Assembly: GCF_030413175.1 (NCBI RefSeq)
Contig: NZ_CP129212.1
Span: 4,650,001 to 4,714,000 of the forward strand
Source: Bradyrhizobium roseum
GTDB lineage: Bacteria > Pseudomonadota > Alphaproteobacteria > Rhizobiales > Xanthobacteraceae
Direction of reading: 5' to 3'
Length of the DNA: 64,000 bases
Positions within the stretch are counted from its first letter, which is position 1; every line of letters starts with the position of its first letter. The position numbers and the translations under genes are program-made. The notes under the pieces are model-generated. The model searched no databases, was not told the DNA's origin, and worked only from the letters and a program-made list of their open reading frames with translations. Positions 1-64,000 of this stretch are shown piece by piece.

Positions 1-904
<904 letters not shown>

Positions 905-908
<4 letters not shown>

Positions 909-1894
909 CCGCTGTGCTCGAAGTCGATCGGCTCACCAAGCACTTTGCGTTTCGCCGTGGCCTGTTCGGCGGCGAAGGAGCGGTGCGTGCCGTCGATGGC
1001 GTGACGTTTTCGCTGGCGCGAGGCGAAACGCTGGCGCTGGTCGGCGAATCCGGCTGCGGCAAGTCCACCGTGGCCCGGCTGGTGCTTCGGCTGGCTGATC
1101 CGACGTCAGGCACCATCCGCCTGAACGGTGAAGATGTCACGCACATGGCAGGTGAAAGCCTGCGGCAGGCTCGCCGCCATGTGCAACTGGTGTTTCAGGA
1201 CCCGTCCGCTTCGCTCAACCCGCGCATGACGGCGCGCCAGATCGTCGCCGAGCCCCTGATCAATTACGGCGCGGTCGACGACGCTGCGTTCGGCCGCCGG
1301 ATCGAAGCGCTATTCGACTCCGTTGGGCTGGCGCGACATCAGTGGGACCGCTTTCCGCATGAATTCTCAGGCGGCCAGCGACAGCGCCTCGGCATCGCGC
1401 GCGCATTGGCGCTCAATCCTGCGGTGCTGGTAGCGGATGAGCCGGTCGCGGCACTCGACGTTTCGATCCAGGCGCAAATCCTCAATCTGCTCGCCGATCT
1501 CAAGCGTGACCTCGGGCTGGCCTACCTGTTCATCAGCCACGACCTGAGTGTCGTGGAATTCATCAGCACGACGGTCGCGGTCATGTATCTCGGCACCATC
1601 GTCGAAATCGCCTCCCGCGATGCGTTCTTCAAAAATCCGCGGCATCCCTATGCGCGCGCCCTGCTCGACTCCGTTCCGGTCACCCATCCGAGCCGGCGCG
1701 GCCGGCGTGCGTTGTTGCAGGGAGAGATTCCAAGCGCCAGCGCGCTGCCGTCCGGGTGCCGGTTTCGAACGCGGTGCCCGATGGCGACGGCGATCTGTGC
1801 CGAACGGCCGCCGCCGCTGGAGGAGAAAGCCAGCGGTCATCAGGTGGCCTGCCACCATGTCGACCAACAGACGTCCGCAGCAGCCTATCAATGA
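905..1894 (+). CDS. Oligo/dipeptide ABC transporter ATP-binding protein (DppF/OppF type)
   Basis: Second ATPase of the same importer, 329 residues, beginning MTAVLEVDRLTKHF at the ATG that overlaps the previous stop. An in-frame upstream ATG exists but would run through the previous gene. Walker A GESGCGKST, Q-loop LVFQDPSASLNPR, signature FSGGQRQRLGIARAL, Walker B VLVADEPVAALD and H-loop FISHD are all present, followed by the C-terminal oligopeptide motif CRFRTRCP. DppF/OppF proteins pair with DppD/OppD to form the heterodimeric motor. The binding-protein gene follows 33 bp downstream, which is a usual operon layout. Confidence 0.95.
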
Positions 1895-1927
1895 AAACGA
1901 CAAAATCGTGTGAGGGGAGAAACCAAT

Positions 1928-3478
1928 ATGAACAGAACTCTGGGAGTCATCATCGCAGCGGCACTGGCCGTCACGGCCGTGCCGGCCTCGGCACAAACCA
2001 CCCTGAAGGTACGGCCGTTCGGTGATCTCAAGACCATCGATCCGATGGTGACGTCGGATTACATGGTCCGCAATCACGGCTACATGATCTACGACACGCT
2101 GTTTGCTCAGGATGAGAAAGGCACCATCAAACCGCAGATGGTACAAAGTTTCGCCACCACGCCGGACGGCCTGACCTGGACATTCGTGCTGCGCGACAAT
2201 CTGAAATTCCATGACGGTGCGGCCGTCACCGCCGCCGACGTCGTCGCCTCGCTCAGGCGCTGGGGCCAACTGGATGGCCTCGGCCAGCAATTGACCGCGC
2301 ACACGGCCTCACTGGAGGCCGTCGACGCCAAGACCGTCAAGCTCACCCTTCGGGATCGCTGGGGACTGGTGCTGGAGGCGCTCGGCAAGCCGAGTTCGAT
2401 GGTGCCGTTCATCATGCCCGAGCGGATTGCCAAAACGCCGACCAACGAGGCGGTCAAGGATCCGACCGGCTCCGGCCCGTTCATGATGAAGCGTGACGAG
2501 TGGTCACCGGGTTCGAAAGTGGTCTACGTCAAAGCGCCGACCTACGCGCCGCGCCAAGATCCGCCGAGCGGCCTCGCCGGTGGCAAGGTGGCAAATGTCG
2601 ATCGCGTCGAATGGGTGATCATCCCCGACGCGCAAACCGCGCTCAATGCGCTGCAAGCCGGCGAAATCGACATCTTCGAAGAGATTCCGCCTGATATGAT
2701 GACGCTGCTGAAAGGTAATGCCAAGGTGGGTATCGCCAGGCTTGCCGCGTTGCAGGGCGTGATGCGTCTCAACCAGGCGATCCCCCCGTTCAACAATGCC
2801 AAACTGCGCCAGGCCATGCTCCATCTGGTGGATCAGGAGCAGACGCTGCGCGCCTATGTCGACGACGCCTCGCTCTACACCAACTGCCCCTCGTTCTACA
2901 TGTGCGATTCGCCTTACTTCACCGACGCCGGCTGGCCAAAGCCAGACGTGGCCAAGGCGAAGCAACTGGTGAAGGAAAGCGGCTACGACGGGTCGCCGAT
3001 CGTGCTGCTCGATGCCACCGAAACCGCGCTGCATCCGCAGACGCTCGTGGTGGCGCAGGCGATGCGCGATATCGGGCTGAAGGTCGACTATCAGGCGATG
3101 GACTGGCCGACGCTGTCGACGCGGCGCGCCAGCAAGAATCCCGTCGCGCAAGGCGGCTGGTCCGCCTTCATGTCAGGGCCCGCGGCGCCGGATATGTTCG
3201 AGCCGGTCGGCCATCTGGCGTTGCGTTCGAACTGCGAAAAGGCCTGGTTCGGCTGGCCGTGCGACGAAACCATCGAGAAGCTGCGGGCGGAATTCACGAT
3301 GATTCCGGATCTCGAGGGCCGAAAGGCCAATGCGCGTGCGATCCAGCAGCGGGCCCTCGAAACCGTGCCCTACGTCCCGGTCGGACAGTTTTATCTGGTC
3401 CGGGGCTACCGCAAGGACCTCACCGGATTGCTCAGTGCGGGCGTCCCGGTCTACTGGAGCGTCGGCCGCGGGAAGTGA
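1928..3478 (+). CDS. ABC transporter substrate-binding protein, family 5 (peptide/nickel type)
   Basis: Periplasmic receptor of 516 residues. I chose the ATG at 1928 because GGGGAG lies about 9 bp upstream and it gives a clean Sec signal (MNRTLGVIIAAALAVTAVPASAQ); an in-frame upstream candidate at 1910 is less likely. The mature part shows the family-5 pattern: a DPM..SDY opening, YDTLF, WTFVLRDNLKFHDGAAVTAADVVASLRRW, and a VPYVPVGQFY-like end. The family binds peptides, opines, nickel chelates and other amines, so the ligand cannot be read from sequence. It lies directly after the two ATPase genes and is the last gene of this operon. Confidence 0.92.
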   Translation: MNRTLGVIIAAALAVTAVPASAQTTLKVRPFGDLKTIDPMVTSDYMVRNHGYMIYDTLFAQDEKGTIKPQMVQSFATTPDGLTWTFVLRDNLKFHDGAAVTAADVVASLRRWGQLDGLGQQLTAHTASLEAVDAKTVKLTLRDRWGLVLEALGKPSSMVPFIMPERIAKTPTNEAVKDPTGSGPFMMKRDEWSPGSKVVYVKAPTYAPRQDPPSGLAGGKVANVDRVEWVIIPDAQTALNALQAGEIDIFEEIPPDMMTLLKGNAKVGIARLAALQGVMRLNQAIPPFNNAKLRQAMLHLVDQEQTLRAYVDDASLYTNCPSFYMCDSPYFTDAGWPKPDVAKAKQLVKESGYDGSPIVLLDATETALHPQTLVVAQAMRDIGLKVDYQAMDWPTLSTRRASKNPVAQGGWSAFMSGPAAPDMFEPVGHLALRSNCEKAWFGWPCDETIEKLRAEFTMIPDLEGRKANARAIQQRALETVPYVPVGQFYLVRGYRKDLTGLLSAGVPVYWSVGRGK

Positions 3479-3957
3479 TCGGTGGGCACGTCATGTTCGC
3501 CGGGCCGAGAGAGGGCAAAACGAACAGGGCTCGACGCCCTGCCCGTCCAAGCCTTCAATGTCGGGAGATTTCCATTGCTGCGCAAAGGCGCGTCGGCCCC
3601 TGCGCGGCTGGTCGCTTTCGTTTCGCGTAGTTCGCTGAAAACGACATTGAGGCGGCACCAAGGGATTCTGGCACCGCTCGCCAGAAGGCTGTTGAAGATG
3701 AGGAATAGCGGCCCGCGACTTTCCGATCGAGAATGGATCGAATCGTTGCGCGACGGAGGCTTCTATCTCGAGCGACGCTTACGATTGCGACGACACCCTG
3801 CGGCGCCATCCCGCAGGTCATGTCAATACGCTCGCAGCGCTTAGAAGCAACCGCCTCCGATACAGACGTTCTTTGCCAGCAAAATAACGCGCTTGATCGT
3901 GTTGTAGCGACAGCGCGCGTACCGATGGTGACAAATCTTGGATGGACGCGCGGAGTG
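3479..3957 (+). other. Convergent intergenic region, no gene recognised
   Basis: About 480 bp between two operons that converge. Short open frames here show no family resemblance, signal peptide or good ribosome site. A perfect 6-bp-stem hairpin, CAGGGC-TCGAC-GCCCTG, lies at 3525-3541 shortly after the binding-protein stop but lacks a T run; it could be part of a transcription end. Confidence 0.4.
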
Positions 3958-4710
3958 TCAGATCGGATCGTCGACGATCAAATGTGGCTTGCCCTGCGAA
4001 CAAGATTCGACACGCGCCCTGATACGAAAGGTGGCGGCAAGGTTTTCCGGCGTCAGAACATCGATCGCCGCACCGAAATCGTACAACGTCCCGCCGGAGA
4101 GGATCGCAACCTTGTCCGCGAATTTCAGCGCCAAGTCGAGATGATGCATCGCGATCAGCACGAGCATGCCGCCGTCGTGCGCAAGGTTGCGTACCTGCCG
4201 CATCGCTTCCAACTGGCGGTGCATGTCCAGCGCGCTGGTCGGCTCGTCCAGGAGCAGCACCTCCGGCTCGCGCACGAGACATTGGGCAAGCCCGACAAGC
4301 TGACGTTGTCCACCGCTCAGCTCGGAAAGGATTTCACTGGCCAGATCGCTCATATCGAGTTGCGCCAGCGCCTGGTCAACCGCCGACAGATCAGATTTCT
4401 CCAGACGCCAGCCGCTTACTTGTTTGCGTGCAAGCAGGACGGATTCGAACACGGTCAAGGCCGCGCTTGCGGTTTGGTCCTGAGGCATGTAGGCGATGGC
4501 GAGATTCCTGTCGCGCGCCCCTTCCAGCCGGCACTCGCCCGGACCCGGAAGAATGGCTGCCAGACGGCGGAACAGCGTCGACTTTCCCGCGGCATTCGGT
4601 CCAATGACGGCCACTACCTCACCGCCATGACAGGGGGGAATCGTCACATCACGCAGCACCTCGCGTGATCCAAAGCGGGCGCCAAGGCGATGCGTGCTGA
4701 GCACTACCAT
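3958..4710 (-). CDS. Iron-siderophore ABC transporter ATP-binding protein (FecE/FhuC type)
   Basis: Cytoplasmic ATPase, 250 residues, last gene of the siderophore operon. It starts MVVLSTHRLGARFG and overlaps the end of the permease gene by 7 bp. Motifs: Walker A GPNAAGKST, Q-loop YMPQD (as in FecE/BtuD), signature LSGGQRQLVGLAQCL, Walker B VLLLDEPTSALD, and an H-loop in which MHHLD is seen where many homologues have MHDLN. It powers import of ferric siderophore across the inner membrane through the neighbouring FecCD permease. Assignment to ferric-siderophore uptake rests on the family and on the operon context. Confidence 0.93.
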   Translation of the reverse strand: MVVLSTHRLGARFGSREVLRDVTIPPCHGGEVVAVIGPNAAGKSTLFRRLAAILPGPGECRLEGARDRNLAIAYMPQDQTASAALTVFESVLLARKQVSGWRLEKSDLSAVDQALAQLDMSDLASEILSELSGGQRQLVGLAQCLVREPEVLLLDEPTSALDMHRQLEAMRQVRNLAHDGGMLVLIAMHHLDLALKFADKVAILSGGTLYDFGAAIDVLTPENLAATFRIRARVESCSQGKPHLIVDDPI

Positions 4711-5771
4711 ATGTCTCTTCCGCTCTTCAGGATCAAATACAGGAAAACCGGCAATCCAATTGCCGAGGTGACGATGCCGATCGGCAGGACGGCGCCGGGT
4801 ACCACGACCTTGGTCAGGATCGAACTCAACGACATGATCAGCGCACCGGTCAGCGCACTCGCGGGCAGCAGGAACCGCTGGTCTTCGCCGACCATCATGC
4901 GGGCGATGTGCGGACCGACGAGACCGATGAAGCCGATCGTGCCCACGAACGCGACCGGGATCGCCGACAGCAGGGAGACCAGGATCAAGGTTTCGAGCCG
5001 CAGGCGACGCACGGGAATACCAAAGCTCGCCGCCCGCGCCTCGCCGAGACGCAGGGCCGTCAACTGCCAACGGCGGCGCAGAAAGACCGGCAGGGTTGCG
5101 CCCACGACGAGCGCAGTGATGGCAAGCTTGGGCCAATTTGCCTTGGTCAGGCTGCCCATGGTCCAGAACACGATGGCCGCGACCGCTTGTTCGGCCGCGA
5201 AATACTGGGTGATGGCGAGTGCCGTATTGAAGCTGAAAACCAGCGCGATGCCCAAAAGCACGATCATCTGGATCGAGGCACCGCGCCGAAGGCTGGCCAG
5301 ATGGATCAGGACGGCGGTCGCCATCGCTACGACGAAAGCATTGCCCGCGACGATGTAGTCGCCTGCCATGGGAAGCAGCGCGACACCAAAGGCGAGCGCC
5401 AGGGCCGCACCGAAGCTTGCACCTGCGGAGATGCCCAGCGTGAACGGGCTCGCCAGCGGATTGTTCAGGATCGTCTGCATCTGGGCGCCGGCGATGGCAA
5501 GCGCAACGCCGACCACGACGCCCATCAGGGCCGACGGCATCCGGATCGACCAGACAATGACGCGCATCTGCGGATCCGCCTCTGCCGGCAGAACAAGTGT
5601 GCGCACAACGTCTCCAAACCCATAGCTGGCCGGTCCAGTCGAAAGGTCGCCGAGCAGCGCGACGCAAACTCCGATCGTCAGCACGACCACAACGATCCAG
5701 CGCCTGGCGGTGAGCGCTCGGTAGGCGTCGCGTCCGGCCAGGGACAGTGCTTCAGTTTGGAGATTTGTCAT
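4704..5771 (-). CDS. Iron-siderophore ABC transporter permease (FecCD family)
   Basis: Inner-membrane permease of 355 residues with about ten predicted hydrophobic segments. FecCD hallmarks are visible: the VLPAEADPQMRVIVWSIR opening, RMPSALMGVVVGVALAIAGAQMQTILNNPLASP, LGISAGASFGAALAL, and FVGTIGFIGLVGPHIARMM near the C-terminus. One homodimeric FecCD protein of this length is enough for a transporter. It overlaps the binding-protein gene by 4 bp and the ATPase by 7 bp, so the three are translated as a unit. Substrate is inferred to be the ferric form of the siderophore made by this operon. Confidence 0.95.
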   Translation of the reverse strand: MTNLQTEALSLAGRDAYRALTARRWIVVVVLTIGVCVALLGDLSTGPASYGFGDVVRTLVLPAEADPQMRVIVWSIRMPSALMGVVVGVALAIAGAQMQTILNNPLASPFTLGISAGASFGAALALAFGVALLPMAGDYIVAGNAFVVAMATAVLIHLASLRRGASIQMIVLLGIALVFSFNTALAITQYFAAEQAVAAIVFWTMGSLTKANWPKLAITALVVGATLPVFLRRRWQLTALRLGEARAASFGIPVRRLRLETLILVSLLSAIPVAFVGTIGFIGLVGPHIARMMVGEDQRFLLPASALTGALIMSLSSILTKVVVPGAVLPIGIVTSAIGLPVFLYLILKSGRDIW

Positions 5772-6940
5772 CGTTGGCTGCTAGAAAGGCTGGTGCTGTA
5801 GCCGGATCGGTACTCGATCGGCAGGAAGCGCCGATGGTATTCGGCAAAGGTTGCATCGGGATCCAGATCGGCAAACAGATCAGGGTGCAGCCACTTCGCC
5901 AATTGCTGGACCGCAACGAATTCGTAGGGGCTATTGTAGAACTGGTGCCAGATGCCGTGAAAACTCCGCGTCTTCTTTGCCGCGATACCGGTATAGGCAT
6001 CGCGGGTGGTGAACCACTCGAGCTTCTTGCGCGTCAGGCGAGGATCTGCCCCCGGTCCGAGCGGTATCCAGCGGCCCCCGGGCACATAGGCTTGCCAGTC
6101 TGCGCTGGTAACCACCACATGCTCAGGATCGGCAACGATGACCTGTTCGGGACTGATCTGTCCGAAGGTCGAAGGGATGATGCTGCTTGCGATATTCTGG
6201 CCACCTGCGAGTTCGACATATCTGCCAAAATTCTCTGCGCCGAACGACAGGCAGCAATCTTGCGAGTAGCCTCCGATCCGTTCGATGAACACCTTGGGGC
6301 GCTTCGGTTGTTTGGCGGCGAGCACGTCGCTCACCGCCGCCATGGCCTGGCGGCGGAACGCGATGATCTCTTCCGCACGCGCCTCGCGCCCCATGATCTT
6401 GCCGAGCAGCCTGATGGTCGGCTCGGTGTTCTCCAGAGGATGGTGGCGAAAATCGACGTAGACGACCGGTATGCTGAGCGCCGCGAGCTTCTCGATGTAG
6501 TTGGCTTCCTTGTTGGCCTGCATGGCTTCCAGATTAAGCAGCACCACGTCGGGCTTCTGGATGATCGCCGACTCGATATCGATCAAACTGTCCTCCTGGC
6601 CCTTGAAGGAAGGAAGTTTCTCCAACTGGGGAAAAGCCTTGAGATATTGCGCATAAGTGGCCGGGTCGGCCGCGATCAGATCGGTACGCCAGGCGACCAC
6701 ATGTGCCAGCGGATCCCTGGGCTCCAGCGATGCAATGAGATAGAGCTGCCGACCTTCGCCCAAAAGCATGCGCTTGACGGGTGCGTTGAGGATCACCTGA
6801 CGGCCCGCAAGGTCCGTAAGGATAAGCGGCGCCTGCGTCTGTGCAGGTCCAGGTTCGCCGGCACATGCGGCTATTGGAAACAAGACGGTCAGAACAAGCG
6901 TCATCATCGCGGCATTCAGCAGCGAACGGCGATCCTTCAT
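5768..6940 (-). CDS. Periplasmic iron-siderophore-binding protein (FecB/FepB, TroA-like fold)
   Basis: 390 residues from the ATG at 6940, preceded by AGAGAGGT; a longer frame upstream would overlap the MFS gene without a ribosome site. The N-terminus is a signal peptide ending in IAAC, so it may be a lipoprotein. The core matches the periplasmic-binding PF01497 pattern: [26 protein letters not shown], a long helix, and [18 protein letters not shown]. It is longer than the usual 300 or so residues of FecB. It sits between the exporter and the FecCD permease with 4-bp overlaps on both sides. Predicted role is handing ferric siderophore from the TonB receptor to the permease. Confidence 0.88.
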
Positions 6941-8166
6941 CGTTGACCTCTCTTTTGAGTTGAGCGCGCCGCTTTGAACCATATGCCGAGGGCCGACAAG
7001 AATGATAAGGCATAAAGCGCGGCGACCAGCGGGAAAGCAGCACCGACACCGAAGAGCTGGGTGACCGCGACGCCGGCAATGATGCCGCTCGCGGAAGCAG
7101 CCTGCTGGGAGGCTTGCGCAAGGCCCAGGACCGCACCTTGCCGATCATTGGCCGCGGTGACCGAAATGAGCGCGAGAAGAACTGGCGTCGTTCCTCCAAG
7201 AAGTACGCCCCAGATAAAATACAGAAACGCGAATACGGCAACGGAGCCCGTGCTTCCCGCCAGATGCGTGACCAGAGCGCACGCGGCCGAAATAAGCACA
7301 TTGCCGCCCAGCACATAGGTTGGCGTTCTGTTCTCGAAGAGCCGCGCCCATAGCGGCGCGGCCACGACAAAGCCGCATGCCAGCAGTCCGTAAGTGAGGC
7401 CAGCCACCCAGTGCCGGGCGCCAAATATCTCGGTCATGTACAGCGCGAACGGAACCTGCAGGACCATGCGGCTGGCAAGCAGCATGCCCATCAGGACAAG
7501 AAGAGCTGCAAGCGGAACACCAGTCGACGCCGAAGGCTTTGCGGTACCCGCGCTTCCGGAACTGGCGGCAATAATTCCTGGCGGCGGAACGGGAAGGCTC
7601 AACCAGGCAACGGCAGCGCACAGCGCGCAGACTACACCGGCGGTCAGATTTATTGCGGCAAATGGCAAGCTATCGAGGATCAGCCCGCCCAGGAAGGCGC
7701 CGCCCAGCGAGCCCACATTGGTCGCAACCTGAAGCCAGGCGAACAGGCTGGCGCGGTCTTTCCCGCCGGTAACCTGCACGCCATAGGCCTGCGCTGGGGC
7801 GATGTAGCCGGCGCAGGCGCCCTGCAAGAAACGCAGCACCATGATCGTCCAGACATCCTGTGCAACGGCAACAAGCAACTGCGTGATGGCGAGGCCGCCG
7901 AGCGCCCGAACCATCATCAGCCGATTGCCATAGCGATCGCCCATTCGCCCCCAGAAGGCGCTGGTCAGCGACATGCCGATCATCGGGCCAACGTAGACGC
8001 CGATGCCTGCCAGCCCAAAGACACTGTCGGAAGGGCTCAGCAGCCTGATCTGGATCGGCCAGAATGGACCGCTCATTTCCATGGCGCCCATGGAAATGAA
8101 TTGCAGCCCGAACAGCGTAACGAAAACCGGTCCGAAGCCGCGAACCGCGGCAGAAGCGCTGGTCAT
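6937..8166 (-). CDS. MFS transporter, probable siderophore exporter (SbnD-like role)
   Basis: 409 residues, twelve predicted transmembrane segments. The major-facilitator loop 2-3 signature is visible as [21 protein letters not shown], and the protein opens with [26 protein letters not shown]. It overlaps both the synthetase gene upstream and the binding-protein gene downstream by 4 bp. In staphyloferrin B and several other NIS loci an MFS protein in this position exports the finished siderophore, so export is the likely job here. Direction and cargo cannot be read from sequence; uptake of the ferric complex is the alternative but is already served by the FecBCD system next to it. Confidence 0.85.
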
Positions 8167-10052
8167 TCCGCTCCCGCCATTGGATTTGGCAATTCGTGCT
8201 CAAGGCGATAGTCGCGATACCGCTCCAGATGCATCCGCAGCACCGAGCGGGTCGGCCACGGCTTCTCGAGAAATGCCCTGCGCTCCTCCAGCCAGAACGC
8301 GTCCGAAAGCATGCGCGGCCTCAGGGCATCAAACACTGCCTCGGTCTCTTTCCGCAGGATGTGCCAAAGTCTTGTGCCCGGCAGCGCATATTGTTCGTGA
8401 AGGCACAGCGCGATCTCATGAAGGTGGCAGAAGAAACAGGCGTCGATGACGAATGAGCGCACGGGAGTGATATCGTCGTCAAATGTGGTAGGCAATATCC
8501 CCACGCGGCTGAAGGGCTCGAGGTGGTGTCCGCGTTCCCTGAACAACGGCGCAAAGCTGCGACCATCGCCGAAGTCACGGATCAACAATTTTCGCGGGCA
8601 ACCGGCTTCATCGAACAGGATCGTGCTGTTCTGCTGATGCGCCTCAAAGGCTATTCCGTAAAGCAGGTACATGGCGAGCGTCGGCCCGATGACCGTTGCA
8701 GCATAGGCGCGAAAGAACGACGATACGGCCGCGGCGCTTTCATCGCCACGTCTCGCAATCAGTTCACAAATGAGCGGGCGGCCGTCGATCGGGCTTGCCG
8801 TCAAGAGTGCGGCGACGGTGACCGGCAACAGCCCGTCATTTCGTGCCAAGGCGTCGGAGTTGCGGTAGACGACCGAAAGAAAGCGCCCCGGGTGCTCATC
8901 ACCCGTTACCGGGTCGTGCAGGATGGCGCCCAGCTCTTCGGTGAAGATCTCCAGGGTCTCGGCGAGACCTCTCTCTTTTGAAAGAATATTCGCAATCAGG
9001 GTGCTGAGGCGCGGCCCCATGTGGATCGACTTGGCCTGCAGCGTACGCTGTTCGCTGGTCATCCAGATCGCGACCGGCAGTTTGATGAAGGGCCTCGATT
9101 CCCTTGTATCCGGCAGCATCGTGCGGAACGACATGGCGGGCAGCGTCACGACCTCCGGACCGTCAGGGTCGAAAACGCCGGAAGCGATCTCGGATGCGAA
9201 TTCACGGCGAACGAAATTTTCGAGGTGCCAGATATGAACAGGAAGCGGAAGCCAGTGCTCGGGAGACTTTCCACGCTTATTCAAGCCGTCGGCCCAATCG
9301 CGCCAGAGTTCGGGGAATTTCTGCGCGAACCATTCCAAATAGCTGCCGACATGCGGCATCTTCTCCACATAGGCCCACTCCTTGCGCAGCGCCGCGACGC
9401 GAACGGACACGCGAGCACCGAACTCCGGCGACAGCGCAGCGACCTCCTCCGCCGACAGGTTGGGTTTGGCCTTCCATGTCGGATAGAAGGGATGACCTTC
9501 CAGCGCACCCCACTGATCGAGGGCCATGGCCGCCAGATGCTTCGGCAGGCTGTTTTCCAGATATGCGAGGAACCCCGTCGCACCCGCCTCTGTCACTTTC
9601 CCCCGCAACTCGGCGCTCCAGCGCTCCCGGTGAGCACGTGCCAGCACGTCGTTGCGCATGCTGCCCTCGACGTCGCACATGAGATGCCGGACGCCATCCG
9701 GTGCGGGCGTGATGGCGAGGACGGGCGCGACCTGATCGATAAACTCGGACGGATCATCGATCCGGAGCCGAGTGCCGGTTTCATCGAGTATCTCGACAGA
9801 GCCGCGATTTTGAAATGTTCTGGCCGGCGCGCGACGCAGGTCACTGAAATACAGAACCCGGCGCGACTGCCAAAGCGGAAGCCATGCCTGGTTGCCCTCG
9901 CGCGCCCACAACAGTGCATCCGATTGAAGAAGCCGCTCGGCAAACAGGCAGCGGACCAACCGGTTGAGTGCGTTGCGCGACGCGGCCGACCGAAGGCGCT
10001 CGCCATGTGCCTCAGCTTCGGCATCTGCCGTCGAAGACATCCTCTGCTCCAT
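8163..10052 (-). CDS. IucA/IucC family NIS siderophore synthetase
   Basis: Cytosolic ATP-dependent ligase of 629 residues that joins a carboxylic acid to an amine or alcohol, as in aerobactin, achromobactin and staphyloferrin B synthesis. Family landmarks in order: [16 protein letters not shown] (ATP/substrate region, about 185-200), [25 protein letters not shown] (about 325-350), [17 protein letters not shown] (about 464-480) and [12 protein letters not shown]. The C-terminal FhuF-like part is present. It is the only NIS synthetase in the operon, whereas staphyloferrin B needs three (SbnC, SbnE, SbnF), so the product should be simpler or made by repeated use of one enzyme. A gap of 5 bp separates it from the opine-dehydrogenase gene. 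Confidence 0.93.
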
Positions 10053-10057
10053 AACGC

Positions 10058-11185
10058 TTACTCCGGCCAGTTTGCAGGCAAGCAGGTCGGCGGCGACTCG
10101 GTGAAGCCGCCGTTGAGCGCCCAGTTGTAGGTTTTCGTGATCGCGGGGGTTGCCACATCGAGCCGCGCGGCCAGTTCCACCAGCAGCGCCTGACCGCAGG
10201 CGATGTCTTCGTGGAAGGCACGGCTGGCGCGATCGATGACCAGGCCGGGCCCGTTCGGATTGGGAACAAGCGGGGCGTGAATGCCCGCATAGGCGCGGTT
10301 GGTTCGCAACAGCGAATACATGGTGCTGCTGTCTTCGATCTGGTCGCCGTAAGCCTCGATCAATTCCTGCCGGAGCGGCTTTACCGAGCTGAGATCGATG
10401 CCCAGGCGCGCCTCGACCGCATGCCGGATGGCCTGGTTCTCCGCATCACAGGCCTCCAGCAACTCGGCGCCGGCCCGCGGGCAATCGCTCCACCAGCAAA
10501 GCGGGCGGTCGAACGGCTTGTTTTCCCAGGGCGCGCCAGGCCCGATCAAGGCGTAGAGCACGGCGGGATGCATGATCGCGTTGCCCGGCGTCAGCGTAAT
10601 CTCCAGATAGTCCTGCAGCACCGTGACGGGCGCTTCGTAGAGCCGGCCGAGCATCGCCTGGAGCGCGACGACGCTCGCTTCGGTTTCGCGGCGGTGAAGA
10701 GCTGCGAACAAATGAGCCTTGGCGCCTCCCATGCGTACGCGCTCGCCCGGGATCAGCTCAAAGGCGGTATGCGGCACGTCCTTCATGCCCCAGATCACGG
10801 CATTGTCTGCGCCCGACAGGCTTTTCGCCGCCAACCAGTCGAAGCCGCAAAAGCCGGGAATCGCGCCGACATAGACCGGCCTGTCGCGGGGGAGATGCCG
10901 TGCGAGGTCGTCCAGGAGTGCAGGCCGCGCATGGGCCGGCTGTGTCACGATGACAAGGTCGGTGTCGGCGAGTGCCTCGCCCGGATCGGTACCGACATGG
11001 TCGGGCCGGCCGCCCAACACGAGACCGTCCGGCATCTCAGCCCGCCAAACGCCTTCGCCAAGCGCCCACCGATCGACGACGGCCGGCGCTCCCGTCAACA
11101 CCGACACAGTGACGCCTGCGCGCTGCTTGAACAGCACGGCATTCAAATGCCCCGTTCGCCCTGCCCCGCAGATCGTCACCTTCAT
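10058..11185 (-). CDS. Octopine/nopaline dehydrogenase family protein (candidate SbnB replacement or opine-forming enzyme)
   Basis: 375 residues. The N-terminal Rossmann domain starts VTICGAGRTGHLNAVLF (GxGxxG, NAD(P) binding). The C-terminal helical domain matches the NAD/NADP octopine/nopaline dehydrogenase family, with TLTPGNAIMHPAVLYALIGP carrying the family's conserved histidine (about 205-225). Known members interconvert an N-(carboxyalkyl) amino acid with an amino acid plus a keto acid. In staphyloferrin B synthesis SbnB oxidatively cleaves N-(1-amino-1-carboxyl-2-ethyl)-glutamate, an opine-like secondary amine, but SbnB belongs to the ornithine-cyclodeaminase family. This gene lies 3' of the SbnA-like gene with a 4-bp overlap, exactly where SbnB would be expected. 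The alternative is that it forms a carboxyethyl-amine group within the siderophore. Confidence 0.82.
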   Translation of the reverse strand: MKVTICGAGRTGHLNAVLFKQRAGVTVSVLTGAPAVVDRWALGEGVWRAEMPDGLVLGGRPDHVGTDPGEALADTDLVIVTQPAHARPALLDDLARHLPRDRPVYVGAIPGFCGFDWLAAKSLSGADNAVIWGMKDVPHTAFELIPGERVRMGGAKAHLFAALHRRETEASVVALQAMLGRLYEAPVTVLQDYLEITLTPGNAIMHPAVLYALIGPGAPWENKPFDRPLCWWSDCPRAGAELLEACDAENQAIRHAVEARLGIDLSSVKPLRQELIEAYGDQIEDSSTMYSLLRTNRAYAGIHAPLVPNPNGPGLVIDRASRAFHEDIACGQALLVELAARLDVATPAITKTYNWALNGGFTESPPTCLPANWPE

Positions 11186-12192
11186 GCAGCGCGGGCCCTT
11201 GCCGGCAGCCAGCCGTCAAGCTGCACGGCGATCGACGGATCCAGCAAGTCGCGCTTGGCCATCCATTCATCGTCGAAGACCGAACCGAGATATTTTTCAC
11301 CGCCATCGGCAACGGGCGTGACCACGGTGCCGGACAGCTTGCCGGCCGCAATGAATTCGAGCGCCTTGTAGATGGTGCCTCCCGTCGAGCCACCAACCAG
11401 AACTCCATAACGCCGCGCGATAAAGCGTGCCGTTTCGAAGGCCTGGGTATCGGTGACCTGTACCCCTTCGTCGATGCACCCATAATCGAGCACCTTGCCG
11501 ACTTCGTCGCCGGCGGGCGTACCCGTGCCCGACTGGTAGTAGGGATGGCCGGGTTTGCCGAAGACGATCGAGCCCGCCGGTTCTACCGCGATCGTTCGAA
11601 CGGCAGGATTAGCCCGCTTCAGGCGCTGGGCGATGCCGGTCATCGATCCCCCGGTGCCGACGCAACCCACATAGGCGTCCACGCCGTCGGGGAGCTGCGC
11701 CAGCAGCTCCTCTACGAAACCGGCATAGCCCTCCGGGTTTGCCGGATTGTCGGACTGGTTCATGAACAATGCATCGGGAAGCTGGGCGCCGAGTTGAGCC
11801 GCCAGCCGCTGCCGTTCCACCACGGCAACCTCGTCCTCCCGATAATCACCTTCGACATAACGAATTTCAGCACCAAGCGCGCGCATCGTGCGGATCTTGT
11901 CCGGTGCGGCGTGATGATCGACGACGGCAATGAAGCGCAGCCCCAACTCCAATGCGATCAACGCCAGTCCGATTCCGGTGTTTCCGGACGACGATTCGAC
12001 GATCGTGCCGCCCGGCGGGAGCCGCCCGTCTTCGAGCGCGGCAAGCACCATGCTGCGCGCCATGCGGTCCTTCATCGAGCCGCCCGGATTGTTCTTTTCA
12101 AGCTTCAGTACGAGCGTGGCGTCGCTGTTGGGTACCGCGATCGGCATCACCGGCGTATGGCCGATCAACTGGCTAACGGTCGTGCAGAGCAT
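11182..12192 (-). CDS. sbnA: SbnA-like PLP enzyme for 2,3-diaminopropionate synthesis (cysteine-synthase fold)
   Basis: 336 residues of the fold-type II PLP family. PLP lysine is K41 in the [12 protein letters not shown] motif; [10 protein letters not shown] (66-75) and VGCVGTGGS form the substrate and phosphate loops. In S. aureus SbnA replaces the phosphate of O-phospho-L-serine with glutamate, giving the precursor that is cleaved to L-2,3-diaminopropionate. I chose the ATG at 12192 (GGAGAGG upstream) although the frame is open further; this start overlaps the end of the previous gene by 28 bp. The SbnA identity comes mostly from company: SbnH-like, SbnI-like and NIS synthetase genes in one operon. 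A plain cysteine synthase is the fallback call. Confidence 0.82.
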
Positions 12193-13994
12193 TGTGCCTC
12201 TCCTATCGTGTCGGGAACGAGTGTTGGCTGCCCCTTTGCATCCTGAATCACGCAAAGGCGGCTCGGCATCGGGTGGCGATGAAACTCGTTTTCGAGGAGG
12301 TCCATCTGGTAGGCGGCGGTGTTGGCATAAACCAGCAAGTCTCCCGCGCGCGGAGGAAACGGAAAGGTGAGCCATCGGTTGCTCAGGACGTCGTCGTCCA
12401 GGCAGCTATGGCCTGCCAGATAGGCCCGGATCGGTCTTGCGGCGGCGGGCGGCGACATCGCCGGCACCAGGATGGGATCGACCAGGAATTCAGAGGCAAA
12501 CCAGGTTTCGCATGCGCTGAAGCTGCTGCCTTCGACGAAGACGACATGGGCATCAGGGCCGACCGCTTTGACGCGCGACACGCGGAAGACAGAAATCGCG
12601 GCCTGATCGGCCAGCGCTCGCCCGGGCTCCAGCGCCAACAGCAGCCCCTCCTGGACGAAATAGCTCGCGATGCTGCGGCCGTCGGCCATCCGCGCTTGCA
12701 GCAGACAGCGCAGCCATTCGGCCGCCGAGAGCTCTCCGCCGTAAGGATAGAAGGAGGCCGGCACCCTTCCGGTGCGATAGTCCTCGGGCTTCTGGATCTC
12801 GAGATAGGCCCGATAGGCGCGCTGATCGACATATTGGATCGGCAACCCGCCGCCGATGTCGATCATGCGCGGCGCAAAACCCAGCGCGCGGGATTCGTCG
12901 ATCAAGCCGGCGGCTTCGTCGATTGCCTGCGCGCGAGACTCCCAATCGTAACCGCTCAGATGAAAGTGCAGCCCGTCGAAGCGCAGCCGGCTTTCGCCGG
13001 CAATACGCGACAGGCAATGCCGGAAGACCGCCACGGGCATTCCAAAACGGCTTCGCGCCTGGCTGGCCGGACGCAGCCTCAGCAGCACCGGCTGAGCCGG
13101 ACCGCTTGCCGGCAATTCGCGGATCAAATCCTCCAGTTCTTCCGGCGAATCCACCGATATCAGCGCGTTGCAGCCGATAAGCTCCTTGTGGAATGCGGGC
13201 GTCTTCGCCGGACCGGTCGCCACCAGTTGCGCACCCTCGGCGCCGAGCTGCCGGGCATCCCGCAATTCATAAACGCTGGAGACGTCGACGCCCGCCTTTG
13301 CGCGCAGAGCCGCCGCCATGAGCCCGGGCGACTTGTTGACTTTTGCGCCATAGTAGAGCGCATGCGCGACCCCGCTCTCCCGCAGGACGTCTCTGAGCGC
13401 CGCGACATTCCCCTCGAGTTCGTCGGGCCAGATCAGATTAATCGGAGACCCATGCCGCGCGACCCAATCGAGCAGCAGCGCGCCGTTGTCTGCCAGGAGA
13501 TCCGCCGTGGCCGGCCGCAGAATCGGCGAGAGGCTCAAGTCTGTTTTATGATGGTTATGACACGCGGCTTCATGGTGACTGGAATTGGTTAGGGCATCTT
13601 CTGTCGGCACAGGGCAGCGCAACCCTTCCAATGGCAGGTTACAAGCCGGCAGTCCTTGGTCAAAAATGTGCCGGGTCGTCTTGCAGGGAAACTTTCGGCC
13701 GCTGCGCGCCATCTCGAGAATGCTGGCGGGCGTGATCGTCACGCCCGGGCGCCAGCTCTCCACCCGCACCGTGCTGTAGTCCAGGAGGAGGACCGGCACC
13801 AGCCGCAATTGCAGGGCTTCGGCCACGGCAAGCCGATGATGACCGTCCATCACGCAGAGAGCATCTTTCTCCGCCGTGATCGGAACTTCCCAGCAGCCCG
13901 TGCGGAGGATTTGCGCCTGCAGCTCCGCTACCCTGTCGGGATCGACCTCTTCGGTCGGGATCAAGCATGTTGGCGAAAGGAGGCAAACTTGCAT
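12165..13994 (-). CDS. Fusion of SbnI-like ParB/free-serine-kinase domain with SbnH-like PLP decarboxylase
   Basis: 609 residues with two parts. Residues 1-127 resemble the ParB/sulfiredoxin fold of SbnI, the free serine kinase of staphyloferrin B synthesis: an alternating [17 protein letters not shown] helix and the [14 protein letters not shown] motif at 48-61, followed by VPVLLLD. Residues 150-609 form a group IV, alanine-racemase-fold decarboxylase: PLP lysine K218 in [15 protein letters not shown] at 343-348, IDIGGG at 378-383, [10 protein letters not shown] at 456-465 and the second-subunit cysteine C531 in HSCLDDDVL. The linker (about 128-152) is rich in His and Asn. The frame is uninterrupted, so this is a real fusion. 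First gene of the operon; ribosome site at 13994 is weak. Kinase activity of the short first domain is inference. Confidence 0.85.
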
Positions 13995-14248
13995 ATCGAC
14001 CAGCCTGATTTTGTCAGCAGGAACGGTTCGGCAAGCTTTCTCAGGGTGGAATGGCTACGCTGCCGCCCATGCACTGGCTACGGGCAACATAGGGGGCTTG
14101 CAGGCAAGCCGGCTGATCACGAACGATCCGGTGGATCGGCGAGGACAGTGGCACGGGCAACGGACGAGCGAATGTGCCGACACTCTCGCCAACGATCGAG
14201 CCTGCAGAATCATCCATGACGAACCTCGCCAAGCTCAGGGAGCCGCGA
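13995..14248 (-). promoter_or_regulatory. Leader region of the siderophore biosynthesis operon
   Basis: Gap of 254 bp between the receptor gene and the first biosynthetic gene, both read leftward. It contains a perfect palindrome GGCTTGC-AG-GCAAGCC at 14095-14110 that could be an operator or a weak hairpin terminator of the receptor transcript. I see no convincing Fur or Irr box, so iron control is expected from biology but not shown here. Confidence 0.3.
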
Positions 14249-16525
14249 TTACATGTCCACGGTCATCGACAGCAGATAGGTGCGCGGTGCCCCCAGGTAG
14301 AACGTTCCGAAGGAGGCGACGCTGGACCAGTAACTCTCACCGGTCACGTTCTGCACGTTGGCGCGGAAGACCGTCTTCCTGCCGTTGATCGCCGTCGTGT
14401 AGCGGGCGCCGAGATCGAGCCGCGTCCACTCCGGGATCGGCTGTTTGTTCGCAGCATCGACGAACTGCCTGCCGGTGTAGATGACCGCCCCGTTGACGGT
14501 GAGCCCGGTCACCCACGGCAGATCCCACTCGGCGCCGATATTGGCCTGCACGTTCGGAACGCCGATCGGCGTGTTGCCGATATTTGCCACGTTGGCAGCC
14601 TTGGTCAGGGTGCCATCCAGCAGCGAGACGCCGCCGAGGACGCGGACATAGGGCATCAGTTCGCCGAAGACATTGAACTCGAGCCCACGCATCCGCGTTT
14701 CGCCGGTCGCCACGACGCGCCCAGACACGTTTTCGCCGCTCCCCTTCGTTATCTCGAAGGCGCTGAAAGTCGTTGCGACCCGGCCGAAGTCCACCTTGAT
14801 GCCGGCCTCGTACTGTTTGGCCATGTGGGGCGGGAGCAGTTCGCTGCCATTGGAAACATTCGGCTGCGACGGCGCGACATCGCCCCGGCTCAGACCTTCG
14901 ATATAGTTTGCATACAGGGAAACGTTCTCCAGGGGACGAACGACGAGACCGACCACGGGGGTCGTCGCGCTCTTGTCGTAGGAATTCCCCAACGTTCCGA
15001 CATTGGCGTTATAGTTGGCCGCCTCGACGCCCTGGCGCCGGACACCCAGCGTCAGCAAAACACGCTCATCAAGCACGGACATGGTGTCGGCGATCGAGAG
15101 CGCCGTGAGAGTGCTTTCCGAAAGCCGGGGGCGCCCGGGGATCTCGTTGGCGAACTGGGTTGGCGCAACCGTCGGGCTATAGATGTTCGACGTCACCGCG
15201 GTGCCGCTGGTGGTCCGCCGGAACAATTCGTCATGATAGACCGAACCCTGGAAGGTGACGGCATGGCGAACGAATCCAGTATCGAACCTGGCGCGGACGC
15301 CGCCATCATAGGTGTGCCGATCGATGCTGAGCCCGAAGAATCCCGGCGTCGAGGTCGTGTTGCCGAGGGCATTGGTGATCGTCGGGAGTCCGAAGAAGCG
15401 TTCGACATTGGTCTTCGATCCGCCGACGTCGGCAAACAGCGTCACCTGGCTGGTCAGATCGTATTCGTTGCGCCACAGGACGGATTGATCGCTGATGCGC
15501 GACCATTCCCAGGGCTGCGTCACGTTCAGGCGGCCATCCGGCGCCTTTGGCACCGGCACCCCGGCAGTCATGAGGAAGGGACGCGACGGAGCGTCGAATC
15601 GATCGGTCTGCGCGATCAGGTAAAACCAGGACCTGTACCGTTCGCCCTGATAGTCGAGCGCCAGCGCCCCGACACCCGTCGTCTCGGACTGGCGGTCAAT
15701 AGGCGTGTCGCCGCCGCGCAGGCTGCCGCTGGCGCGCACGCCCCATTGCCTGCTGTCGCCGTAGCGCCTTGCGACGTCCCAGTGACCGCCGAATCGGGAG
15801 GTCGAACCGTAACTCGCCGTGAGGCGGGTCAAATCCTCTGCCGCGCGCTTGGGCACGACGTTGATGACGCCGCCGACACCGCCATTGGGAGCAATGCCCG
15901 AGAGCGCGGCCGAAGGCCCCTTGAGCACTTCCAATCGCTCGACATAGTCCGTGAAGATTCGGTAGCTCGGCGCGATGCCGTAAAGCCCCTCGAAGGCAAA
16001 CTCGCCATTGTTGCCTTCGTTGATCGGGAAGCCGCGAATGTTGAAGGAATCGACGGTGCCGCCGGATGGGTGGGTGGCGCGCACCGAGGGATCCAGGATC
16101 AAGGCATCCGCACCCGTTGCCGCCTGCCGATCCCGGATGAACTGATCCGTATAGCTCGTCACGCTGAAGGGGGCCCTCATCGTGCTGGTATTCCCGAGCA
16201 TTCCCAGCCGCGCACCTTGAGCAACCTGGCCGCCCGCGAAGGCCGGCACGACACCCGGCTGCGATTGAACCGCGGCGGGCTCGGGTTGCGGAGCGCCAGG
16301 CACGGCCCGGCGTGAAGCCGACCGGGACCTCGCGTCGCTTCGCTTGGTTGGCGCACGACGGAGCGATTGCTGCGCCGGGGCATCGACCGTAACGGGTGGA
16401 AGGGAGGTGCCGCCCTGCGAGGTCTGGGATCGAGCAGGCGATTCGAACCACGCCAACAACGCCACACTACCGAGCAGCATCGCTCCGAAGCGAGCTACCG
16501 TACCAACCCCATCTGCACGTCGCAT
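14249..16525 (-). CDS. TonB-dependent siderophore receptor (FhuA/FecA-type outer-membrane protein)
   Basis: 758 residues from the ATG at 16525, which gives a signal peptide (MRRADGVGTVARFGAMLLGSVALLAWFESPARSQ). A basic low-complexity stretch (about 50-75) precedes the plug. Plug markers: SVTSYTDQFIRDRQAATGADALILDPSVRA, FNIRGFP, YGIAPSYRIFTDYVERLEVLKGPSAAL and GGVGGVINVVPKRA. The barrel follows and ends with the usual aromatic-rich strand (TFYLGAPRTYLLSMTVDM). It would import the ferric siderophore into the periplasm using TonB energy. The signal region lacks the extra STN signalling domain, so it is a plain transporter and not a transducer. It lies just upstream of the biosynthesis operon on the same strand. 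Confidence 0.95.
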   Translation of the reverse strand: MRRADGVGTVARFGAMLLGSVALLAWFESPARSQTSQGGTSLPPVTVDAPAQQSLRRAPTKRSDARSRSASRRAVPGAPQPEPAAVQSQPGVVPAFAGGQVAQGARLGMLGNTSTMRAPFSVTSYTDQFIRDRQAATGADALILDPSVRATHPSGGTVDSFNIRGFPINEGNNGEFAFEGLYGIAPSYRIFTDYVERLEVLKGPSAALSGIAPNGGVGGVINVVPKRAAEDLTRLTASYGSTSRFGGHWDVARRYGDSRQWGVRASGSLRGGDTPIDRQSETTGVGALALDYQGERYRSWFYLIAQTDRFDAPSRPFLMTAGVPVPKAPDGRLNVTQPWEWSRISDQSVLWRNEYDLTSQVTLFADVGGSKTNVERFFGLPTITNALGNTTSTPGFFGLSIDRHTYDGGVRARFDTGFVRHAVTFQGSVYHDELFRRTTSGTAVTSNIYSPTVAPTQFANEIPGRPRLSESTLTALSIADTMSVLDERVLLTLGVRRQGVEAANYNANVGTLGNSYDKSATTPVVGLVVRPLENVSLYANYIEGLSRGDVAPSQPNVSNGSELLPPHMAKQYEAGIKVDFGRVATTFSAFEITKGSGENVSGRVVATGETRMRGLEFNVFGELMPYVRVLGGVSLLDGTLTKAANVANIGNTPIGVPNVQANIGAEWDLPWVTGLTVNGAVIYTGRQFVDAANKQPIPEWTRLDLGARYTTAINGRKTVFRANVQNVTGESYWSSVASFGTFYLGAPRTYLLSMTVDM

Positions 16526-17009
16526 TTCCAGAAAGTCCCCATCAACACACCTCACCCGGCATGAACGCCTCCACGCCTCGGCCTGCAACAACCGCGGTTG
16601 AAGATCCGCTCTCCGTACTCGGGTTCGGCCGACACTTAAGGCGCCGCGAAAGCTCTCCCTGCGCAGATCGCACTCCACTCGGTTGCCTGCGCTTTCTTGA
16701 CAACCTTCGATTGTTGTCGATCTACGCTACTTCCTTAGAGCGATGTCATCGTGACCACAACGCAAATCTGCGCACTGCAACTTAGAATGCCTCGACGATC
16801 GCCGACGGGAGCCGGTCGATTCCGCGCCAGTCGATTCCGCGTTTGGAGAGATTCAAACTTGCTTGGAAGAATCTAGAATCGGCGTCTTCAAATTTGACAG
16901 GAAGATGCACGCGAGCGTGTTTGCAGAGCAGCGATCCGGCCTGCGCCACCACCAACCGGTCGACGCTGAGATCACCGATCCGTGTCTGGGTGGAGCCTGG
17001 CCAGTACCG
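16526..17009 (-). promoter_or_regulatory. Upstream region of the receptor gene with inverted repeat
   Basis: About 480 bp without a supportable gene. It should contain the receptor promoter (reading left) and the end of the acyl-CoA-ligase transcript. A perfect inverted repeat GACAACcttcgattGTTGTC at 16699-16718 (6-bp arms, 8-bp spacer) sits about 175 bp before the receptor start and is the best operator candidate. AGAATCTAGAATC near 16868 vaguely recalls an iron-control element but is not a proper match. Confidence 0.35.
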
Positions 17010-18665
17010 TCAGCGTTTCCACTCGGCCTCCTGCAGGAGCCTCCAGCTGATCTTGTTGCTCTCGGTACGCAGCAGGCTGTCGACCAGGACCACCGAACGG
17101 GGCGCCTTGTAGCTCGCCATCCTCTCGCGTGACCACGACAGGATATCGTCCGGCGAAACTTTCGATCTCGCGGCCTCGTGCACCGCCACCAACGCCTTGA
17201 CCGTTTCTCCGCGATAGCTGTCAGGCGACGAGATAATGCAGCATTCCCTGATGGCGGGATGTTCATACATCATCGCTTCCACCTCGGCCGGCCAGACCTT
17301 GAAGCCACTGACGTTGATCATCCGCTTCAGCCGGTCGACCGCGAAGAAGTACCCCTCGGCATCGCGGTAACCGATATCCCCGGTCCGCAGAAAGCGCCTG
17401 CCGCCGTGCTGGATGAAGGCGCTGGCGTCGGCATCCGGCTTGTTCCAATAGCCCTGCAGCACCTGCGGCCCATGCACGATGATTTCGCCCACAACACCGT
17501 CCCCCAGTTCCTCCAGCGTGTCGGGATCGATCACCCGCGCATCGGTCTCATGCACCGCAATACCGAGACACTGACGCTTCGGCGCGGCCAGCGGATTGAG
17601 ATGGGTCGGCGACATCGTCTCGGTCATGCCATATCCCTCGATGAAATCGAGGTTGAAACGTGTCTTCAGCCGCTCGGCGACCGCGGAGGGCATCGTCGCG
17701 CCGCCGCCCGTCAGTATCTTCAGACGCGCGAAGCTGCCGTCGCGGAACGCTGCACTGGCGAGAACGTCGACGATCATCGTCGGCGCGGCGTTCCAGAACG
17801 TCACGCCGTGCGCCTCGAACAGATCCGGGATCAGATCCTTGTCCCATCGGGCCATCAGAACGAGCGTCGCGCACGCGACGATGGCGGCATTCATCGATCC
17901 CTGCATTCCGGCGACGTGAAACAACGGCATGAAGCCCGTCATGACATCGTCGTGGCCGAGCCCGTACCATCGCGCCTGAAGCACCGCGGTGAACAACGCA
18001 CTGCGATGGGTATGCATGCAGGCCTTCGGTTTTCCCGTGGTGCCGGAAGTGTACGGCATGATCACCAGATCGTCCGGCGTTGCGGCCATTGGCATCGGGG
18101 ACCGCGCTTGTGCGATCGCCTCCTGCCAGCGGAACCACCCCGGTAAACGCGGCGGCTCGTTCGATTGTTTCACGCAGGCGGGCAAGGCATAGGGCGTGTC
18201 GGTCGGAACTTCATCGCGATAATGCGCGACCACGGCATGCGAGAGTACCGCTCCCACCAGCGGCGCGAATATTTCGCACAATTCGCTGCCGACGATCGCC
18301 ACCGTCGCACCGCTGTCGGCAGCGAGAAAGGCGATCTCTTCGGTCTTGTTCATCGGGTTGACCGGCACGATCACCGCGTCCGCCCGCATCACTGCGTAGT
18401 ACGCGATCACGTATTGCGGCGAGTTCTGCAGCGCGATCAAAACCCGATCACCACGTTTGACCCCGCAGACATGTTGCAGGAATGCCGCCATCGCATCGAC
18501 GCGACGGCGTAACTCGGCATAGCTGAGCGTGGCTCCATAGAACGCCGTTGCCGCATGATCGGGGTTATGTCGCGCGGCGCGCATCAGCGCGTGGTACAGC
18601 GTTCCGTTGGGCATCGGCAAATGCCAAGGTTCGCCAGCCGGCCAACGGGAAGACACGCTGTTCAT
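17010..18665 (-). CDS. AMP-dependent acyl-CoA synthetase/ligase
   Basis: Cytosolic adenylate-forming enzyme of 551 residues that would activate a carboxylic acid as acyl-AMP and then acyl-CoA. The P-loop motif MPYTSGTTGKPKACMHTH lies at 203-220; further motifs are EGYGMTETMSPTHLNP, a TGDIGYRDAEGYFFAVDRLKRMINVSGFKVWPAEVE hinge, and the catalytic lysine near 541 (ESNKISWRLL). It follows the aminotransferase gene by 23 bp and is the last gene of the HyuAB operon, which suggests the ring-opened, deaminated product leaves this pathway as a CoA thioester. Substrate is unknown; medium-chain or aromatic acids are typical for the subfamily. Confidence 0.9.
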   Translation of the reverse strand: MNSVSSRWPAGEPWHLPMPNGTLYHALMRAARHNPDHAATAFYGATLSYAELRRRVDAMAAFLQHVCGVKRGDRVLIALQNSPQYVIAYYAVMRADAVIVPVNPMNKTEEIAFLAADSGATVAIVGSELCEIFAPLVGAVLSHAVVAHYRDEVPTDTPYALPACVKQSNEPPRLPGWFRWQEAIAQARSPMPMAATPDDLVIMPYTSGTTGKPKACMHTHRSALFTAVLQARWYGLGHDDVMTGFMPLFHVAGMQGSMNAAIVACATLVLMARWDKDLIPDLFEAHGVTFWNAAPTMIVDVLASAAFRDGSFARLKILTGGGATMPSAVAERLKTRFNLDFIEGYGMTETMSPTHLNPLAAPKRQCLGIAVHETDARVIDPDTLEELGDGVVGEIIVHGPQVLQGYWNKPDADASAFIQHGGRRFLRTGDIGYRDAEGYFFAVDRLKRMINVSGFKVWPAEVEAMMYEHPAIRECCIISSPDSYRGETVKALVAVHEAARSKVSPDDILSWSRERMASYKAPRSVVLVDSLLRTESNKISWRLLQEAEWKR

Positions 18666-18688
18666 TGGTTGCCCATCGACGAATCCGT

Positions 18689-20008
18689 TCAGCCCTTATG
18701 GGCCGTGGTTCGACGTTCATGCTCCTCGTCGGCAATCTGCAGGCCGTGGTCGAGCGCATCGAGCAGTTGATGGGATTCATTGGCTGAAATCACCAGCGGT
18801 GGCGCGAGGAACAGCGAGGTCTGTTCGCCGCTGGTTCCGATGACCGCGCCCGCCTCCAATGCACGCAGCGCCACGCGCGAAGCGACGGGATCCTCAAGCG
18901 TATCCGCGCGCCAGGTCCGCCAGTCCGGCCCATGCAGCTCGATGGTCCAATGCAGGCCCTGCCCGGCCACGCGTCTGACGCTCGGATGCCGCCGCGCGAT
19001 CTCGAGCAGACGCCGGGCGAACAATTCTTCGAGCTGCCGCACCCGGGAAAGGATATCTTCATCCGTGACCACGCGGAGGTAGGCGCTGATGGCGGCCATG
19101 CTGATCGGGTGACCACGCAACGTTCCGTAGTTCTGCCAGCTCTTGCCCTTGAGCTGCTCGACGATTGCTTTCGACACCACCACCGCTGCGACAGCCGCAG
19201 CGCCGCCTCCCAGCGATTTGCCGAGCGTCACGATATCCGGACGAGTCTCGCCGCCTTGGAACGCGAACCATCGTCCCGCCCGCCCCGCGCCGGTCACCAC
19301 CTCATCGGCGATCCAGATCGATCCGGCCTCGCGGGCCCGTAGCGCCAGCTGGTCCTGATATTCGGCGTCGTAATAAATGCCGCCTTGCGTATAGTCGATA
19401 ATCGTTGCCGCCGTATCCGCGAGCGTGCTTGCGGCGTCAGCCAGATATTGTTTCGGAGACGGATTGTTCGGAGGCGCGCCATAGATCGCGCCGTCGGGCG
19501 CGGGCAGAATGCGGACCGGCGCCATCGCGGCGGGAAGTTGCGAGCCACCGGCATGCACCGCCAGTCCGCCATGCCATTGCGGCTGCACGGTCATGCTGCG
19601 GGACAGACCGACCAGGCCGTGATAGGCGCGTTCGCGGGTGGCCAGCGCCGTGCGCTGCGTCAGCGCCTGACAGAGCGAAAGCGCCATGTCGTTCGCTTCG
19701 CTGCCGCTGATGCAGAAACGGACGGCACCGACCCAGTCCTCTTCACCCTCGAAGGCCGTTCGGATCAGATCGTCGGCGGCCTGTTCGCGCCCGACCCAGG
19801 TCCAGCCTTCGTTGACGACGGGCGTATCCGCCGCACGGCGGATCGCTTCCACCATCGCCGGATGACGATGACCGAGTCCGCCGCCGGTATTGCTGCCGTC
19901 GATCAGGCGGCGGCCGTCTTCGAGATGGAAATAGACCCCCTCGCCCCCGACGACGGCAAGCGGTGCGCTGTCGCCCGCGTTCAGGCCGGTCCGCAACAAT
20001 TTACTCAT
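18689..20008 (-). CDS. Class III PLP aminotransferase (glutamate-1-semialdehyde aminomutase-like)
   Basis: 439 residues from the ATG at 20008, which overlaps the HyuB stop by 4 bp; the open frame extends upstream but only as an alternate frame of HyuB. Motifs: GLGHRHP, FCISGSEANDMAL (100-111), IADEVVTGAGRAGRWFAF (233-250, cofactor Asp235) and PLP lysine K264 in TLGKSLGGGAAAV. It belongs with omega-amino-acid and HemL-type transferases. In this operon it probably moves the amino group from the amino acid produced when HyuAB opens a lactam or hydantoin-type ring. A housekeeping heme function is unlikely because of the operon. Confidence 0.88.
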   Translation of the reverse strand: MSKLLRTGLNAGDSAPLAVVGGEGVYFHLEDGRRLIDGSNTGGGLGHRHPAMVEAIRRAADTPVVNEGWTWVGREQAADDLIRTAFEGEEDWVGAVRFCISGSEANDMALSLCQALTQRTALATRERAYHGLVGLSRSMTVQPQWHGGLAVHAGGSQLPAAMAPVRILPAPDGAIYGAPPNNPSPKQYLADAASTLADTAATIIDYTQGGIYYDAEYQDQLALRAREAGSIWIADEVVTGAGRAGRWFAFQGGETRPDIVTLGKSLGGGAAAVAAVVVSKAIVEQLKGKSWQNYGTLRGHPISMAAISAYLRVVTDEDILSRVRQLEELFARRLLEIARRHPSVRRVAGQGLHWTIELHGPDWRTWRADTLEDPVASRVALRALEAGAVIGTSGEQTSLFLAPPLVISANESHQLLDALDHGLQIADEEHERRTTAHKG

Positions 20009-21588
20009 CGAGAAATCTCTTCCATTCCATAACCGCCGCCGCCGCAGCTTTCGATGGTGACGACATCGTCCTGCTGCAGCACCAGATTCGATTTGCCATC
20101 GATTTCGACATTCGCGCCGTTCCGGATCAGCGATACCCGGCAGGTCTCGCCGGGTTGACCGCCCTGCATGCCGAAGGGCGGGATCACCATCCGCTCGATA
20201 CACGTGGTCAGGTGCATGGACGGCGCGAGAATCCGATAGGAACGCACCACGCCGTCGCCGCCCCGGAATTTTCCGGCGCCCCCGGACTCGCGGCGAATCG
20301 ATTGCTGTTCCACCCGGATCTTGTAGTTGGCCTCGATCACTTCGGCCGGTGTGTTGGACGTATTGGCAAGGTGCACCCGCGTTGCCGAAACCCCGTCGCG
20401 GTCATGCCGTGCGCCCTCGCCGCCGCCATGGACCTCATACAGCATCTGCCAGGACCCGTCCGACCGCGGCTCGGCGAAGAACAGCACGCTGGCGGTCGTC
20501 GTCCCGCCGGCGGACAGGCGCTCGGGAATGGCGTCCTGCATCGCCCGGAAGATCGCATCGACGATGCGCATTGAGGTTTCGTGATTTCCAGCCGCAACGG
20601 CCGCCGTCCACCCCGGCTCCAGAATCGATCCCTGGCGCGTGATGATCGTGAGCGGGCGCAAGGCTCCTGCATTTTGCTGCATGTCGCGGCCGCTCATGAT
20701 GCGCGCCGAATATGCCACCGCGGAACGCGCAATGAACGGCGTGGTGTTGCAGAAATTCGAGGCCCGGTCGGCACTACCAGACAGGTCGAAGGTTGCCTCG
20801 TCGCCAGCGATGGTGATCTTGACGTGAATGCGGGCGGGCTTGCCGCCCGCGCCGCCGTCGTCCAGGTAATCCTCTCCTTCATAGACGCCGTCGGGCAATT
20901 CGCGGATCGCCTCACGCATCTCGATCTCCGAGAGATCGTGCAGGCGAGCCAGCGCCGCGGTGAAGACATCCTTGCCGTGCTGCCGGCAAAGCTCGACGAT
21001 GCGCCTTTCGCCTGCCTTGGTTGCCGCGATCTGCCCGAGCAGATCGCCCTCGCACGCTTCCGGATCCCGCACATTGGCCTTCAGAAGCTGCATGATCGGC
21101 GTAGTCACGCCTGCAGCCGTTGCAATCAGGATGGGGGGAATCCGCATCGCTTCCTGAAAGGTATCGATCGCCTTGGCGAAGTAGCTGCCAGGCCATGTCC
21201 CACCGATATCGGGCCAATGCGCAAGGCTGATGGCGAATGCGACGATGGCGCCGTCGACGAAGACCGGCCGAACCACCTTGACGTCGTTCAGATGGTTGCC
21301 GCCGAGCGCGCCCAGATTATAGATCAGAACGTCGCCGTCGTTCAGGCCGCTGACAGGCATGACCTTCAGCAGTTCCGGAACGGTGTACGCCATCGCCCCG
21401 AGATGGATCGGAATATCCCGGCCCTGACCGACCAGATCGCCCTTGGCATCGGTGATCGCAGACGACAGGTCGCCCGCTTCGCGCAGCAGTGGCGAACGCG
21501 CCGAACGCGTCATCACCAGGCTCATCTCCTCGGCCGCCGCCGACAGGCCATGCCGGATCACCTCAACGGTAAACGGATCGAGCTTCAT
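20005..21588 (-). CDS. hyuB: Hydantoinase B / oxoprolinase family protein (HyuB)
   Basis: 527 residues. Typical N-terminus MKLDPFTVEVIRHGLSAAAEEMSLVMTRSARSPLLREAGDLSSAITDAKGDLVGQGRDIPIHLGAM, then DGDVLIYN, HLNDVKVVRPVF, and the glycine-rich FRGGDGVVRSY and FGMQGGQPG near the C-terminus. HyuB partners HyuA in ATP-dependent opening of hydantoins, 5-oxoproline, N-methylhydantoin, or in acetone-carboxylase-like reactions. Overlaps of 4 bp with both neighbours indicate tight coupling. The start at 21588 was chosen because it creates the ATGA overlap with HyuA and begins at the conserved N-terminus. Confidence 0.93.
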   Translation of the reverse strand: MKLDPFTVEVIRHGLSAAAEEMSLVMTRSARSPLLREAGDLSSAITDAKGDLVGQGRDIPIHLGAMAYTVPELLKVMPVSGLNDGDVLIYNLGALGGNHLNDVKVVRPVFVDGAIVAFAISLAHWPDIGGTWPGSYFAKAIDTFQEAMRIPPILIATAAGVTTPIMQLLKANVRDPEACEGDLLGQIAATKAGERRIVELCRQHGKDVFTAALARLHDLSEIEMREAIRELPDGVYEGEDYLDDGGAGGKPARIHVKITIAGDEATFDLSGSADRASNFCNTTPFIARSAVAYSARIMSGRDMQQNAGALRPLTIITRQGSILEPGWTAAVAAGNHETSMRIVDAIFRAMQDAIPERLSAGGTTTASVLFFAEPRSDGSWQMLYEVHGGGEGARHDRDGVSATRVHLANTSNTPAEVIEANYKIRVEQQSIRRESGGAGKFRGGDGVVRSYRILAPSMHLTTCIERMVIPPFGMQGGQPGETCRVSLIRNGANVEIDGKSNLVLQQDDVVTIESCGGGGYGMEEISR

Positions 21589-23594
21589 GGCGTCACCTTT
21601 GTCAGAAAGAGATGACCGATCGCGTCTGGCTTGGCCTGCCAGCCCGGTGGGATCACGACCGTGGACCAAGCGTCTTCAATGATCGCGGGCCCGGAGACCG
21701 CCGCCGCCATTGAAGCACGGTCCACGATCTCGGTCGCCACGTCATGAACACCATCGAACGAGCATCTGCGTGAGGCTGCACGCAATTTTCGGATGGTGGT
21801 CGTGGGGCGGTCGACGATGGTGGTCGACGGCCGGCGCGCCTGCACGCGCACCGATTCGATGACGCAACTCTCCGCTGTCGCGTAGCCGAACAGTTCCTGG
21901 TGGCGGACGAGAAAATCTTGCCGCAGCCGCGTAGCGTCCAATGGCAGGGAGAACGGCACCGCAATGGCGTCGTTCTGCGCGGCATAGCGCATCAATGCCA
22001 CCAGCTCGACATCGATCGCGGCGCGCGCAACGCCGTTGGCAATCAACGGCTCCGACGCCTGCTCGATCAGGGTCTCGATCCGCTGCAGCACCCGGTCGAG
22101 ATCGATGCCGTCCAGCGCGACACGGAAGGTCTGCTGCTGCAGAAAGCTGAAATCGGCGGTCAGGCAGCCAAGCGCGGAAAATGCGCTCGATGCGTTGGGC
22201 ACCACGATCGAACCGATACCGTAGAGCTCCGCCAATCCTGCCGCGTGCATCGGACCGCCACCGCCAAAGGCCAATAGCGTACAGTCGCGCCCGTCGATAC
22301 CACGTTCCACCGTCACCCGGCGCAGCGCCCGCGCCATGGTGGCGTTGGCGACCTTGACGATGCCGAGTGCGGTTTCCTCGAGATTCAGTTTCAGCGCCTG
22401 TGCAATCGGCGCAATGGCGCGTCGGGCCGCCTCGATGTCGAGGCTGATCCGGTCGCCGAGCCGCGTCTCGGGATTGAGATAGCCAAGCACCGCGTTGGCA
22501 TCCGTGATCGTCGGCGCAGTGCCGCCGCGGCCATAGCACGCCGGGCCGGGCTCCGACCCTGCGCTCTGGGGTCCCACGGTCAAGCCGCCCGGCCCATTGC
22601 GCACGATCGAACCACCCCCCGCACCGATCGAGTGAACCGCCAGCATCGGCTGACGCAGCGGTCGATCCCCGAGCATCCGGCCATCCGCCATCTCCGCCTG
22701 CCCATCGATGATCAGGCAGACGTCGGTGGTGGTACCGCCCATGTCGAAGGTGAGCATTTTCGAGATACCGAGCTGGCGTGCAATGCTGACCGACGCCGAC
22801 ACACCGGCCGCCGGCCCGGACATCGCCATCACCAGCGGACGCCGCTTGACCGCGGAAATCGGCACCATGGCGCCGGCGGAGTGGAACACCTGCAGGCCGG
22901 GCCCGATCGGCAGGCGCCGTTCCAGCTCGCTCAAATATTCGACCGCGATCGGCATTGCTGCCGCGTTGAACACCGTCGACGAGGTGCGCTCATACTCCCG
23001 CGCCTCCGGATTGACCTCGTGCGACAGTGAGACATGCGGCACGACCGCCTTCAGCCGCTCGGCCAGCATCCTCTCGTGCACCGGGTTGGCGTAGGCATGC
23101 AGCAAGGCCACCGCCACGCTTTGCACCCCCGTCTGCTTCAGCCAGGCCACCAGACGATCGATCTCCCGATCCTCCAGCGGCCTCAGCACGTTGCCTTCGT
23201 GATCGAGCCGCTCGACCAGAGCAAAGCAAAGCTCGCGCGGCACCAATGACGGAGATTTCGGCGGGATGTCGAGACGGTAAAGGTCGCGGCGCCGGTAGCG
23301 GCCGATATCGAGCACATCCTCGAACCCCGCGGTGGCGACCAGCGCGACCTTTGGCAGCCGCTCCTCGACGATCGCATTGGTCACCCGCGTGGTGCCGTGG
23401 ACGAAGCGCTTGACCTGGTCTTTCTGCAGCCCGACGGCCTCGATGGCTTCGAGCATCGCATCGACCGGCGCATGCGGGCGCGACGGAACCTTGGCGATCC
23501 GGGTTTCCGAGGGATCACGACGGATGGCAATGATATCCGTGAAAGTGCCCCCGATGTCGGTTCCGACTTCCCATTCCCTGTTCAGATCGTTCAT
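21585..23594 (-). CDS. hyuA: Hydantoinase A / oxoprolinase family protein (HyuA)
   Basis: 669 residues, the ATP-using partner of HyuB. It opens with VGTDIGGTFTDIIAIR, an actin-like phosphate-binding motif, and repeats the theme at LTFDMGGTTTDVCLI; FVHGTTRVTNAIVEER, AGGGSIVRNGPGGLTVGPQSAGSEPGPACYGRGG and TLLAFGGGGPMHAAGLAELYG are family signatures. The predicted reaction is phosphorylation of a ring amide followed by hydrolysis. It lies 66 bp after the binding-protein gene and overlaps HyuB by 4 bp. The exact ring substrate is not visible. Confidence 0.93.
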   Translation of the reverse strand: MNDLNREWEVGTDIGGTFTDIIAIRRDPSETRIAKVPSRPHAPVDAMLEAIEAVGLQKDQVKRFVHGTTRVTNAIVEERLPKVALVATAGFEDVLDIGRYRRRDLYRLDIPPKSPSLVPRELCFALVERLDHEGNVLRPLEDREIDRLVAWLKQTGVQSVAVALLHAYANPVHERMLAERLKAVVPHVSLSHEVNPEAREYERTSSTVFNAAAMPIAVEYLSELERRLPIGPGLQVFHSAGAMVPISAVKRRPLVMAMSGPAAGVSASVSIARQLGISKMLTFDMGGTTTDVCLIIDGQAEMADGRMLGDRPLRQPMLAVHSIGAGGGSIVRNGPGGLTVGPQSAGSEPGPACYGRGGTAPTITDANAVLGYLNPETRLGDRISLDIEAARRAIAPIAQALKLNLEETALGIVKVANATMARALRRVTVERGIDGRDCTLLAFGGGGPMHAAGLAELYGIGSIVVPNASSAFSALGCLTADFSFLQQQTFRVALDGIDLDRVLQRIETLIEQASEPLIANGVARAAIDVELVALMRYAAQNDAIAVPFSLPLDATRLRQDFLVRHQELFGYATAESCVIESVRVQARRPSTTIVDRPTTTIRKLRAASRRCSFDGVHDVATEIVDRASMAAAVSGPAIIEDAWSTVVIPPGWQAKPDAIGHLFLTKVTP

Positions 23595-23660
23595 CTCATT
23601 CCTGGTTCAATCATTGCTTCAGCCTACCGGACAAAGCCGGGAGGGACGACAGGCGCCGCG

Positions 23661-25271
23661 TTACGGCTTGCGGCTCAGGTCGCGAAAGTCGAGCTGGCGA
23701 TGAAACCAGTAGGTATAGCCCTCGACGTTGGGTGCCATCACGGCATCCTGGTTCGCCTGCCAGAGCAGAACCAGCGGCATCTCCCTGGCGTATTCGGCGA
23801 TCATCTGCTTGCTGATCTCTTCATACTTGGCCGAATCAAGCTCGAAGCGCGCCTTGCCCCCCAGTTCGTTCACGCCGGCATTGTTCCAGGAACTGTAGTT
23901 CCAGCGCTGGTCGCCGGAAAAGAAGGTGCGGAAGAAATAGTCGGTGGTCGGAAGCCAGGCGGTTGACCCCTCGGTAAAGAACGGCAGCCGCTTTTCGGAG
24001 ATGGCGGTGCTCATCTGTGCGTCCGGCAGCTTTTGAATGTCCACTTCGATAGCGATCTTCGCCAGCGACTCCTTGATGAGCGCGGCCATCGGTTCGGTGA
24101 TCGCGGCCGAGCCGACGTTGATCGAGAAGGTGGTCTTGAAACCGGTGGCGAAACCCGCCTCGGCGAGGAGTTGTTTGGCCTTGGCCAGATCGGTCCTGGT
24201 CGGCATGGCCTGCGGAAAATCTCCGGTCGGCGGCTCCGTCCAGGATGCACCGAACAGGGCAACGCCGCGCTTGAAAATCGACGCCTCCAGCATCGATTCA
24301 TACGGCAGCGCCGCGGCGATGGCCTGCCTGACCTTGACGTTGTCGAACGGCGCCATCCTTGTATTGAATGCGACCATCGTGAAGCCGTTGCTTTGCGGCG
24401 TCGAATCCACCCTGAGCTTGCCGCGGGACTGCAGCGCCAGCACGTCGCTGGCCTGCAGGTCGGTGGCGATGTCGGCATCGCCCCGTTCGATCAGATTGGC
24501 GCGGGTCGCAGGTTCCGAAACTGTCTGTTCGATCACCCGCTTGAAGAACGGCAGCTGCCCGTCGCGACCGCCCTTCCAGTCATCGTTCCGCCGCAGCATC
24601 ACTTGCTCGCCCGGCTTGAAGCTCTCGATCGTGTAGGCGCCGCTGCCGGCCGTATGGGTCTTCAGCCATTCCTGCGCCCAGGGATCTTCCGGTGTCGCGT
24701 GCTGCCTGGCCAGCTTGCTGTTGAAGATCGGCGCCAACGGCGTGGCAAGATTCGAAAGCGCAAGCCGGTCCGGCTTGGGCAACGTGATCGCAATCGTGCG
24801 CGCGTCGACCACGACAAACTGTTCGGGCGTGGTCAGCGAGCCCGTCCCCAACTGGCCTTTTGAAAGGGACTTCGCACTCACGGCCCGGTCAAGCGACCAT
24901 TTGACATCGTCGGCGGTGACCGGCGTGCCGTCATGCCATTTCGTGTCTCGCAGCTTGAAAGTGATCTTGAGGCCGTCCGGGCTGACCTCGTAGCTCTCGG
25001 CAAGCTCGCCGCGGATCTTCGAGCGATCGAACACCCAGACGCCGGCTTCCCGCTTGCGATCGAACGCCACGAGACGGTCGTAAGTGCTGGTCGACACGCC
25101 GAACGCCTCCCGTGTGGCTCCGGGCGTTGTAGGGTCCAGCGTATTGATGTTGTTGCCGGTCACCTGACGAAGCGTCTCGGCGCGCGTCTGCGCGTGTGCA
25201 ACGGCCGGCGCCGACAAAACGCACGCCGCGGCGATCAGCATTTTCAACGAGACTCCCCGAACCGCCATCAT
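23661..25271 (-). CDS. ABC transporter substrate-binding protein, family 5
   Basis: 536 residues. Start at 25271 (or the next codon, 25268): AGGAG lies about 10 bp upstream and the product begins with a signal peptide, MMAVRGVSLKMLIAAACVLSAPAVAHAQ. Core: NINTLDPTTPGATREAFG, YDRLVAFD, LKITFKLRDTKWHDGTPVTADDVKWSLDRAVS. It is related in family to the binding protein at 1928-3478 but clearly distinct. No permease or ATPase gene adjoins it, so it must borrow a transporter or its partners lie elsewhere. As first gene of the HyuAB operon it probably captures the compound that HyuAB degrades. Confidence 0.9.
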   Translation of the reverse strand: MMAVRGVSLKMLIAAACVLSAPAVAHAQTRAETLRQVTGNNINTLDPTTPGATREAFGVSTSTYDRLVAFDRKREAGVWVFDRSKIRGELAESYEVSPDGLKITFKLRDTKWHDGTPVTADDVKWSLDRAVSAKSLSKGQLGTGSLTTPEQFVVVDARTIAITLPKPDRLALSNLATPLAPIFNSKLARQHATPEDPWAQEWLKTHTAGSGAYTIESFKPGEQVMLRRNDDWKGGRDGQLPFFKRVIEQTVSEPATRANLIERGDADIATDLQASDVLALQSRGKLRVDSTPQSNGFTMVAFNTRMAPFDNVKVRQAIAAALPYESMLEASIFKRGVALFGASWTEPPTGDFPQAMPTRTDLAKAKQLLAEAGFATGFKTTFSINVGSAAITEPMAALIKESLAKIAIEVDIQKLPDAQMSTAISEKRLPFFTEGSTAWLPTTDYFFRTFFSGDQRWNYSSWNNAGVNELGGKARFELDSAKYEEISKQMIAEYAREMPLVLLWQANQDAVMAPNVEGYTYWFHRQLDFRDLSRKP

Positions 25272-25476
25272 CGACCTGTTTCTCCTGTGAAGACCACAAG
25301 GTCGAATTTCTGACAGACCGGTCGAGCCACCGCATAGAGCCAGAGTTGCCGCAAACAGGTAGGCCAGCCACCCGAAAATGCCGTCTCGCTTCCTGCCAGT
25401 TACCTTTTGCACTTTTTCGTGCAGCGCCTGCCCGCCAAAGAAGCAGCGCGCTGGACACGACGTCAGCCGATGGCAG

Positions 25477-26985
25477 CTATGACGTCCGGCCACTCAGAGA
25501 TTCTGCCATTTTGGATATCAGCCGGTGCGCATCCTCCGTCTGCAGTCGTCCATACCCGAACACCAATCCTTGCCGCGTTGGCTCGCCGAGATAGTTCTGC
25601 GACAGTGGCTGCACATGAATACCCGATTTCATCAGCAGCTTTGCCGCCTGGGTGTCGCTCATCCGCGTCCGCATTCGCTCGGTAAAGAAGGCGACCAGAT
25701 GCAGCCCGGTCGCGGCGGATGACACGGTCAAGTCGTCGGGCATCAACGTGCCGATCGCGTCGATCAGGGCCGCCCGCCTCTCGGCATATACTTTCCGCAT
25801 TCGCCGCAGATGCCTCAGCAGGTGTCCTTCCCGCATGAATTCCGCCAGCGCGAGCTGCCCGATCCCGGATGTGTGGACATCGATCCGGGCGCGACCTTTC
25901 GAGAACGCCCCTATCAGACGTTCGTCGGCGATCATGTAGCCGATACGCAGGCTCGGCATCACCAGCTTCGAGAATGTCCCGAGATAGATCACGCGCCCGT
26001 CGCGATCGAGCGACCGCAGCGAGGCAATCATGCTGTCCTGATGCCTGAACTCCGAATTGTAATCGTCTTCGATGATCCAGGCATCGTTCCTGTTTGCCCA
26101 GTCCAGAAGCTCGAGCCGTCGCTCAAGCCCCATGCTGACGCCGATCGGATATTGATGCGACGGCGTCACGACAACGAGCTTCGCACTCGGCGCCAGCCGA
26201 ATGCCCTCGGAGACGCACAGCCCCTTGTCGTCGACAGGCACCGGAATGAGTTTCGCGCCGGCCGCTGTCAGCGTCCATCGGGCTTCAACGAACCCCGGCT
26301 CCTCGACCCAGACCTCGTCGCCCGGATCAAGGATCATGCGGCTGCAAAAGTCCAGCGCACCTGACGTGCCTGAGGTCACGGCCACATTGCCCGGCGCACA
26401 GACGAGCCCGCGAACCGATCCGAGGAAATTGGCGATTTCGCTCCGCAACACCGGATGTCCCTCAGGCGGAAGATCCAGACAGTCGGAATTCCTGGGATTC
26501 TGCCAGGCCTGCCGCAACAGCCTCGCCCATTCCTTGAACGGGAAGCTGGAGACGTCGGGCGCGCCGGGGCTGAACTCAGATTTCCAGTTGGTGTCATATT
26601 CGAATGCCAGCAGCGACCGCCAGCGATCGGAGACAGGGCCGATCTCGATAGGCGTCGAAGCGGCCTCCGGGACGAACGCCGCGGGCACGGGGTTCACCTG
26701 CGCCTGCTTGACCGACGCCACGGTAACGCCGCCGCGCGGCGTCGATTCCAGGTAGCCCTCCGCATAAAGCAAATCCCACGCCGTCAGAACCACCGTTCGT
26801 GAACAGCCCAGTTCGCGCGCGATCTCCCGCGAACCGAGAAACTGCGTGCCGGCCGGAAGCGACCCGTGCAGAATTCCATTCCGGAGATGCGCCGCGATCT
26901 GCAGGTAAATCGGGACTGCTGACGCACGATCGATATGCATGCCGGCGATCGACACGCGCTTCTTCTGGGGACGGGATTTTTCCAT
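25477..26985 (-). CDS. MocR-type regulator (GntR HTH fused to class I aminotransferase domain)
   Basis: 502 residues. The N-terminal winged helix (about 20-95) has YLQIAAHLRNGILHGSLPAGTQFLGSREIARELGCSRTVVLTAWDLLYAEGYLES, the GntR pattern. The aminotransferase-like part (about 130-490) has VTSGTSGALDFCSRMI, EEPGFVEAR, VTPSHQYPIGVSM, IIEDDYNSEF and YLGTFSKLVMPSLRIGYM, with the PLP lysine in FSKL. MocR proteins sense PLP, amino acids or amines and control nearby genes. It is transcribed toward the HyuAB operon with 205 bp between, so that operon is the probable target. Confidence 0.92.
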   Translation of the reverse strand: MEKSRPQKKRVSIAGMHIDRASAVPIYLQIAAHLRNGILHGSLPAGTQFLGSREIARELGCSRTVVLTAWDLLYAEGYLESTPRGGVTVASVKQAQVNPVPAAFVPEAASTPIEIGPVSDRWRSLLAFEYDTNWKSEFSPGAPDVSSFPFKEWARLLRQAWQNPRNSDCLDLPPEGHPVLRSEIANFLGSVRGLVCAPGNVAVTSGTSGALDFCSRMILDPGDEVWVEEPGFVEARWTLTAAGAKLIPVPVDDKGLCVSEGIRLAPSAKLVVVTPSHQYPIGVSMGLERRLELLDWANRNDAWIIEDDYNSEFRHQDSMIASLRSLDRDGRVIYLGTFSKLVMPSLRIGYMIADERLIGAFSKGRARIDVHTSGIGQLALAEFMREGHLLRHLRRMRKVYAERRAALIDAIGTLMPDDLTVSSAATGLHLVAFFTERMRTRMSDTQAAKLLMKSGIHVQPLSQNYLGEPTRQGLVFGYGRLQTEDAHRLISKMAESLSGRTS

Positions 26986-27280
26986 AGACGAAGGATTTAA
27001 CTATGAGCGCGGCCAACCGGCGAACCGCACTCTTCATATACACGTTCCTGAAAAGATCGACCCGCCGTTTTTTCCTGCTTTTCGCGCAAATCCCGCGACG
27101 TTCAACACTCTCGTTGCGCTTCATTGCCAAGACTTGGCAGCGTGTTCGGGGATCCAGGGCGAATGCCCGACGACATTGCCAGAGCCGCGACGAACTCGTC
27201 CCTGCTGCAAGCGTTCAATACGGAGAGATGTCTTGTCGACATCGCACCTTTATTATCTGTGGAACCGAAGGGACGGCGGT

Positions 27281-28690
27281 TCAGACCAGGCTGGATTTGC
27301 CGCGGCTCAGCACTTCGCCGGCGCCCTTGGTGCCGACGATCTTCCCATTGTCTGCAACGACCTGGCCACGGGCGATGGTCATGACCGGCCAGCCTGTGAC
27401 CTCAAAGCCTTCCCACGGCGTATAGTCGGAACCGTGATGCAGATCGGATTGCCGGATCGTTTTCTTGAGCTTCGGATCCCACAAAACGATGTCGGCGTCG
27501 AAACCAACACCGATTGAACCCTTGCGTGGATAAAGGCCATAGATCCGCGCGTGATTGGTCGACGTCAGCTCCACAAATTTCTGAAGACTGATGCGTCCCT
27601 TCGAGACCCCTTCCGAGAAGAAGATCGGCAGCCGCGTTTCCACGCCGGGAATCCCGTTTGGCACCCAGCGAAACGAAGTGCGGGAATTCGGCGTCAGCTT
27701 TCCCTTCGGATCGTCATAGCGAAACGGACAATGATCCGATGAAAAGGTCTGAAAGACGCCGCTGGTGATGCCCTCCCAGATCGCTTGCTGACTTTCCTTG
27801 TCACGCGGCGGCGGCGAGCAGACATACTTCGCGCCGCTCATGTCCATGTTGAGGCCCTTCATATCGTCCGCCGTCAGCGTGATATATTGCGGACAGGTCT
27901 CCGCATGCACCGGCAAGCCGCGCTGCTGCGCCCAGCGCACCTGTTCCATCGCCTCCCGGCCCGACACGTGGACGATCATGATCGGGACGCCGACGATCTC
28001 GGCATGGCTGATCGCGCGGTGCGTCGCCTCTCTCTCGACGGCCTGAGGACGCGAAGTCCCGTGGAAATACGGCGCGATATGTCCTTCACGTTCAAGCCTG
28101 TCGGTGAGGTGGCGAATGGCGTCGTAGCCTTCACAATGCACCATCACCAATGCCTGCTCGCGGCGGGCGACTTCAAAAACCTCCAGCAACTGCTTGTCGC
28201 TGAGAACCAGGTCGTCATACGTCATGAAGACCTTGAAGGACGTGTAGCCGTCCTTGACGAGCGCCGGCAGTTCCTGACCGAGAACGACCGCCGTCGGATC
28301 GGATATGATCAAATGAAATGATGTATCGATGTAACATTCGCCTTCGGCGAGCTTCCGGTACGCCTCGACACAGGCGCGCAGCGACGAGCCTTTGATCTGC
28401 AGCGCGAAGGGCAGGATCGTGGTGTTGCCGCCCGCCGCGGCCGCCCGGGTGGCAGAAGCAAAATCGTCGGCCATCACGACATCAGGGCCGGACTCCTGCG
28501 AAATATGGACGTGGCTGTCGATCCCCCCCGGCAATGCCAGCAAGCCGGTCGCATCGATCTCCCTGGCCGCCCCCTCAATATGGTCGGCGATGCTGACGAT
28601 GCGGCCGTCCCGAATGCCGATATCGGCCCGGAATTCGTCGCTGGCCGTTACGATGGTGCCGCCGCGGATGGTTAAGTCGAACTGTGTCAC
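27281..28690 (-). CDS. Dihydropyrimidinase / D-hydantoinase
   Basis: Zinc amidohydrolase of 469 residues, near the usual family length. Metal ligands appear as H60 and H62 (DSHVHI), the carbamylated lysine K153 (GYTSFKVFMTYDD), H185 (VHCEGYD), H241 (IVHVSG) and D319 (FSSDHCPF). It opens dihydropyrimidines or 5-substituted hydantoins to N-carbamoyl amino acids. It lies 21 bp after the Asp/Glu-racemase-like gene and at the 3' end of a taurine/nitrate-type ABC operon. No separate carbamoylase is found nearby; one of the amidases in the window could serve. Downstream (26986-27280) is a gene-free stretch before MocR. Confidence 0.93.
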   Translation of the reverse strand: MTQFDLTIRGGTIVTASDEFRADIGIRDGRIVSIADHIEGAAREIDATGLLALPGGIDSHVHISQESGPDVVMADDFASATRAAAAGGNTTILPFALQIKGSSLRACVEAYRKLAEGECYIDTSFHLIISDPTAVVLGQELPALVKDGYTSFKVFMTYDDLVLSDKQLLEVFEVARREQALVMVHCEGYDAIRHLTDRLEREGHIAPYFHGTSRPQAVEREATHRAISHAEIVGVPIMIVHVSGREAMEQVRWAQQRGLPVHAETCPQYITLTADDMKGLNMDMSGAKYVCSPPPRDKESQQAIWEGITSGVFQTFSSDHCPFRYDDPKGKLTPNSRTSFRWVPNGIPGVETRLPIFFSEGVSKGRISLQKFVELTSTNHARIYGLYPRKGSIGVGFDADIVLWDPKLKKTIRQSDLHHGSDYTPWEGFEVTGWPVMTIARGQVVADNGKIVGTKGAGEVLSRGKSSLV

Positions 28691-28711
28691 GTGAAATGCC
28701 TCCGGTCGTTT

Positions 28712-29437
28712 CTAGGGAAGCGGGAGCTGAAACACCCGTCCCCAACCTGACAATACTCTCGGGTCGGCACGGGCAAGCGACATCGTTCGCCACAACGTGA
28801 CCGCGACGGAATCAAGAATCAAGACATCCAGTTCGCGCTCCAGGGCGTCGGTAATGCCGGCCCCGTCCATGTTCGTGCACAGGATCACGATCGCGTCGCA
28901 CCCCTCCGCGGCAACGGCCCGGATCATGGCGCCGATCTCGGCAGGCGTTACCTCTCCGAACGAGAAATTGTCGCGCAGGCCGAGATGCCGCTCGGCATGA
29001 CAGGCAATGCCCTCCTCCGCCCAAACCTTGCCGATACGCCGTTGCACGTCATCGGTATAGGGCGTCACAAAGCCAACCCGTTGCGCACCATTCGACCGCA
29101 CCGCGTCGATGCACGCCAGCGTCGACGTCGTGGCAGGCTTTCCGCTGCGCGCACCGATCGCTTCACAAAGACTACGGTCGCGCTCGATTCCAAGCCAGCT
29201 GGCCGAAGTGCCGTTCCAGGCCATGGCATCGACCTTGGCGTCGGCCAGCAGATCCGCCGCCGGCAGCATGTTTGACGGATCGAATTGATTGAGCGCCGGG
29301 GCATCCAACGCTATCTCGGTTACGCGGAATCGGGAGAAGTGCGCGGTAATCCCGGGCGCTCCAGCGAGCATGGCGCAGGTCACGGGCTCCAGCACCGAAT
29401 TCGACGATGGCGTGAGCATCCCAAGGCGGGTTGGCAT
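28712..29437 (-). CDS. Asp/Glu racemase superfamily protein, maleate isomerase / arylmalonate decarboxylase type
   Basis: 241 residues. N-terminal LGMLTPSSNSVLEPVTCAML matches maleate isomerase and arylmalonate decarboxylase. At the first catalytic position it shows WNGTSASWLG, that is glycine where maleate isomerases have cysteine (GCTS); the second position keeps the cysteine in VILCTNMDGAG. One cysteine plus a GTS loop is the layout of arylmalonate decarboxylase, so a one-sided proton transfer (decarboxylation) is as likely as isomerisation. I chose the ATG at 29437; a GTG three codons upstream (29446) is possible. It lies between the ABC ATPase and hydantoinase genes, with 52 and 21 bp gaps. 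Confidence 0.8.
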   Translation of the reverse strand: MPTRLGMLTPSSNSVLEPVTCAMLAGAPGITAHFSRFRVTEIALDAPALNQFDPSNMLPAADLLADAKVDAMAWNGTSASWLGIERDRSLCEAIGARSGKPATTSTLACIDAVRSNGAQRVGFVTPYTDDVQRRIGKVWAEEGIACHAERHLGLRDNFSFGEVTPAEIGAMIRAVAAEGCDAIVILCTNMDGAGITDALERELDVLILDSVAVTLWRTMSLARADPRVLSGWGRVFQLPLP

Positions 29438-29489
29438 GGCTTTCACCGCAGGTCCATGTCGTGACCGACCCTGGCGATCATCGCCATGC

Positions 29490-30266
29490 CTAGGCCACTT
29501 GAGCGACGCGCGTCGATTCCTCGCGGATGAGCGCGAGGACGCGGCGCTTGGCGTCGTTGAATTCAGGGCTCGTAATGTCGCGTGGCCGCGGCAGATCGAA
29601 ATTGACGGATTCGCGAATCCGACCCGGCCGACGCGTCATGACGACGATCTTGTTGCCGAGCACCAGGGCCTCGTCGACGCTATGCGTGACGAACACGATG
29701 GTACAGCGGTGCTTCTGCCAGATCGCAACCAGCTCTTCCTGCATTTCGAGCTTGGTCTGCGCATCGAGCGCTGCGAATGGCTCGTCCATCAGGATGACGC
29801 GCGGGTTCATCAACAGTGCCCGCGCAATGCCGACGCGCTGGTTCATTCCGCCCGACAGCTCGGCGGGGTGATGATGTTCAAAACCCCTCAGGCCGACCAG
29901 ATCGATGAATTCCATGGCCCTGCGATGGCGTTCCTGTTTTGCAACGCCTTTGAGCTTGAGCGAGAATGCGATATTGTCGATCGCTGTCAGCCAGGGCATC
30001 AATGTCGGCTGCTGAAATACCACGCCGCGGTCCGAGCCCGGTCGATCGACGACCCTGCCGTCGACCAGCGCCTGCCCGGATGTCGCATGCTCGAATCCGG
30101 CAATGATGTTGAGCAAGGTCGATTTCCCGCAACCCGACGGTCCCAGCAGGCAAACGAAATCGTTCGCATCGATGTCGAGGTCGATATTGTCCAGCGTCAG
30201 GAGCTCGCGACCGCGCTTGGGGTCGGCGAATATCTTGACGACTTTGCGAAGCTCGATCGCCGCCAT
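29490..30266 (-). CDS. ABC transporter ATP-binding protein, nitrate/sulfonate/taurine (SsuB/TauB) type
   Basis: 258 residues starting MAAIELRKVVKIF at 30266, sharing one base with the permease stop (TGATG). Walker A GPSGCGKST, Q-loop VFQQPTLMPWLTAIDN (typical of the NitT/TauT group), signature LSGGMNQRVGIARAL, Walker B VILMDEPFAALD and H-loop FVTHSVDEALVLGNK are all there. With the neighbouring permease and NMT1-like binding protein it forms a complete importer. The hydantoinase downstream makes hydantoins or pyrimidines the probable cargo, as known for other members of this group that carry pyrimidine or thiamine precursors. Confidence 0.94.
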   Translation of the reverse strand: MAAIELRKVVKIFADPKRGRELLTLDNIDLDIDANDFVCLLGPSGCGKSTLLNIIAGFEHATSGQALVDGRVVDRPGSDRGVVFQQPTLMPWLTAIDNIAFSLKLKGVAKQERHRRAMEFIDLVGLRGFEHHHPAELSGGMNQRVGIARALLMNPRVILMDEPFAALDAQTKLEMQEELVAIWQKHRCTIVFVTHSVDEALVLGNKIVVMTRRPGRIRESVNFDLPRPRDITSPEFNDAKRRVLALIREESTRVAQVA

Positions 30267-31117
30267 CAGCCCGCCCTTCCCTGTACGGTAGTCGCACTCT
30301 GCCAGTGCAGCACGCGCGCCATGACCGCCTTGAGACCGAGGTCCGACAGGTATCCGAGCAGGCCGATCGATATCATCGCCGCAAGGACGAGGTCGTAGCG
30401 AAGAAAGTAGTAGGAATCCCACAATACATAGCCAAGACCGCTCTTGACCGCGACCATCTCCGCCGTGACGGTCAACATCCAGGCAGAACCGATCGCGATA
30501 CGCAGTCCTGAGAAGATGGAAGGCAGCGCCGCGGGAAACACGATGCCAGTCAGCAGCTGGCGCCCGGTGGCTCCCATCATGGCTCCGGCCCGTACGAGGT
30601 TGTGATCGACCGTCTTCACGCCATGGATGGTATTCATCAGGACGGGAAAGAACGCGCCGAGAAAAACCAGGAAGATCGCCGGCTTGTTGGCGATGCCGAA
30701 CCAGATGATGGCGAGCGGTATCCAGGAGACCGGCGGAATCGGCCGCAACATCTGCAACGTGGGTTCAAGGGTCTTCTCGAAGACACGGGACCAGCCGATG
30801 GCGACGCCGGCCAGGATGCCCAATGCACTCGCCAGCGCGAAGCCGCCGAAAACCCGCAGCGCGCTGGCCAAAGCGTCGCGCGTCCAATGACCGGAATAGG
30901 TCTGCGTCGTCTCGTCGAAGCCGAAGACCCAGTCGCCCAGCGCGTGCAGCACCGCGCTCGGTGCCGGCAGCAGCGCCGGGGGCAGATAGCCGGACCGGGC
31001 AAACACCTCCCAGCCCGCGATCAAAAGCAGGGGAACGACACAGCGTTCCACCGCCTGCGACAGCGGAAACGTGCGCGCGACCGGCGCGACCTGCGAAACC
31101 TCAATAGCCGAGGTCAT
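30266..31117 (-). CDS. ABC transporter permease, nitrate/sulfonate/taurine type
   Basis: Inner-membrane protein of 283 residues with about six hydrophobic segments. It has LLIAGWEVFARSGYLPPALLPAPSAVLHAL at the N-terminus, typical of SsuC/TauC, and the cytoplasmic EAA-like loop VRAGAMMGATGRQLLTGIVFPAALPSIFSGLRIAIGSAW that docks the ATPase. Its start overlaps the end of the binding-protein gene by 17 bp. Partner of the ATPase at 29490-30266. Confidence 0.93.
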   Translation of the reverse strand: MTSAIEVSQVAPVARTFPLSQAVERCVVPLLLIAGWEVFARSGYLPPALLPAPSAVLHALGDWVFGFDETTQTYSGHWTRDALASALRVFGGFALASALGILAGVAIGWSRVFEKTLEPTLQMLRPIPPVSWIPLAIIWFGIANKPAIFLVFLGAFFPVLMNTIHGVKTVDHNLVRAGAMMGATGRQLLTGIVFPAALPSIFSGLRIAIGSAWMLTVTAEMVAVKSGLGYVLWDSYYFLRYDLVLAAMISIGLLGYLSDLGLKAVMARVLHWQSATTVQGRAG

Positions 31118-32105
31118 TTTTCTTCTTGCCCGTCGCCTGCTCCAGGAACGAATATTCCATGTTCTTTTCCACTTCGGCGGACACGTCCTTCGAAATGTAC
31201 TTCAGGTCGCGCATCATGGCGGCGATGGCGAGGGTTTGCGAACGGTGGATCGCGGCATCCGGCGCGGCGTTTTTCAGCGCCTCGGTGGCGACGGCCTTGT
31301 CGAGCCCGGTCAATTTGTTGATGACGTCGATCCAGGGGCCCCTGTCGGCCGAGAGTTTTTCATTCAACGCGACAACGGCGCCGACGACGGCCTGAACGCC
31401 GGGGCGCTGGCTCGCAACCACATCCGAACGGGTGACGATCAGATTCGTCAGGTTTCCGGCGGCCTGGTCATAGGGGAAAACGAAATGCTTGCCGGCCCCG
31501 TTGAGCCTGATCTGCGAAGCAAATGGCTCCACCGAGCACACCATGTCGATCTCCTCACGCTGCAAGGCGGCAAAATGGTCGGCCGGGTTCGGAATGTTGA
31601 CGAATTGAATGTCCTTGTTGGGGTCGACGCCCTGCTTGAGAAATGCCCCGCGCATGTGAATGTCCTGGGCATTACCGCGCGAGGCCGCGACTTTCAGCGG
31701 CTGGCCGCCGGCCTTGGCCTTGGCGACGACGGCTTTGAAGGCGGCCCAGTCATCGCCCGGCAGCGCCAGCTTGTTGGATGAGATGCATTCCGAACCGCCG
31801 TTGATCTGACCCGAGACCGCGACGACGTCGAAGCCTTTATCCAATGCCGTCACGTAATGAAGATAGGTCACCTGGGCGACGTCGATACTCTTCGACACCA
31901 GCGCGGTCAGCACGTCATTGCCGGAATTGAATCCGGTGGCTTCGATCTCGACACCTTTTGCCAGCCCGGGGGTCAAGGACATCGGCAGACAGTGCGCGCA
32001 TTTCGCGAAGCCAAGCTTGATTTTCGGCGCTTGCGCCGCAGCAACGGTTATCGCCGCCAGCGTCATGGCAATCAGAACAAAGGCCCGGTGGAAAATTTTC
32101 GCCAT
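31101..32105 (-). CDS. ABC transporter substrate-binding protein, NMT1/TauA type
   Basis: 334 residues from the ATG at 32105 (GGAG about 7 bp upstream; a GTG one codon before is also possible). A signal peptide ends near AAAQA. The mature protein begins KIKLGFAKCAHCLPMSL, then FNSGNDVLTALVSKSIDVAQVTYLHYVTAL, the two-lobe pattern of the family, and has an IHMRGAFLKQGVDPNKDIQFVNIPNPADHFAALQREEIDMVCSVEPFA section. The unusual CAHC pair near the start may line the ligand site. First gene of the operon; divergent from the GntR gene. Confidence 0.9.
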   Translation of the reverse strand: MAKIFHRAFVLIAMTLAAITVAAAQAPKIKLGFAKCAHCLPMSLTPGLAKGVEIEATGFNSGNDVLTALVSKSIDVAQVTYLHYVTALDKGFDVVAVSGQINGGSECISSNKLALPGDDWAAFKAVVAKAKAGGQPLKVAASRGNAQDIHMRGAFLKQGVDPNKDIQFVNIPNPADHFAALQREEIDMVCSVEPFASQIRLNGAGKHFVFPYDQAAGNLTNLIVTRSDVVASQRPGVQAVVGAVVALNEKLSADRGPWIDVINKLTGLDKAVATEALKNAAPDAAIHRSQTLAIAAMMRDLKYISKDVSAEVEKNMEYSFLEQATGKKKNDLGY

Positions 32106-32193
32106 CACTGCGCTCCGTTATCGGCGCCTGCGACGCCGCCTGTTTCAATCATCCTTCCCTGCGAAAGTCGGCGCAATAGCGATTCTGCACTCT

Positions 32194-32215
32194 GCATACA
32201 ATTTATTCGATATGC
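32194..32215. promoter_or_regulatory. Candidate operator between the ABC/hydantoinase operon and the GntR gene
   Basis: Inverted repeat GCATA at 32194-32198 and TATGC at 32211-32215 with a 12-bp A/T-rich spacer, in the 195-bp divergent promoter region. FCD-type GntR regulators bind short palindromes of this style next to their own gene, so it is a plausible self-control site. The call rests on position and symmetry only. Confidence 0.4.
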
Positions 32216-32300
32216 CATTGTTTTCATCTAGATACGTCGATAATTTAGGCACCGAAACCCAGACGAGAATGCTTAGACTGCAATTCAGCGAGGCGCACGG

Positions 32301-33011
32301 GTGCAGAAGAAATCGGACGTCGGTCATGGTCGAAAGACGCTCAAGCTCAAGCGGACAGGCCTGCATGAGCGCGCTGCGGCGCGGATGCGCGCGATGATCA
32401 TCCACGGAGAACTGCAGCCTGGATCGTCGATGCAGGAAACCAAACTGTCGGAGGCGCTGGGCGTTTCCCGGACGCCATTGCGCGAAGCCATGAAGCTGTT
32501 GGCCGCCGAAGGGCTGGTGGAATTACGACCGAACCGCAGCCCGCGGATTGCCGATATCGAGACAGAGAACATACTCGAACTGTTCGAAGCGCTCGCCGGA
32601 ATAGAGCGGCTCGCAGCCGAACTGGCGGCTCAACGTATGACCGAGCGCGACCTGCAACGCCTGCGCCTCCTGCAGACGCGCATGGAGAACCATCACCGGG
32701 ACGGCAAGCTCGACGACTATTTCGCCATCAACGGGGAAATTCACGGCCTGATCGTGCGAGGGGCGCGGAATGTCCCGCTGCGGGAGGCGCACGAGACGCT
32801 GCTGTCGAGGGCCGAGCGCGCCCGCTATCTGGCGCTCGGTGCGGAGCGGCGCTGGAGCAATTCCGTCGAGGAACATGCGGCCATTCTGGCCGCGCTCGAG
32901 GCCCGCGATGGCGAAGCGGCCGGGCGCCTGCTCTCGGCCCATGTGCAACGCACCGGCACGGCACTCCTGGAGGTTCTGCCCAAAACCCCGATCAGCAGAC
33001 CGGCGGCCTGA
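32301..33011 (+). CDS. GntR-family regulator with FCD domain (FadR subfamily)
   Basis: 236 residues from a GTG at 32301. Winged helix at about 20-90: LHERAAARMRAMIIHGELQPGSSMQETKLSEALGVSRTPLREAMKLLAAEGLVELRPNR. The C-terminal FCD domain carries ELFEALAGIERLAAELAA, with metal-ligand-type residues in INGEIHGLIVRGARN and EEHAAILAALEARD. It lies divergent to the ABC/hydantoinase operon and 2 bp before a hydantoin-racemase-like gene. Such regulators usually repress the catabolic genes beside them until a carboxylate intermediate binds. Confidence 0.92.
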   Translation: MQKKSDVGHGRKTLKLKRTGLHERAAARMRAMIIHGELQPGSSMQETKLSEALGVSRTPLREAMKLLAAEGLVELRPNRSPRIADIETENILELFEALAGIERLAAELAAQRMTERDLQRLRLLQTRMENHHRDGKLDDYFAINGEIHGLIVRGARNVPLREAHETLLSRAERARYLALGAERRWSNSVEEHAAILAALEARDGEAAGRLLSAHVQRTGTALLEVLPKTPISRPAA

Positions 33012-33013
33012 CG

Positions 33014-33763
33014 ATGAACATCCTGCTGCTCAATCCCAACACCCGCGCCGATATCACCGACCTGATGTTGAAGGTCGGACAGCGCGCCGCTGCGCCGGGA
33101 ACGTCACTCGCTCCCCTCACCGCGCCGCGTGGCGTGCCCTACATATCGACGCGCGCGGAAGCCCAGATCGGCGGCGCCGTGGCGCTGGAAATGCTCGCAG
33201 AATGCCACCGGGATTTCGACGGCGCGATCATCGCCGCCTTCGGCGACCCCGGCCTGTTTGCGGCCAGGGAATTGTTCGACATTCCCATCGTCGGCATGGC
33301 GGAGGCCGCCATGCTCACGGCGTGCATGGCGGGACGCCGGTTTGGCCTGGTGACGTTCGCACGCGCGCTCGGCCCCTGGTTCGAGGAATGCGTTCGCGCC
33401 CATGGACTCTGGGAACGATGCGCAGGGATCCGCATGCTCGATGGCCCGTTCCGTGAGATCGCCGAGGTGGGAACCGAGAAGGAAGACCTGCTGGTCGAAC
33501 TCGCCAAGCGCGCCGTGGAGGAGGATGAAGCCGATGTCCTCATTCTGGCCGGCGCGCCGCTGTCGGGACTGGCCGAGCGGGTCGCCGATCGAATTCCCGT
33601 ACCGGTGATCGATCAGGTTGTCGCGGCCGTGAAGCAGGTCGAAGCCCTGCACGCGCTCCGGCTGCGAAAAGCGAGTGCGGGGACCTTTCGCCGGCCCGAC
33701 GCAAAACCGTCGAGCGGCCTCGCAAGCCCGCTCGCCGCCCGCCTCGAACACCGCGACGCGTGA
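33014..33763 (+). CDS. Hydantoin-racemase-like protein (Asp/Glu/hydantoin racemase family) lacking both usual cysteines
   Basis: 249 residues. The start MNILLLNPNTRADITDLML is characteristic of hydantoin racemases, as are PYISTRAEAQIGG and ELFDIPIVGMAEAAMLTACMAGRRFGLVTF. The family's two catalytic cysteines are normally in a CFGDPG-like loop and a GC-containing loop about 105 residues later; here they read IIAAFGDPGL and LILAGAPLSGL, so neither cysteine is in place. Either the subfamily uses other residues or it is not a racemase. A tail of about 30 residues rich in Arg, Ala and Pro is extra. Its stop abuts the amidase stop with no gap (TGATCA). Confidence 0.8.
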   Translation: MNILLLNPNTRADITDLMLKVGQRAAAPGTSLAPLTAPRGVPYISTRAEAQIGGAVALEMLAECHRDFDGAIIAAFGDPGLFAARELFDIPIVGMAEAAMLTACMAGRRFGLVTFARALGPWFEECVRAHGLWERCAGIRMLDGPFREIAEVGTEKEDLLVELAKRAVEEDEADVLILAGAPLSGLAERVADRIPVPVIDQVVAAVKQVEALHALRLRKASAGTFRRPDAKPSSGLASPLAARLEHRDA

Positions 33764-35152
33764 TCAGATGGGTGGCGGACGATGACAAAAGCCCAGTTGC
33801 TCTTCGATCCGCCGGCCGAATGCGAACAATTTGGACTCCTGGCCAGGGGCCGCGATGACCTGAACGCCGAACGGCTTCTGATCCGGACGTCTCGGCGTCG
33901 GCACGGTGAGCACCGGGAAGCCGACCAGCGAGACGATGAAGGTGACAGCAAGATAGTCGATCGGCGTATCGAGGTTGATATCGTCGATCCGCGTCACGTC
34001 GCCGATGTCATTGTTCCAAGGGAAGACCGATGCGGCCGGCACGACGATAAAGTCGTTGCGCGCCATCCGATCGCGAAAGCTTCGATAGATGGCGGTACGC
34101 CGCCGCTCGGCGGCGAGATAATCCTGCGCCGTCAGCTGTCCACCCGCCTCAATATTCCAGATAACCGTTGGCGTGAGTTCGGATCGCCGATCCCGCAGCA
34201 GTGCGCCATAACTGTCGGCGACATGGGCAGCCCGCAGCGTGCGGAATGCTTCGATGGCACCGCCGCAGTCGGGAGAAACCTCTTCGACATCGGCGATCTG
34301 CGACAGCGCATCGCAAACCGAAGCGAAGCGCGAGCGGACTTCCTTCGCAACCGGCGCGACCCCGAAGTCCGGCGTGACCGCAAGCCGCAGCCGCCCTGCG
34401 TCAGACTCGATGTGCGGCTCGGCGCCGATGGACAGCGGGTCACGAACATCGGGACCAGCGCAGACGGAAAGCCCAAGTTCGAGATCGTCAACGGTGCGCG
34501 CCAGAAGGCCATGCGTAGCGAGCATGTCCCAGCCGAGGGCGCGCGCGGGCGCCGCGATGCGGCCGGGTGTCGGACGGATCGAGACCACATCGCAGAAACT
34601 CGCCGGCGTGCGCACCGAGCCGCCAAAATCGGTGCCGTGGGCGAGAGAGGCCATTCCGGTGGCAACGGCGACAGCCGATCCGCCCGAGGAGCCCCCGGAC
34701 GTCAGCGCAGCATCGAAGGGATTGCGCGTTGGTCCGCAAAGGCGATTGGTACACACCGCGCCAAACCCGAATTCCGGCGTATTGGTCTTGCCGATGATGA
34801 CGGCGCCCGCCTGCCGCAGCCTCGCGACGACGAGTTCGTCCTGATCCGGCACGTGGTCCTGAAACAGCAGCGATCCATATGTCGTGCGCAATCCGCACGT
34901 GTTGGTCAGATCCTTCACCGCAATCGGAACGCCATGCAGAGGCCCGATCGGCGCGCTTGCCGCGTCGCATGCGTCGGCCTGACGGCGCGCACCATCGGCA
35001 TCGACGGTAATGAATGCCGAAAGGCGGGCATCGTGTACGGCAATACGCGCGAGATGGGCCTCGATCACATCGCGCGCGGAAATCTCGCGCCGCGCCAGAG
35101 CCCTGGCAAGAATGGTGGCCGTCAATTCGCAAGGATTGGCGTCGATTGTCAT
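33764..35152 (-). CDS. Amidase signature family protein
   Basis: 462 residues starting MTIDANPCELTATILARALARREISARDVIEAHLARI at 35152. The Ser-cisSer-Lys triad is visible: K in VPIAVKDLTNTCGLRTTYGS, and the two serines in LTSGGSSGGSAVAVATGMASLAHGTDFGGSVRTPASFC. The rest follows the family (YDYLAVTFIVSLVGFPVLTVP as a late conserved part). These enzymes cut amides, carbamoyl groups or allophanate. It converges on the racemase-like gene and diverges from the ABC ATPase at 35238. Hydrolysis of an N-carbamoyl product from the hydantoinase is a reasonable guess only. Confidence 0.9.
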   Translation of the reverse strand: MTIDANPCELTATILARALARREISARDVIEAHLARIAVHDARLSAFITVDADGARRQADACDAASAPIGPLHGVPIAVKDLTNTCGLRTTYGSLLFQDHVPDQDELVVARLRQAGAVIIGKTNTPEFGFGAVCTNRLCGPTRNPFDAALTSGGSSGGSAVAVATGMASLAHGTDFGGSVRTPASFCDVVSIRPTPGRIAAPARALGWDMLATHGLLARTVDDLELGLSVCAGPDVRDPLSIGAEPHIESDAGRLRLAVTPDFGVAPVAKEVRSRFASVCDALSQIADVEEVSPDCGGAIEAFRTLRAAHVADSYGALLRDRRSELTPTVIWNIEAGGQLTAQDYLAAERRRTAIYRSFRDRMARNDFIVVPAASVFPWNNDIGDVTRIDDINLDTPIDYLAVTFIVSLVGFPVLTVPTPRRPDQKPFGVQVIAAPGQESKLFAFGRRIEEQLGFCHRPPPI

Positions 35153-35237
35153 GGAGCAAGAATGCCCGAACTCCTCGGAAATGACGATAGCACAGGCATG
35201 GGATTTGCTTACCCATTCAGCTCGGGAGGAGCGCTCC

Positions 35238-36332
35238 ATGGCTGATGCAAAGGGCGGTCGTTCGCTGGTACTGGACGCGATCACGCACCGGTATCCCGGT
35301 GGCGCGATCGCGGTGGAAAACATCAATCTCGACGTCAAGGGCGGCGAAATCATTGCGCTGCTCGGTCCATCCGGCTGCGGCAAGACCACGCTGCTGCGCA
35401 TCGTTGCAGGGTTCATCGCGCAGACCCAGGGACGGATCATCATCGGCGATGAGATCGTCGATATGCTGCCGCCCAACAAGCGCGCCGTCGGCATCGTGTT
35501 CCAGAATTATGCCCTGTTTCCGCATTTGACGATCGCAGAGAATGTCGCTTATGGCCTCGCCGCCCGCGGCATCGACAGCGCGACACGCCGGCGCGAAGCG
35601 CAGCGCCTGCTCGAGCTCGTGCAACTGCCCTTGATGGCCGAACGTTTGCCGCGCCAGCTCTCCGGCGGCCAGCAGCAGCGCGTGGCGCTTGCCCGCGCAC
35701 TGGCGATCAAGCCGTCGATCCTGCTGCTCGACGAGCCCTTTGCGGCGCTGGACAAGAATTTGCGGCTCGACATGCAGATCGAGGTCAAACGGCTGCAGCG
35801 TGTTTCCGGAATTACGACGCTCATTGTCACTCACGACCAGGAAGAAGCGCTGTCAATGGCCGACCGCGTCGCCGTTCTCAGCCAGGGCCGGCTGGAGCAG
35901 TTCGGATCACCGTCCGACGTCTATGACCGCCCGCAAACCTTGTTCGTGAACACCTTCGTCGGGTCGACCAATCGCATGCCGGGCACACTGGTGTCGGCGG
36001 ATCCAACCGGCGCGAAAGTTCGCCTCGACGCCGGAGCCGAGATTATCGCCAGGCCGGCAACGAAATCGATGACGGAGGGTGGTCGGGTCACCGTTTGCAT
36101 TCGGCCCGAGCATTTGCAGTTCGTGACCGACGATTCCGGCTTCGCCGGCGTGGTCGGGATGGCCCTGCCCCTCGGCGCAACCGTCGTGCATGAAGTCACG
36201 ACCGCCGACGGATCGGGCGTGAAGATATCCCAGGCACGCTTTGGCGAGACGCGCCTGCTGGAGAGTGGCGTCGCGGTGCGTATTGCGCCCCTCGCGCCAT
36301 CCCTCGCCACCGTATTTCCTGCATCACTTTGA
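35238..36332 (+). CDS. Polyamine-type ABC transporter ATP-binding protein (PotA/UgpC-like)
   Basis: 364 residues. Start at 35238 is fixed by GGGAGGAG 7 bp upstream; the frame is open earlier but overlaps the amidase promoter. Walker A GPSGCGKTT, Q-loop VFQNYALFPHLTIAENVAYGL, signature LSGGQQQRVALARAL, Walker B LLLDEPFAALDKNLR, H-loop IVTHDQEEALSMADR, then a C-terminal TOBE domain (about 280-364). First gene of a four-gene importer (ATPase, binding protein, two permeases). Substrate unknown; PotABCD relatives take polyamines, opines or other small amines. Confidence 0.94.
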   Translation: MADAKGGRSLVLDAITHRYPGGAIAVENINLDVKGGEIIALLGPSGCGKTTLLRIVAGFIAQTQGRIIIGDEIVDMLPPNKRAVGIVFQNYALFPHLTIAENVAYGLAARGIDSATRRREAQRLLELVQLPLMAERLPRQLSGGQQQRVALARALAIKPSILLLDEPFAALDKNLRLDMQIEVKRLQRVSGITTLIVTHDQEEALSMADRVAVLSQGRLEQFGSPSDVYDRPQTLFVNTFVGSTNRMPGTLVSADPTGAKVRLDAGAEIIARPATKSMTEGGRVTVCIRPEHLQFVTDDSGFAGVVGMALPLGATVVHEVTTADGSGVKISQARFGETRLLESGVAVRIAPLAPSLATVFPASL

Positions 36333-36366
36333 ATTCGGCGTCAGACCATAACGGGAGTAAAGGCTC

Positions 36367-37410
36367 ATGATCAATCGCAGAACACTTCTAACGACCGCAT
36401 TGACCCTCGGCGCCATGAAGGCATTCCCGGGATTAAGCTACGCCCAGGCCCGGCCGCTGGTTTTCGCGACGTTCACGGGAAGCTGGGAGGAGGCCCACAA
36501 GGCGGTGCTGGTTCCGGCGTTCCGCAAGGCCAACGCCGATGCGTCGATCGTGCTTGACCCGATGCTGTCCGTCGACCAGATCGCAAAGGTCAACGCGGCC
36601 CGCGGCAACCCGCCGATCGACGTGATGCTGCACGATCCCGGGCCGGCTCTTGTGGCGATCGGTCAGGATATCGTCGAGCCGTTCCCGGTTGAAAAGAGCA
36701 CCCATTACAAGGACCTCATTGCCGAGGCACAGGAGCCGACGGGACCGGCGCCGTTCTTCCAGGTCGTCGGCCTTACCTACAATCCGGACACCATCAAGAC
36801 GCCCCCGACCTCCTGGGCCGATCTCTGGAAGCCGGAGTTCAAGGGAAAGGTCGGCATCACGAACCTCAACTCGACGCTCGGCACCGGATGGCTAGTCGAG
36901 GTCGCCAAGATGCACGGAGGCTCGGAAGCCAATATCGATCCGGGCTTCAAGGCGCTTGAAGCGCTCAAACCCAACCTGGCAGCGGTCGCGGCCAACCCGG
37001 GTGCGCTGGCAACCCTGTTCCAGCAAGGCCAGATCGACATCTCGCCCGGGAATTTCAATGCCATCCAGATCCTGAAAGCCCGCGGCGTTCCCGTTGAATT
37101 CGTGGCGCCGAAGGAAGGCGCGATCGCCTTCAAGACCACGATCCATGTCGTCAAGAACTCTCCGAACAAGGAACTTGCCTTCAAGCTCATCGAAGCGTCC
37201 CTTTCACCGGAGGTGCAGACGACCCTGATGAAATCGCCCTATCTGATCGTTCCGACGAATTCCAAAGTCCCGATGGGAGGCGAGATCGCGCGCGTGCTGG
37301 CGAAAGACACCGCCGAACTGAAGAAGAAATTCGTGTTTCAGGACTGGAAGAAGATCAACGAGCAGCGTTCCGCCTGGATCGAGCGATTCAACCGCGAAAT
37401 CAAGCTCTGA
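36367..37410 (+). CDS. ABC transporter substrate-binding protein, family 1 (polyamine type)
   Basis: 347 residues. The signal peptide has a twin-arginine start (MINRRTLLTTALTLGAMKAFPGLSYAQA), so Tat export is possible though the consensus is loose. Typical parts: RPLVFATFTGSWEEAHKAVLVPAFRKA, VVGLTYNPDTIKTPPTSWADLWKPEFKGKVGITN and a C-terminal helix pair. It delivers ligand to the two permeases just downstream (11 bp gap to the first). The nearby HIUase-like, MFS and amidase genes hint at a nitrogen-rich ligand. Confidence 0.92.
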   Translation: MINRRTLLTTALTLGAMKAFPGLSYAQARPLVFATFTGSWEEAHKAVLVPAFRKANADASIVLDPMLSVDQIAKVNAARGNPPIDVMLHDPGPALVAIGQDIVEPFPVEKSTHYKDLIAEAQEPTGPAPFFQVVGLTYNPDTIKTPPTSWADLWKPEFKGKVGITNLNSTLGTGWLVEVAKMHGGSEANIDPGFKALEALKPNLAAVAANPGALATLFQQGQIDISPGNFNAIQILKARGVPVEFVAPKEGAIAFKTTIHVVKNSPNKELAFKLIEASLSPEVQTTLMKSPYLIVPTNSKVPMGGEIARVLAKDTAELKKKFVFQDWKKINEQRSAWIERFNREIKL

Positions 37411-37421
37411 GGACCACGACG

Positions 37422-38285
37422 ATGGCTGCCGCATCGGTGCCGCGCGACGTCACATCATACAGCATAGGGTTGGCCGCGCCGCTGACCCTGTTCTTCCTGG
37501 TGTTCTTCGTTGCGCCATTGGTCCAGCTCTTCGTTCTTTCACTGCACAATGATGCGGCCGGTGCCGTGTGGGGCATCGGCCAATACGTTCATTTCCTGAC
37601 CGACCCGTTCAGCCTGGGCGTGCTTGGCTCGACGCTGCTTCTTGGCGCGGAGGTGACCGCTCTGTGCCTGGTACTGGGCTTTCCAATCGCATGGCTCTAC
37701 CACCGGGTCGGATCGCGGGCCCAGACGCTCATCATCCTCATCGTTCTCCTGCCGCTCCTGACAAGTGTCGTCGTCCGTACCTTTGCGTGGATCGTCATTC
37801 TGGGCCGCCAGGGCATCATCAACTCGACCCTGCTTTCGATCGGCGCGATCGACACACCGATCCGCCTTCTCTACACCCAGGCCGGGGTGGTTCTGGCGCT
37901 CGCACAGGTGCAGATGCCGCTGATGACGTTGCCGCTCATCACCGCGCTCGGACGAATTGACATGAACCTCGAGGACGCGTCCTGCTCGCTCGGCGCCGGG
38001 AGCTGGCGTACCTTCTGGAAAATCGTGCTGCCCTTGTCTCTGCCCGGCGTCATTGCCGGGTGCACGCTGACCTATGCGGCCGCCATCACGGCCTTCATCA
38101 CGCAGTCCCTTATCGGCGGCGGACAAATGCTCTTCATGCCGATGTATCTTTATCAGCAGGCCTCGACCTTGCAGAACTGGCCCTTTGCCTCCGCGATCTC
38201 GATCATCTTTCTTCTCGCGGTTCTCGCCGTGGTGACTGTATTCGGCACGCTGGGGCGCCTGTCCCGCGGATATGGCGGAGCCTGA
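37422..38285 (+). CDS. Polyamine-type ABC transporter permease 1 (PotB-like)
   Basis: 287 residues, about six hydrophobic helices. The cytoplasmic coupling loop reads EDASCSLGAGSWRTFWKIVLPLSLPGVIAGCTLTYAAAITAF, the EAA motif of this family. It follows the binding-protein gene by 11 bp and precedes permease 2 by 3 bp, so the two permeases are likely translated together and form a heterodimer in the inner membrane. Confidence 0.93.
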   Translation: MAAASVPRDVTSYSIGLAAPLTLFFLVFFVAPLVQLFVLSLHNDAAGAVWGIGQYVHFLTDPFSLGVLGSTLLLGAEVTALCLVLGFPIAWLYHRVGSRAQTLIILIVLLPLLTSVVVRTFAWIVILGRQGIINSTLLSIGAIDTPIRLLYTQAGVVLALAQVQMPLMTLPLITALGRIDMNLEDASCSLGAGSWRTFWKIVLPLSLPGVIAGCTLTYAAAITAFITQSLIGGGQMLFMPMYLYQQASTLQNWPFASAISIIFLLAVLAVVTVFGTLGRLSRGYGGA

Positions 38286-38288
38286 CCG

Positions 38289-39104
38289 ATGGGAGGCCGA
38301 AAGCGCACCTGGGAGGCCATCAGCTTCGAAGTCGTCATGACGGCGATCGCACTGATCGCACTGATCGTCATCATCGCGCCGTCGCTCGTCGTTCTGATCG
38401 TCTCGTTCACCAACGGATTCTCGCTCAAATTTCCGCCGCCGGGCTATTCGGCGCGATGGTACGCCGAGCTGTGGAATGCGTGGCAACTGCATTTTGCTGC
38501 AAAGAACAGTTTTGTCGTCGCCATGTGGTCGACCGGCTTGTCGGTCGTTCTCGGCGTTGCCGCCGCATTGGCCATTGCGCGTTCGGCGACGCTCTCGGCG
38601 CGCGTTCTCGATTCACTTTTCATGTCGCCACTGGTGCTTCCCGCCCTTGCCTTCGGGCTATCCGCCTTGATGCTGTTTTCGCTGGTCGGCATGCCGGTGT
38701 CCGCACTGACCCTGGTCATAGGCCATACCGTGGTCTGCGTCCCCTATGTGGTTCGCAACACGGTGGCGGCGCTTGCCCAGCTCGAGCCGACATTGCTGGA
38801 AAGTTCAACCATCCTCGGCGCCAGCCGCTGGTACACCTTTCGACGGATCGTATTGCCGCTGATACGCCCGGGGGTCATCGCGGGCGGCTTCATTGCGTTC
38901 ATGTCTTCGTTCGACAATGTGCCCGTCTCCCTGTTCCTGCGCGATGCGGCAACCGACATGCTGCCGATCCGGATGTGGCAGGACCTCGAGGGCAAGCTCG
39001 ACGTGACGATCGCCGCATTGTCGGGCGTTCTGATCATCGCTACGGTGGCGCTGATGGCGATCATGGAGCGTGTCACCGGCCTGTCGAAGCGATTGACCAG
39101 CTGA
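38289..39104 (+). CDS. Polyamine-type ABC transporter permease 2 (PotC-like)
   Basis: 271 residues with about six hydrophobic helices. PotC-like features are SFTNGFSLKFPPPGYSARWYAELW before the second helix and the coupling loop ESSTILGASRWYTFRRIVLPLIRPGVIAGGFIAFMSSFDNVPVSLFL. Last gene of the importer; it ends 6 bp before the convergent HIUase-like gene. Confidence 0.93.
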   Translation: MGGRKRTWEAISFEVVMTAIALIALIVIIAPSLVVLIVSFTNGFSLKFPPPGYSARWYAELWNAWQLHFAAKNSFVVAMWSTGLSVVLGVAAALAIARSATLSARVLDSLFMSPLVLPALAFGLSALMLFSLVGMPVSALTLVIGHTVVCVPYVVRNTVAALAQLEPTLLESSTILGASRWYTFRRIVLPLIRPGVIAGGFIAFMSSFDNVPVSLFLRDAATDMLPIRMWQDLEGKLDVTIAALSGVLIIATVALMAIMERVTGLSKRLTS

Positions 39105-39110
39105 CGCGCC

Positions 39111-39452
39111 TCACGCGCCCCGAAACAGGGAATAGCCCCAGCGGGTGAACTTCATTGGCAGATGAAAATGCTCGTCCACCTCCTCAATCCTGAAACGGAA
39201 AGGCGCGACGGTGAGGAAACTGGCGCCGGCCCCGCCGGCGAAAAATTCGCCGAGGTGAAAGCGAACTTCGTATTCGCCGGCCTCGATGCCCGATCCGCCG
39301 ACGACCGGATCGTCGAGCTGGCCATTCGAACCAAGCCGGCCTTCGGCGATCCGCGTGGCTACGGGTTCGGTTCGCCATATCTCGACGCGCAAGCCCTGCG
39401 CGGGACGCCCGCTCGAGACATCGACTGCATGAATGGATATTCCGCCGGCCAT
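39111..39452 (-). CDS. 5-hydroxyisourate hydrolase-like protein (transthyretin-related)
   Basis: 113 residues, the normal size for the family. N-terminal GGISIHAVDVSSGRPAQGLRVEIWR contains the conserved histidine, and the C-terminus EEVDEHFHLPMKFTRWGYSLFRGA matches the H-x-P and Y-(S/T)-x-Y-R-G-S end, with YR-G-S changed to FR-G-A. HIUases open 5-hydroxyisourate in uric acid breakdown. Neither uricase nor OHCU decarboxylase is seen in the window, so it may act in a branch of purine or hydantoin metabolism or have a new substrate. The start at 39452 was chosen at the conserved N-terminus; it leaves 44 bp to the divergent MFS gene. Confidence 0.87.
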   Translation of the reverse strand: MAGGISIHAVDVSSGRPAQGLRVEIWRTEPVATRIAEGRLGSNGQLDDPVVGGSGIEAGEYEVRFHLGEFFAGGAGASFLTVAPFRFRIEEVDEHFHLPMKFTRWGYSLFRGA

Positions 39453-39496
39453 TTGTTCTCCTGCCCGTTGGTGTCCTGCCCACCAGGTCCGGGTGC

Positions 39497-40675
39497 ATGA
39501 TACACGCACCTGCGGCAGGTCGGCCAGCACTCCTGCCAGCACTCGCGGCCATGACGTGGCTGCAGGCCCTGGTGGCTCTGGCGCTGTTTGCGCCAGGTGC
39601 GGTCGCGCCTTCCGCCCATCTCGATATTGCCAGCCTTTCGATGTTTTCCACGGCGGTATTCGCCGTCGGCGTCGTCACGTCCTTTTGGACGGGTGGCCTG
39701 ATCAACCGACTCGGATCGCTGCGTATGGCAAGTCTTTGCGCCGGCGCGGTCGTCACCAGCATGGCGCTCGCAGCGTTCGGGTCGGGTTCTGCGCTGCTGT
39801 TGGCTGGGCTTTGTCTCGGCCTTGCGTTCGGTCCCGAGACGCCCGCCAGTACGGCATTGCTGGGCAGACTGGTTACCGATCAGCGACGGGCGCTGGTATT
39901 CTCGCTGCGCCAGACCGGCAACCAGATTGGCGCCGTCTGCGGCTCGCTTGCCCTGCCCGCGATCGCCATCTGGCTTGCGCCACAGTGGTCCTACGCAGCG
40001 GTAGCCGCCTGTGCCATCTGCGGGATCGTCGCATTCGAGTGGCTACGCCCCCGATACGAAGGCATGGCGCAAGCGCCGCCGCAACTCGGCATGCGTGCGC
40101 GACTGGCGTTGGTAAGCTCCGACCGCCGCATCGCAGCTCTTGCCGTGGCTTCGATGCCCTTCAGCGGAATGCAGCTTGCGCTCAACACTTATTTTGTCAC
40201 GCTCGGCGTCCGCGAAATCGGGCTCAGCCATCTCGAAGCCGGCGCGGCACTTGCCTGTGCGCAGGCCGGAGGTTTGCTGGGACGGCTCGGATGGGGATTT
40301 CTTGCGATGCGCATCGGGTCCGCAAGATTGGTTCTGATCGGCCTCGGGCTGGGAATGACCGCATGTGCGGCCACGTTCGGATTTTGCGGCGGTATACTCG
40401 GCAAATCGGGACAGTATGCGCTGGCTGCTGCATTCGGTGTTACGGCCAGCGGTTGGAACGGTGTATTCCTCGCGGAGGTCGCACGGCTTGCCCCGCAAGA
40501 CCGCATCGGCGAAACGACGGGAGCCGTGTTGACGGCTTCATATGCGGGCCTGTTGGCGACACCTGTCATCATTTCAACCATTGAGAGCTTCGCCGGCCTC
40601 GCCGGCGCATTTGTCAGCCTTGCCATCCTCGCTTTCAGCGGGACGGCAGCGCTCATCCGGGGAAACGCACAATGA
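39497..40675 (+). CDS. MFS transporter
   Basis: 392 residues with about twelve predicted membrane segments. Recognisable pieces are TGGLINRLGSLRMASLCAGA (loop 2-3), GPETPASTALLGRLVTDQRRALVFSLRQTGNQIGAVCGSLALPAIA (helix 4-5) and ALACAQAGGLLGRLGWGFLAMRIGS. The RQTGNQIG region resembles carriers of the nitrate/organic-anion branch. It overlaps the amidase start by 4 bp, so it probably imports that enzyme's substrate or exports its product. Confidence 0.88.
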   Translation: MIHAPAAGRPALLPALAAMTWLQALVALALFAPGAVAPSAHLDIASLSMFSTAVFAVGVVTSFWTGGLINRLGSLRMASLCAGAVVTSMALAAFGSGSALLLAGLCLGLAFGPETPASTALLGRLVTDQRRALVFSLRQTGNQIGAVCGSLALPAIAIWLAPQWSYAAVAACAICGIVAFEWLRPRYEGMAQAPPQLGMRARLALVSSDRRIAALAVASMPFSGMQLALNTYFVTLGVREIGLSHLEAGAALACAQAGGLLGRLGWGFLAMRIGSARLVLIGLGLGMTACAATFGFCGGILGKSGQYALAAAFGVTASGWNGVFLAEVARLAPQDRIGETTGAVLTASYAGLLATPVIISTIESFAGLAGAFVSLAILAFSGTAALIRGNAQ

Positions 40676-42024
40676 ATGCGCGAGAAATCGCGGCCACCGT
40701 CTCGGCAAGGAAAGCGTCAGCCGTGGAAACGGCCCGCGACGCCCTAGATCGCATTGCCGCGGCACAAGCGCTCAACGCGGTCGTGACCGTCAACGCCGAA
40801 GTCTCACTTGCGGAAGCGGCCATGATCGATCACCGCCTGCAAGGCGGTGAGCATATGCCGCTCGCCGGGGTCCCGATCGTCATCAAGGACAATATCTGGG
40901 TGGACGGCTGGCGGGTCACGCAAGGATCCCGGCTTTTCTCCGGCTTTGTGGCACCGCGTGACGCCATCGCCGTGGAGCGATTGAAAAGGGCGGGAGCTGT
41001 CGTGGTGGGCATGGGTGCCACGTCTGAATTCGCCAGCAAGGGCGTGACGACCTCGCCGCTGTTCGGGCCAACGCGGCATCCGCTTGATCCGGAGTTGACG
41101 CCGGGTGGTTCGTCGGGCGGCCCGGCAACGGCTGTCGCAGCGAACCTTGTACCGCTGGCGATCGGCACGGACGCCGGTGGCTCCAGCCGGCGCCCTCCGG
41201 CCCATGTCGGCGTGGTCGGCTTCAAGCCATCATATGGCGCCATTCCATATGGTCCCGGGTTCGCCGAGCCGTTCTTCGACATATCCGTGATCGCGCCCAT
41301 CGCACGAAACGTGGCCGATGCAGCGCTCGCATTCGAAACCATGGCGGGCCTCGATCCCCGTGATTCTGATTCCACCTGGGTTGAAAGCGGTGACGTCGAT
41401 CTGGCTGGCCTGCGTGTCGCATTCTCGCCGAAGCTGGGGCTCGACACACCCGTTGATCCGGCCATCGCCGGAAGGCTGGAGGTGCTCGTCGAACATCTCG
41501 GCACAAGAGGACAGCGAATTGTCCGTCGTGATCCGGTCTGGCCGCCCGGCGCGACCGAGGAAGCGCTGATGCCGCTGCAACATGCGGGACTCGCCGCGCT
41601 CTATGGTGCGGACTTCCAGCAAGACCCCGGACAATTTGATCCGGACGTGGCCAGACAGATCGAACGCGGTCTTGCCTTGCGTGGGCCCGAGGTGGCTGCC
41701 GGCCTTGGCGCAAGCGCTGCCATCAGAGCCGCGTTCGCTGAATTCTTTGGCGAGTTCGACCTTCTGCTGGCGCCGACCGTTCCCTGTGTTGCCTGGCCCC
41801 TGGTACAACTCGGCCCAAAAATGATCGACGGCACGGAAGTCGCCCCTCGGGCTCACGCCGTATTCACGCCTTTCGTCAATCACGCACGCCTACCGGCAAT
41901 TTCAATCCCCTGCGGCCACGACGCGAGTGGTCTTCCGTTCGGACTCCAGATCATCGCGCGAAGGGGACGAGACCGGATGTTGCTGCGTGCGACAATGCGC
42001 ATTGAGGCTGAGATACACCCATGA
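40672..42024 (+). CDS. Amidase signature family protein
   Basis: 450 residues, start overlapping the MFS stop by 4 bp. Catalytic elements: K in LAGVPIVIKDNIWVDGWRVTQGSRLFSG, serines in LTPGGSSGGPATAVAANLVPLAIGTDAGGSSRRPPAHVGVVG. The SRRP after DAGGS is a variant of the usual SIRxP. The protein resembles the glutamyl-tRNA amidase/AtzE-AtzF branch without the allophanate C-terminal domain. It is different enough from the amidase at 33764-35152 to be a separate acquisition. The tight link to an MFS carrier and a HIUase-like gene suggests an amide or ureide substrate. Confidence 0.9.
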   Translation: MNAREIAATVSARKASAVETARDALDRIAAAQALNAVVTVNAEVSLAEAAMIDHRLQGGEHMPLAGVPIVIKDNIWVDGWRVTQGSRLFSGFVAPRDAIAVERLKRAGAVVVGMGATSEFASKGVTTSPLFGPTRHPLDPELTPGGSSGGPATAVAANLVPLAIGTDAGGSSRRPPAHVGVVGFKPSYGAIPYGPGFAEPFFDISVIAPIARNVADAALAFETMAGLDPRDSDSTWVESGDVDLAGLRVAFSPKLGLDTPVDPAIAGRLEVLVEHLGTRGQRIVRRDPVWPPGATEEALMPLQHAGLAALYGADFQQDPGQFDPDVARQIERGLALRGPEVAAGLGASAAIRAAFAEFFGEFDLLLAPTVPCVAWPLVQLGPKMIDGTEVAPRAHAVFTPFVNHARLPAISIPCGHDASGLPFGLQIIARRGRDRMLLRATMRIEAEIHP

Positions 42025-42485
42025 CCGCTCACGCGTCTCGCATGCTATCCCGATTGGCGCACTGGATGTCGCACGACCTTCTTGTCCCCCCGGTGCACAT
42101 GCCGGGCTTAACTGAATGAAGAAATTGAAGGCTCGGCTCCATCCATCGTTTAACAAATTCGAGCTGGTGGTTCATCACAGTGGTTTTGAACCTTGGGCGG
42201 AGCGCCGGCGCCGATCAATCAAGTGCGGTGAATAGAGATTTGGAAAGCGCGCGCCAAGCGAGGCGCTGGTTCCGCATCCTTGTCGATCGATCGGTCTTTT
42301 GTCCCATCATTACACACGCCGTCGCCGGTCACGGCATCGAGGTTTCAGCAAAGGAGGCACGCGTCGCAATACCTTTATACAACATCAACTCATATCTATA
42401 CTTACATTACTGTGCATTTTAAAGGATTTATATTATAGTTTGGATAATCTATACTTCTATGCTTGGCAATTACGGGAGCATCACG
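42025..42485 (+). promoter_or_regulatory. Intergenic region with A/T-rich promoter of the DUF1028 gene
   Basis: About 460 bp without a convincing gene; short frames lack family features. The last 110 bp (42375-42470) are much richer in A and T than anything nearby and contain TATATTATAG, a good -10-like element about 45 bp before the DUF1028 start. The rest holds nothing I recognise. Confidence 0.4.
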
Positions 42486-43139
42486 ATGACTTATTCCATC
42501 TCGGCACGGTGCCCGGAGAGCGGCGCGTTCGGCATCGCCATCACCTCGTCCAGCATCGCGGTGCCGGCGCGCTGCGCATGGGTGGGGCCGCTGGGCGTCG
42601 TGGTATCGCAAAATGTCACCGACCCGGCGCTCGGCCCGGCCGGCCTCGCGCTGCTCCGCCACGGCCTCGGCGCCGGTGCTGTCGTCAACAACCTCATGCT
42701 CGGCACGCCGCAACCGACGTGGCGGCAGGTCGGCGTGATCGACCGCTACGGCCAGGTGGCCTGGCATTCGGGCGCCCAGGCCTTGCCGACCGTCGCGATC
42801 GCCGAAGGCGCCGGTTGCCTTGCGCTCGGCAACCTGCTTGCCGACGAGAAAGTGCCGAGCACAATGATCGCGCGTTTCGAAGCGACGGCCGGACAGCCGT
42901 TGGCGGAGCGATTGATGTCGGCGCTCGAAGCCGGCCTCGATGCCGGCGGGGAAACGGACGACGAGCATGCCGCGGGTCTGCATGTGGCTCATATCTTCGA
43001 CTGGCCGGTGGTCGACCTGCGGGTCGACTGGCACGACGCGCCGATCGGCGAATTGCGCGCGCTGTGGGAGCGCTACCGGCCGCAGCAGAAGGACTATGTC
43101 GCGCGGGCGATGAATCCGGGCGCCGCGCCGTCGTTCTAG
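42486..43139 (+). CDS. DUF1028 family protein (Ntn-hydrolase-like)
   Basis: 217 residues beginning MTYSISARCPESGAFGIAITSSSIAVPARCAWVGPLGVVVSQNVTDP, the conserved N-terminus of DUF1028. Start at 42486 is supported by GGGAG 8 bp upstream. LRHGLGAGAVVNNLM and GWHSG-like segments follow, then the WPVVDLRVDWHDAPIGELRALWERY tail. DUF1028 proteins have an Ntn-hydrolase-type fold and often sit beside RidA and peptide or amine catabolic genes; their reaction is not settled. It converges with a polyamine-type ABC operon whose far end carries a RidA gene, matching that association. Confidence 0.88.
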   Translation: MTYSISARCPESGAFGIAITSSSIAVPARCAWVGPLGVVVSQNVTDPALGPAGLALLRHGLGAGAVVNNLMLGTPQPTWRQVGVIDRYGQVAWHSGAQALPTVAIAEGAGCLALGNLLADEKVPSTMIARFEATAGQPLAERLMSALEAGLDAGGETDDEHAAGLHVAHIFDWPVVDLRVDWHDAPIGELRALWERYRPQQKDYVARAMNPGAAPSF

Positions 43140-43150
43140 GCGTGCGCGCC

Positions 43151-44299
43151 TCACGGCGCGTCGCCCGGCGGAAAGGCCACGATGTCCTCGGAGCAGATGG
43201 TCAGTCCGGCCCCGGCTCCGACCGGACAGGAGGACAGCGCGGCAATGCCGGGCACCCGCACCAGGATAGGCGCATCCGAGACGCCGGGCGCGTCGATCAG
43301 GAGATCGACATGGCCGCCCTGGAACACCTGCGTCGTCACGGTACCCGACAACGATCCTGACGCACCCTGCGCTGTCACCGACAGATGCTCCGGCCGCGCG
43401 AATACATCGACGGCCTCCCCGATCGCGACGGCCGCGATCGGCGCCGCAGGAACACGGGCGCTGATATCGCCGATCGAAACCACCGCGACCTCACCGCGCC
43501 GCTCGACGAGCCGGCCATTGAGAACATTGGCATCACCGACAAAGGAGGCGACGAAGCGATCGGCCGGCCTGCGATAGACGTCATCGGGGGCTGCGATCTG
43601 GCGGATACGTCCGGCCGACATCACCGCGATACGGTCCGACATCGACAGCGCCTCGCCCTGATCATGCGTGACGAAGATCGTGGTGACGCCGAGTTCGCGC
43701 TGGATCTGCTTGAGTTCGACCTGCATCGAGCCACGGAGGTTCTTGTCGAGCGCCGAGAACGGCTCGTCGAGCAGCAGCACCTTCGGCTTGATGACGAGCG
43801 CACGCGCGAGCGCGACACGCTGCTGCTGGCCACCGGACAATTGCCGCGGCTTTCGGTCCGCGAAGCCGGTGAGCTTGACCAGGGCCAGCGCGTCATCGAC
43901 CCGGCGTACGATCTCCTTCTTGTCGACGCCGCGGGTCTTCAGGCCATAGGCGATGTTGCCGGCGACGCTCATATGCGGGAACAGCGCGTAATTCTGGAAC
44001 ACGATGCCGATCTCGCGCCTGTGCGCGGGGGTCTCGGTGACCAGATCGCCGTCGATGAAGATCTCGCCGTTATCGGCCTCTAGAAAGCCGGCGACCAGAT
44101 TGAGCAGCGTCGTCTTGCCGCAGCCGGACGGTCCGAGCAGGGTCATGAACTCGCACGGCCGGATCTTGAGCCAGGCCTCGTGCAGCGCAACGGAATCGCC
44201 AAAGCGCTTGGTGACGCCGTCGAGCTGCACGGCCGGCCGGACCTTCTCGCCGGCCGCGGACTGCGTGTTTGCCGTCAACGGATCAGTGCGCATCAACAT
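43151..44299 (-). CDS. Polyamine-type ABC transporter ATP-binding protein (PotA-like)
   Basis: 382 residues; starts at 44299 or two codons later (44293). Walker A GPSGCGKTT, VFQNYALFPHMSVAGNIAYGL, signature LSGGQQQRVALARAL, Walker B LLLDEPFSALDKNLRGSM, H-loop FVTHDQGEALSMSDR, and a C-terminal TOBE domain. Last gene of a second complete PotABCD-type importer; overlaps the second permease gene by 17 bp. Not a recent duplicate of the ATPase at 35238-36332: the sequences differ throughout. Confidence 0.94.
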   Translation of the reverse strand: MLMRTDPLTANTQSAAGEKVRPAVQLDGVTKRFGDSVALHEAWLKIRPCEFMTLLGPSGCGKTTLLNLVAGFLEADNGEIFIDGDLVTETPAHRREIGIVFQNYALFPHMSVAGNIAYGLKTRGVDKKEIVRRVDDALALVKLTGFADRKPRQLSGGQQQRVALARALVIKPKVLLLDEPFSALDKNLRGSMQVELKQIQRELGVTTIFVTHDQGEALSMSDRIAVMSAGRIRQIAAPDDVYRRPADRFVASFVGDANVLNGRLVERRGEVAVVSIGDISARVPAAPIAAVAIGEAVDVFARPEHLSVTAQGASGSLSGTVTTQVFQGGHVDLLIDAPGVSDAPILVRVPGIAALSSCPVGAGAGLTICSEDIVAFPPGDAP

Positions 44300-45098
44300 T
44301 CAGGATTTTCCCGAGGCCCAGGAAGGAATTGGCGACCGTGAGCAAGGTCGCGGTCACGACGATGTAGATGACCGACAATGCGGCCAGCGTAGGATCTGCG
44401 AATTCGCGAACGTAATTGTACATCGCGACCGGCAGCGTCTGCGTCGCCTGGCTGCTGACGAACAACGTCGCGGTGAATTCGTTGAACGACAGGATCGCCG
44501 CGAACAGCCAGCCGCTCAGAAGCCCGGGGATCAAAAGCGGGATCGTCACCGTGAACAGGATACGCAGCGGCGTGGCGCCCAGACTGGACGCCGCCAGTTC
44601 CAGCCTCGTGTCGAGATTCTGCAGCGAAATGTAGGTACTGCGCATCACGAAGGGCAGCACCATCACCACATGCGCGAAGATGACGAGCGGAAAGCCGCGG
44701 CCGACATTGGTCTGCGATGCAAGGATCAGCATGCCAAGGCCGATGGTGTAATGCGGAATGATCAGCGGCGACAGCAAGATGCCTTCGAGCAGGTCTCGGA
44801 GCACGAATTGATAGCGGTGAATCGCGCAGGCGAAGGCCGAGCCGATCAGCAGCGCGATACTCGACGCCCATACCGTCACCGTCAGGCCGTTCCAGAAGCC
44901 CTTGGCGAAATCGGCATAGGAAAACGCCCGCCAGAACCAGCGCAGCGACCAGGACTGCGGCGGAAACTGCAGGATCGCGCGGTCATTGAAGGCCGAGATC
45001 GCAACCACGACGCCGGGCAGCAGCACGAACAGCAGGATAGCGGCGACGACGGCGCGGCCGGACCATCGCAGCAGCATGGCGCCGGGAGACCGCCTCAT
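44283..45098 (-). CDS. Polyamine-type ABC transporter permease (PotC-like)
   Basis: 271 residues, about six hydrophobic helices. Features: AISAFNDRAILQFPPQSWSLRWFWRAF before helix 2 and the coupling loop ELAASSLGATPLRILFTVTIPLLIPGLLSGWLFAAILSFNEFTATLF. Overlaps the other permease gene by 4 bp, so heterodimer formation is expected. Confidence 0.93.
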   Translation of the reverse strand: MRRSPGAMLLRWSGRAVVAAILLFVLLPGVVVAISAFNDRAILQFPPQSWSLRWFWRAFSYADFAKGFWNGLTVTVWASSIALLIGSAFACAIHRYQFVLRDLLEGILLSPLIIPHYTIGLGMLILASQTNVGRGFPLVIFAHVVMVLPFVMRSTYISLQNLDTRLELAASSLGATPLRILFTVTIPLLIPGLLSGWLFAAILSFNEFTATLFVSSQATQTLPVAMYNYVREFADPTLAALSVIYIVVTATLLTVANSFLGLGKILNVDAH

Positions 45099-45949
45099 GT
45101 CGTTCCCGCCATGCGTTCGAGCGGGCTGGCGGCCTTCTTCAGCAACGCGATCACGGCGAGCGACAATGCGAGGCCGACGATGGAGAGGCTGGCGGCGAAC
45201 GGGAAATTGAACGACGAGAAGCCGAGTTGATAGATCAGCGTCGACACCGTGCTGACACGGCCGCCGCCGATCAACTGCGGTGTCGCGAAGGCGCTGAACG
45301 TCCAGGCGAAGGCGGTGGAAAAGCCGGCGACGACGCCGGGCATCGACAGCGGCAGCGTGATCGTCATGAAAATCCGTATCGGTCCGGCGCCGAGGCTCTC
45401 GGCGGCCTTTTCGTAATTGCGGTCGATATGCGACAGCGCCGCCGCCAGCATGATCACCATGATCGGCATGGTCACATGCACCAGCGCCGCGATCACCCCG
45501 CCGGCGGTGAACATCATCTGCACCGGTCGATCCAGCAGGCCTAGCTTGAGCAGCACCGTATTCAGGAAGCCGTTATTGCCGAGCACGATCATCCAGGAAT
45601 AGGTCCGCACCACCTCCCCCAGAAACAGCGGCGTGACCGAGACGATCAGGATGAACGAGCGCAGCGCCGGGCTAGAGGTACGCACCAGCGCATAGGCTAG
45701 CGGATAGGCCAGAAACAGCGTGAAGACCGCCGTCTCGAAACATATCAGCACCGTGTTCCAGAATGCCATGGCGTAGAGCGGCCGCAACATGGCTTCGAAA
45801 TTTGCCCAGGTGAATCCGCCGACTTCGAGGGTGCCGGGAACGTAAGTCCGTACGCTGTACTGGAACACGGCCAGCATCGCAGCAAGCAGCCCCATCGCGA
45901 CGAGGCCGGCCGGCGAAACAAACCATCCCAGAAACGGACGTGTGTTCAT
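45095..45949 (-). CDS. Polyamine-type ABC transporter permease (PotB-like)
   Basis: 284 residues from the ATG at 45949, where the membrane protein proper begins (MNTRPFLGWFVSPAGLVAMGLLAAMLAVFQYSV). Coupling loop EKAAESLGAGPIRIFMTITLPLSMPGVVAGFSTAFAWTFSAFATPQLIGGG is the PotB type. It lies 82 bp after the binding-protein gene. Confidence 0.92.
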   Translation of the reverse strand: MNTRPFLGWFVSPAGLVAMGLLAAMLAVFQYSVRTYVPGTLEVGGFTWANFEAMLRPLYAMAFWNTVLICFETAVFTLFLAYPLAYALVRTSSPALRSFILIVSVTPLFLGEVVRTYSWMIVLGNNGFLNTVLLKLGLLDRPVQMMFTAGGVIAALVHVTMPIMVIMLAAALSHIDRNYEKAAESLGAGPIRIFMTITLPLSMPGVVAGFSTAFAWTFSAFATPQLIGGGRVSTVSTLIYQLGFSSFNFPFAASLSIVGLALSLAVIALLKKAASPLERMAGTT

Positions 45950-46031
45950 GGACAAACTCGGCGGTGACAGGCCCGGATCAGAACGATGGATCGCGATCCG
46001 GCGGCGCCGGCCGGATCGCGACCCGGATCGT

Positions 46032-47069
46032 TCAGGGGGCCATGATGTTTTCGGTGAACCACTTGCGCCAAATGGCGGTCTTCTCGGCGCGCAGCTTGGC
46101 ATCGATCACCAGGGACTGCTTCGCCCACTGATCCGGCGTCGAGAACACGCCCGGCAGCGCCGCGATTTCGGGCTTGAGCTTGGCGTTGTCGACCACCGGG
46201 CTGCCCTTCTTCAGTTCAGCGATCCTGGCCTGCACGTCGGGATCGAGGGCCATGTTCATGAACTTGTAGGCCAGTTCCGCCTTGGCCGAGCCCTTGGTGA
46301 TGCCCATGGTATCGACGCCAAGCACCGCACCTTCCTTCGGGATCGCGAGCTTGATCGGCACGCCCTGCCCCTGCATGTAATAGGCGTTCATCGACAGCAC
46401 GACCTGCACCGGGGTCTCACCCGTTGCGAACAATTGCTGGCTGTTGGCGTCGTTGGTGTAGAACGCCTTGTAGTTCGACTTCAGCGCCTTCATCTTGGCT
46501 TCGCCGACTTCCCAGTTCGCAGCATCACCTCCCGACAATTTCGCCGCCACGACCATCACATGGCTCGGATCGAAATCGGGCGAAGCGACCATGCCCTTGA
46601 GCGCCGGATTCCACAGGCCTTCCCAGCTCTCGAAGCTGACGCCCTTGGGCAGCCGGTCGGGCAGATAGCCGATGGTGTAGACGTAGGCCCAGGCGCCGAT
46701 GTGGTAGGGACTGATCTTGGCCTGCGCGACCAGATGGCCGGCGTTCGGAATCTTCACCATGTCGAGTTTCTCGAACAGATTGTCGTTGGCGTAGAGCCAG
46801 CCGACATGGGCCGTCGTGAAGGTGACGTCGCTCTCGGGCTTGGCGGCAGCAAGCTTGGCTTGATTCAGACGGTCGATCGTACCGCCGGTGATGTATTCGA
46901 CCTTCACGCCGGTCTCGGCGGTGAATTTCTTCGCGATCGCTTCATCGATCAGATCGCGGAAACTTCCACCCCAGGTGCTGACCACCAGCTTCTCCTGTGC
47001 GGTAGCCTGCCCGCCGATCGCAAGCGTCGACAGCAACATCAGTGCAGTAAACTTCAAGGCGCGCTTCAT
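46032..47069 (-). CDS. ABC transporter substrate-binding protein, family 1 (polyamine type)
   Basis: 345 residues with a clean signal peptide (MKRALKFTALMLLSTLAIGGQATAQ). The mature start EKLVVSTWGGSFRDLIDEAIAKKFTAETGVKVEYITGG is typical of PotD/F-like receptors. WEGLWNPALKGMVASP and NAYYMQGQGVPIKLAIPKEGAVLGVDTMGI are conserved pieces. First gene of the importer, 177 bp downstream of the RidA-like gene; it may have its own promoter there. Confidence 0.92.
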   Translation of the reverse strand: MKRALKFTALMLLSTLAIGGQATAQEKLVVSTWGGSFRDLIDEAIAKKFTAETGVKVEYITGGTIDRLNQAKLAAAKPESDVTFTTAHVGWLYANDNLFEKLDMVKIPNAGHLVAQAKISPYHIGAWAYVYTIGYLPDRLPKGVSFESWEGLWNPALKGMVASPDFDPSHVMVVAAKLSGGDAANWEVGEAKMKALKSNYKAFYTNDANSQQLFATGETPVQVVLSMNAYYMQGQGVPIKLAIPKEGAVLGVDTMGITKGSAKAELAYKFMNMALDPDVQARIAELKKGSPVVDNAKLKPEIAALPGVFSTPDQWAKQSLVIDAKLRAEKTAIWRKWFTENIMAP

Positions 47070-47246
47070 CTCGAAACCTCACTGGGATTAGGACGTGGAA
47101 ATAAAAGCAAGGATCATGCCAAACAGGCGAATTTATCGAGATTTTTCAAGTGCTTATAGGGCGCGCCACGTCGTCGATCATCCTCTCGGAAGATCGCGCG
47201 CGAGAACGATCGCATTTGCCGTTCGGTGTCGACAACCGGCGCGGAG

Positions 47247-47657
47247 CTAAGCCGGAATTTCCGCAATGATATCGATTTCCATCAGGTATTCCGGCTTGGC
47301 GAGGCCCTGGACGATGATCCCGGTCGAAACCGGATAGACGCCCTTCAACCATTTGCCGACGACGCGATAGACCGGCTCGCGATAGGCGCGATCGGTGATG
47401 TAGATGACGATCTTCACCACGTCCTGCAGCGACGAACCTGCCTCTTCCAACAGCACCTTGGCGCAAGCCATGGCATTCTCGGTCTGCGCCGCGGCATCGC
47501 CGATGCCGACGATCTTGCCGTCGAGATCCATTGCGGTCTGGCCGCGCACATAGACGGTGTTGTTGGCGCGCACGACCATGCATACGTCGTTATCGAGCGA
47601 CTGCTCCGGGTAGGCCTCCCGGGTGTTGAACTTGCGGAAACGCTGATGGGTGGTCAT
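47247..47657 (-). CDS. RidA-like (YjgF/Rid) protein without the usual catalytic arginine
   Basis: 136 residues from the ATG at 47657. Rid-family landmarks: VYVRGQTAMDLDGKIVGIGDAAAQTENAMACAKVLLEEAGSSLQDVVKIVIYITDRAYREPVYRVVGKWL and a final YLMEIDIIAEI strand. In RidA proper, an arginine in a P-x-R-(S/T) stretch binds the imine intermediate; here that place reads YPVSTGIIVQGL, with no arginine, which points to one of the Rid subfamilies outside RidA. Location 11 bp after the flavin-reductase gene ties it to the monooxygenase pathway. Confidence 0.87.
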   Translation of the reverse strand: MTTHQRFRKFNTREAYPEQSLDNDVCMVVRANNTVYVRGQTAMDLDGKIVGIGDAAAQTENAMACAKVLLEEAGSSLQDVVKIVIYITDRAYREPVYRVVGKWLKGVYPVSTGIIVQGLAKPEYLMEIDIIAEIPA

Positions 47658-47668
47658 GGGTCGGATCC

Positions 47669-48172
47669 TCAGGCGGCGAGACGACGGAATGTGCGATCGG
47701 AAAAGATCAAAGGCAGTGCAGCCCGGTTGCGAACACTCAGCACCTCCCCCGCGACGATGCGGTGCGAGCCGAAATCGAACACGCTGGCGACGCGGCAGTC
47801 GAAATTGCACAGCGCGCCATCCAGCGCCGGCGCGCCGGTGAGCAGCTCCGTCCAGTCGCCGGCGAGAAACCGGTTGTCGCGCCATTCCGGGATCAGCCCC
47901 GCAAAGCTGTTGGCGACGCGCTCCTGCGCGTCGGCCAGAACGTTGGCGACGAACACGCCGTTGGCGAGCAGCTTCTCGAGCCCGCGATTGTCTCGGTGAA
48001 CGCTGAACGCCACCGATGGCGGCGCCATCGACAACGAGCACAGCGACGACACCGTGACGCCCGCGCGCCCGGCCTCGCCATCGGTGGTCACCACCGCGAC
48101 GCCCGAGGCGGTCATCCGCATGGCGTCGCGAAAGGTTTCGACCTCGACGACCGGATGCGTCGCAACGCTCAC
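47669..48172 (-). CDS. Flavin reductase (HpaC-like) of a two-component monooxygenase
   Basis: 167 residues from a GTG at 48172 that overlaps the oxygenase stop by 4 bp (GTGA). FRDAMRMTASGVAVVTTDGEAGRAGVTVSSLCSLSMAPPSVAFSVHRDN is the flavin-reductase-domain signature, and GSHRIVAGEVLSV a later conserved strand. These enzymes use NAD(P)H to reduce FAD or FMN and pass it to the oxygenase. The open frame extends upstream inside the oxygenase gene, but the family starts here and the overlap is classical coupling. Confidence 0.9.
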   Translation of the reverse strand: MSVATHPVVEVETFRDAMRMTASGVAVVTTDGEAGRAGVTVSSLCSLSMAPPSVAFSVHRDNRGLEKLLANGVFVANVLADAQERVANSFAGLIPEWRDNRFLAGDWTELLTGAPALDGALCNFDCRVASVFDFGSHRIVAGEVLSVRNRAALPLIFSDRTFRRLAA

Positions 48173-49623
48173 GGCTTCACCCCATCGATGCGGTCCGACA
48201 GACCGGCGGACTTCTTCACGAAATCCAGCGGGCCCGAGAAGTCGAAGCTGTTGTAGACCGCGGCCAGGTGATTGAAGTGCGGCGCCTGCGCGAACTGCAC
48301 GAAGGTGAGCCGGTGGCCGGCATAATCGGAATTCAAGAGATCGCGCGCGAACGCCAGCAGCTTGCGGCGATCGTCGGCCTGCCACTGATCGTTGAGCGAA
48401 TAGAACTTGTTCAGCCACTTGCCGCTGCCCTCGGCATCGAACGCATCGGCATTCGGGGTGATGCAGATCTGACCGCCGCAGAGCTCGCGGGCGATGTGCA
48501 TCATGGCCGGAAGCTGCGAACAGGCGAACACACGGCCGGCATAGAGCATCGACTGCTGCGGCATCAGCAGGCCGCCCGGGCTCTTCTCGGCAAGGGCGAT
48601 CGAGGCGGTGAGATGCGCGTTGATGCCTTCACGGTAGCAGACGAGATCGGCGAGCTTCTCGCGCACCGATTGCAGCTTGTCGAGACCGGTCTGCCTCGCG
48701 TTCCACATCGCCGCGCCGATCATCATGTCGGCGGTGTAGAGCAGACGCAGCACGTAGGGAAACGCCGAATAGCGATGCAGCGTGGAGCGCACGAATTGCG
48801 CCGCGCGGGTATGGCGATAGAAGAACACGTCCTCCCAGGGGATCAGCACGTCATCGAACACCACCAGCGCCTCGACCTCGTCGAAGCGACTGGCGAGCGG
48901 ATAGTCCCGGGCGCTGCTGCGATCGGCAAAGCCGCCGCGGCAGATGTGCTTCACACCCGGCGCACCCATCTTGACGATGCAGCCCACCGCATAATCGGAG
49001 AGCTTTTCGTTGGCCCAGGCGCCGACGGTCGGCTTCAGATAGGCTTGGTCGGCATAGGCCGCGGCGGTCTCGTATTTGGCGCCGCGAATGATGATGCCGG
49101 CATCAGTCTCGCGCGTGACGTGAACCATGAGGTCGGGGTCCTGCTGCTGCGGCGGCAGCGAGCGATCACCCTTGGGATCGGTATTGGCCGAAACGTGGAA
49201 AATGTCCTTTTCGACCACGGCGCGGATATGCCGGTCGATATTGGCGGCGAAGCGGGGATCGATTTCGGCCAGCACATCGCGGCCGTCGGTCAGCGACCAC
49301 ATTTCCCCAATGGTTTCATCGCCGACGCGGGTCACGACGCCGCCGATGTCCTTCATGACGTGATCGACGGCCTTGACCTTGTCGTGCCAGTCCTTCTGCT
49401 CCGTCGGCGGCCGGTAGAAGATCGAATGCTTTTCGTTGCCCTCGACATAGGTCAGATCGCCGGCGTAGCGCTCTTCACGCGCCATGTCGTACATGCGGGC
49501 CTTGATGTCGATGATCGGCTTCAGCGCCGGATGGGCGGTCACATCCTTGACGCGCTCGCCATCGATCCAGACCTCGCGGCCATCGCGAATGCCCTGTTTG
49601 TACTCTTCGCCCGTACGGATCAT
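48169..49623 (-). CDS. HpaB-family flavin-dependent monooxygenase (4-hydroxyphenylacetate 3-hydroxylase type)
   Basis: 484 residues, the usual length of the oxygenase component. Family features: MIRTGEEYKQGIRDGREVWIDGERVKDVTAHPALKPIIDIKARMYDMA, SANTDPKGDRS, DAGIIIRGAKYETAAAYADQ, FDDVLIPWEDVFFYRHT and a helical C-terminus ending GPLDFVKKSAGL. It would hydroxylate an aromatic or heterocyclic substrate with reduced flavin from the downstream reductase. The pathway's other genes (RidA-like, GhrA-like, AroQ-like) do not match homoprotocatechuate breakdown, so the substrate is probably something else. Controlled by the divergent LysR gene, to judge from layout. Confidence 0.92.
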   Translation of the reverse strand: MIRTGEEYKQGIRDGREVWIDGERVKDVTAHPALKPIIDIKARMYDMAREERYAGDLTYVEGNEKHSIFYRPPTEQKDWHDKVKAVDHVMKDIGGVVTRVGDETIGEMWSLTDGRDVLAEIDPRFAANIDRHIRAVVEKDIFHVSANTDPKGDRSLPPQQQDPDLMVHVTRETDAGIIIRGAKYETAAAYADQAYLKPTVGAWANEKLSDYAVGCIVKMGAPGVKHICRGGFADRSSARDYPLASRFDEVEALVVFDDVLIPWEDVFFYRHTRAAQFVRSTLHRYSAFPYVLRLLYTADMMIGAAMWNARQTGLDKLQSVREKLADLVCYREGINAHLTASIALAEKSPGGLLMPQQSMLYAGRVFACSQLPAMMHIARELCGGQICITPNADAFDAEGSGKWLNKFYSLNDQWQADDRRKLLAFARDLLNSDYAGHRLTFVQFAQAPHFNHLAAVYNSFDFSGPLDFVKKSAGLSDRIDGVKP

Positions 49624-49670
49624 TGATCGGCTCCTGTTCGACTGGACGACAGGGTGACGGACGGCCTATC

Positions 49671-49689
49671 ATAAGCATAATATTTTTAT
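49671..49689. promoter_or_regulatory. Candidate LysR-type binding site between oxygenase and LysR genes
   Basis: Dyad ATAA-N11-TTAT at 49671-49689 (a T-N11-A class motif) in the 91-bp divergent gap, 47 bp from the oxygenase start and 25 bp from the LysR start. Position between a LysR gene and its divergent target is where such sites are normally found. Confidence 0.5.
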
Positions 49690-49714
49690 CTTTGGAGATG
49701 CATAGGAAAACACG

Positions 49715-50662
49715 ATGAAGTTCTCCCTCCGGGCGCTGCGTTACGTGGTGGAGACGGCCGACGCGGGCAGCGTGACGGAAGCGGCCAAGCGCCTGAACGT
49801 CTCGCAGCCGTCGATCTCGGCGGCACTCAGCCAGATGGAGACGGCACTGGGGGTCCAGATCTTCGTTCGCCATCTTGCCAAAGGCGTCACCCTGTCCCCC
49901 GCCGGCCAGCGGCTGGTGAACGACGCCCGGCTGCTGCTCAATCATGCCCGCGATTTCGCCCAGAGCGCACATTCACTTGGCAGCACCCTGCACGGCGAGA
50001 TCGTGGTCGGCAGCTTCCTGACCCTGGCCACGCGCTTCATGCCCGGTCTGCTGTCGGGGTTTCGCGCGCGCCAGCCGGGTATCTCGGTGAAACTGGAAGA
50101 AGGCGACCAGCAGGAAATCATCGACGGCTTGATTTCAGGGCGAACGGAGCTGGCGCTGTCCTATTCCTTCGCCGTCCCGGACGAGATCGTGGGTGAGAGG
50201 TTCTGCGACCTCCCGCCATATCTCGTGCTGGCAGCCGATCATCCGCTGGCGAACCGATCCTCGATCAGCCTGCCCGAAATGCGGGAGGAGCCGTTCATCC
50301 TGCTCGATCTGCCGCATTCGCGCGATTACTTCGCCAGCCTGTTCATGGCCTGCGGCATCGAACCTCGCATCTCGTTCCGGACCCGGTCGTTCGAGCTGAT
50401 CCGCGGATTGATCGGACACAAGCAGGGATATTCGATCCACAACGCCGTGCCGCGCACCACCATCGGATATGACGGCAGCCGCGTCGCCGTGGTGCCCATC
50501 ACCGAGAAGCTGCCGCCAACCCATGTGATGGCGCTTCGCCTGAAGCGCCATGCCTTGCGGCCCGCGGTGCAGACATTCGCGGACTACGCCCGCGAAGCCT
50601 TTTCCGCCGGCGGGCAGTTCGCGCCCGGCTCAATAGCCCCGTCGGGGATCGACGCGGCCTAG
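49715..50662 (+). CDS. LysR-family transcriptional regulator
   Basis: 315 residues. N-terminal winged helix LRALRYVVETADAGSVTEAAKRLNVSQPSISAALSQMETALGVQIFVRH (residues 4-52), then the periplasmic-binding-like effector domain with EIVVGSFLTLATRFMPGLLSGFRARQPGISVKLEEGDQQEIIDGLISGRTELALSY. It is divergent from the monooxygenase operon, its likely target. The last 33 bp overlap the convergent GhrA-like gene. Confidence 0.93.
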   Translation: MKFSLRALRYVVETADAGSVTEAAKRLNVSQPSISAALSQMETALGVQIFVRHLAKGVTLSPAGQRLVNDARLLLNHARDFAQSAHSLGSTLHGEIVVGSFLTLATRFMPGLLSGFRARQPGISVKLEEGDQQEIIDGLISGRTELALSYSFAVPDEIVGERFCDLPPYLVLAADHPLANRSSISLPEMREEPFILLDLPHSRDYFASLFMACGIEPRISFRTRSFELIRGLIGHKQGYSIHNAVPRTTIGYDGSRVAVVPITEKLPPTHVMALRLKRHALRPAVQTFADYAREAFSAGGQFAPGSIAPSGIDAA

Positions 50663-51559
50663 CAGCGGCTCGCCATCGCGAAGTCGGCGTACGTTCTCGC
50701 CGATCTGGCGCGCCGCCGATCCCGGCAACGCCACCGAAGCCAGATGCGGCGTCACCAGCACATTATCCATGGCCCATAGCGGGCTTTCCGGCGACAGCGG
50801 TTCGGCGGCAAACACGTCCAGGGTCGCTTCGGCGATGTGACCGGAGCGCAGCGCGTCGATCAGCGCCGGCTCGTCGACAATGCTGCCACGCGACACGTTG
50901 ATGAAGGCCGCGCCGCGCTTCATCTGCATCAGGCGTTCCGCGTCGAGCAGACCCCGGGTCTGCGGCGTCTGCGGCAGCATGCAAACGAGAATGTCGCTGG
51001 AAGCGAGAACATCTGGCAATGCGCGCAGGCCCGCCGATGTCTCGATACCCTCGACGGATTTCAGCGTATTCGACCAGCCGAGCACGCGGTAGCCCTGACG
51101 CGCGCATTCGAGCGCCGCCGTCAGCCCGAGTTCTCCGAGACCGAGCACGCCGACGCTGATGGTCTCGGGATCGCGCGGATGAATGTAGTGCCAGCGGCGC
51201 GCACGCTGGGCGCGCTCAAAGGCCGGAATGTCGCGCGCGTGACGCGTCACCGCGAACAGCACATAGCCGGCCATCATCCGCGCCATCTTCGGATCGGACA
51301 GCCGGGTAATCGGCACGTCCGGCAGATCATCGCGCCCGACCAGCGCGTCAACGCCGGCGCCGAGATTGACCACCAGTCCGAGATTTGGATAGTGGGCGAA
51401 AAACCCATGCGGCGGCTTCCAGACCAGTGCATGCCGTACGCTGGCGGGATCTGCGATATCATCGGCCTGGCGAAGATCGATGCCCTCTGCCGAAAGCGCC
51501 GCGCGCCATGTTTCGAAGTTGTCGAGGGCGCTGTGGAACGCCATCACCTCCCGCGTCAT
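50630..51559 (-). CDS. D-2-hydroxyacid dehydrogenase, glyoxylate/hydroxypyruvate reductase A-like
   Basis: 309 residues. The nucleotide motif is GVLGLGELGLTAALECARQGYRVLGW; catalytic arginine in INVSRGSIVDEPALIDAL, the glutamate region LDVFAAEPLSPESPLW and the histidine in VLVTPHLASVALP are all in place. The GhrA branch is suggested by LVVNLGAGVDALVGRDDLPDVPITR. It reduces small 2-keto acids such as glyoxylate or hydroxypyruvate. The start at 51559 makes a 4-bp overlap with the AroQ-like gene, so the two form a short operon next to, and convergent with, the LysR gene. Confidence 0.92.
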   Translation of the reverse strand: MTREVMAFHSALDNFETWRAALSAEGIDLRQADDIADPASVRHALVWKPPHGFFAHYPNLGLVVNLGAGVDALVGRDDLPDVPITRLSDPKMARMMAGYVLFAVTRHARDIPAFERAQRARRWHYIHPRDPETISVGVLGLGELGLTAALECARQGYRVLGWSNTLKSVEGIETSAGLRALPDVLASSDILVCMLPQTPQTRGLLDAERLMQMKRGAAFINVSRGSIVDEPALIDALRSGHIAEATLDVFAAEPLSPESPLWAMDNVLVTPHLASVALPGSAARQIGENVRRLRDGEPLLGRVDPRRGY

Positions 51560-52011
51560 GGCGCGGTCTTTTCGGCGATCAGGCGCGACACCGCGGTCAG
51601 CGCCAGCTCATAGCCGAGCGCGCCGAGCCCCGCGATCACGCCGGTCGCTGCGCGCGAGACGTACGAATGGTGGCGAAACGGCTCCCGCTTCCAGATATTG
51701 CTCATATGCGCTTCGATGATCGGCCCCTCGAAAGCGAGCAAGGCATCGAGGATGGGGACCGACGAATAAGTGAGGCCGGCGGCATTGATGACGATCCCCT
51801 CCGCCTTTTCCCGCGCCTCCTGGATCCAGTCCACCAGAACGCCTTCATGATTGGACTGACGGAAGTCGACGGTCAGGCCGAGTGACGCGGCGTGATCTTC
51901 ACAGCGCTTCCTGATGGAGACGAAACTCTCCCGGCCATAGGTGCCGCTCTTGTCGAGCCCATAGAGATTGGCATTGGGGCCATTGAGGAAATAGACGGTC
52001 GGTGAGGTCAT
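51556..52011 (-). CDS. Type II 3-dehydroquinate dehydratase-like protein (AroQ fold), altered active-site loop
   Basis: 151 residues, normal for type II dehydroquinases, starting MTSPTVYFLNGPNANLYGL at 52011. LNGPN, RQSNHEGVLVDWI and IEAHMSNIWKREPFRHHSYVS match the family, including the catalytic histidine of the H-x-S-N strand. The usual YTHTS loop reads LTYSS here, so the conserved histidine of that loop is replaced by tyrosine, and HLSN is HMSN. This could be a catabolic dehydroquinase or an enzyme for a related substrate; the pairing with a GhrA-like reductase favours catabolism over the shikimate pathway. Confidence 0.85.
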   Translation of the reverse strand: MTSPTVYFLNGPNANLYGLDKSGTYGRESFVSIRKRCEDHAASLGLTVDFRQSNHEGVLVDWIQEAREKAEGIVINAAGLTYSSVPILDALLAFEGPIIEAHMSNIWKREPFRHHSYVSRAATGVIAGLGALGYELALTAVSRLIAEKTAP

Positions 52012-52231
52012 GGTCGCTTTCACATCTGTCCGCAGGGAAGTCGGGCATCGCTTGGGCCAAGACGACGCCGTCCGCGCATGCCCAAAGCTTAAAGAGCCTT
52101 TCCTCGCGGTAGAAATCAAAAGAAACTATGCGCTTCGACGGATTTAAGTATGGGTGAAGCACGGATACGATCCGCGCCAACGATTGGACGTTCGGTGCTG
52201 CAGTTGCCTCGTTACACAAGGCGCAAACGCT

Positions 52232-52488
52232 TTCGACGTCACAACGTGGGCGCGCAAGAAGATCACGCTGGCCGCGGGCTTGCGTCCCGGGCTGACCTTC
52301 ACGTCGTTTGACCGACATGGCGGGACTACCGAGGCGGGCACGTCCAGCTTGACGGAAACGCAGTTAGTGAAGGGGGTCAATGGTCATCGACCAAGGCGAT
52401 GGCGCACGGCCGTCATTACGACGACGGGGCCAAGCAGGACGCACAGATAAAGCGCATCAAGCGGCGCCAGCAGACGGCCAGAACGTGA
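52232..52488 (+). pseudogene. C-terminal remnant of a tyrosine-type integrase, frameshifted
   Basis: The frame from about 52232 reads FDVTTWARKKITLAAGLRPGLTFTSF, then DRHGGTTEAGTSSLTETQL, which resembles the box II part of phage/island integrases (LTFTSFRHGGTTEAG in relatives I recall). After the GH near 52384 the frame shifts by one base and continues SSTKAMAHGRHYDDGAKQDA..., ending in a TGA at 52486-52488. The N-terminal part is missing. It lies 72 bp from a tRNA-Gly fragment, the expected neighbourhood for an island integrase. It cannot encode a working enzyme. Confidence 0.7.
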
Positions 52489-52559
52489 ACCTTTGTCGGA
52501 ATCGATCTGCGATCTCGTCGGAATGTAAATCAACAAATCCGATAAGTAGTTGAAAACAT

Positions 52560-52603
52560 TGGAGCGGGTGAAGGGAATCGAACCCTCGTATTCAGCTTGG
52601 AAG
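52560..52603 (-). other. 3' fragment of tRNA-Gly(TCC): island attachment site
   Basis: On the minus strand this 44-bp piece carries anticodon loop CTTCCAA (anticodon TCC), the 3' side of the anticodon stem, the whole T-arm (GAGGG TTCGATT CCCTT), the 3' acceptor strand CACCCGC, the discriminator T and CCA. The partner 5' half (it should begin GCGGGTG) is absent: bases right of 52603 do not continue the anticodon stem. A 3'-half copy of a tRNA gene is the classic scar of site-specific integration. Its orientation puts the island to the right, with the intact tRNA gene expected beyond the window. Confidence 0.85.
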
Positions 52604-52920
52604 TCTTCGAATTTTCTTTGCTGTCTCAAAGCAGATTCTGACAATTCACAGCCGGTTTGCTTATTGAGATCGTTACAGAATTTTCCGTTGTCAGAATGAC
52701 CGTCGCGCCGGTCGCGACCCGCGGCATGGCATGCCGACTGCCATGGTCCGACCGCGACAACACCTCACGCGGCCTGAATTTTCGGGAAGTGGCCTCGGGA
52801 TCTCAACGAGGCTCAGACCACGATTCGCGGCCGGGCCCCGTCAACTCCTTTAGCGACAGCCAGCGTTAGTTAACGTGGGTCAATCCAGTCCATCATGGGC
52901 GCGACGCAAAAGCGATAGTC
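52604..52920. other. Island edge, no gene recognised
   Basis: About 317 bp immediately inside the attachment site. No open frame with recognisable features on either strand; composition is mixed and looks like patched recombination debris. Confidence 0.4.
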
Positions 52921-53240
52921 TTGATCTTTCAACAAGTTATGCTACTTGCGAAAATCCAGCCTGCGAGGGTGCCTATTGCGACGCCTCCCTGCCTTGAGGG
53001 CCTGATGCGGGGCAACGCGCCCGGTCAAATGGCCGCGTCATTCGATCTGTCTGCGAGTGCGGTTCACGCTTACCTTCGGACGGCAAAGCGGAAGTTGAAC
53101 TGTGTTCAACACTCGAGCAAGCGATCGCTAAGGCGATCCTCTTGACCTCATTCGATGATCATCTGCCTGCTCAGGCGAGAGACCGCTCGCGGCTAACCGA
53201 ACAAGGCGACAAACCACATGATGGACGACGACTAACTTGA
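52921..53240 (+). pseudogene. LuxR-type helix-turn-helix protein remnant, frameshifted
   Basis: The first frame contains CLEGLMRGNAPGQMAASFDLSASAVHAYLRTAKRKLNC, which has the spacing of a LuxR-family DNA-binding domain (scaffold L-x-G, A-x-x-x-x-(I/L)-S-x-x-(T/A)-V-x-x-(H/Y)-(L)-R-x-x-x-(R/K)-K-L). After about 53104 the homologous text continues in another frame as TLEQAIAKAILLTSFDDHL and ends at TGA 53238-53240. The sensor domain is missing. I read it as a decayed quorum-type regulator carried on the island. Confidence 0.6.
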
Positions 53241-53420
53241 TCGCGTCAGGAACCAACAGTTCGATGGATCTTCACCAGACTCTGCGCCTGTTTGTTCTGG
53301 TTCGAATCCAGGTTCCCCAGCCAGTCTCCAAGCTCTTCATTAAGCAACTGATTTTATTGCACTTTGCGTGGCTGGGTAGCTGACGTACCCCAACGCTGCC
53401 CCTAACGCCTGCCCCCAACG

Positions 53421-53966
53421 CTAGCGCTTCCTAACAGGTTGTAGCAGACCGGCGTCTTGCTTTTCCGACCATTTCCAAAGAGCCCGATCTAGCTCGCGAA
53501 GGCTCATGCTCCATTCTGCTGACAGAGCAACGCAATAGCTAACGTACTCAAGATACCTGTTGATCGAGGAGGTGGAAAAACTTTTCGCACCTAGCGCCTC
53601 CAGCGCTCGGAAATCGATAATAGTGAAGCGCTCAGGAAAGATCGCCGCCATGATTGCTGACGCAACGGGGACACCTACCCCTTCTAAGCGGACCAACGAC
53701 TTCAGAGCCATAGACGGGATATCAACGCTATCTACGGCCAGCTTAAGTGCTCGCTTGATCGTTACGGTCTTGTTTTTCTGTGGCCTGGACTTTCCGCGGT
53801 TCCGAGTCTTCCATTTGAAAATAGTATCGAAATGCTGTCGCGAGTAATCGCCCCTACGAATGCTGCGCCCGGCGGCATCAAACCAGAAGTCAGAATCCGA
53901 ATCATATCGTTGGCAAAGATAGTGCGCTTCTTCGCGGCTCAAGTTCGGCGCAAACAGATGTTTCAT
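53421..53966 (-). CDS. Hypothetical protein with helix-hairpin-helix-like segment
   Basis: 181 residues from the ATG at 53966 (MKHLFAPNLSREEAHYLCQRY). Basic centre (KTRNRGKSRPQKNKTVTIKRALKLA), then LVRLEGVGVPVASAIMAAIFPERFTIIDFRALEALG, which looks like an HhH DNA-binding hairpin followed by a glycosylase-like helix, and an aromatic C-terminal helix pair (RELDRALWKWSEK). It looks intact, but I do not recognise the family. A longer frame upstream (to 54056) has no ribosome site. Possible nucleic-acid-binding island cargo. Confidence 0.65.
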   Translation of the reverse strand: MKHLFAPNLSREEAHYLCQRYDSDSDFWFDAAGRSIRRGDYSRQHFDTIFKWKTRNRGKSRPQKNKTVTIKRALKLAVDSVDIPSMALKSLVRLEGVGVPVASAIMAAIFPERFTIIDFRALEALGAKSFSTSSINRYLEYVSYCVALSAEWSMSLRELDRALWKWSEKQDAGLLQPVRKR

Positions 53967-54187
53967 AGCGACCATCGTTACGGCAACAGCACCTGCTGAG
54001 CATAGCACACTCATGACTGTCGAGCTGCACGACGCCATCACGGGGCACGCCAACAAGGACAGCGTTGGGCGCGACTACGGCCGAGGGTTCTCCATCAAGC
54101 CCCTCGCGAGGGCGATGGCTCAGATAGAGGCCCAGTGGATTTGTCGGGACTTGCTTGGCGCGTGCCTTGAGACTGCCGGAGGACGAC

Positions 54188-54427
54188 ATGATGTTTCGAT
54201 CTGCACATGCCACCACCGCTACCGACGCGACGATCGAGACTTACGTGCAGCTTGCTTCAAAGCTCGGAAACCGAGGAGCGGAGTGGGAGTATGAGTGGCG
54301 AGACAGCGGCAGGGTTGCCTTCACGTTTCGTACCGCTGAGCTGAGGGACAGGTTCGATGCCTCCCTGGCGCTGCATCGAAGATATTCGACCGCCAGAATC
54401 ATCACAGGGCTTGATGGCCGGCATTAG
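54188..54427 (+). CDS. Small hypothetical protein
   Basis: 79 residues starting MMFRSAHATTATDATIETYVQLASKL with a strong GGAGG about 6 bp upstream. No family recognised. The middle (GAEWEYEWRDSGRVAFTFRTAELRDRFDASLALH) looks like a small alpha/beta protein. It stands alone between the HhH-like gene and the IS66 insertion. Confidence 0.45.
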   Translation: MMFRSAHATTATDATIETYVQLASKLGNRGAEWEYEWRDSGRVAFTFRTAELRDRFDASLALHRRYSTARIITGLDGRH

Positions 54428-54732
54428 GCCGAGTGTCTCGGGGCTTATCCTTAGCCTCAAGGTACGAGCCTTTGAAGCCCATGAGCATTGCGCCATGACC
54501 TTGGGGTCGTCGCTGTATCCGTGATCCCATCCCTCCTCCCCCTCACCCTTCTGTCCATGCATAGAGCTATGGCATCGAATGAAGAGGCATTGGGTTCTTA
54601 GCGTCGGGCTCACCCCTTGCGCGACCCTTGAAGTTGATCCGGTGTGAGGTATGGGGTACGCATACGATGAAGACCGCCTGATTGACGCATGCGCGCGGGC
54701 ACGGCGAGTTCTATGATGGCGATGCGTGAAGG

Positions 54733-56385
54733 TCAGGCGGCTCGCTGATCGGTGGGGTTGTCGGCTTGGCGCAGGAGCTTCCATTCCCATGGCAGCAGCT
54801 CGTGCAGACGGGATACGGGAAGATCGGCGATGCGGGCGAGGACGTCGGCGAGCCAGGCTTTGGGATCGACGTCGTTCAGGCGACAGGTCGTGATCATCGT
54901 CAGCATGATGGCGGCGCGGTCAGCGCCACGCAGACTGCCGGCGAAGGTCCAGTTGCGCCTTCCCAAGGCGATGCCGCGCAACGCTCTTTCGGCGGCGTTG
55001 TTGCTGAGGCAGATCCTGCCATCGTCGAGGAAGCGGGCGAAGTCGTCCCAGCGCCTGAGCATGTAGTTCATGGGCTTCAGGACCTCGGCGGAGCGCGATA
55101 GGGTTTCTCGCTCGCGGAGCAGCCAGGCGTGCATGTCGTCGAGCAGCGGCTTGCTCTGCTCTTGGCGAACGGCACGCCGTTCGTCGGCACTGCGGCCATT
55201 GATGGCGCGCTCGATCTCGAACAGGGCGTCCAGACGCCTGACCGCCTCCAGCGCGATCGGGGAGACCGGTTTGCCTTTTTGTCCGTCCCGGGCGGTTTTC
55301 TCGATATCGGCCAGTTCGAAGAAGCCCCGCCGCGCATGGGCGAAGCAAAATGCCGGCGTGATTGGCATCGCTTTCTTCTGCGGGTCGAACAGCGGCTCGA
55401 AGCCATTGTAGCAGTCGGCTTGCAGGATGCCGGTGAAGGCGGCCAGATGCTTCTGCGGATGCTCACCTCGTCGGTCGCTCGAGGCGTAATAGACCGCCGC
55501 TGGCGGCGCAGGCCCACCGTAGGGCCGGTCATCCCGCACATAGGTCCAGATTCGTCCGGTCGTGCACTTGCTCTTGGCCAGGATACGGATGGTGGTGTCG
55601 TCGCCATGCAGGCGCTCCGCCGCGAGCACATGCCGCTCGATCAGTTGGAACAGCGGCATGACGGCGAAGGTTCCGTGGCCAACCTGGTCGGCCAGCGTCG
55701 ATAGCGGCAAGTCGATCCTCTCGGCCTTGAAGCGCACGCTCTGGCGATTGAGCGGGATATGCATGCCGAACTTGTCGAACAGGATCGTCGCCAGCAATTG
55801 CGGACCAATGAAGCCGCGCGGCGTGGCATGGAACGGTGCGGGCGACTGGCTGATCTTTTCGCAATCGCGGCAGGTGAACTTTTCTCGAACCGTCTCGATC
55901 AGCTTGAACCGACGCGGAATCTCCTCCAACGTCTCGGTCACATCCTCGCCCAGCTTCGCCAAGCGCGCCCCACCGCAGCAGGCGCAGGTCGTTGGCGCCT
56001 TAATGACGACCCGCTCGCGTTCGATGTCGTCCGGCCACGGCTTGCGCACCGGCCGCTTGCGCGTGAAGGCCCGAACGTTCTGTACCTTTGCAGCCGCGGC
56101 ACGCGCGGCGAGTTCATCCTCACTCGCCGTGGTGATCAGCTCTTCGAGCTCCAATTCCAACTGCTCGATCAGCCGCGCCGTGCGCTCGGAGCGCGGCCCG
56201 TACAGTTCGCGTTTGAGCTTCTCGATCCGCAGCTCGAGATGCGCGATCAGCGCCTCGTTGTCCGACAGCTCCGCCTGCGCACTGGCAGCCACCGCCTCGG
56301 CTCGCAGCCGCGCCTCACGCTCGGCCTGCAGCGCCGCCAGGGCACTCGCAAGGTCCGATGGAAGATCGTCCGGCTTCGATATCAT
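54733..56385 (-). CDS. tnpC: IS66 transposase TnpC
   Basis: 550 residues. N-terminal leucine-rich coiled coil (about 15-85), a zinc-binding pair CACCGG and CRDC (about 135-185), and a catalytic domain with acid residues in HGDDTTIRI, LQADCYNGF and SNNAAERALRGIALGRRNW, followed by the short IS66 C-terminal helix domain. Full length and intact. Confidence 0.95.
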   Translation of the reverse strand: MISKPDDLPSDLASALAALQAEREARLRAEAVAASAQAELSDNEALIAHLELRIEKLKRELYGPRSERTARLIEQLELELEELITTASEDELAARAAAAKVQNVRAFTRKRPVRKPWPDDIERERVVIKAPTTCACCGGARLAKLGEDVTETLEEIPRRFKLIETVREKFTCRDCEKISQSPAPFHATPRGFIGPQLLATILFDKFGMHIPLNRQSVRFKAERIDLPLSTLADQVGHGTFAVMPLFQLIERHVLAAERLHGDDTTIRILAKSKCTTGRIWTYVRDDRPYGGPAPPAAVYYASSDRRGEHPQKHLAAFTGILQADCYNGFEPLFDPQKKAMPITPAFCFAHARRGFFELADIEKTARDGQKGKPVSPIALEAVRRLDALFEIERAINGRSADERRAVRQEQSKPLLDDMHAWLLRERETLSRSAEVLKPMNYMLRRWDDFARFLDDGRICLSNNAAERALRGIALGRRNWTFAGSLRGADRAAIMLTMITTCRLNDVDPKAWLADVLARIADLPVSRLHELLPWEWKLLRQADNPTDQRAA

Positions 56386-56432
56386 GAAGCCATTGAATCA
56401 GATCAAGCAGCAGATTCAAACCGTAAAAGCGG

Positions 56433-56780
56433 CTATCCGGCCCGCGTCGGCCGATGGGTTTCTTGAGGGTTACGCCAATCGATCCCGGACAGCAGATAGC
56501 TCAACTGCGCCGGCGAGATCGTTACCGATTCACCGGCAACCGATGGCCAGATGAACTTTCCTCTCTCCAGTCTTTTTGTGAACAAGCAGGCTCCCTGGCC
56601 ATCGTGCCAGATCACCTTCACAAGATCGCTTCGGCGACCGCGGAACACGAACAGATGACCGCTGAGCGGGTCCTTGCGAAGAACCTCCTGCACCTGGAGT
56701 GCCAGCGATGGAAAGCCTCGGCGCATGTCCGTGTAGCCTGTCGCCAGCCACACTCGCGCGCCCGTCGGAACCGGGATCAT
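56433..56780 (-). CDS. tnpB: IS66 accessory protein TnpB
   Basis: 115 residues: [73 protein letters not shown]. This is the conserved IS66 Orf2 protein needed for transposition. It overlaps tnpA by 4 bp and lies 47 bp before tnpC. Confidence 0.95.
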
Positions 56781-57178
56781 CGGCGTACCAAAGCATCGAG
56801 AACGCGACGTAGCGCGTCTCCATCGACGTCGCCATCGACCCGGATGCAGTGCCCGCTACCAAGATCAATCTCGATGATGCCCTGGCTCTTCCGTGGACGA
56901 GCCGCCGTCGTCGTCAATGGCGCTTTGGCCACCTCCCGCGGCGGTGCAGACGGCCCAATCTCGACCGGCACGAACGGCGCTGTACTCGCTTCACCATGCT
57001 TGCAAAGCGCTTTGCGCCACCTGAACAGCTGGCTCACATGTAGGCCTGCCACGCGGGCCACCTCGGAAACACTGGCTCCGGGCTCGAGCGATGCTGCAAC
57101 CAGCCGTTCCTTCTCATCCAGCGACCACCGGCGCCGCCGCGCGACCGATGTGATCACCTCCGCCCGCGAAATCGTCAT
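56777..57178 (-). CDS. tnpA: IS66 accessory protein TnpA (HTH)
   Basis: 133 residues from the ATG at 57178. An HTH of the transposase type, [48 protein letters not shown] (about 14-60), is followed by a variable linker and a [31 protein letters not shown] end. First gene of the insertion sequence. Confidence 0.93.
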
Positions 57179-57264
57179 AGTGCTTCTCCTAGGATTACTC
57201 CTAGGACCTGCAGCCCTCGCGTCCCTCAAACAAGACGGCCTCTGGCGGAGGGATACGGTATGGG

Positions 57265-57615
57265 GGCTTCTAGGTCACTTTGAGTACTAAGACTAAGCAA
57301 TCTCGGTGGTAAGATACAATCTCCCCTTCCGTACGGAGGATGGGAGATGCGAGGCATTAGCATCTTTATTGAAACCTCAAGTCGGGCCTATCGCTAACCC
57401 TTTAGGGCGGACCTAGAGCTTGCATTAGTGGAAGCGTAAGAAACCGAATGCTGCCATAGCGGCAAACCACAGATCCCGGCGCGTTCTTACCTACCCGCAA
57501 TTCGCAACAATGCAGAAAGTATACGCCGGTCCGAACGTTGGTGAGGGGCGATCTCGCAACAACTCGCATCAAACACTTGCACCCGCCTTTCAGGTTGAAG
57601 GCCAAGCTTCGCTAT
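57265..57615. other. Gene-free stretch between IS66 and phage remnant
   Basis: About 350 bp. I find no supportable gene; weak frames lack start signals and similarity. It probably includes the point where the large-terminase gene was cut and joined to unrelated DNA. Confidence 0.4.
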
Positions 57616-57753
57616 TCAGAAAGCCTTCTGATCATTCCCGGTACTACCCTCGATCCATGAATAACGAGCAGGATTGCCACCGGCATCGAAGGGCTCGAAG
57701 AACGCAACCGTCTGGTTGGCGTAGAGCTTCGGGCGGCGATAGATCTTCGCCAC
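57616..57753 (-). pseudogene. Phage terminase large subunit, N-terminal stump
   Basis: From a GTG at 57753 the minus strand reads VAKIYRRPKLYANQTVAFFEPF...RYSWIEGST and then loses the homology: a Walker A segment (KxGKT-like) is expected next, but it runs NDQKAF and stops. The YRRPKLY...RY..IE.ST opening is what phage TerL proteins of this type show in front of their P-loop. It lies 5 bp after the small-subunit gene, the normal terminase order. Only about 45 residues remain, so the packaging motor is lost. Confidence 0.65.
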
Positions 57754-57758
57754 GCCTA

Positions 57759-58254
57759 TTACTTGTCGCTGATCTCCAGGGTGATGACCTCGTTGGCGTC
57801 ATCATGCGGGGCCTCGACGCGCTCACGCCATTCGACCTTGCGACGGTTCTTGAGCCAGAAGATGCAGGCGGTGGAGTCAGGAGGCACGACCCGCTTGAGC
57901 ATGATGGTCTCGAGCCGCTCGGTCTCTTTGACCATTTTTCCGTTCTTGTACTCGACGGTTTTGAGTTTGTGGGCTTTGGCTTCCATGTACTCAAAGCCCA
58001 TCGCACGCTGATGGAGCCGGTCGGCAACATCCATGCCTGACGAAAGCTTACCCGCTTTTAGGGCACCAAGAAATTCAGGGATGCGCCTTCTTCCAGTTGT
58101 CGATGGTGGTGGTCGACTTATCGAAGAACGCTGCTAGCTCCTCATCCGTGGTGCCGAGGCGGCAGAGCTTGACCGTTTGAACAATATACTCAGGCTTGAA
58201 ATCGGAAGGCCGCCCTCCTGAGCTTTTCTCTTCCGGGGCCTTTCGCTTGGTCAC
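57759..58254 (-). pseudogene. Phage terminase small subunit-like gene with single-base frameshift
   Basis: Frame one from GTG 58254 reads VTKRKAPEEKSSGGRPSDFKPEYIVQTVKLCRLGTTDEELAAFFDKSTTTIDNWKKAHP, an HTH like those of small terminases, and hits a stop. Removing one C from the CCC near 58086 restores the frame: EFLGALKAGKLSSGMDVADRLHQRAMGFEYMEAKAHKL...PPDSTACIFWLKNRRKVEWRERVE, the usual C-terminal half (basic linker and FWLKNR motif). Together about 165 residues, full family length. A read error in the short C run is possible but the neighbouring large subunit is also broken, so real decay is likely. Confidence 0.75.
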
Positions 58255-58272
58255 GCCCTATTATGCACACAG
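58251..58272 (-). repeat. Start-site repeat, copy 1 (before small-terminase pseudogene)
   Basis: 22-bp sequence beginning TCACGCCCTATTATGCACAC on the plus strand; on the minus strand it places GCATAATAG, a good -10-like box, about 8 bp before the GTG start. Copy 2 at 60071-60092 differs at two positions and also ends at a GTG start. Confidence 0.6.
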
Positions 58273-58291
58273 CCGCAAGTGGGTTGGCAAG

Positions 58292-58756
58292 CTAGCGATA
58301 AACGCGCGTGCTATTCTTATCGATTTCGTTTCCCCAGACTGTTCTACCACTAATCATGAAGAGCGCACTGCAGGCAAATAACCATATGCCCGGGTACAGG
58401 AGGAATTCGTTATCAGCCCATAGTCCTGTGACAAATGCCGCAAACCCGCTGAGCAAGTACCATTTCGTGAAAAGATCTCTAGCGTCGTCGCTTTGCTTAT
58501 CGGGTTGGTAGAACCGTCGGCGGGTAAGCATGTTGAAAATCTTGCCAACCAGGAGAAAGGGCAGCCCAACGCTCCCCATCAAGGCAGGCGCAATGCCAAC
58601 CGCCACAATACTCTGAAAGATTTGACCCAAGGTAAGGCTTGCCAGCTTGGCACCAAGTGGAGACAGAACCTGACCGACGCATGTTATCGCGTCTGGAACG
58701 GTCAGGCTCGATACTGCAGTGCAATCCATTGCATTCCCCGCATTCGCCAGCTTCAT
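58292..58756 (-). CDS. Hypothetical membrane protein
   Basis: 154 residues from the ATG at 58756 (MKLANAGNAMDCTAVSSL). Three hydrophobic stretches: LGQIFQSIVAVGIAPALMGSVGLPFLLVG, YLLSGFAAFVTGLW and FLLYPGIWLFACSALFMI. No family recognised. The gene is divergent from the AlbA_2 gene, with a shared 48-bp promoter gap that carries the 16-bp repeat. It might be a phage superinfection-type protein or simply an uncharacterised inner-membrane protein. Confidence 0.6.
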   Translation of the reverse strand: MKLANAGNAMDCTAVSSLTVPDAITCVGQVLSPLGAKLASLTLGQIFQSIVAVGIAPALMGSVGLPFLLVGKIFNMLTRRRFYQPDKQSDDARDLFTKWYLLSGFAAFVTGLWADNEFLLYPGIWLFACSALFMISGRTVWGNEIDKNSTRVYR

Positions 58757-58777
58757 TTCACCCGGAAAAGCTGATAC

Positions 58778-58793
58778 TGGCAAGACTTTCAAC
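58778..58793. repeat. Shared promoter element TGGCAAGACTTTCAAC, copy 1
   Basis: 16-bp sequence 11 bp before the ATG of the AlbA_2 gene (58805) and 22 bp before the divergent membrane gene. The identical 16-mer lies at 61131-61146 in front of the HEPN-like gene, with further weak matching on the left side (GAAAAGCTGATAC against GAAAGGTGGTAT). On the minus strand it contains TTGAAA, a plausible -35 box. Probably a shared operator or promoter. Confidence 0.65.
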
Positions 58794-58804
58794 CGAGGCC
58801 GGTT

Positions 58805-59740
58805 ATGCTGAAGCTTGATACGATAGAAGAATTGCAGGCGCTGCACACCAACCAGGTGCAAGAAAGCTCAACTCTCGAATACAAGGCATCTGCCGCCATT
58901 GAGAACACCAATGAGCGCAAGCGAGAGATGGCCAAGGATATTTCCGCAATGGCCAACGCCGAAGGTGGCCAATTTGTTTACGGTATGACCGAGCACAACC
59001 ATCAACCAGCCGGGCTCGATGCGGGTATGAACCCCAATCCGTTTAACGGGCTCTGGTTTGAACAGGTCATCCAGCAGAACATCCAACCGCAAATCGAAGG
59101 GCTAAAAATACTTCAAATTCCGGTAGCAGCCGGAACCGTAGTCACCGTTATCACCGTACCGAAATCTCGCACGGTTCATCAGACAAAGGATGGCCGGTAC
59201 TACAGGCGCAGAAATTTCCGCAATGACGTGATGGAAGATTACGAAATTCGGGAAGCCTTCAATCGCACAACCACTCCTGAATTATTTATAAAGTTCGGTT
59301 TAGTAGATCAACCCGATCACGAGCTGAAGTTACCGGATGGCGAAAACCCGCCGCTAACCGCGCCTTTCCTTGTCCGCGCATCCATTGGCAACCGCTCAAC
59401 GCAACCTTCGTTTTACTCCGTCGTCAACATATTCGCTGATGTTCGGCTGGATGGAGGTCCATCCGGATTTAAAGACGGTCAGATCATCGCAACGAACACT
59501 GGCGTTCAGATCAGGAAATGGACGAAGTTATTCAGCATCCCGGGGCACTTTCCTATTTTTGCAGAAACGGCATTTTCCGTGTTCGAAAACCCTTGGGCTA
59601 TCTCGCTTCCTGCCGCTCTAATCGACAGTCAGGATGCCTTTTTGATCGGGTATTCAATCGCGGCACCCGGATACACGATTGAGAAATTCGGAATGCTCGC
59701 GCTGTTAAATCGACGAATTATGCTAGCCTTCGCTGACTAA
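58805..59740 (+). CDS. AlbA_2/Schlafen-domain ATP-binding protein
   Basis: 311 residues. The N-terminal 150 match the AlbA_2 (Schlafen-related) domain: ESSTLEYKASAAIENTNERKREMAKDISAMANAEGGQFVYGMTEHNHQPAGLD, then VVTVITVPKSRTVHQTKDGRYYRRRNFRNDVMEDYEIREAF. The remainder (about 160-311) is beta-rich and unrecognised. Prokaryotic proteins of this group include regulators and nucleases seen in mobile elements and defence islands. Intact amid broken phage genes, and sharing an upstream repeat with the HEPN-like gene at 61159, it looks like retained cargo. The last four bases overlap the convergent pseudogene. Confidence 0.82.
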   Translation: MLKLDTIEELQALHTNQVQESSTLEYKASAAIENTNERKREMAKDISAMANAEGGQFVYGMTEHNHQPAGLDAGMNPNPFNGLWFEQVIQQNIQPQIEGLKILQIPVAAGTVVTVITVPKSRTVHQTKDGRYYRRRNFRNDVMEDYEIREAFNRTTTPELFIKFGLVDQPDHELKLPDGENPPLTAPFLVRASIGNRSTQPSFYSVVNIFADVRLDGGPSGFKDGQIIATNTGVQIRKWTKLFSIPGHFPIFAETAFSVFENPWAISLPAALIDSQDAFLIGYSIAAPGYTIEKFGMLALLNRRIMLAFAD

Positions 59741-60074
59741 TCCGCGCACCCCACGTTGCCGTACTCCACAACCTCATCAAACCGGTTATCCAGCACCCTC
59801 GCATCGTCCGAAAGCGTGCCCCTGCCCGCCAGTGAGGTTGCAGGCGAGCATGATGGAGTGAATGCCGGCCTTGGCCAGCTCAGTCATCTTGGTGAAAGCG
59901 ATGTCGGTGCAGTCGCCCGGCTCTCCCGGTTTCAGGACGCGGGCCTGGCCGACCTTACGGGGTGTATTAGGAATACGGGTGATCGCTGTTCACGGCGATA
60001 TTGATGGTCTCAACCATCGAAGGTTCGGCGCAGGCCGTTAGGGCCAGGCCGACAAGAGCAGCGCTCCGTATCAC
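59737..60074 (-). pseudogene. Transglutaminase-like cysteine peptidase (BTLCP) of phage type, broken in three frames
   Basis: Minus strand from GTG 60074: a lipoprotein-like start VIRSAALVGLALTACAEPS and INIAVNSDHPYS, then a stop. A second frame gives GQARVLKPGEPGDCTDIAFTKMTELAKAGIHSIMLACNLTGGQGHA, with the catalytic Cys (GDC) and His (GHA), and a third frame gives SDDARVLDNRFDEVVEYGNVGCAD with the Asp (VLDN). The order Cys, His, Asp is that of the BTLCP peptidases found in rhizobial prophages. At least two frameshifts and a missing segment make it non-functional. Its start shares the 22-bp repeat with the small-terminase gene. Confidence 0.7.
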
Positions 60075-60092
60075 GCTCTATTATGCGCACAG
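60071..60092 (-). repeat. Start-site repeat, copy 2 (before peptidase pseudogene)
   Basis: TCACGCTCTATTATGCGCAC at the plus strand, matching copy 1 at 58251-58272 except for two bases. It again puts a GCATAATAG box just before a GTG start on the minus strand. Confidence 0.6.
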
Positions 60093-60111
60093 ACCTGCAT
60101 AGGCTGTCCAC

Positions 60112-61035
60112 TCAGACGCGAGGGTCGCCATTCTCGTCGAAACGCGCCGCCATGATGATAAGCAGCCCCTCAACCGCGTGACGGATGCGCTGAGCCTCTG
60201 CAACTGTGTAAGTGTTTTCAACGTGCATCGTTGTATTGCGCCACCCATTCTTAACCGCATCCAACGACACGTAGAGACTATCGAAGAGCAAGGCGTCCGG
60301 GAGCATTCTATCGGCCGCAGTTTGCCATTTCTGCTCCATACCAGCCTTGAAGGCTCGTAAAATACTCCCCCAGTTTTTGTCCATCCCACGCACGGGATCG
60401 GGGATGCCTAGACATCTCGCAGCCGCCCTGACCGCAATCTCCATCACTCTCATGAAGTGGAAGACGCTTGCTGTACTCCGCTCGAGAGCCAGGCAATTTA
60501 TCGCCTCGTCTATTTCGACTAACGCCGACGGAAATCTGAGCCGAACATCAGCTGGAAACTGCTGAGTGTTAAATAGCGCACCTACCTCACTGCTAAGACC
60601 CAGAAACCTTTGGTGATTGAGTTCATCTAGCAGCCGCTTACAAATTTCACCTATAACGGGGTGGGATAGCGGTTCGCCTCTCTCAACACTGTTCCGAAAG
60701 CGTTTCACCGCCGCCAGCGTCAAGTGCAACCCAAACTCTTCGAGAAAGGGAACGAGCCGCTCGATGGCCGCTTTGGCGGAGAGCTCGAACTCCTCGTCCT
60801 GCTCTATCAAGGCTGCGTGGAGCTTTCGGCTCACGGCCTTGTATTTTTCTCTCGTGTCCAGGTCTACCTGAGAGCTTAACTTCCTCCACCAAGCAACAGC
60901 CTTCGGCTCTTCAGGCTTATCTGGATTTGGAGCCAACACTTCTGCAACGCCCGACGCTTTGAAGACGAGACCCGCCTGAATGTGCGCCAATAACATTATC
61001 GCGCTGATAAGCTTATCTAAGTCGAATTCCTTCAT
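60112..61035 (-). CDS. HEPN-like domain protein (R-N-x3-H motif)
   Basis: 307 residues from the ATG at 61035 (MKEFDLDKLISAIMLLAHIQAG). The C-terminal 120 residues show FHFMRVMEIAVRAAARCLGIP, NWGSILRAFKAGM, and KNGWRNTTMHVENTYTVAEAQRIRHAVEGLLIIMAARF. R-N-x3-H at about 275-280 within a helical repeat is the HEPN-type signature (R-x4-6-H with a polar residue after R), found in many RNases of toxin and antiphage systems. The N-terminal part is helical and unassigned. A longer frame is open but starts inside the promoter gap. Intact and divergent from another R-N-x3-H gene. Confidence 0.7.
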   Translation of the reverse strand: MKEFDLDKLISAIMLLAHIQAGLVFKASGVAEVLAPNPDKPEEPKAVAWWRKLSSQVDLDTREKYKAVSRKLHAALIEQDEEFELSAKAAIERLVPFLEEFGLHLTLAAVKRFRNSVERGEPLSHPVIGEICKRLLDELNHQRFLGLSSEVGALFNTQQFPADVRLRFPSALVEIDEAINCLALERSTASVFHFMRVMEIAVRAAARCLGIPDPVRGMDKNWGSILRAFKAGMEQKWQTAADRMLPDALLFDSLYVSLDAVKNGWRNTTMHVENTYTVAEAQRIRHAVEGLLIIMAARFDENGDPRV

Positions 61036-61130
61036 CGCGCCTTCCTTGCCCAAAAAGCGGGTGGATGCTCCCCCTAGTGTGCTGCACTCTTCGGGTCTAA
61101 CGCCTTTTGCGGCTTCGAGAAAGGTGGTAT

Positions 61131-61146
61131 TGGCAAGACTTTCAAC
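61131..61146. repeat. Shared promoter element TGGCAAGACTTTCAAC, copy 2
   Basis: Identical to 58778-58793 and 12 bp before the ATG at 61159, in the 123-bp divergent gap between the two R-N-x3-H genes. It suggests joint regulation of the 58805 and 61159 genes. Confidence 0.65.
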
Positions 61147-61158
61147 TCGGGGCTTCAC

Positions 61159-61725
61159 ATGTCCGACGAAGTCAAGGTTATGGCCAGCATTCCGTCGTGG
61201 GACGCACTCGACAAACGATTTGAGCCGTACGCTATTCAACTGGGCTGGCTCGCCTACTCCTGGAACAAACTCCACGAGAGGCTCTCAGACATATTTTGGG
61301 CTCTTACGGGTATCCAGAACGGTTACATACCTGCCGCAATATGGAACGCTGTCAAGAACGACAGAACCCAGCGAGAAATGCTTAAGGGACTCGCCTCCGC
61401 CACTCTGACGGACCGAAAGGATCTTCTGGAAGAGATATTGTGGGTTCTAAAGCAAGCGGACAAATTCGAGGACAAGCGCAATGATGCCCTCCACTCTCCG
61501 CTGATTTTCATGATCGAGAAAGACGGCCCTCGATTGTCATCCAGCCACCACATGGGTAATCCCCGAGCCCTAAAGCTGAAGGACAAAGACTTGCTCAATG
61601 AGTTCAAGTGGTATGGTGAGACGGCGAATGTCTTGGCAAGCTACCTGCCAACCCTTACGCGTTGCATCCGAAGTCCAAATCATCCCTTCGAGAGGCCGAC
61701 ACTTCCAGCTTTAGGCGTTAGCTGA
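61159..61725 (+). CDS. Small HEPN-like protein (R-N-x3-H motif)
   Basis: 188 residues: MSDEVKVMASIPSWDALDKRFEPYAIQLGWLAYSWNKLHERLSDIFWAL, then LLEEILWVLKQADKFEDKRNDALHSPLIFM, which holds R-N-x3-H at about 110-115, and a basic helical C-terminus. All helical, as expected for a HEPN fold. I do not know its partner or function. The start is fixed by the ATG in the shared promoter arrangement. It looks intact, with base use like its island neighbours. Confidence 0.7.
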   Translation: MSDEVKVMASIPSWDALDKRFEPYAIQLGWLAYSWNKLHERLSDIFWALTGIQNGYIPAAIWNAVKNDRTQREMLKGLASATLTDRKDLLEEILWVLKQADKFEDKRNDALHSPLIFMIEKDGPRLSSSHHMGNPRALKLKDKDLLNEFKWYGETANVLASYLPTLTRCIRSPNHPFERPTLPALGVS

Positions 61726-61775
61726 AGATACCCTATCTCCATTTGGTGCGGTGGTTTTCCTCGCCAATCAGCCAA

Positions 61776-61979
61776 TCAATTACCTGGTGTAACCAGAGCA
61801 CGGCTCGCCTCCATTTTGTCGTGCCATTCCTTGAGTGAATGACCAAGCAAAAGCCCAACCCCGAGCGGCCAAAACGCGCCAGCAGCCAGGGCCGAAGTCA
61901 GCCGCACCTTCTCGAATCCGTAGAGCTGGGTTGATACACCAATGACGATGATGAGGTAGGCAGCAACAATCCATCTCAT
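61776..61979 (-). CDS. Small membrane protein, phage-like
   Basis: 67 residues: MRWIVAAYLIIVIGVSTQLYGFEKV, then LTSALAAGAFWPLGVGLLLGHSLKEWHDKMEAS. Two membrane segments and a charged tail, holin-like in size and layout but without a family match. Its start overlaps the stop of the gene at 61976-62149 by 4 bp (ATGA), so the pair is translated together. Confidence 0.55.
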   Translation of the reverse strand: MRWIVAAYLIIVIGVSTQLYGFEKVRLTSALAAGAFWPLGVGLLLGHSLKEWHDKMEASRALVTPGN

Positions 61980-62149
61980 GAGCCGTACCTGCACACGATG
62001 GGGCCGAACATCTTGAGGCAGGTGGTCATGCCTTGGACTATCAGCAGACCGCCTACCATCCCGCCATAGAACATCAACAGATCCCGTGACACTGACGGCG
62101 GGCGCGGCGGTAAATCGCCAGAGGCCAGGTAAACCCTTCGGCTGCTCAT
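61976..62149 (-). CDS. Small membrane protein, phage-like
   Basis: 57 residues from the ATG at 62149, preceded by a perfect GGAGGT. MSSRRVYLASGDLPPRPPSVSRDLLMFYGGMVGGLLIVQGMTTCLKMFGPIVCRYGS has one membrane helix. With the next gene it forms a two-gene unit that may be a lysis or holin pair of the prophage; this is inferred from size, overlap and place only. Confidence 0.55.
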   Translation of the reverse strand: MSSRRVYLASGDLPPRPPSVSRDLLMFYGGMVGGLLIVQGMTTCLKMFGPIVCRYGS

Positions 62150-62203
62150 CGATACCTCCAAAAGGAGAATCGAATCTTTGAAGTGAGGCGGAATTAAGAG
62201 TCA

Positions 62204-62323
62204 TCAGGCGCCCATCAGCCAAAGCAGGCGCGGCCGGGCCAGCTCGATAAAGATTGTCCAAATGCCGCGGTCTTTGCGTTCGCGCAGTTTCCGGTAAGTC
62301 CTGAATCCAAAATCTTCACACAT
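62204..62323 (-). CDS. Very small phage-region ORF
   Basis: 39 residues, MCEDFGFRTYRKLRERKDRGIWTIFIELARPRLLWLMGA, basic and then hydrophobic. The frame stays open upstream of the ATG into the previous gene's region without a better start. It may be a small phage protein or chance. Confidence 0.3.
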   Translation of the reverse strand: MCEDFGFRTYRKLRERKDRGIWTIFIELARPRLLWLMGA

Positions 62324-62358
62324 GTCGTTCGCTTTCGTTGTGAGGGCATCATGCGCCG

Positions 62359-62688
62359 CTACTCGGTGGTGGCAACGAATTCGAGCAATGTCGCCGAGAT
62401 GTCCCTCGACCCCTGTAGCACCCTCGACACACTAGTCCTTATCTTCGGCTGCATTAGTGGTATTGCCGCAACTACCGAAACTGCGTGGGCTACATCAAAG
62501 TAAGCCAGCTTCGGCGCGGCCATCACTCGATCAACCTCGGTGTGCTGGTACATGAAGTACGAAAATGACGCTGGTACCCAGTCGCAAAACACGTTCGAGA
62601 GAATCCAATGCCGAACAGCGTACAACCGCCCATTGATAACCCTTGTCGGTTGAAATGCTTGCCACGAGCGCCCAGCGTAGCGCCCCAT
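62359..62688 (-). CDS. Hypothetical protein, phage region
   Basis: 109 residues if started at the ATG at 62688 (MGRYAGRSWQAFQPTRVINGRLYAVRHWILSNVFCDWVPASFSYFMYQHTEV). The frame is open to 62802, but that part runs antisense to the plus-strand gene at 62778-63059, suggesting an upstream truncation or a junction. Contains no family I know; the composition is normal for a folded protein. Confidence 0.4.
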   Translation of the reverse strand: MGRYAGRSWQAFQPTRVINGRLYAVRHWILSNVFCDWVPASFSYFMYQHTEVDRVMAAPKLAYFDVAHAVSVVAAIPLMQPKIRTSVSRVLQGSRDISATLLEFVATTE

Positions 62689-62777
62689 AACGCTTAGAGG
62701 CCTGTCCTTCTTGTACTTCTCTACTAGGGCTCTCCAACGCTCCCCTGGAGATCTCGGACGAACAGCGTGAGAAGCTG

Positions 62778-63059
62778 TTGGAATTCGTGAGCCGTGCGAC
62801 AACGACCGCTCGTGACAAATACATTGGCAGCGTCAAGAAGGATGAGCGCACCAAGAATGCGGTTCAAATCGTGGAAACCTGCATGCGCCGCGTGGTGGAC
62901 GAAGCTCTCGCCGGCATCGGCCAGGAGATCAATCGGGGTGCCATCATCAGCGCGACAGCTGTGGCCGCCAATGCGAAGAAGGAAGACGTCAACAGCATGG
63001 AGCTTAACTACTCCAAGGTTGCTGGCAACATCACCATCCCGACCGTGGGGTGTCCATGA
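62778..63059 (+). CDS. Hypothetical helical phage protein
   Basis: About 93 residues if begun at the TTG at 62778; the same frame is open back to about 62695 without an ATG, so the real N-terminus may have been lost. RTKNAVQIVETCMRRVVDEALAGIGQEINRGAIISATAVAANAKKEDVNSMELNYSKVAGNITIPTVGCP reads as a genuine helical protein. Its stop overlaps the ATG of a 23-codon frame (63056-63127, MSTNCVAVIQESCKVDLSDGVQP), which could be a coupled small peptide. Confidence 0.4.
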   Translation: MEFVSRATTTARDKYIGSVKKDERTKNAVQIVETCMRRVVDEALAGIGQEINRGAIISATAVAANAKKEDVNSMELNYSKVAGNITIPTVGCP

Positions 63060-63171
63060 GCACCAACTGCGTTGCTGTGATTCAGGAGAGTTGCAAGGTT
63101 GACCTTTCTGACGGGGTACAACCATAATAAGAGGTTCGGCGCCTCCTCCCCCACCCCTCGGCGCCAGAACA

Positions 63172-63196
63172 GCCCCGTAACCAGTCGGGGCTTTTT
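63172..63196 (+). terminator. Rho-independent terminator, copy 1
   Basis: GCCCCG-taaccagt-CGGGGC followed by TTTTT: a 6-bp GC stem and T run. The same sequence recurs at 63598-63621, so one gene lies between two identical terminators. Confidence 0.8.
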
Positions 63197-63210
63197 GGTG
63201 AGGTCAGCAC

Positions 63211-63606
63211 ATGAAAATGCCGCTCTACCTGGGGTTCGACCTAGCCGGTAAAGCCTTCATCTTGATTTCGGTTGGCGTTCAGTTGCTAATTCTCACGCCA
63301 AACGCGTCGCAACGAGCAGTAGAGCAAGTCCGTGCGACAATCTCTCTAGAATATTTGAGCGTCAAAGCGCACGTTAAGCAGCTGGGTATCGATCCCAAAT
63401 TGCTTCGCGAGCCCTTCCACAAGGATATTGTAGAGGAGATTAACGATGACCTGGACCTTGTTGATAGGCTCTTAGGAGTCGGCGGCGCTTATCAGAATAA
63501 TCAGTTGTCCTACCCTGCCATTCTAACAATGCTCATGTTCGCGGTCGGTACAGTTTTGACGATTGCAGGAACATACCTTGAGAAGCGCAACAAGCCCGCC
63601 CCGTAA
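63211..63606 (+). CDS. Small two-helix membrane protein between twin terminators
   Basis: 131 residues: MKMPLYLGFDLAGKAFILISVGVQLLILTPNASQ, a charged helical middle (ISLEYLSVKAHVKQLGIDPKLLREPFHKDIVEEINDDLDLVDRLLG) and a second membrane segment (YPAILTMLMFAVGTVLTIAGTYLEKRNKPAP). The stop codon TAA lies inside the loop of the downstream terminator. The isolated gene with terminators on both sides is organised like a phage moron. Function unknown. Confidence 0.6.
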   Translation: MKMPLYLGFDLAGKAFILISVGVQLLILTPNASQRAVEQVRATISLEYLSVKAHVKQLGIDPKLLREPFHKDIVEEINDDLDLVDRLLGVGGAYQNNQLSYPAILTMLMFAVGTVLTIAGTYLEKRNKPAP

Positions 63607-63621
63607 CCAGTCGGGGCTTTT
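63598..63621 (+). terminator. Rho-independent terminator, copy 2
   Basis: Same GCCCCG-taaccagt-CGGGGC hairpin as at 63172, with TTTT after it. It overlaps the end of the preceding gene, whose TAA stop is in the loop. Confidence 0.8.
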
Positions 63622-63652
63622 GCATGCCTCCGCATTTTTCAGGATTCATAAT

Positions 63653-64000
63653 ATGCAATCGACCGCACGACGACTGATTTTACTTGTATGCATTGCAACT
63701 ACATTTGCCTTCGGAGCCTGCTCCAAAGTCTCTATGTCGGAAAAGAGAGCTGAAATAACAAAGCGGCTGCAAGATCCGACTTCGAAAGAGCATAAGGAGG
63801 CGCTAGAGGCGTCAACGTCTTTGGTCACTCAGAACCTCAAGGACGTGGGGGCGCTCGCCGTCATTGTTCTCGGACTTATCGTCCTGTTTATCCTAGTCTA
63901 TCGTTATTCTGGATCGCTGGCGTACGTCGGTGTCCTCATAGGACTAATTCTGGGAGCAGCAACTATTCTTAGCATTCCGATTGAGGTGCAATATGCGATC
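63653..64000 (+). CDS. Lipoprotein/membrane protein, 3' end outside window
   Basis: Open from the ATG at 63653 to the window edge (116 codons so far). MQSTARRLILLVCIATTFAFGAC is a signal peptide with a lipobox-like FGAC. Then a charged helix (KRAEITKRLQDPTSKEHKEALEASTSLVTQNLKDVG) and two membrane helices (LAVIVLGLIVLFILVY and VLIGLILGAATILSI). No family recognised. CATAAT just upstream resembles a -10 box. It looks like another small phage or island membrane protein. Confidence 0.6.
   Translation, partial: MQSTARRLILLVCIATTFAFGACSKVSMSEKRAEITKRLQDPTSKEHKEALEASTSLVTQNLKDVGALAVIVLGLIVLFILVYRYSGSLAYVGVLIGLILGAATILSIPIEVQYAI

Follow-up and report, generated by a model that had tools for sequence, protein, structure and literature searches.

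What product is made by a bacterial siderophore locus that joins precursor functions of the staphyloferrin B type to an opine-dehydrogenase-like enzyme and a single NIS synthetase? The question is raised by a stretch of 64,000 nucleotides from Bradyrhizobium roseum, referred to here as the window, in which ORF and family profile searches identified a compact set of nine siderophore genes at 3958-16525, all on the minus strand. One candidate product is rhizobactin, the structure of which reportedly dates from 1985. Its genes have no clear assignment in the available literature, and the passages of a recent producer paper (PMC7676072) name the genes of a different siderophore, rhizobactin 1021. 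We consider, with a probability of roughly three in four, that rhizobactin, or a molecule that departs from it very little, is synthesised, exported and taken up again by the products of these genes.

Gene content of the locus

All genes named in the original prediction were found in their places on the minus strand (Table 1). The receptor reading frame opens at 16678, with the ATG at 16525 chosen as its probable start; that of the binding protein opens at 6982, with a likely start at 6940, and the start of the SbnA-like gene at 12192 was set from an AGGAG motif and the N-termini of homologues. With these likely starts, the spacing of no more than 5 bp claimed for the last eight genes holds at five junctions (one 5-bp gap and four 4-bp overlaps, given the start at 6940) and fails at two, where the SbnA-like gene (from 12192) overlaps the fusion (to 12165) by 28 bp and the FecE-type gene (from 4710) overlaps the permease (to 4704) by 7 bp. 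The importer had been described as FecBCD; an ABC importer is present, and it is made up of a FecB-type binding protein, one FecCD-type permease and a FecE-type ATPase.

Table 1. Positions, strand and supporting matches of the features of the locus
Feature	Position	Strand	Basis
FecE-type ABC ATPase	3958..4710	-	PF00005
FecCD-type permease	4704..5771	-	PF01032 E 6e-77
Periplasmic binding protein, FhuD/FecB type	5768..6940	-	PF01497; NF010649 under its cut-off
MFS exporter, FslB-like	6937..8166	-	PF07690; FslB 126 bits, under its cut-off
NIS synthetase, Y4xN/PbtA group	8163..10052	-	PF04183 + PF06276; tree
Octopine/opine dehydrogenase-like enzyme (ODH)	10058..11185	-	PF02317 E 5e-29; Pecten octopine dehydrogenase E 9e-30
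SbnA-like PLP synthase	11182..12192	-	TIGR03945 236 bits, under equivalog cut-off 350
Kinase-decarboxylase fusion	12165..13994	-	SerK model NF053625 E 2e-8; PF02784 E 2e-19
TonB-dependent siderophore receptor	14249..16525	-	TIGR01783 314.7 bits, over cut-off; Pfam Plug + barrel
Conserved block upstream of receptor	16755..16794	-	Alignment, 10/10 Bradyrhizobium-type loci

The N-terminus of the fusion protein (about aa 1-130) is a free-serine-kinase domain resembling SerK and SbnI, and its C-terminal part (about aa 160-600) is a PLP decarboxylase whose relatives are annotated as the Y4yA family. The kinase domain scores far under the cut-off of model NF053625 (E 2e-8), and its structure model (pLDDT 92) can be matched to structures of SerK and SbnI along 126-132 residues, the SerK structure alignment holding 40 SerK rows. 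SbnA chains occur among the PDB matches of the SbnA-like protein, but are not the best ones. The kinase domain, like the SbnA-like protein, scores under the cut-off of its named model, an observation that counts against the rhizobactin reading.

Conservation alignments were built over the loci described below, with 85 of 86 rows for the NIS synthetase (one dropped by the length filter) and 82 for SerK. Residues E15, D50, G51, H53 and R54 of the kinase domain are at least 97% conserved over the 82 rows, as are H206 and D327 of the ODH over 86 rows.

A candidate route to rhizobactin and its alternatives

Rhizobactin comes from E. meliloti DM4 and consists of ethylenediamine, alanine, lysine and malate blocks, as described in passages of PMC7676072. 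One candidate enzyme for each of its bonds is present in the locus. From the observed gene content, folds and families, conserved residues, orthology, single NIS synthetase and absence of SbnB, we infer the following substrates, order of steps and product. The kinase domain would form O-phospho-L-serine, and the SbnA-like enzyme would couple its beta-carbon to the alpha-amine of L-lysine. The profile search of the genome returned no gene of PF02423, the family to which SbnB belongs, and since no SbnB-type enzyme is available, the serine-lysine adduct would stay unsplit. The decarboxylase domain would then remove the serine-derived carboxyl to give N-(2-aminoethyl)lysine, which carries the ethylenediamine unit, and the ODH would condense the free amine with pyruvate and reduce it to an N-(1-carboxyethyl) group. 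The single NIS synthetase, a predicted malyl-amide synthetase, would acylate the lysine side-chain amine with malate. Export would fall to the MFS protein, and the receptor and ABC importer would return the iron complex to the cell.

In the 7.3-Mb genome the profile search found a single PF04183 gene, that of the locus NIS synthetase. The search for the same genes in other rhizobia and in a rhizobactin producer, which had been proposed as a check, located the cluster in both. The producer is Pseudomonas sp. FEN, for which rhizobactin and rhizobactin B were shown by MS and NMR (PMC7676072, in part). According to passages of the same source, rhizobactin B, which contains citramalate, drove 58Fe uptake in FEN; it is also the more abundant of the two products, which counts against the rhizobactin reading of the locus. 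The FEN genome holds one PF04183 gene and one PF02317 gene, both on contig C13 and within its copy of the cluster, and the predicted aminopolycarboxylate product of the rhizobactin type thus gains support from a published producer. In B. roseum a second PF02317 gene lies at 1.44 Mb, so the ODH is unique in FEN and not in B. roseum. As in the window, all five enzyme types of FEN stand in one locus and the sole NIS synthetase of the genome lies inside the cluster; unlike the window, SerK is separate, beside a CitE-like gene, and a FecR gene stands by the receptor. Counting against the rhizobactin reading, the FEN authors named two genes of the rhizobactin 1021 type (rhbAB-like) as candidates, and they cite a further paper suggesting rhizobactin-like genes in Pseudomonas corrugata (passages of PMC7676072).

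The product could instead be a relative assembled by the same logic, with ornithine or diaminobutyrate for lysine, another keto acid for pyruvate, or citrate or citramalate for malate. The FEN enzymes are 44-71% identical to those of the window (SerK 44%, decarboxylase 50%, SbnA 71%, ODH 54%, NIS 52%), so substrate choice could have shifted, and the values of just 50-54% for the NIS synthetase, decarboxylase and ODH favor such a shift. Among named models, the NIS synthetase matches FslA of rhizoferrin best, at 269 bits where the cut-off is 1000; this also points to such a shift, as FslA uses citrate, and FEN itself yields two products (PMC7676072, in part). Against this, conservation reaches at least 97% at many positions over 85-86 rows drawn from several orders. 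Additionally, a CitE-like gene is found in the FEN, Pectobacterium, Proteus and Bosea loci and in none of the fetched stretches of the rhizobial loci examined; its presence or absence may explain the use of citramalate or malate, and its lack in the rhizobial loci may point to plain malate. A relative of this kind is considered unlikely.

A further reading, compatible with the others, holds that a gene set which looks complete is nevertheless silent or works poorly, the fusion having arisen from small junction changes that could disturb one of its halves. The predicted SbnI/SbnH-like fusion is real in the sequence and atypical: among 80 named loci, four of which have no kinase match beside the cluster, kinase and decarboxylase occupy separate frames in all 76 that have both, as they do in six further loci, and the junction is unlike that of close relatives. 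However, the conserved residues are kept in both halves and the frame is open through all 609 residues; impairment is quite improbable.

Another reading is a chelator used mainly for zinc, nickel or another metal, comparable to the opine zincophores. An enzyme of the opine-dehydrogenase family is present in the locus, and the metals bound by rhizobactin B include Cu, Mo, Zn and Al (passages of PMC7676072). Nevertheless, the receptor is of the siderophore type, the uptake genes are of the Fec/Fhu type, iron repression is reported for the related pbt genes (PMC11026637, in part), and a FecR gene adjoins the receptor in FEN; this reading is very unlikely. The profile search gave no match in the B. 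roseum genome to PF03059, the nicotianamine-synthase family that includes CntL-type enzymes, and the opine zincophore reading was set aside on that ground. FEN has two weak PF03059 matches, one just over the cut-off, on contigs other than that of the cluster.

Staphyloferrin B or a similar compound is scarcely credible, in keeping with the original prediction: SbnA-, SbnH- and SbnI-like steps are common to both systems, but sbn has three NIS synthetases (SbnC, E, F) and SbnB, whereas the window has one NIS synthetase, no SbnB and an additional octopine-type dehydrogenase that has no role in staphyloferrin B; with a single PF04183 gene and no PF02423 gene in the genome, this reading was set aside. 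If the proposed route holds, it illustrates how a diaminopropionate module of the staphyloferrin type, lacking SbnB, can turn into one that forms ethylenediamine.

Distribution and upstream region

The comparison covered 86 loci, comprising the window and 85 loci located via the ODH gene, so the presence of ODH was not counted as evidence; 80 of 92 confirmed loci were kept in the locus set. The NIS synthetase, SbnA-like enzyme and decarboxylase each occur in 86/86 loci, MFS in 85, SerK in 82 and the receptor in 81, a co-occurrence that is more than chance. The decarboxylase adjoins SbnA in every locus, and SbnA adjoins ODH in 81/86, the window included. The cluster is also found in rhizobia, Pseudomonas, Burkholderiales and Pectobacterium; in the two S. 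meliloti strains examined, AK83 and USDA1021, neither of which is DM4, it lies on accessory plasmids.

A NIS tree was built from 42 of the 86 cluster loci, 13 outsiders, and L100, L101 and L115, which had been labelled as cluster members by identity or annotation before tree building. The window, FEN, P. mirabilis (L090), S. meliloti AK83 and NGR234 (L115) fall into one 45-row group, with the 13 other NIS synthetases outside. Support for this group is 92/92, below the level that the tree tool marks with a star, and 90% of 200 bootstrap trees contain it; the tool warns of long branches. In an empty-site test, the two flanking genes were found in 32/146 and 18/146 genomes of the genus (own genome included), and they lie on different contigs in every genome common to both lists except the window's own.

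The conserved block upstream of the receptor is probably a promoter or operator, judging from its alignment. A strict scan of 86 sequences with a 19-base Fur consensus (at most four mismatches) found no Fur box in the window, other rhizobial loci or Pseudomonas loci. Fur-type sites appeared in four sequences. In L052 the site precedes the receptor match by 62 bases, and in L090 (Proteus) it lies at 3445, some 96 bases ahead of the permease ORF; those of L042 and L044 have no cluster gene nearby. An ICE-like pattern has eight matches in the window against 4.6 expected, a number reached by 11 of 100 shuffles, and one of these eight overlaps the conserved block. Taken over the Fur scan, upstream alignment and ICE-like scan, no clear Fur or Irr site was found in the window's clade, which counts against the rhizobactin reading.

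Comparison with known clusters

EDDS and EDHA are aminopolycarboxylic acid metallophores, and the product proposed here belongs to the same class. This class is covered by a rule of antiSMASH 7 (PMC10320115, in part).

The y4xN/y4yA region of pNGR234a in S. fredii NGR234 resembles the window in carrying SerK (ParB), the Y4yA decarboxylase, a cysteine-synthase family member, ODH, NIS and MFS genes in identical order. It differs in its location between nopX and nopL and in its separate SerK and Y4yA; the 19 kb viewed hold neither a receptor nor a binding protein nor any ABC gene.

The proteobactin (pbt) cluster of Proteus mirabilis is said to go back to Himpsl 2010. Its gene list comprises PbtA (NIS), a receptor, a decarboxylase, a PLP enzyme, an octopine-type dehydrogenase, an MFS protein, a binding protein, an ABC permease, an ATPase and a hypothetical protein, and the genes are iron-repressed with Fur consensus sites (passages of PMC11026637). 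The pbt genes were matched to those of the window in P. mirabilis H63, where the five enzymes are 43-65% identical; the differences are another gene order, a separate SerK and an extra CitE-like gene (PbtI). A 148-aa SerK homologue ends the H63 gene row (L090:16494-16940) and is probably the hypothetical protein of the list. The architecture that had been called new thus matches pbt gene for gene, and its biosynthetic part is that of y4xN/y4yA; the gene set is already known, described in Proteus under another name. According to the original prediction, a siderophore cluster already characterised and orthologous one to one would speak against it, and pbt is such a cluster. As the passages of PMC11026637 hold no chemical structure of proteobactin, this ends the novelty of the gene set and leaves the rhizobactin reading unrefuted. 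The same passages predict that PbtA forms a hydroxycarboxylate from oxaloacetate, a route other than the one proposed here.

We tentatively suggest, at somewhat less than even odds, that the whole gene family is the rhizobactin pathway with one enzyme per bond. Proteobactin would hence be rhizobactin or its citramalate form, the CitE-like gene would supply citramalate and mark rhizobactin B producers, and the window strain would make plain rhizobactin with a fusion. Such a link would let genomes predict this part of how rhizobia and plant-associated bacteria compete for iron, and joining rhizobactin to the widespread proteobactin/y4xN cluster would supply the former with genes and the latter with a structure.

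Gene content of the cluster

Family scans identified the first five genes of the cluster as a TonB siderophore receptor, a serine-kinase/decarboxylase fusion, an SbnA-like PLP enzyme, an octopine dehydrogenase (ODH) and an NIS synthetase, followed by an MFS protein and FecB-, FecCD- and FecE-type transporter components as genes six to nine. The coordinates of the original prediction are confirmed; its spacing rule for the last eight genes, overlaps or gaps of at most 5 bp, is broken at two junctions. The genome consists of one contig of 7.32 Mb, and the closest named relatives of its ODH, in a scan of named genomes, belong to Bradyrhizobium. A second octopine-dehydrogenase-family gene is located elsewhere in this genome (G000:C1:1442088-1442525). 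Several stretches of window positions 52000-64000 show G+C down to 0.53-0.55. An IS66 transposase lies at 54733-56385 and an AlbA_2/Schlafen-type gene at 58805-59740, and this part may mark the border of a mobile or island segment.

Coordinates of the cluster, the fusion gene and three CitE-like genes
Feature	Location	Strand	Remarks
Cluster of nine genes	window, receptor ATG 16525 to ABC ATPase stop 3958	-	
Kinase-decarboxylase fusion	window 12165-13994	-	one 609-residue frame
CitE-like gene	L079 (Pseudomonas sp. FEN) 6056-6856	-	HpcH/HpaI
CitE-like gene	L090 (Proteus mirabilis H63) 5488-6324	-	HpcH/HpaI
CitE-like gene	L071 (fetched locus) 2183-3064	-	HpcH/HpaI

Kinase and decarboxylase are separate in all 76 loci assessed and in six others, and no fusion occurs in the other loci examined. 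In the two closest genomes the parts are separated by a stop codon and a new ATG. The joined frame in the window may reflect a genuine fusion or an error in the sequence. The kinase of a related genome (L093:5714-6118) has DGDHR for DGHHR in a conserved motif.

Conservation, distribution and regulation

The ODH protein scan of named genomes confirmed 92 places, 80 of which were taken further and combined with five additional ODH-found loci and the window into a set of 86, searched with all window proteins. Decarboxylase, SbnA-like enzyme and NIS synthetase each occur in 86/86 of these ODH-derived loci, the MFS protein in 85, the serine kinase in 82 and the receptor in 81. Because contigs or flanks stop early and transporters diverge, the counts for binding protein (at least 74), permease (at least 46) and ATPase (at least 35) are lower bounds. 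The decarboxylase adjoins the SbnA-like gene in every locus, the latter adjoins ODH in 81, ODH adjoins the NIS gene in 78, the NIS gene adjoins the MFS gene in 76, and kinase adjoins decarboxylase in 38. In one Pectobacterium locus (L080), receptor and NIS matches are split into several pieces, as if broken or misassembled.

The distribution is patchy. Within the family, ODH has matches in 3 of 296 genomes (E up to 1e-10), and within the class in 3 of 385 (E up to 1e-40), own genome included in both. The NIS protein matched 13 of 397 genomes of the order (E up to 1e-20), of which the own genome, L100 and L101 fall with the cluster in the NIS tree. In the plasmid collection, 43 records matched ODH (E up to 1e-30), one at just 39% identity; four were inspected in detail. 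Two 4-Mb Proteus mirabilis records among the plasmids (NZ_OL790811.1, NZ_OL790812.1) are chromosome-like.

A block upstream of the receptor is common to ten Bradyrhizobium-type loci, and pattern scans gave no clear Fur or Irr site in it. The Proteus locus has a Fur-like site before the permease gene (3 mismatches to the consensus), and iron repression and Fur sites are described for Proteus pbt in PMC11026637. In FEN, a FecR gene lies beside the receptor.

Predicted product and biosynthetic route

The cluster product can be named, with fair confidence, as rhizobactin, as originally guessed. Rhizobactin, composed of ethylenediamine, alanine, lysine and malate and obtained from E. meliloti DM4, is reported together with rhizobactin B from Pseudomonas sp. 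FEN (PMC7676072). The single PF04183 gene and single PF02317 gene of the FEN genome both lie inside its cluster, and accessory plasmids of S. meliloti AK83 and USDA1021 bear the cluster; both observations back the guess. Identities between FEN and window proteins are 44% (kinase), 50% (decarboxylase), 71% (SbnA-like), 54% (ODH) and 52% (NIS), and one candidate enzyme is present per rhizobactin bond.

In staphyloferrin B biosynthesis, phosphoserine and glutamate are joined by SbnA and the adduct is split by SbnB, whereas a genome-wide scan of the window's genome found no SbnB-family gene; the SbnA-like adduct should therefore stay unsplit. The retained adduct would then be decarboxylated and reductively alkylated, with lysine as the amine, pyruvate as the keto acid and malate as the acyl donor, assignments that would follow from the product.

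PMC7676072 points to two FEN genes resembling rhbA and rhbB of rhizobactin 1021 and mentions a 2017 study proposing rhizobactin-like genes in P. corrugata, and no cluster is named in the first part of the FEN genome announcement (PMC7849696). Among the papers listed, a literature search covering few subscription journals found neither an assignment of the cluster genes to rhizobactin nor a structure for proteobactin. Aminopolycarboxylic acid metallophores have a rule in antiSMASH 7 (PMC10320115).

A CitE-like gene (HpcH/HpaI; PbtI in Proteus) is present in 30 of the 86 loci, namely 21 Pseudomonas including FEN, where it adjoins the kinase gene, 7 Pectobacterium/Samsonia, Proteus and Bosea; within the fetched stretches, it is absent from rhizobial, betaproteobacterial, Thalassospira and Methylobacterium loci. 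Since the more abundant FEN product carries citramalate (PMC7676072), we propose supply of citramalate as the predicted role of the CitE-like gene. The proteobactin review (PMC11026637) suggests instead that PbtI makes oxaloacetate. The same review proposes a hydroxycarboxylate built from oxaloacetate, which speaks against the rhizobactin route.

Relation to known siderophore clusters

The supposed new architecture was not borne out. As given in PMC11026637, a review, the proteobactin gene list of Proteus mirabilis is the same as that of the window, and each of its genes was identified in P. mirabilis H63. The same source places PbtA with Y4xN of S. fredii, a grouping with which the NIS tree agrees; the cluster NIS group has support of 92/92 and is recovered in 90% of the bootstrap trees, a level short of the star mark of the tree program, which also warns of long branches. 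On pNGR234a of S. fredii NGR234, the biosynthetic genes and exporter (L115, 6192-13237) lie between nopX and nopL in the symbiotic type III secretion region, and receptor and ABC importer are absent within the fetched stretch, as if the cluster were made for symbiosis and not for own uptake. Its six biosynthesis and export genes follow the same order as in the window. Given this match and that of the proteobactin list, the architecture was already known, and the window locus is a known kind of siderophore cluster.
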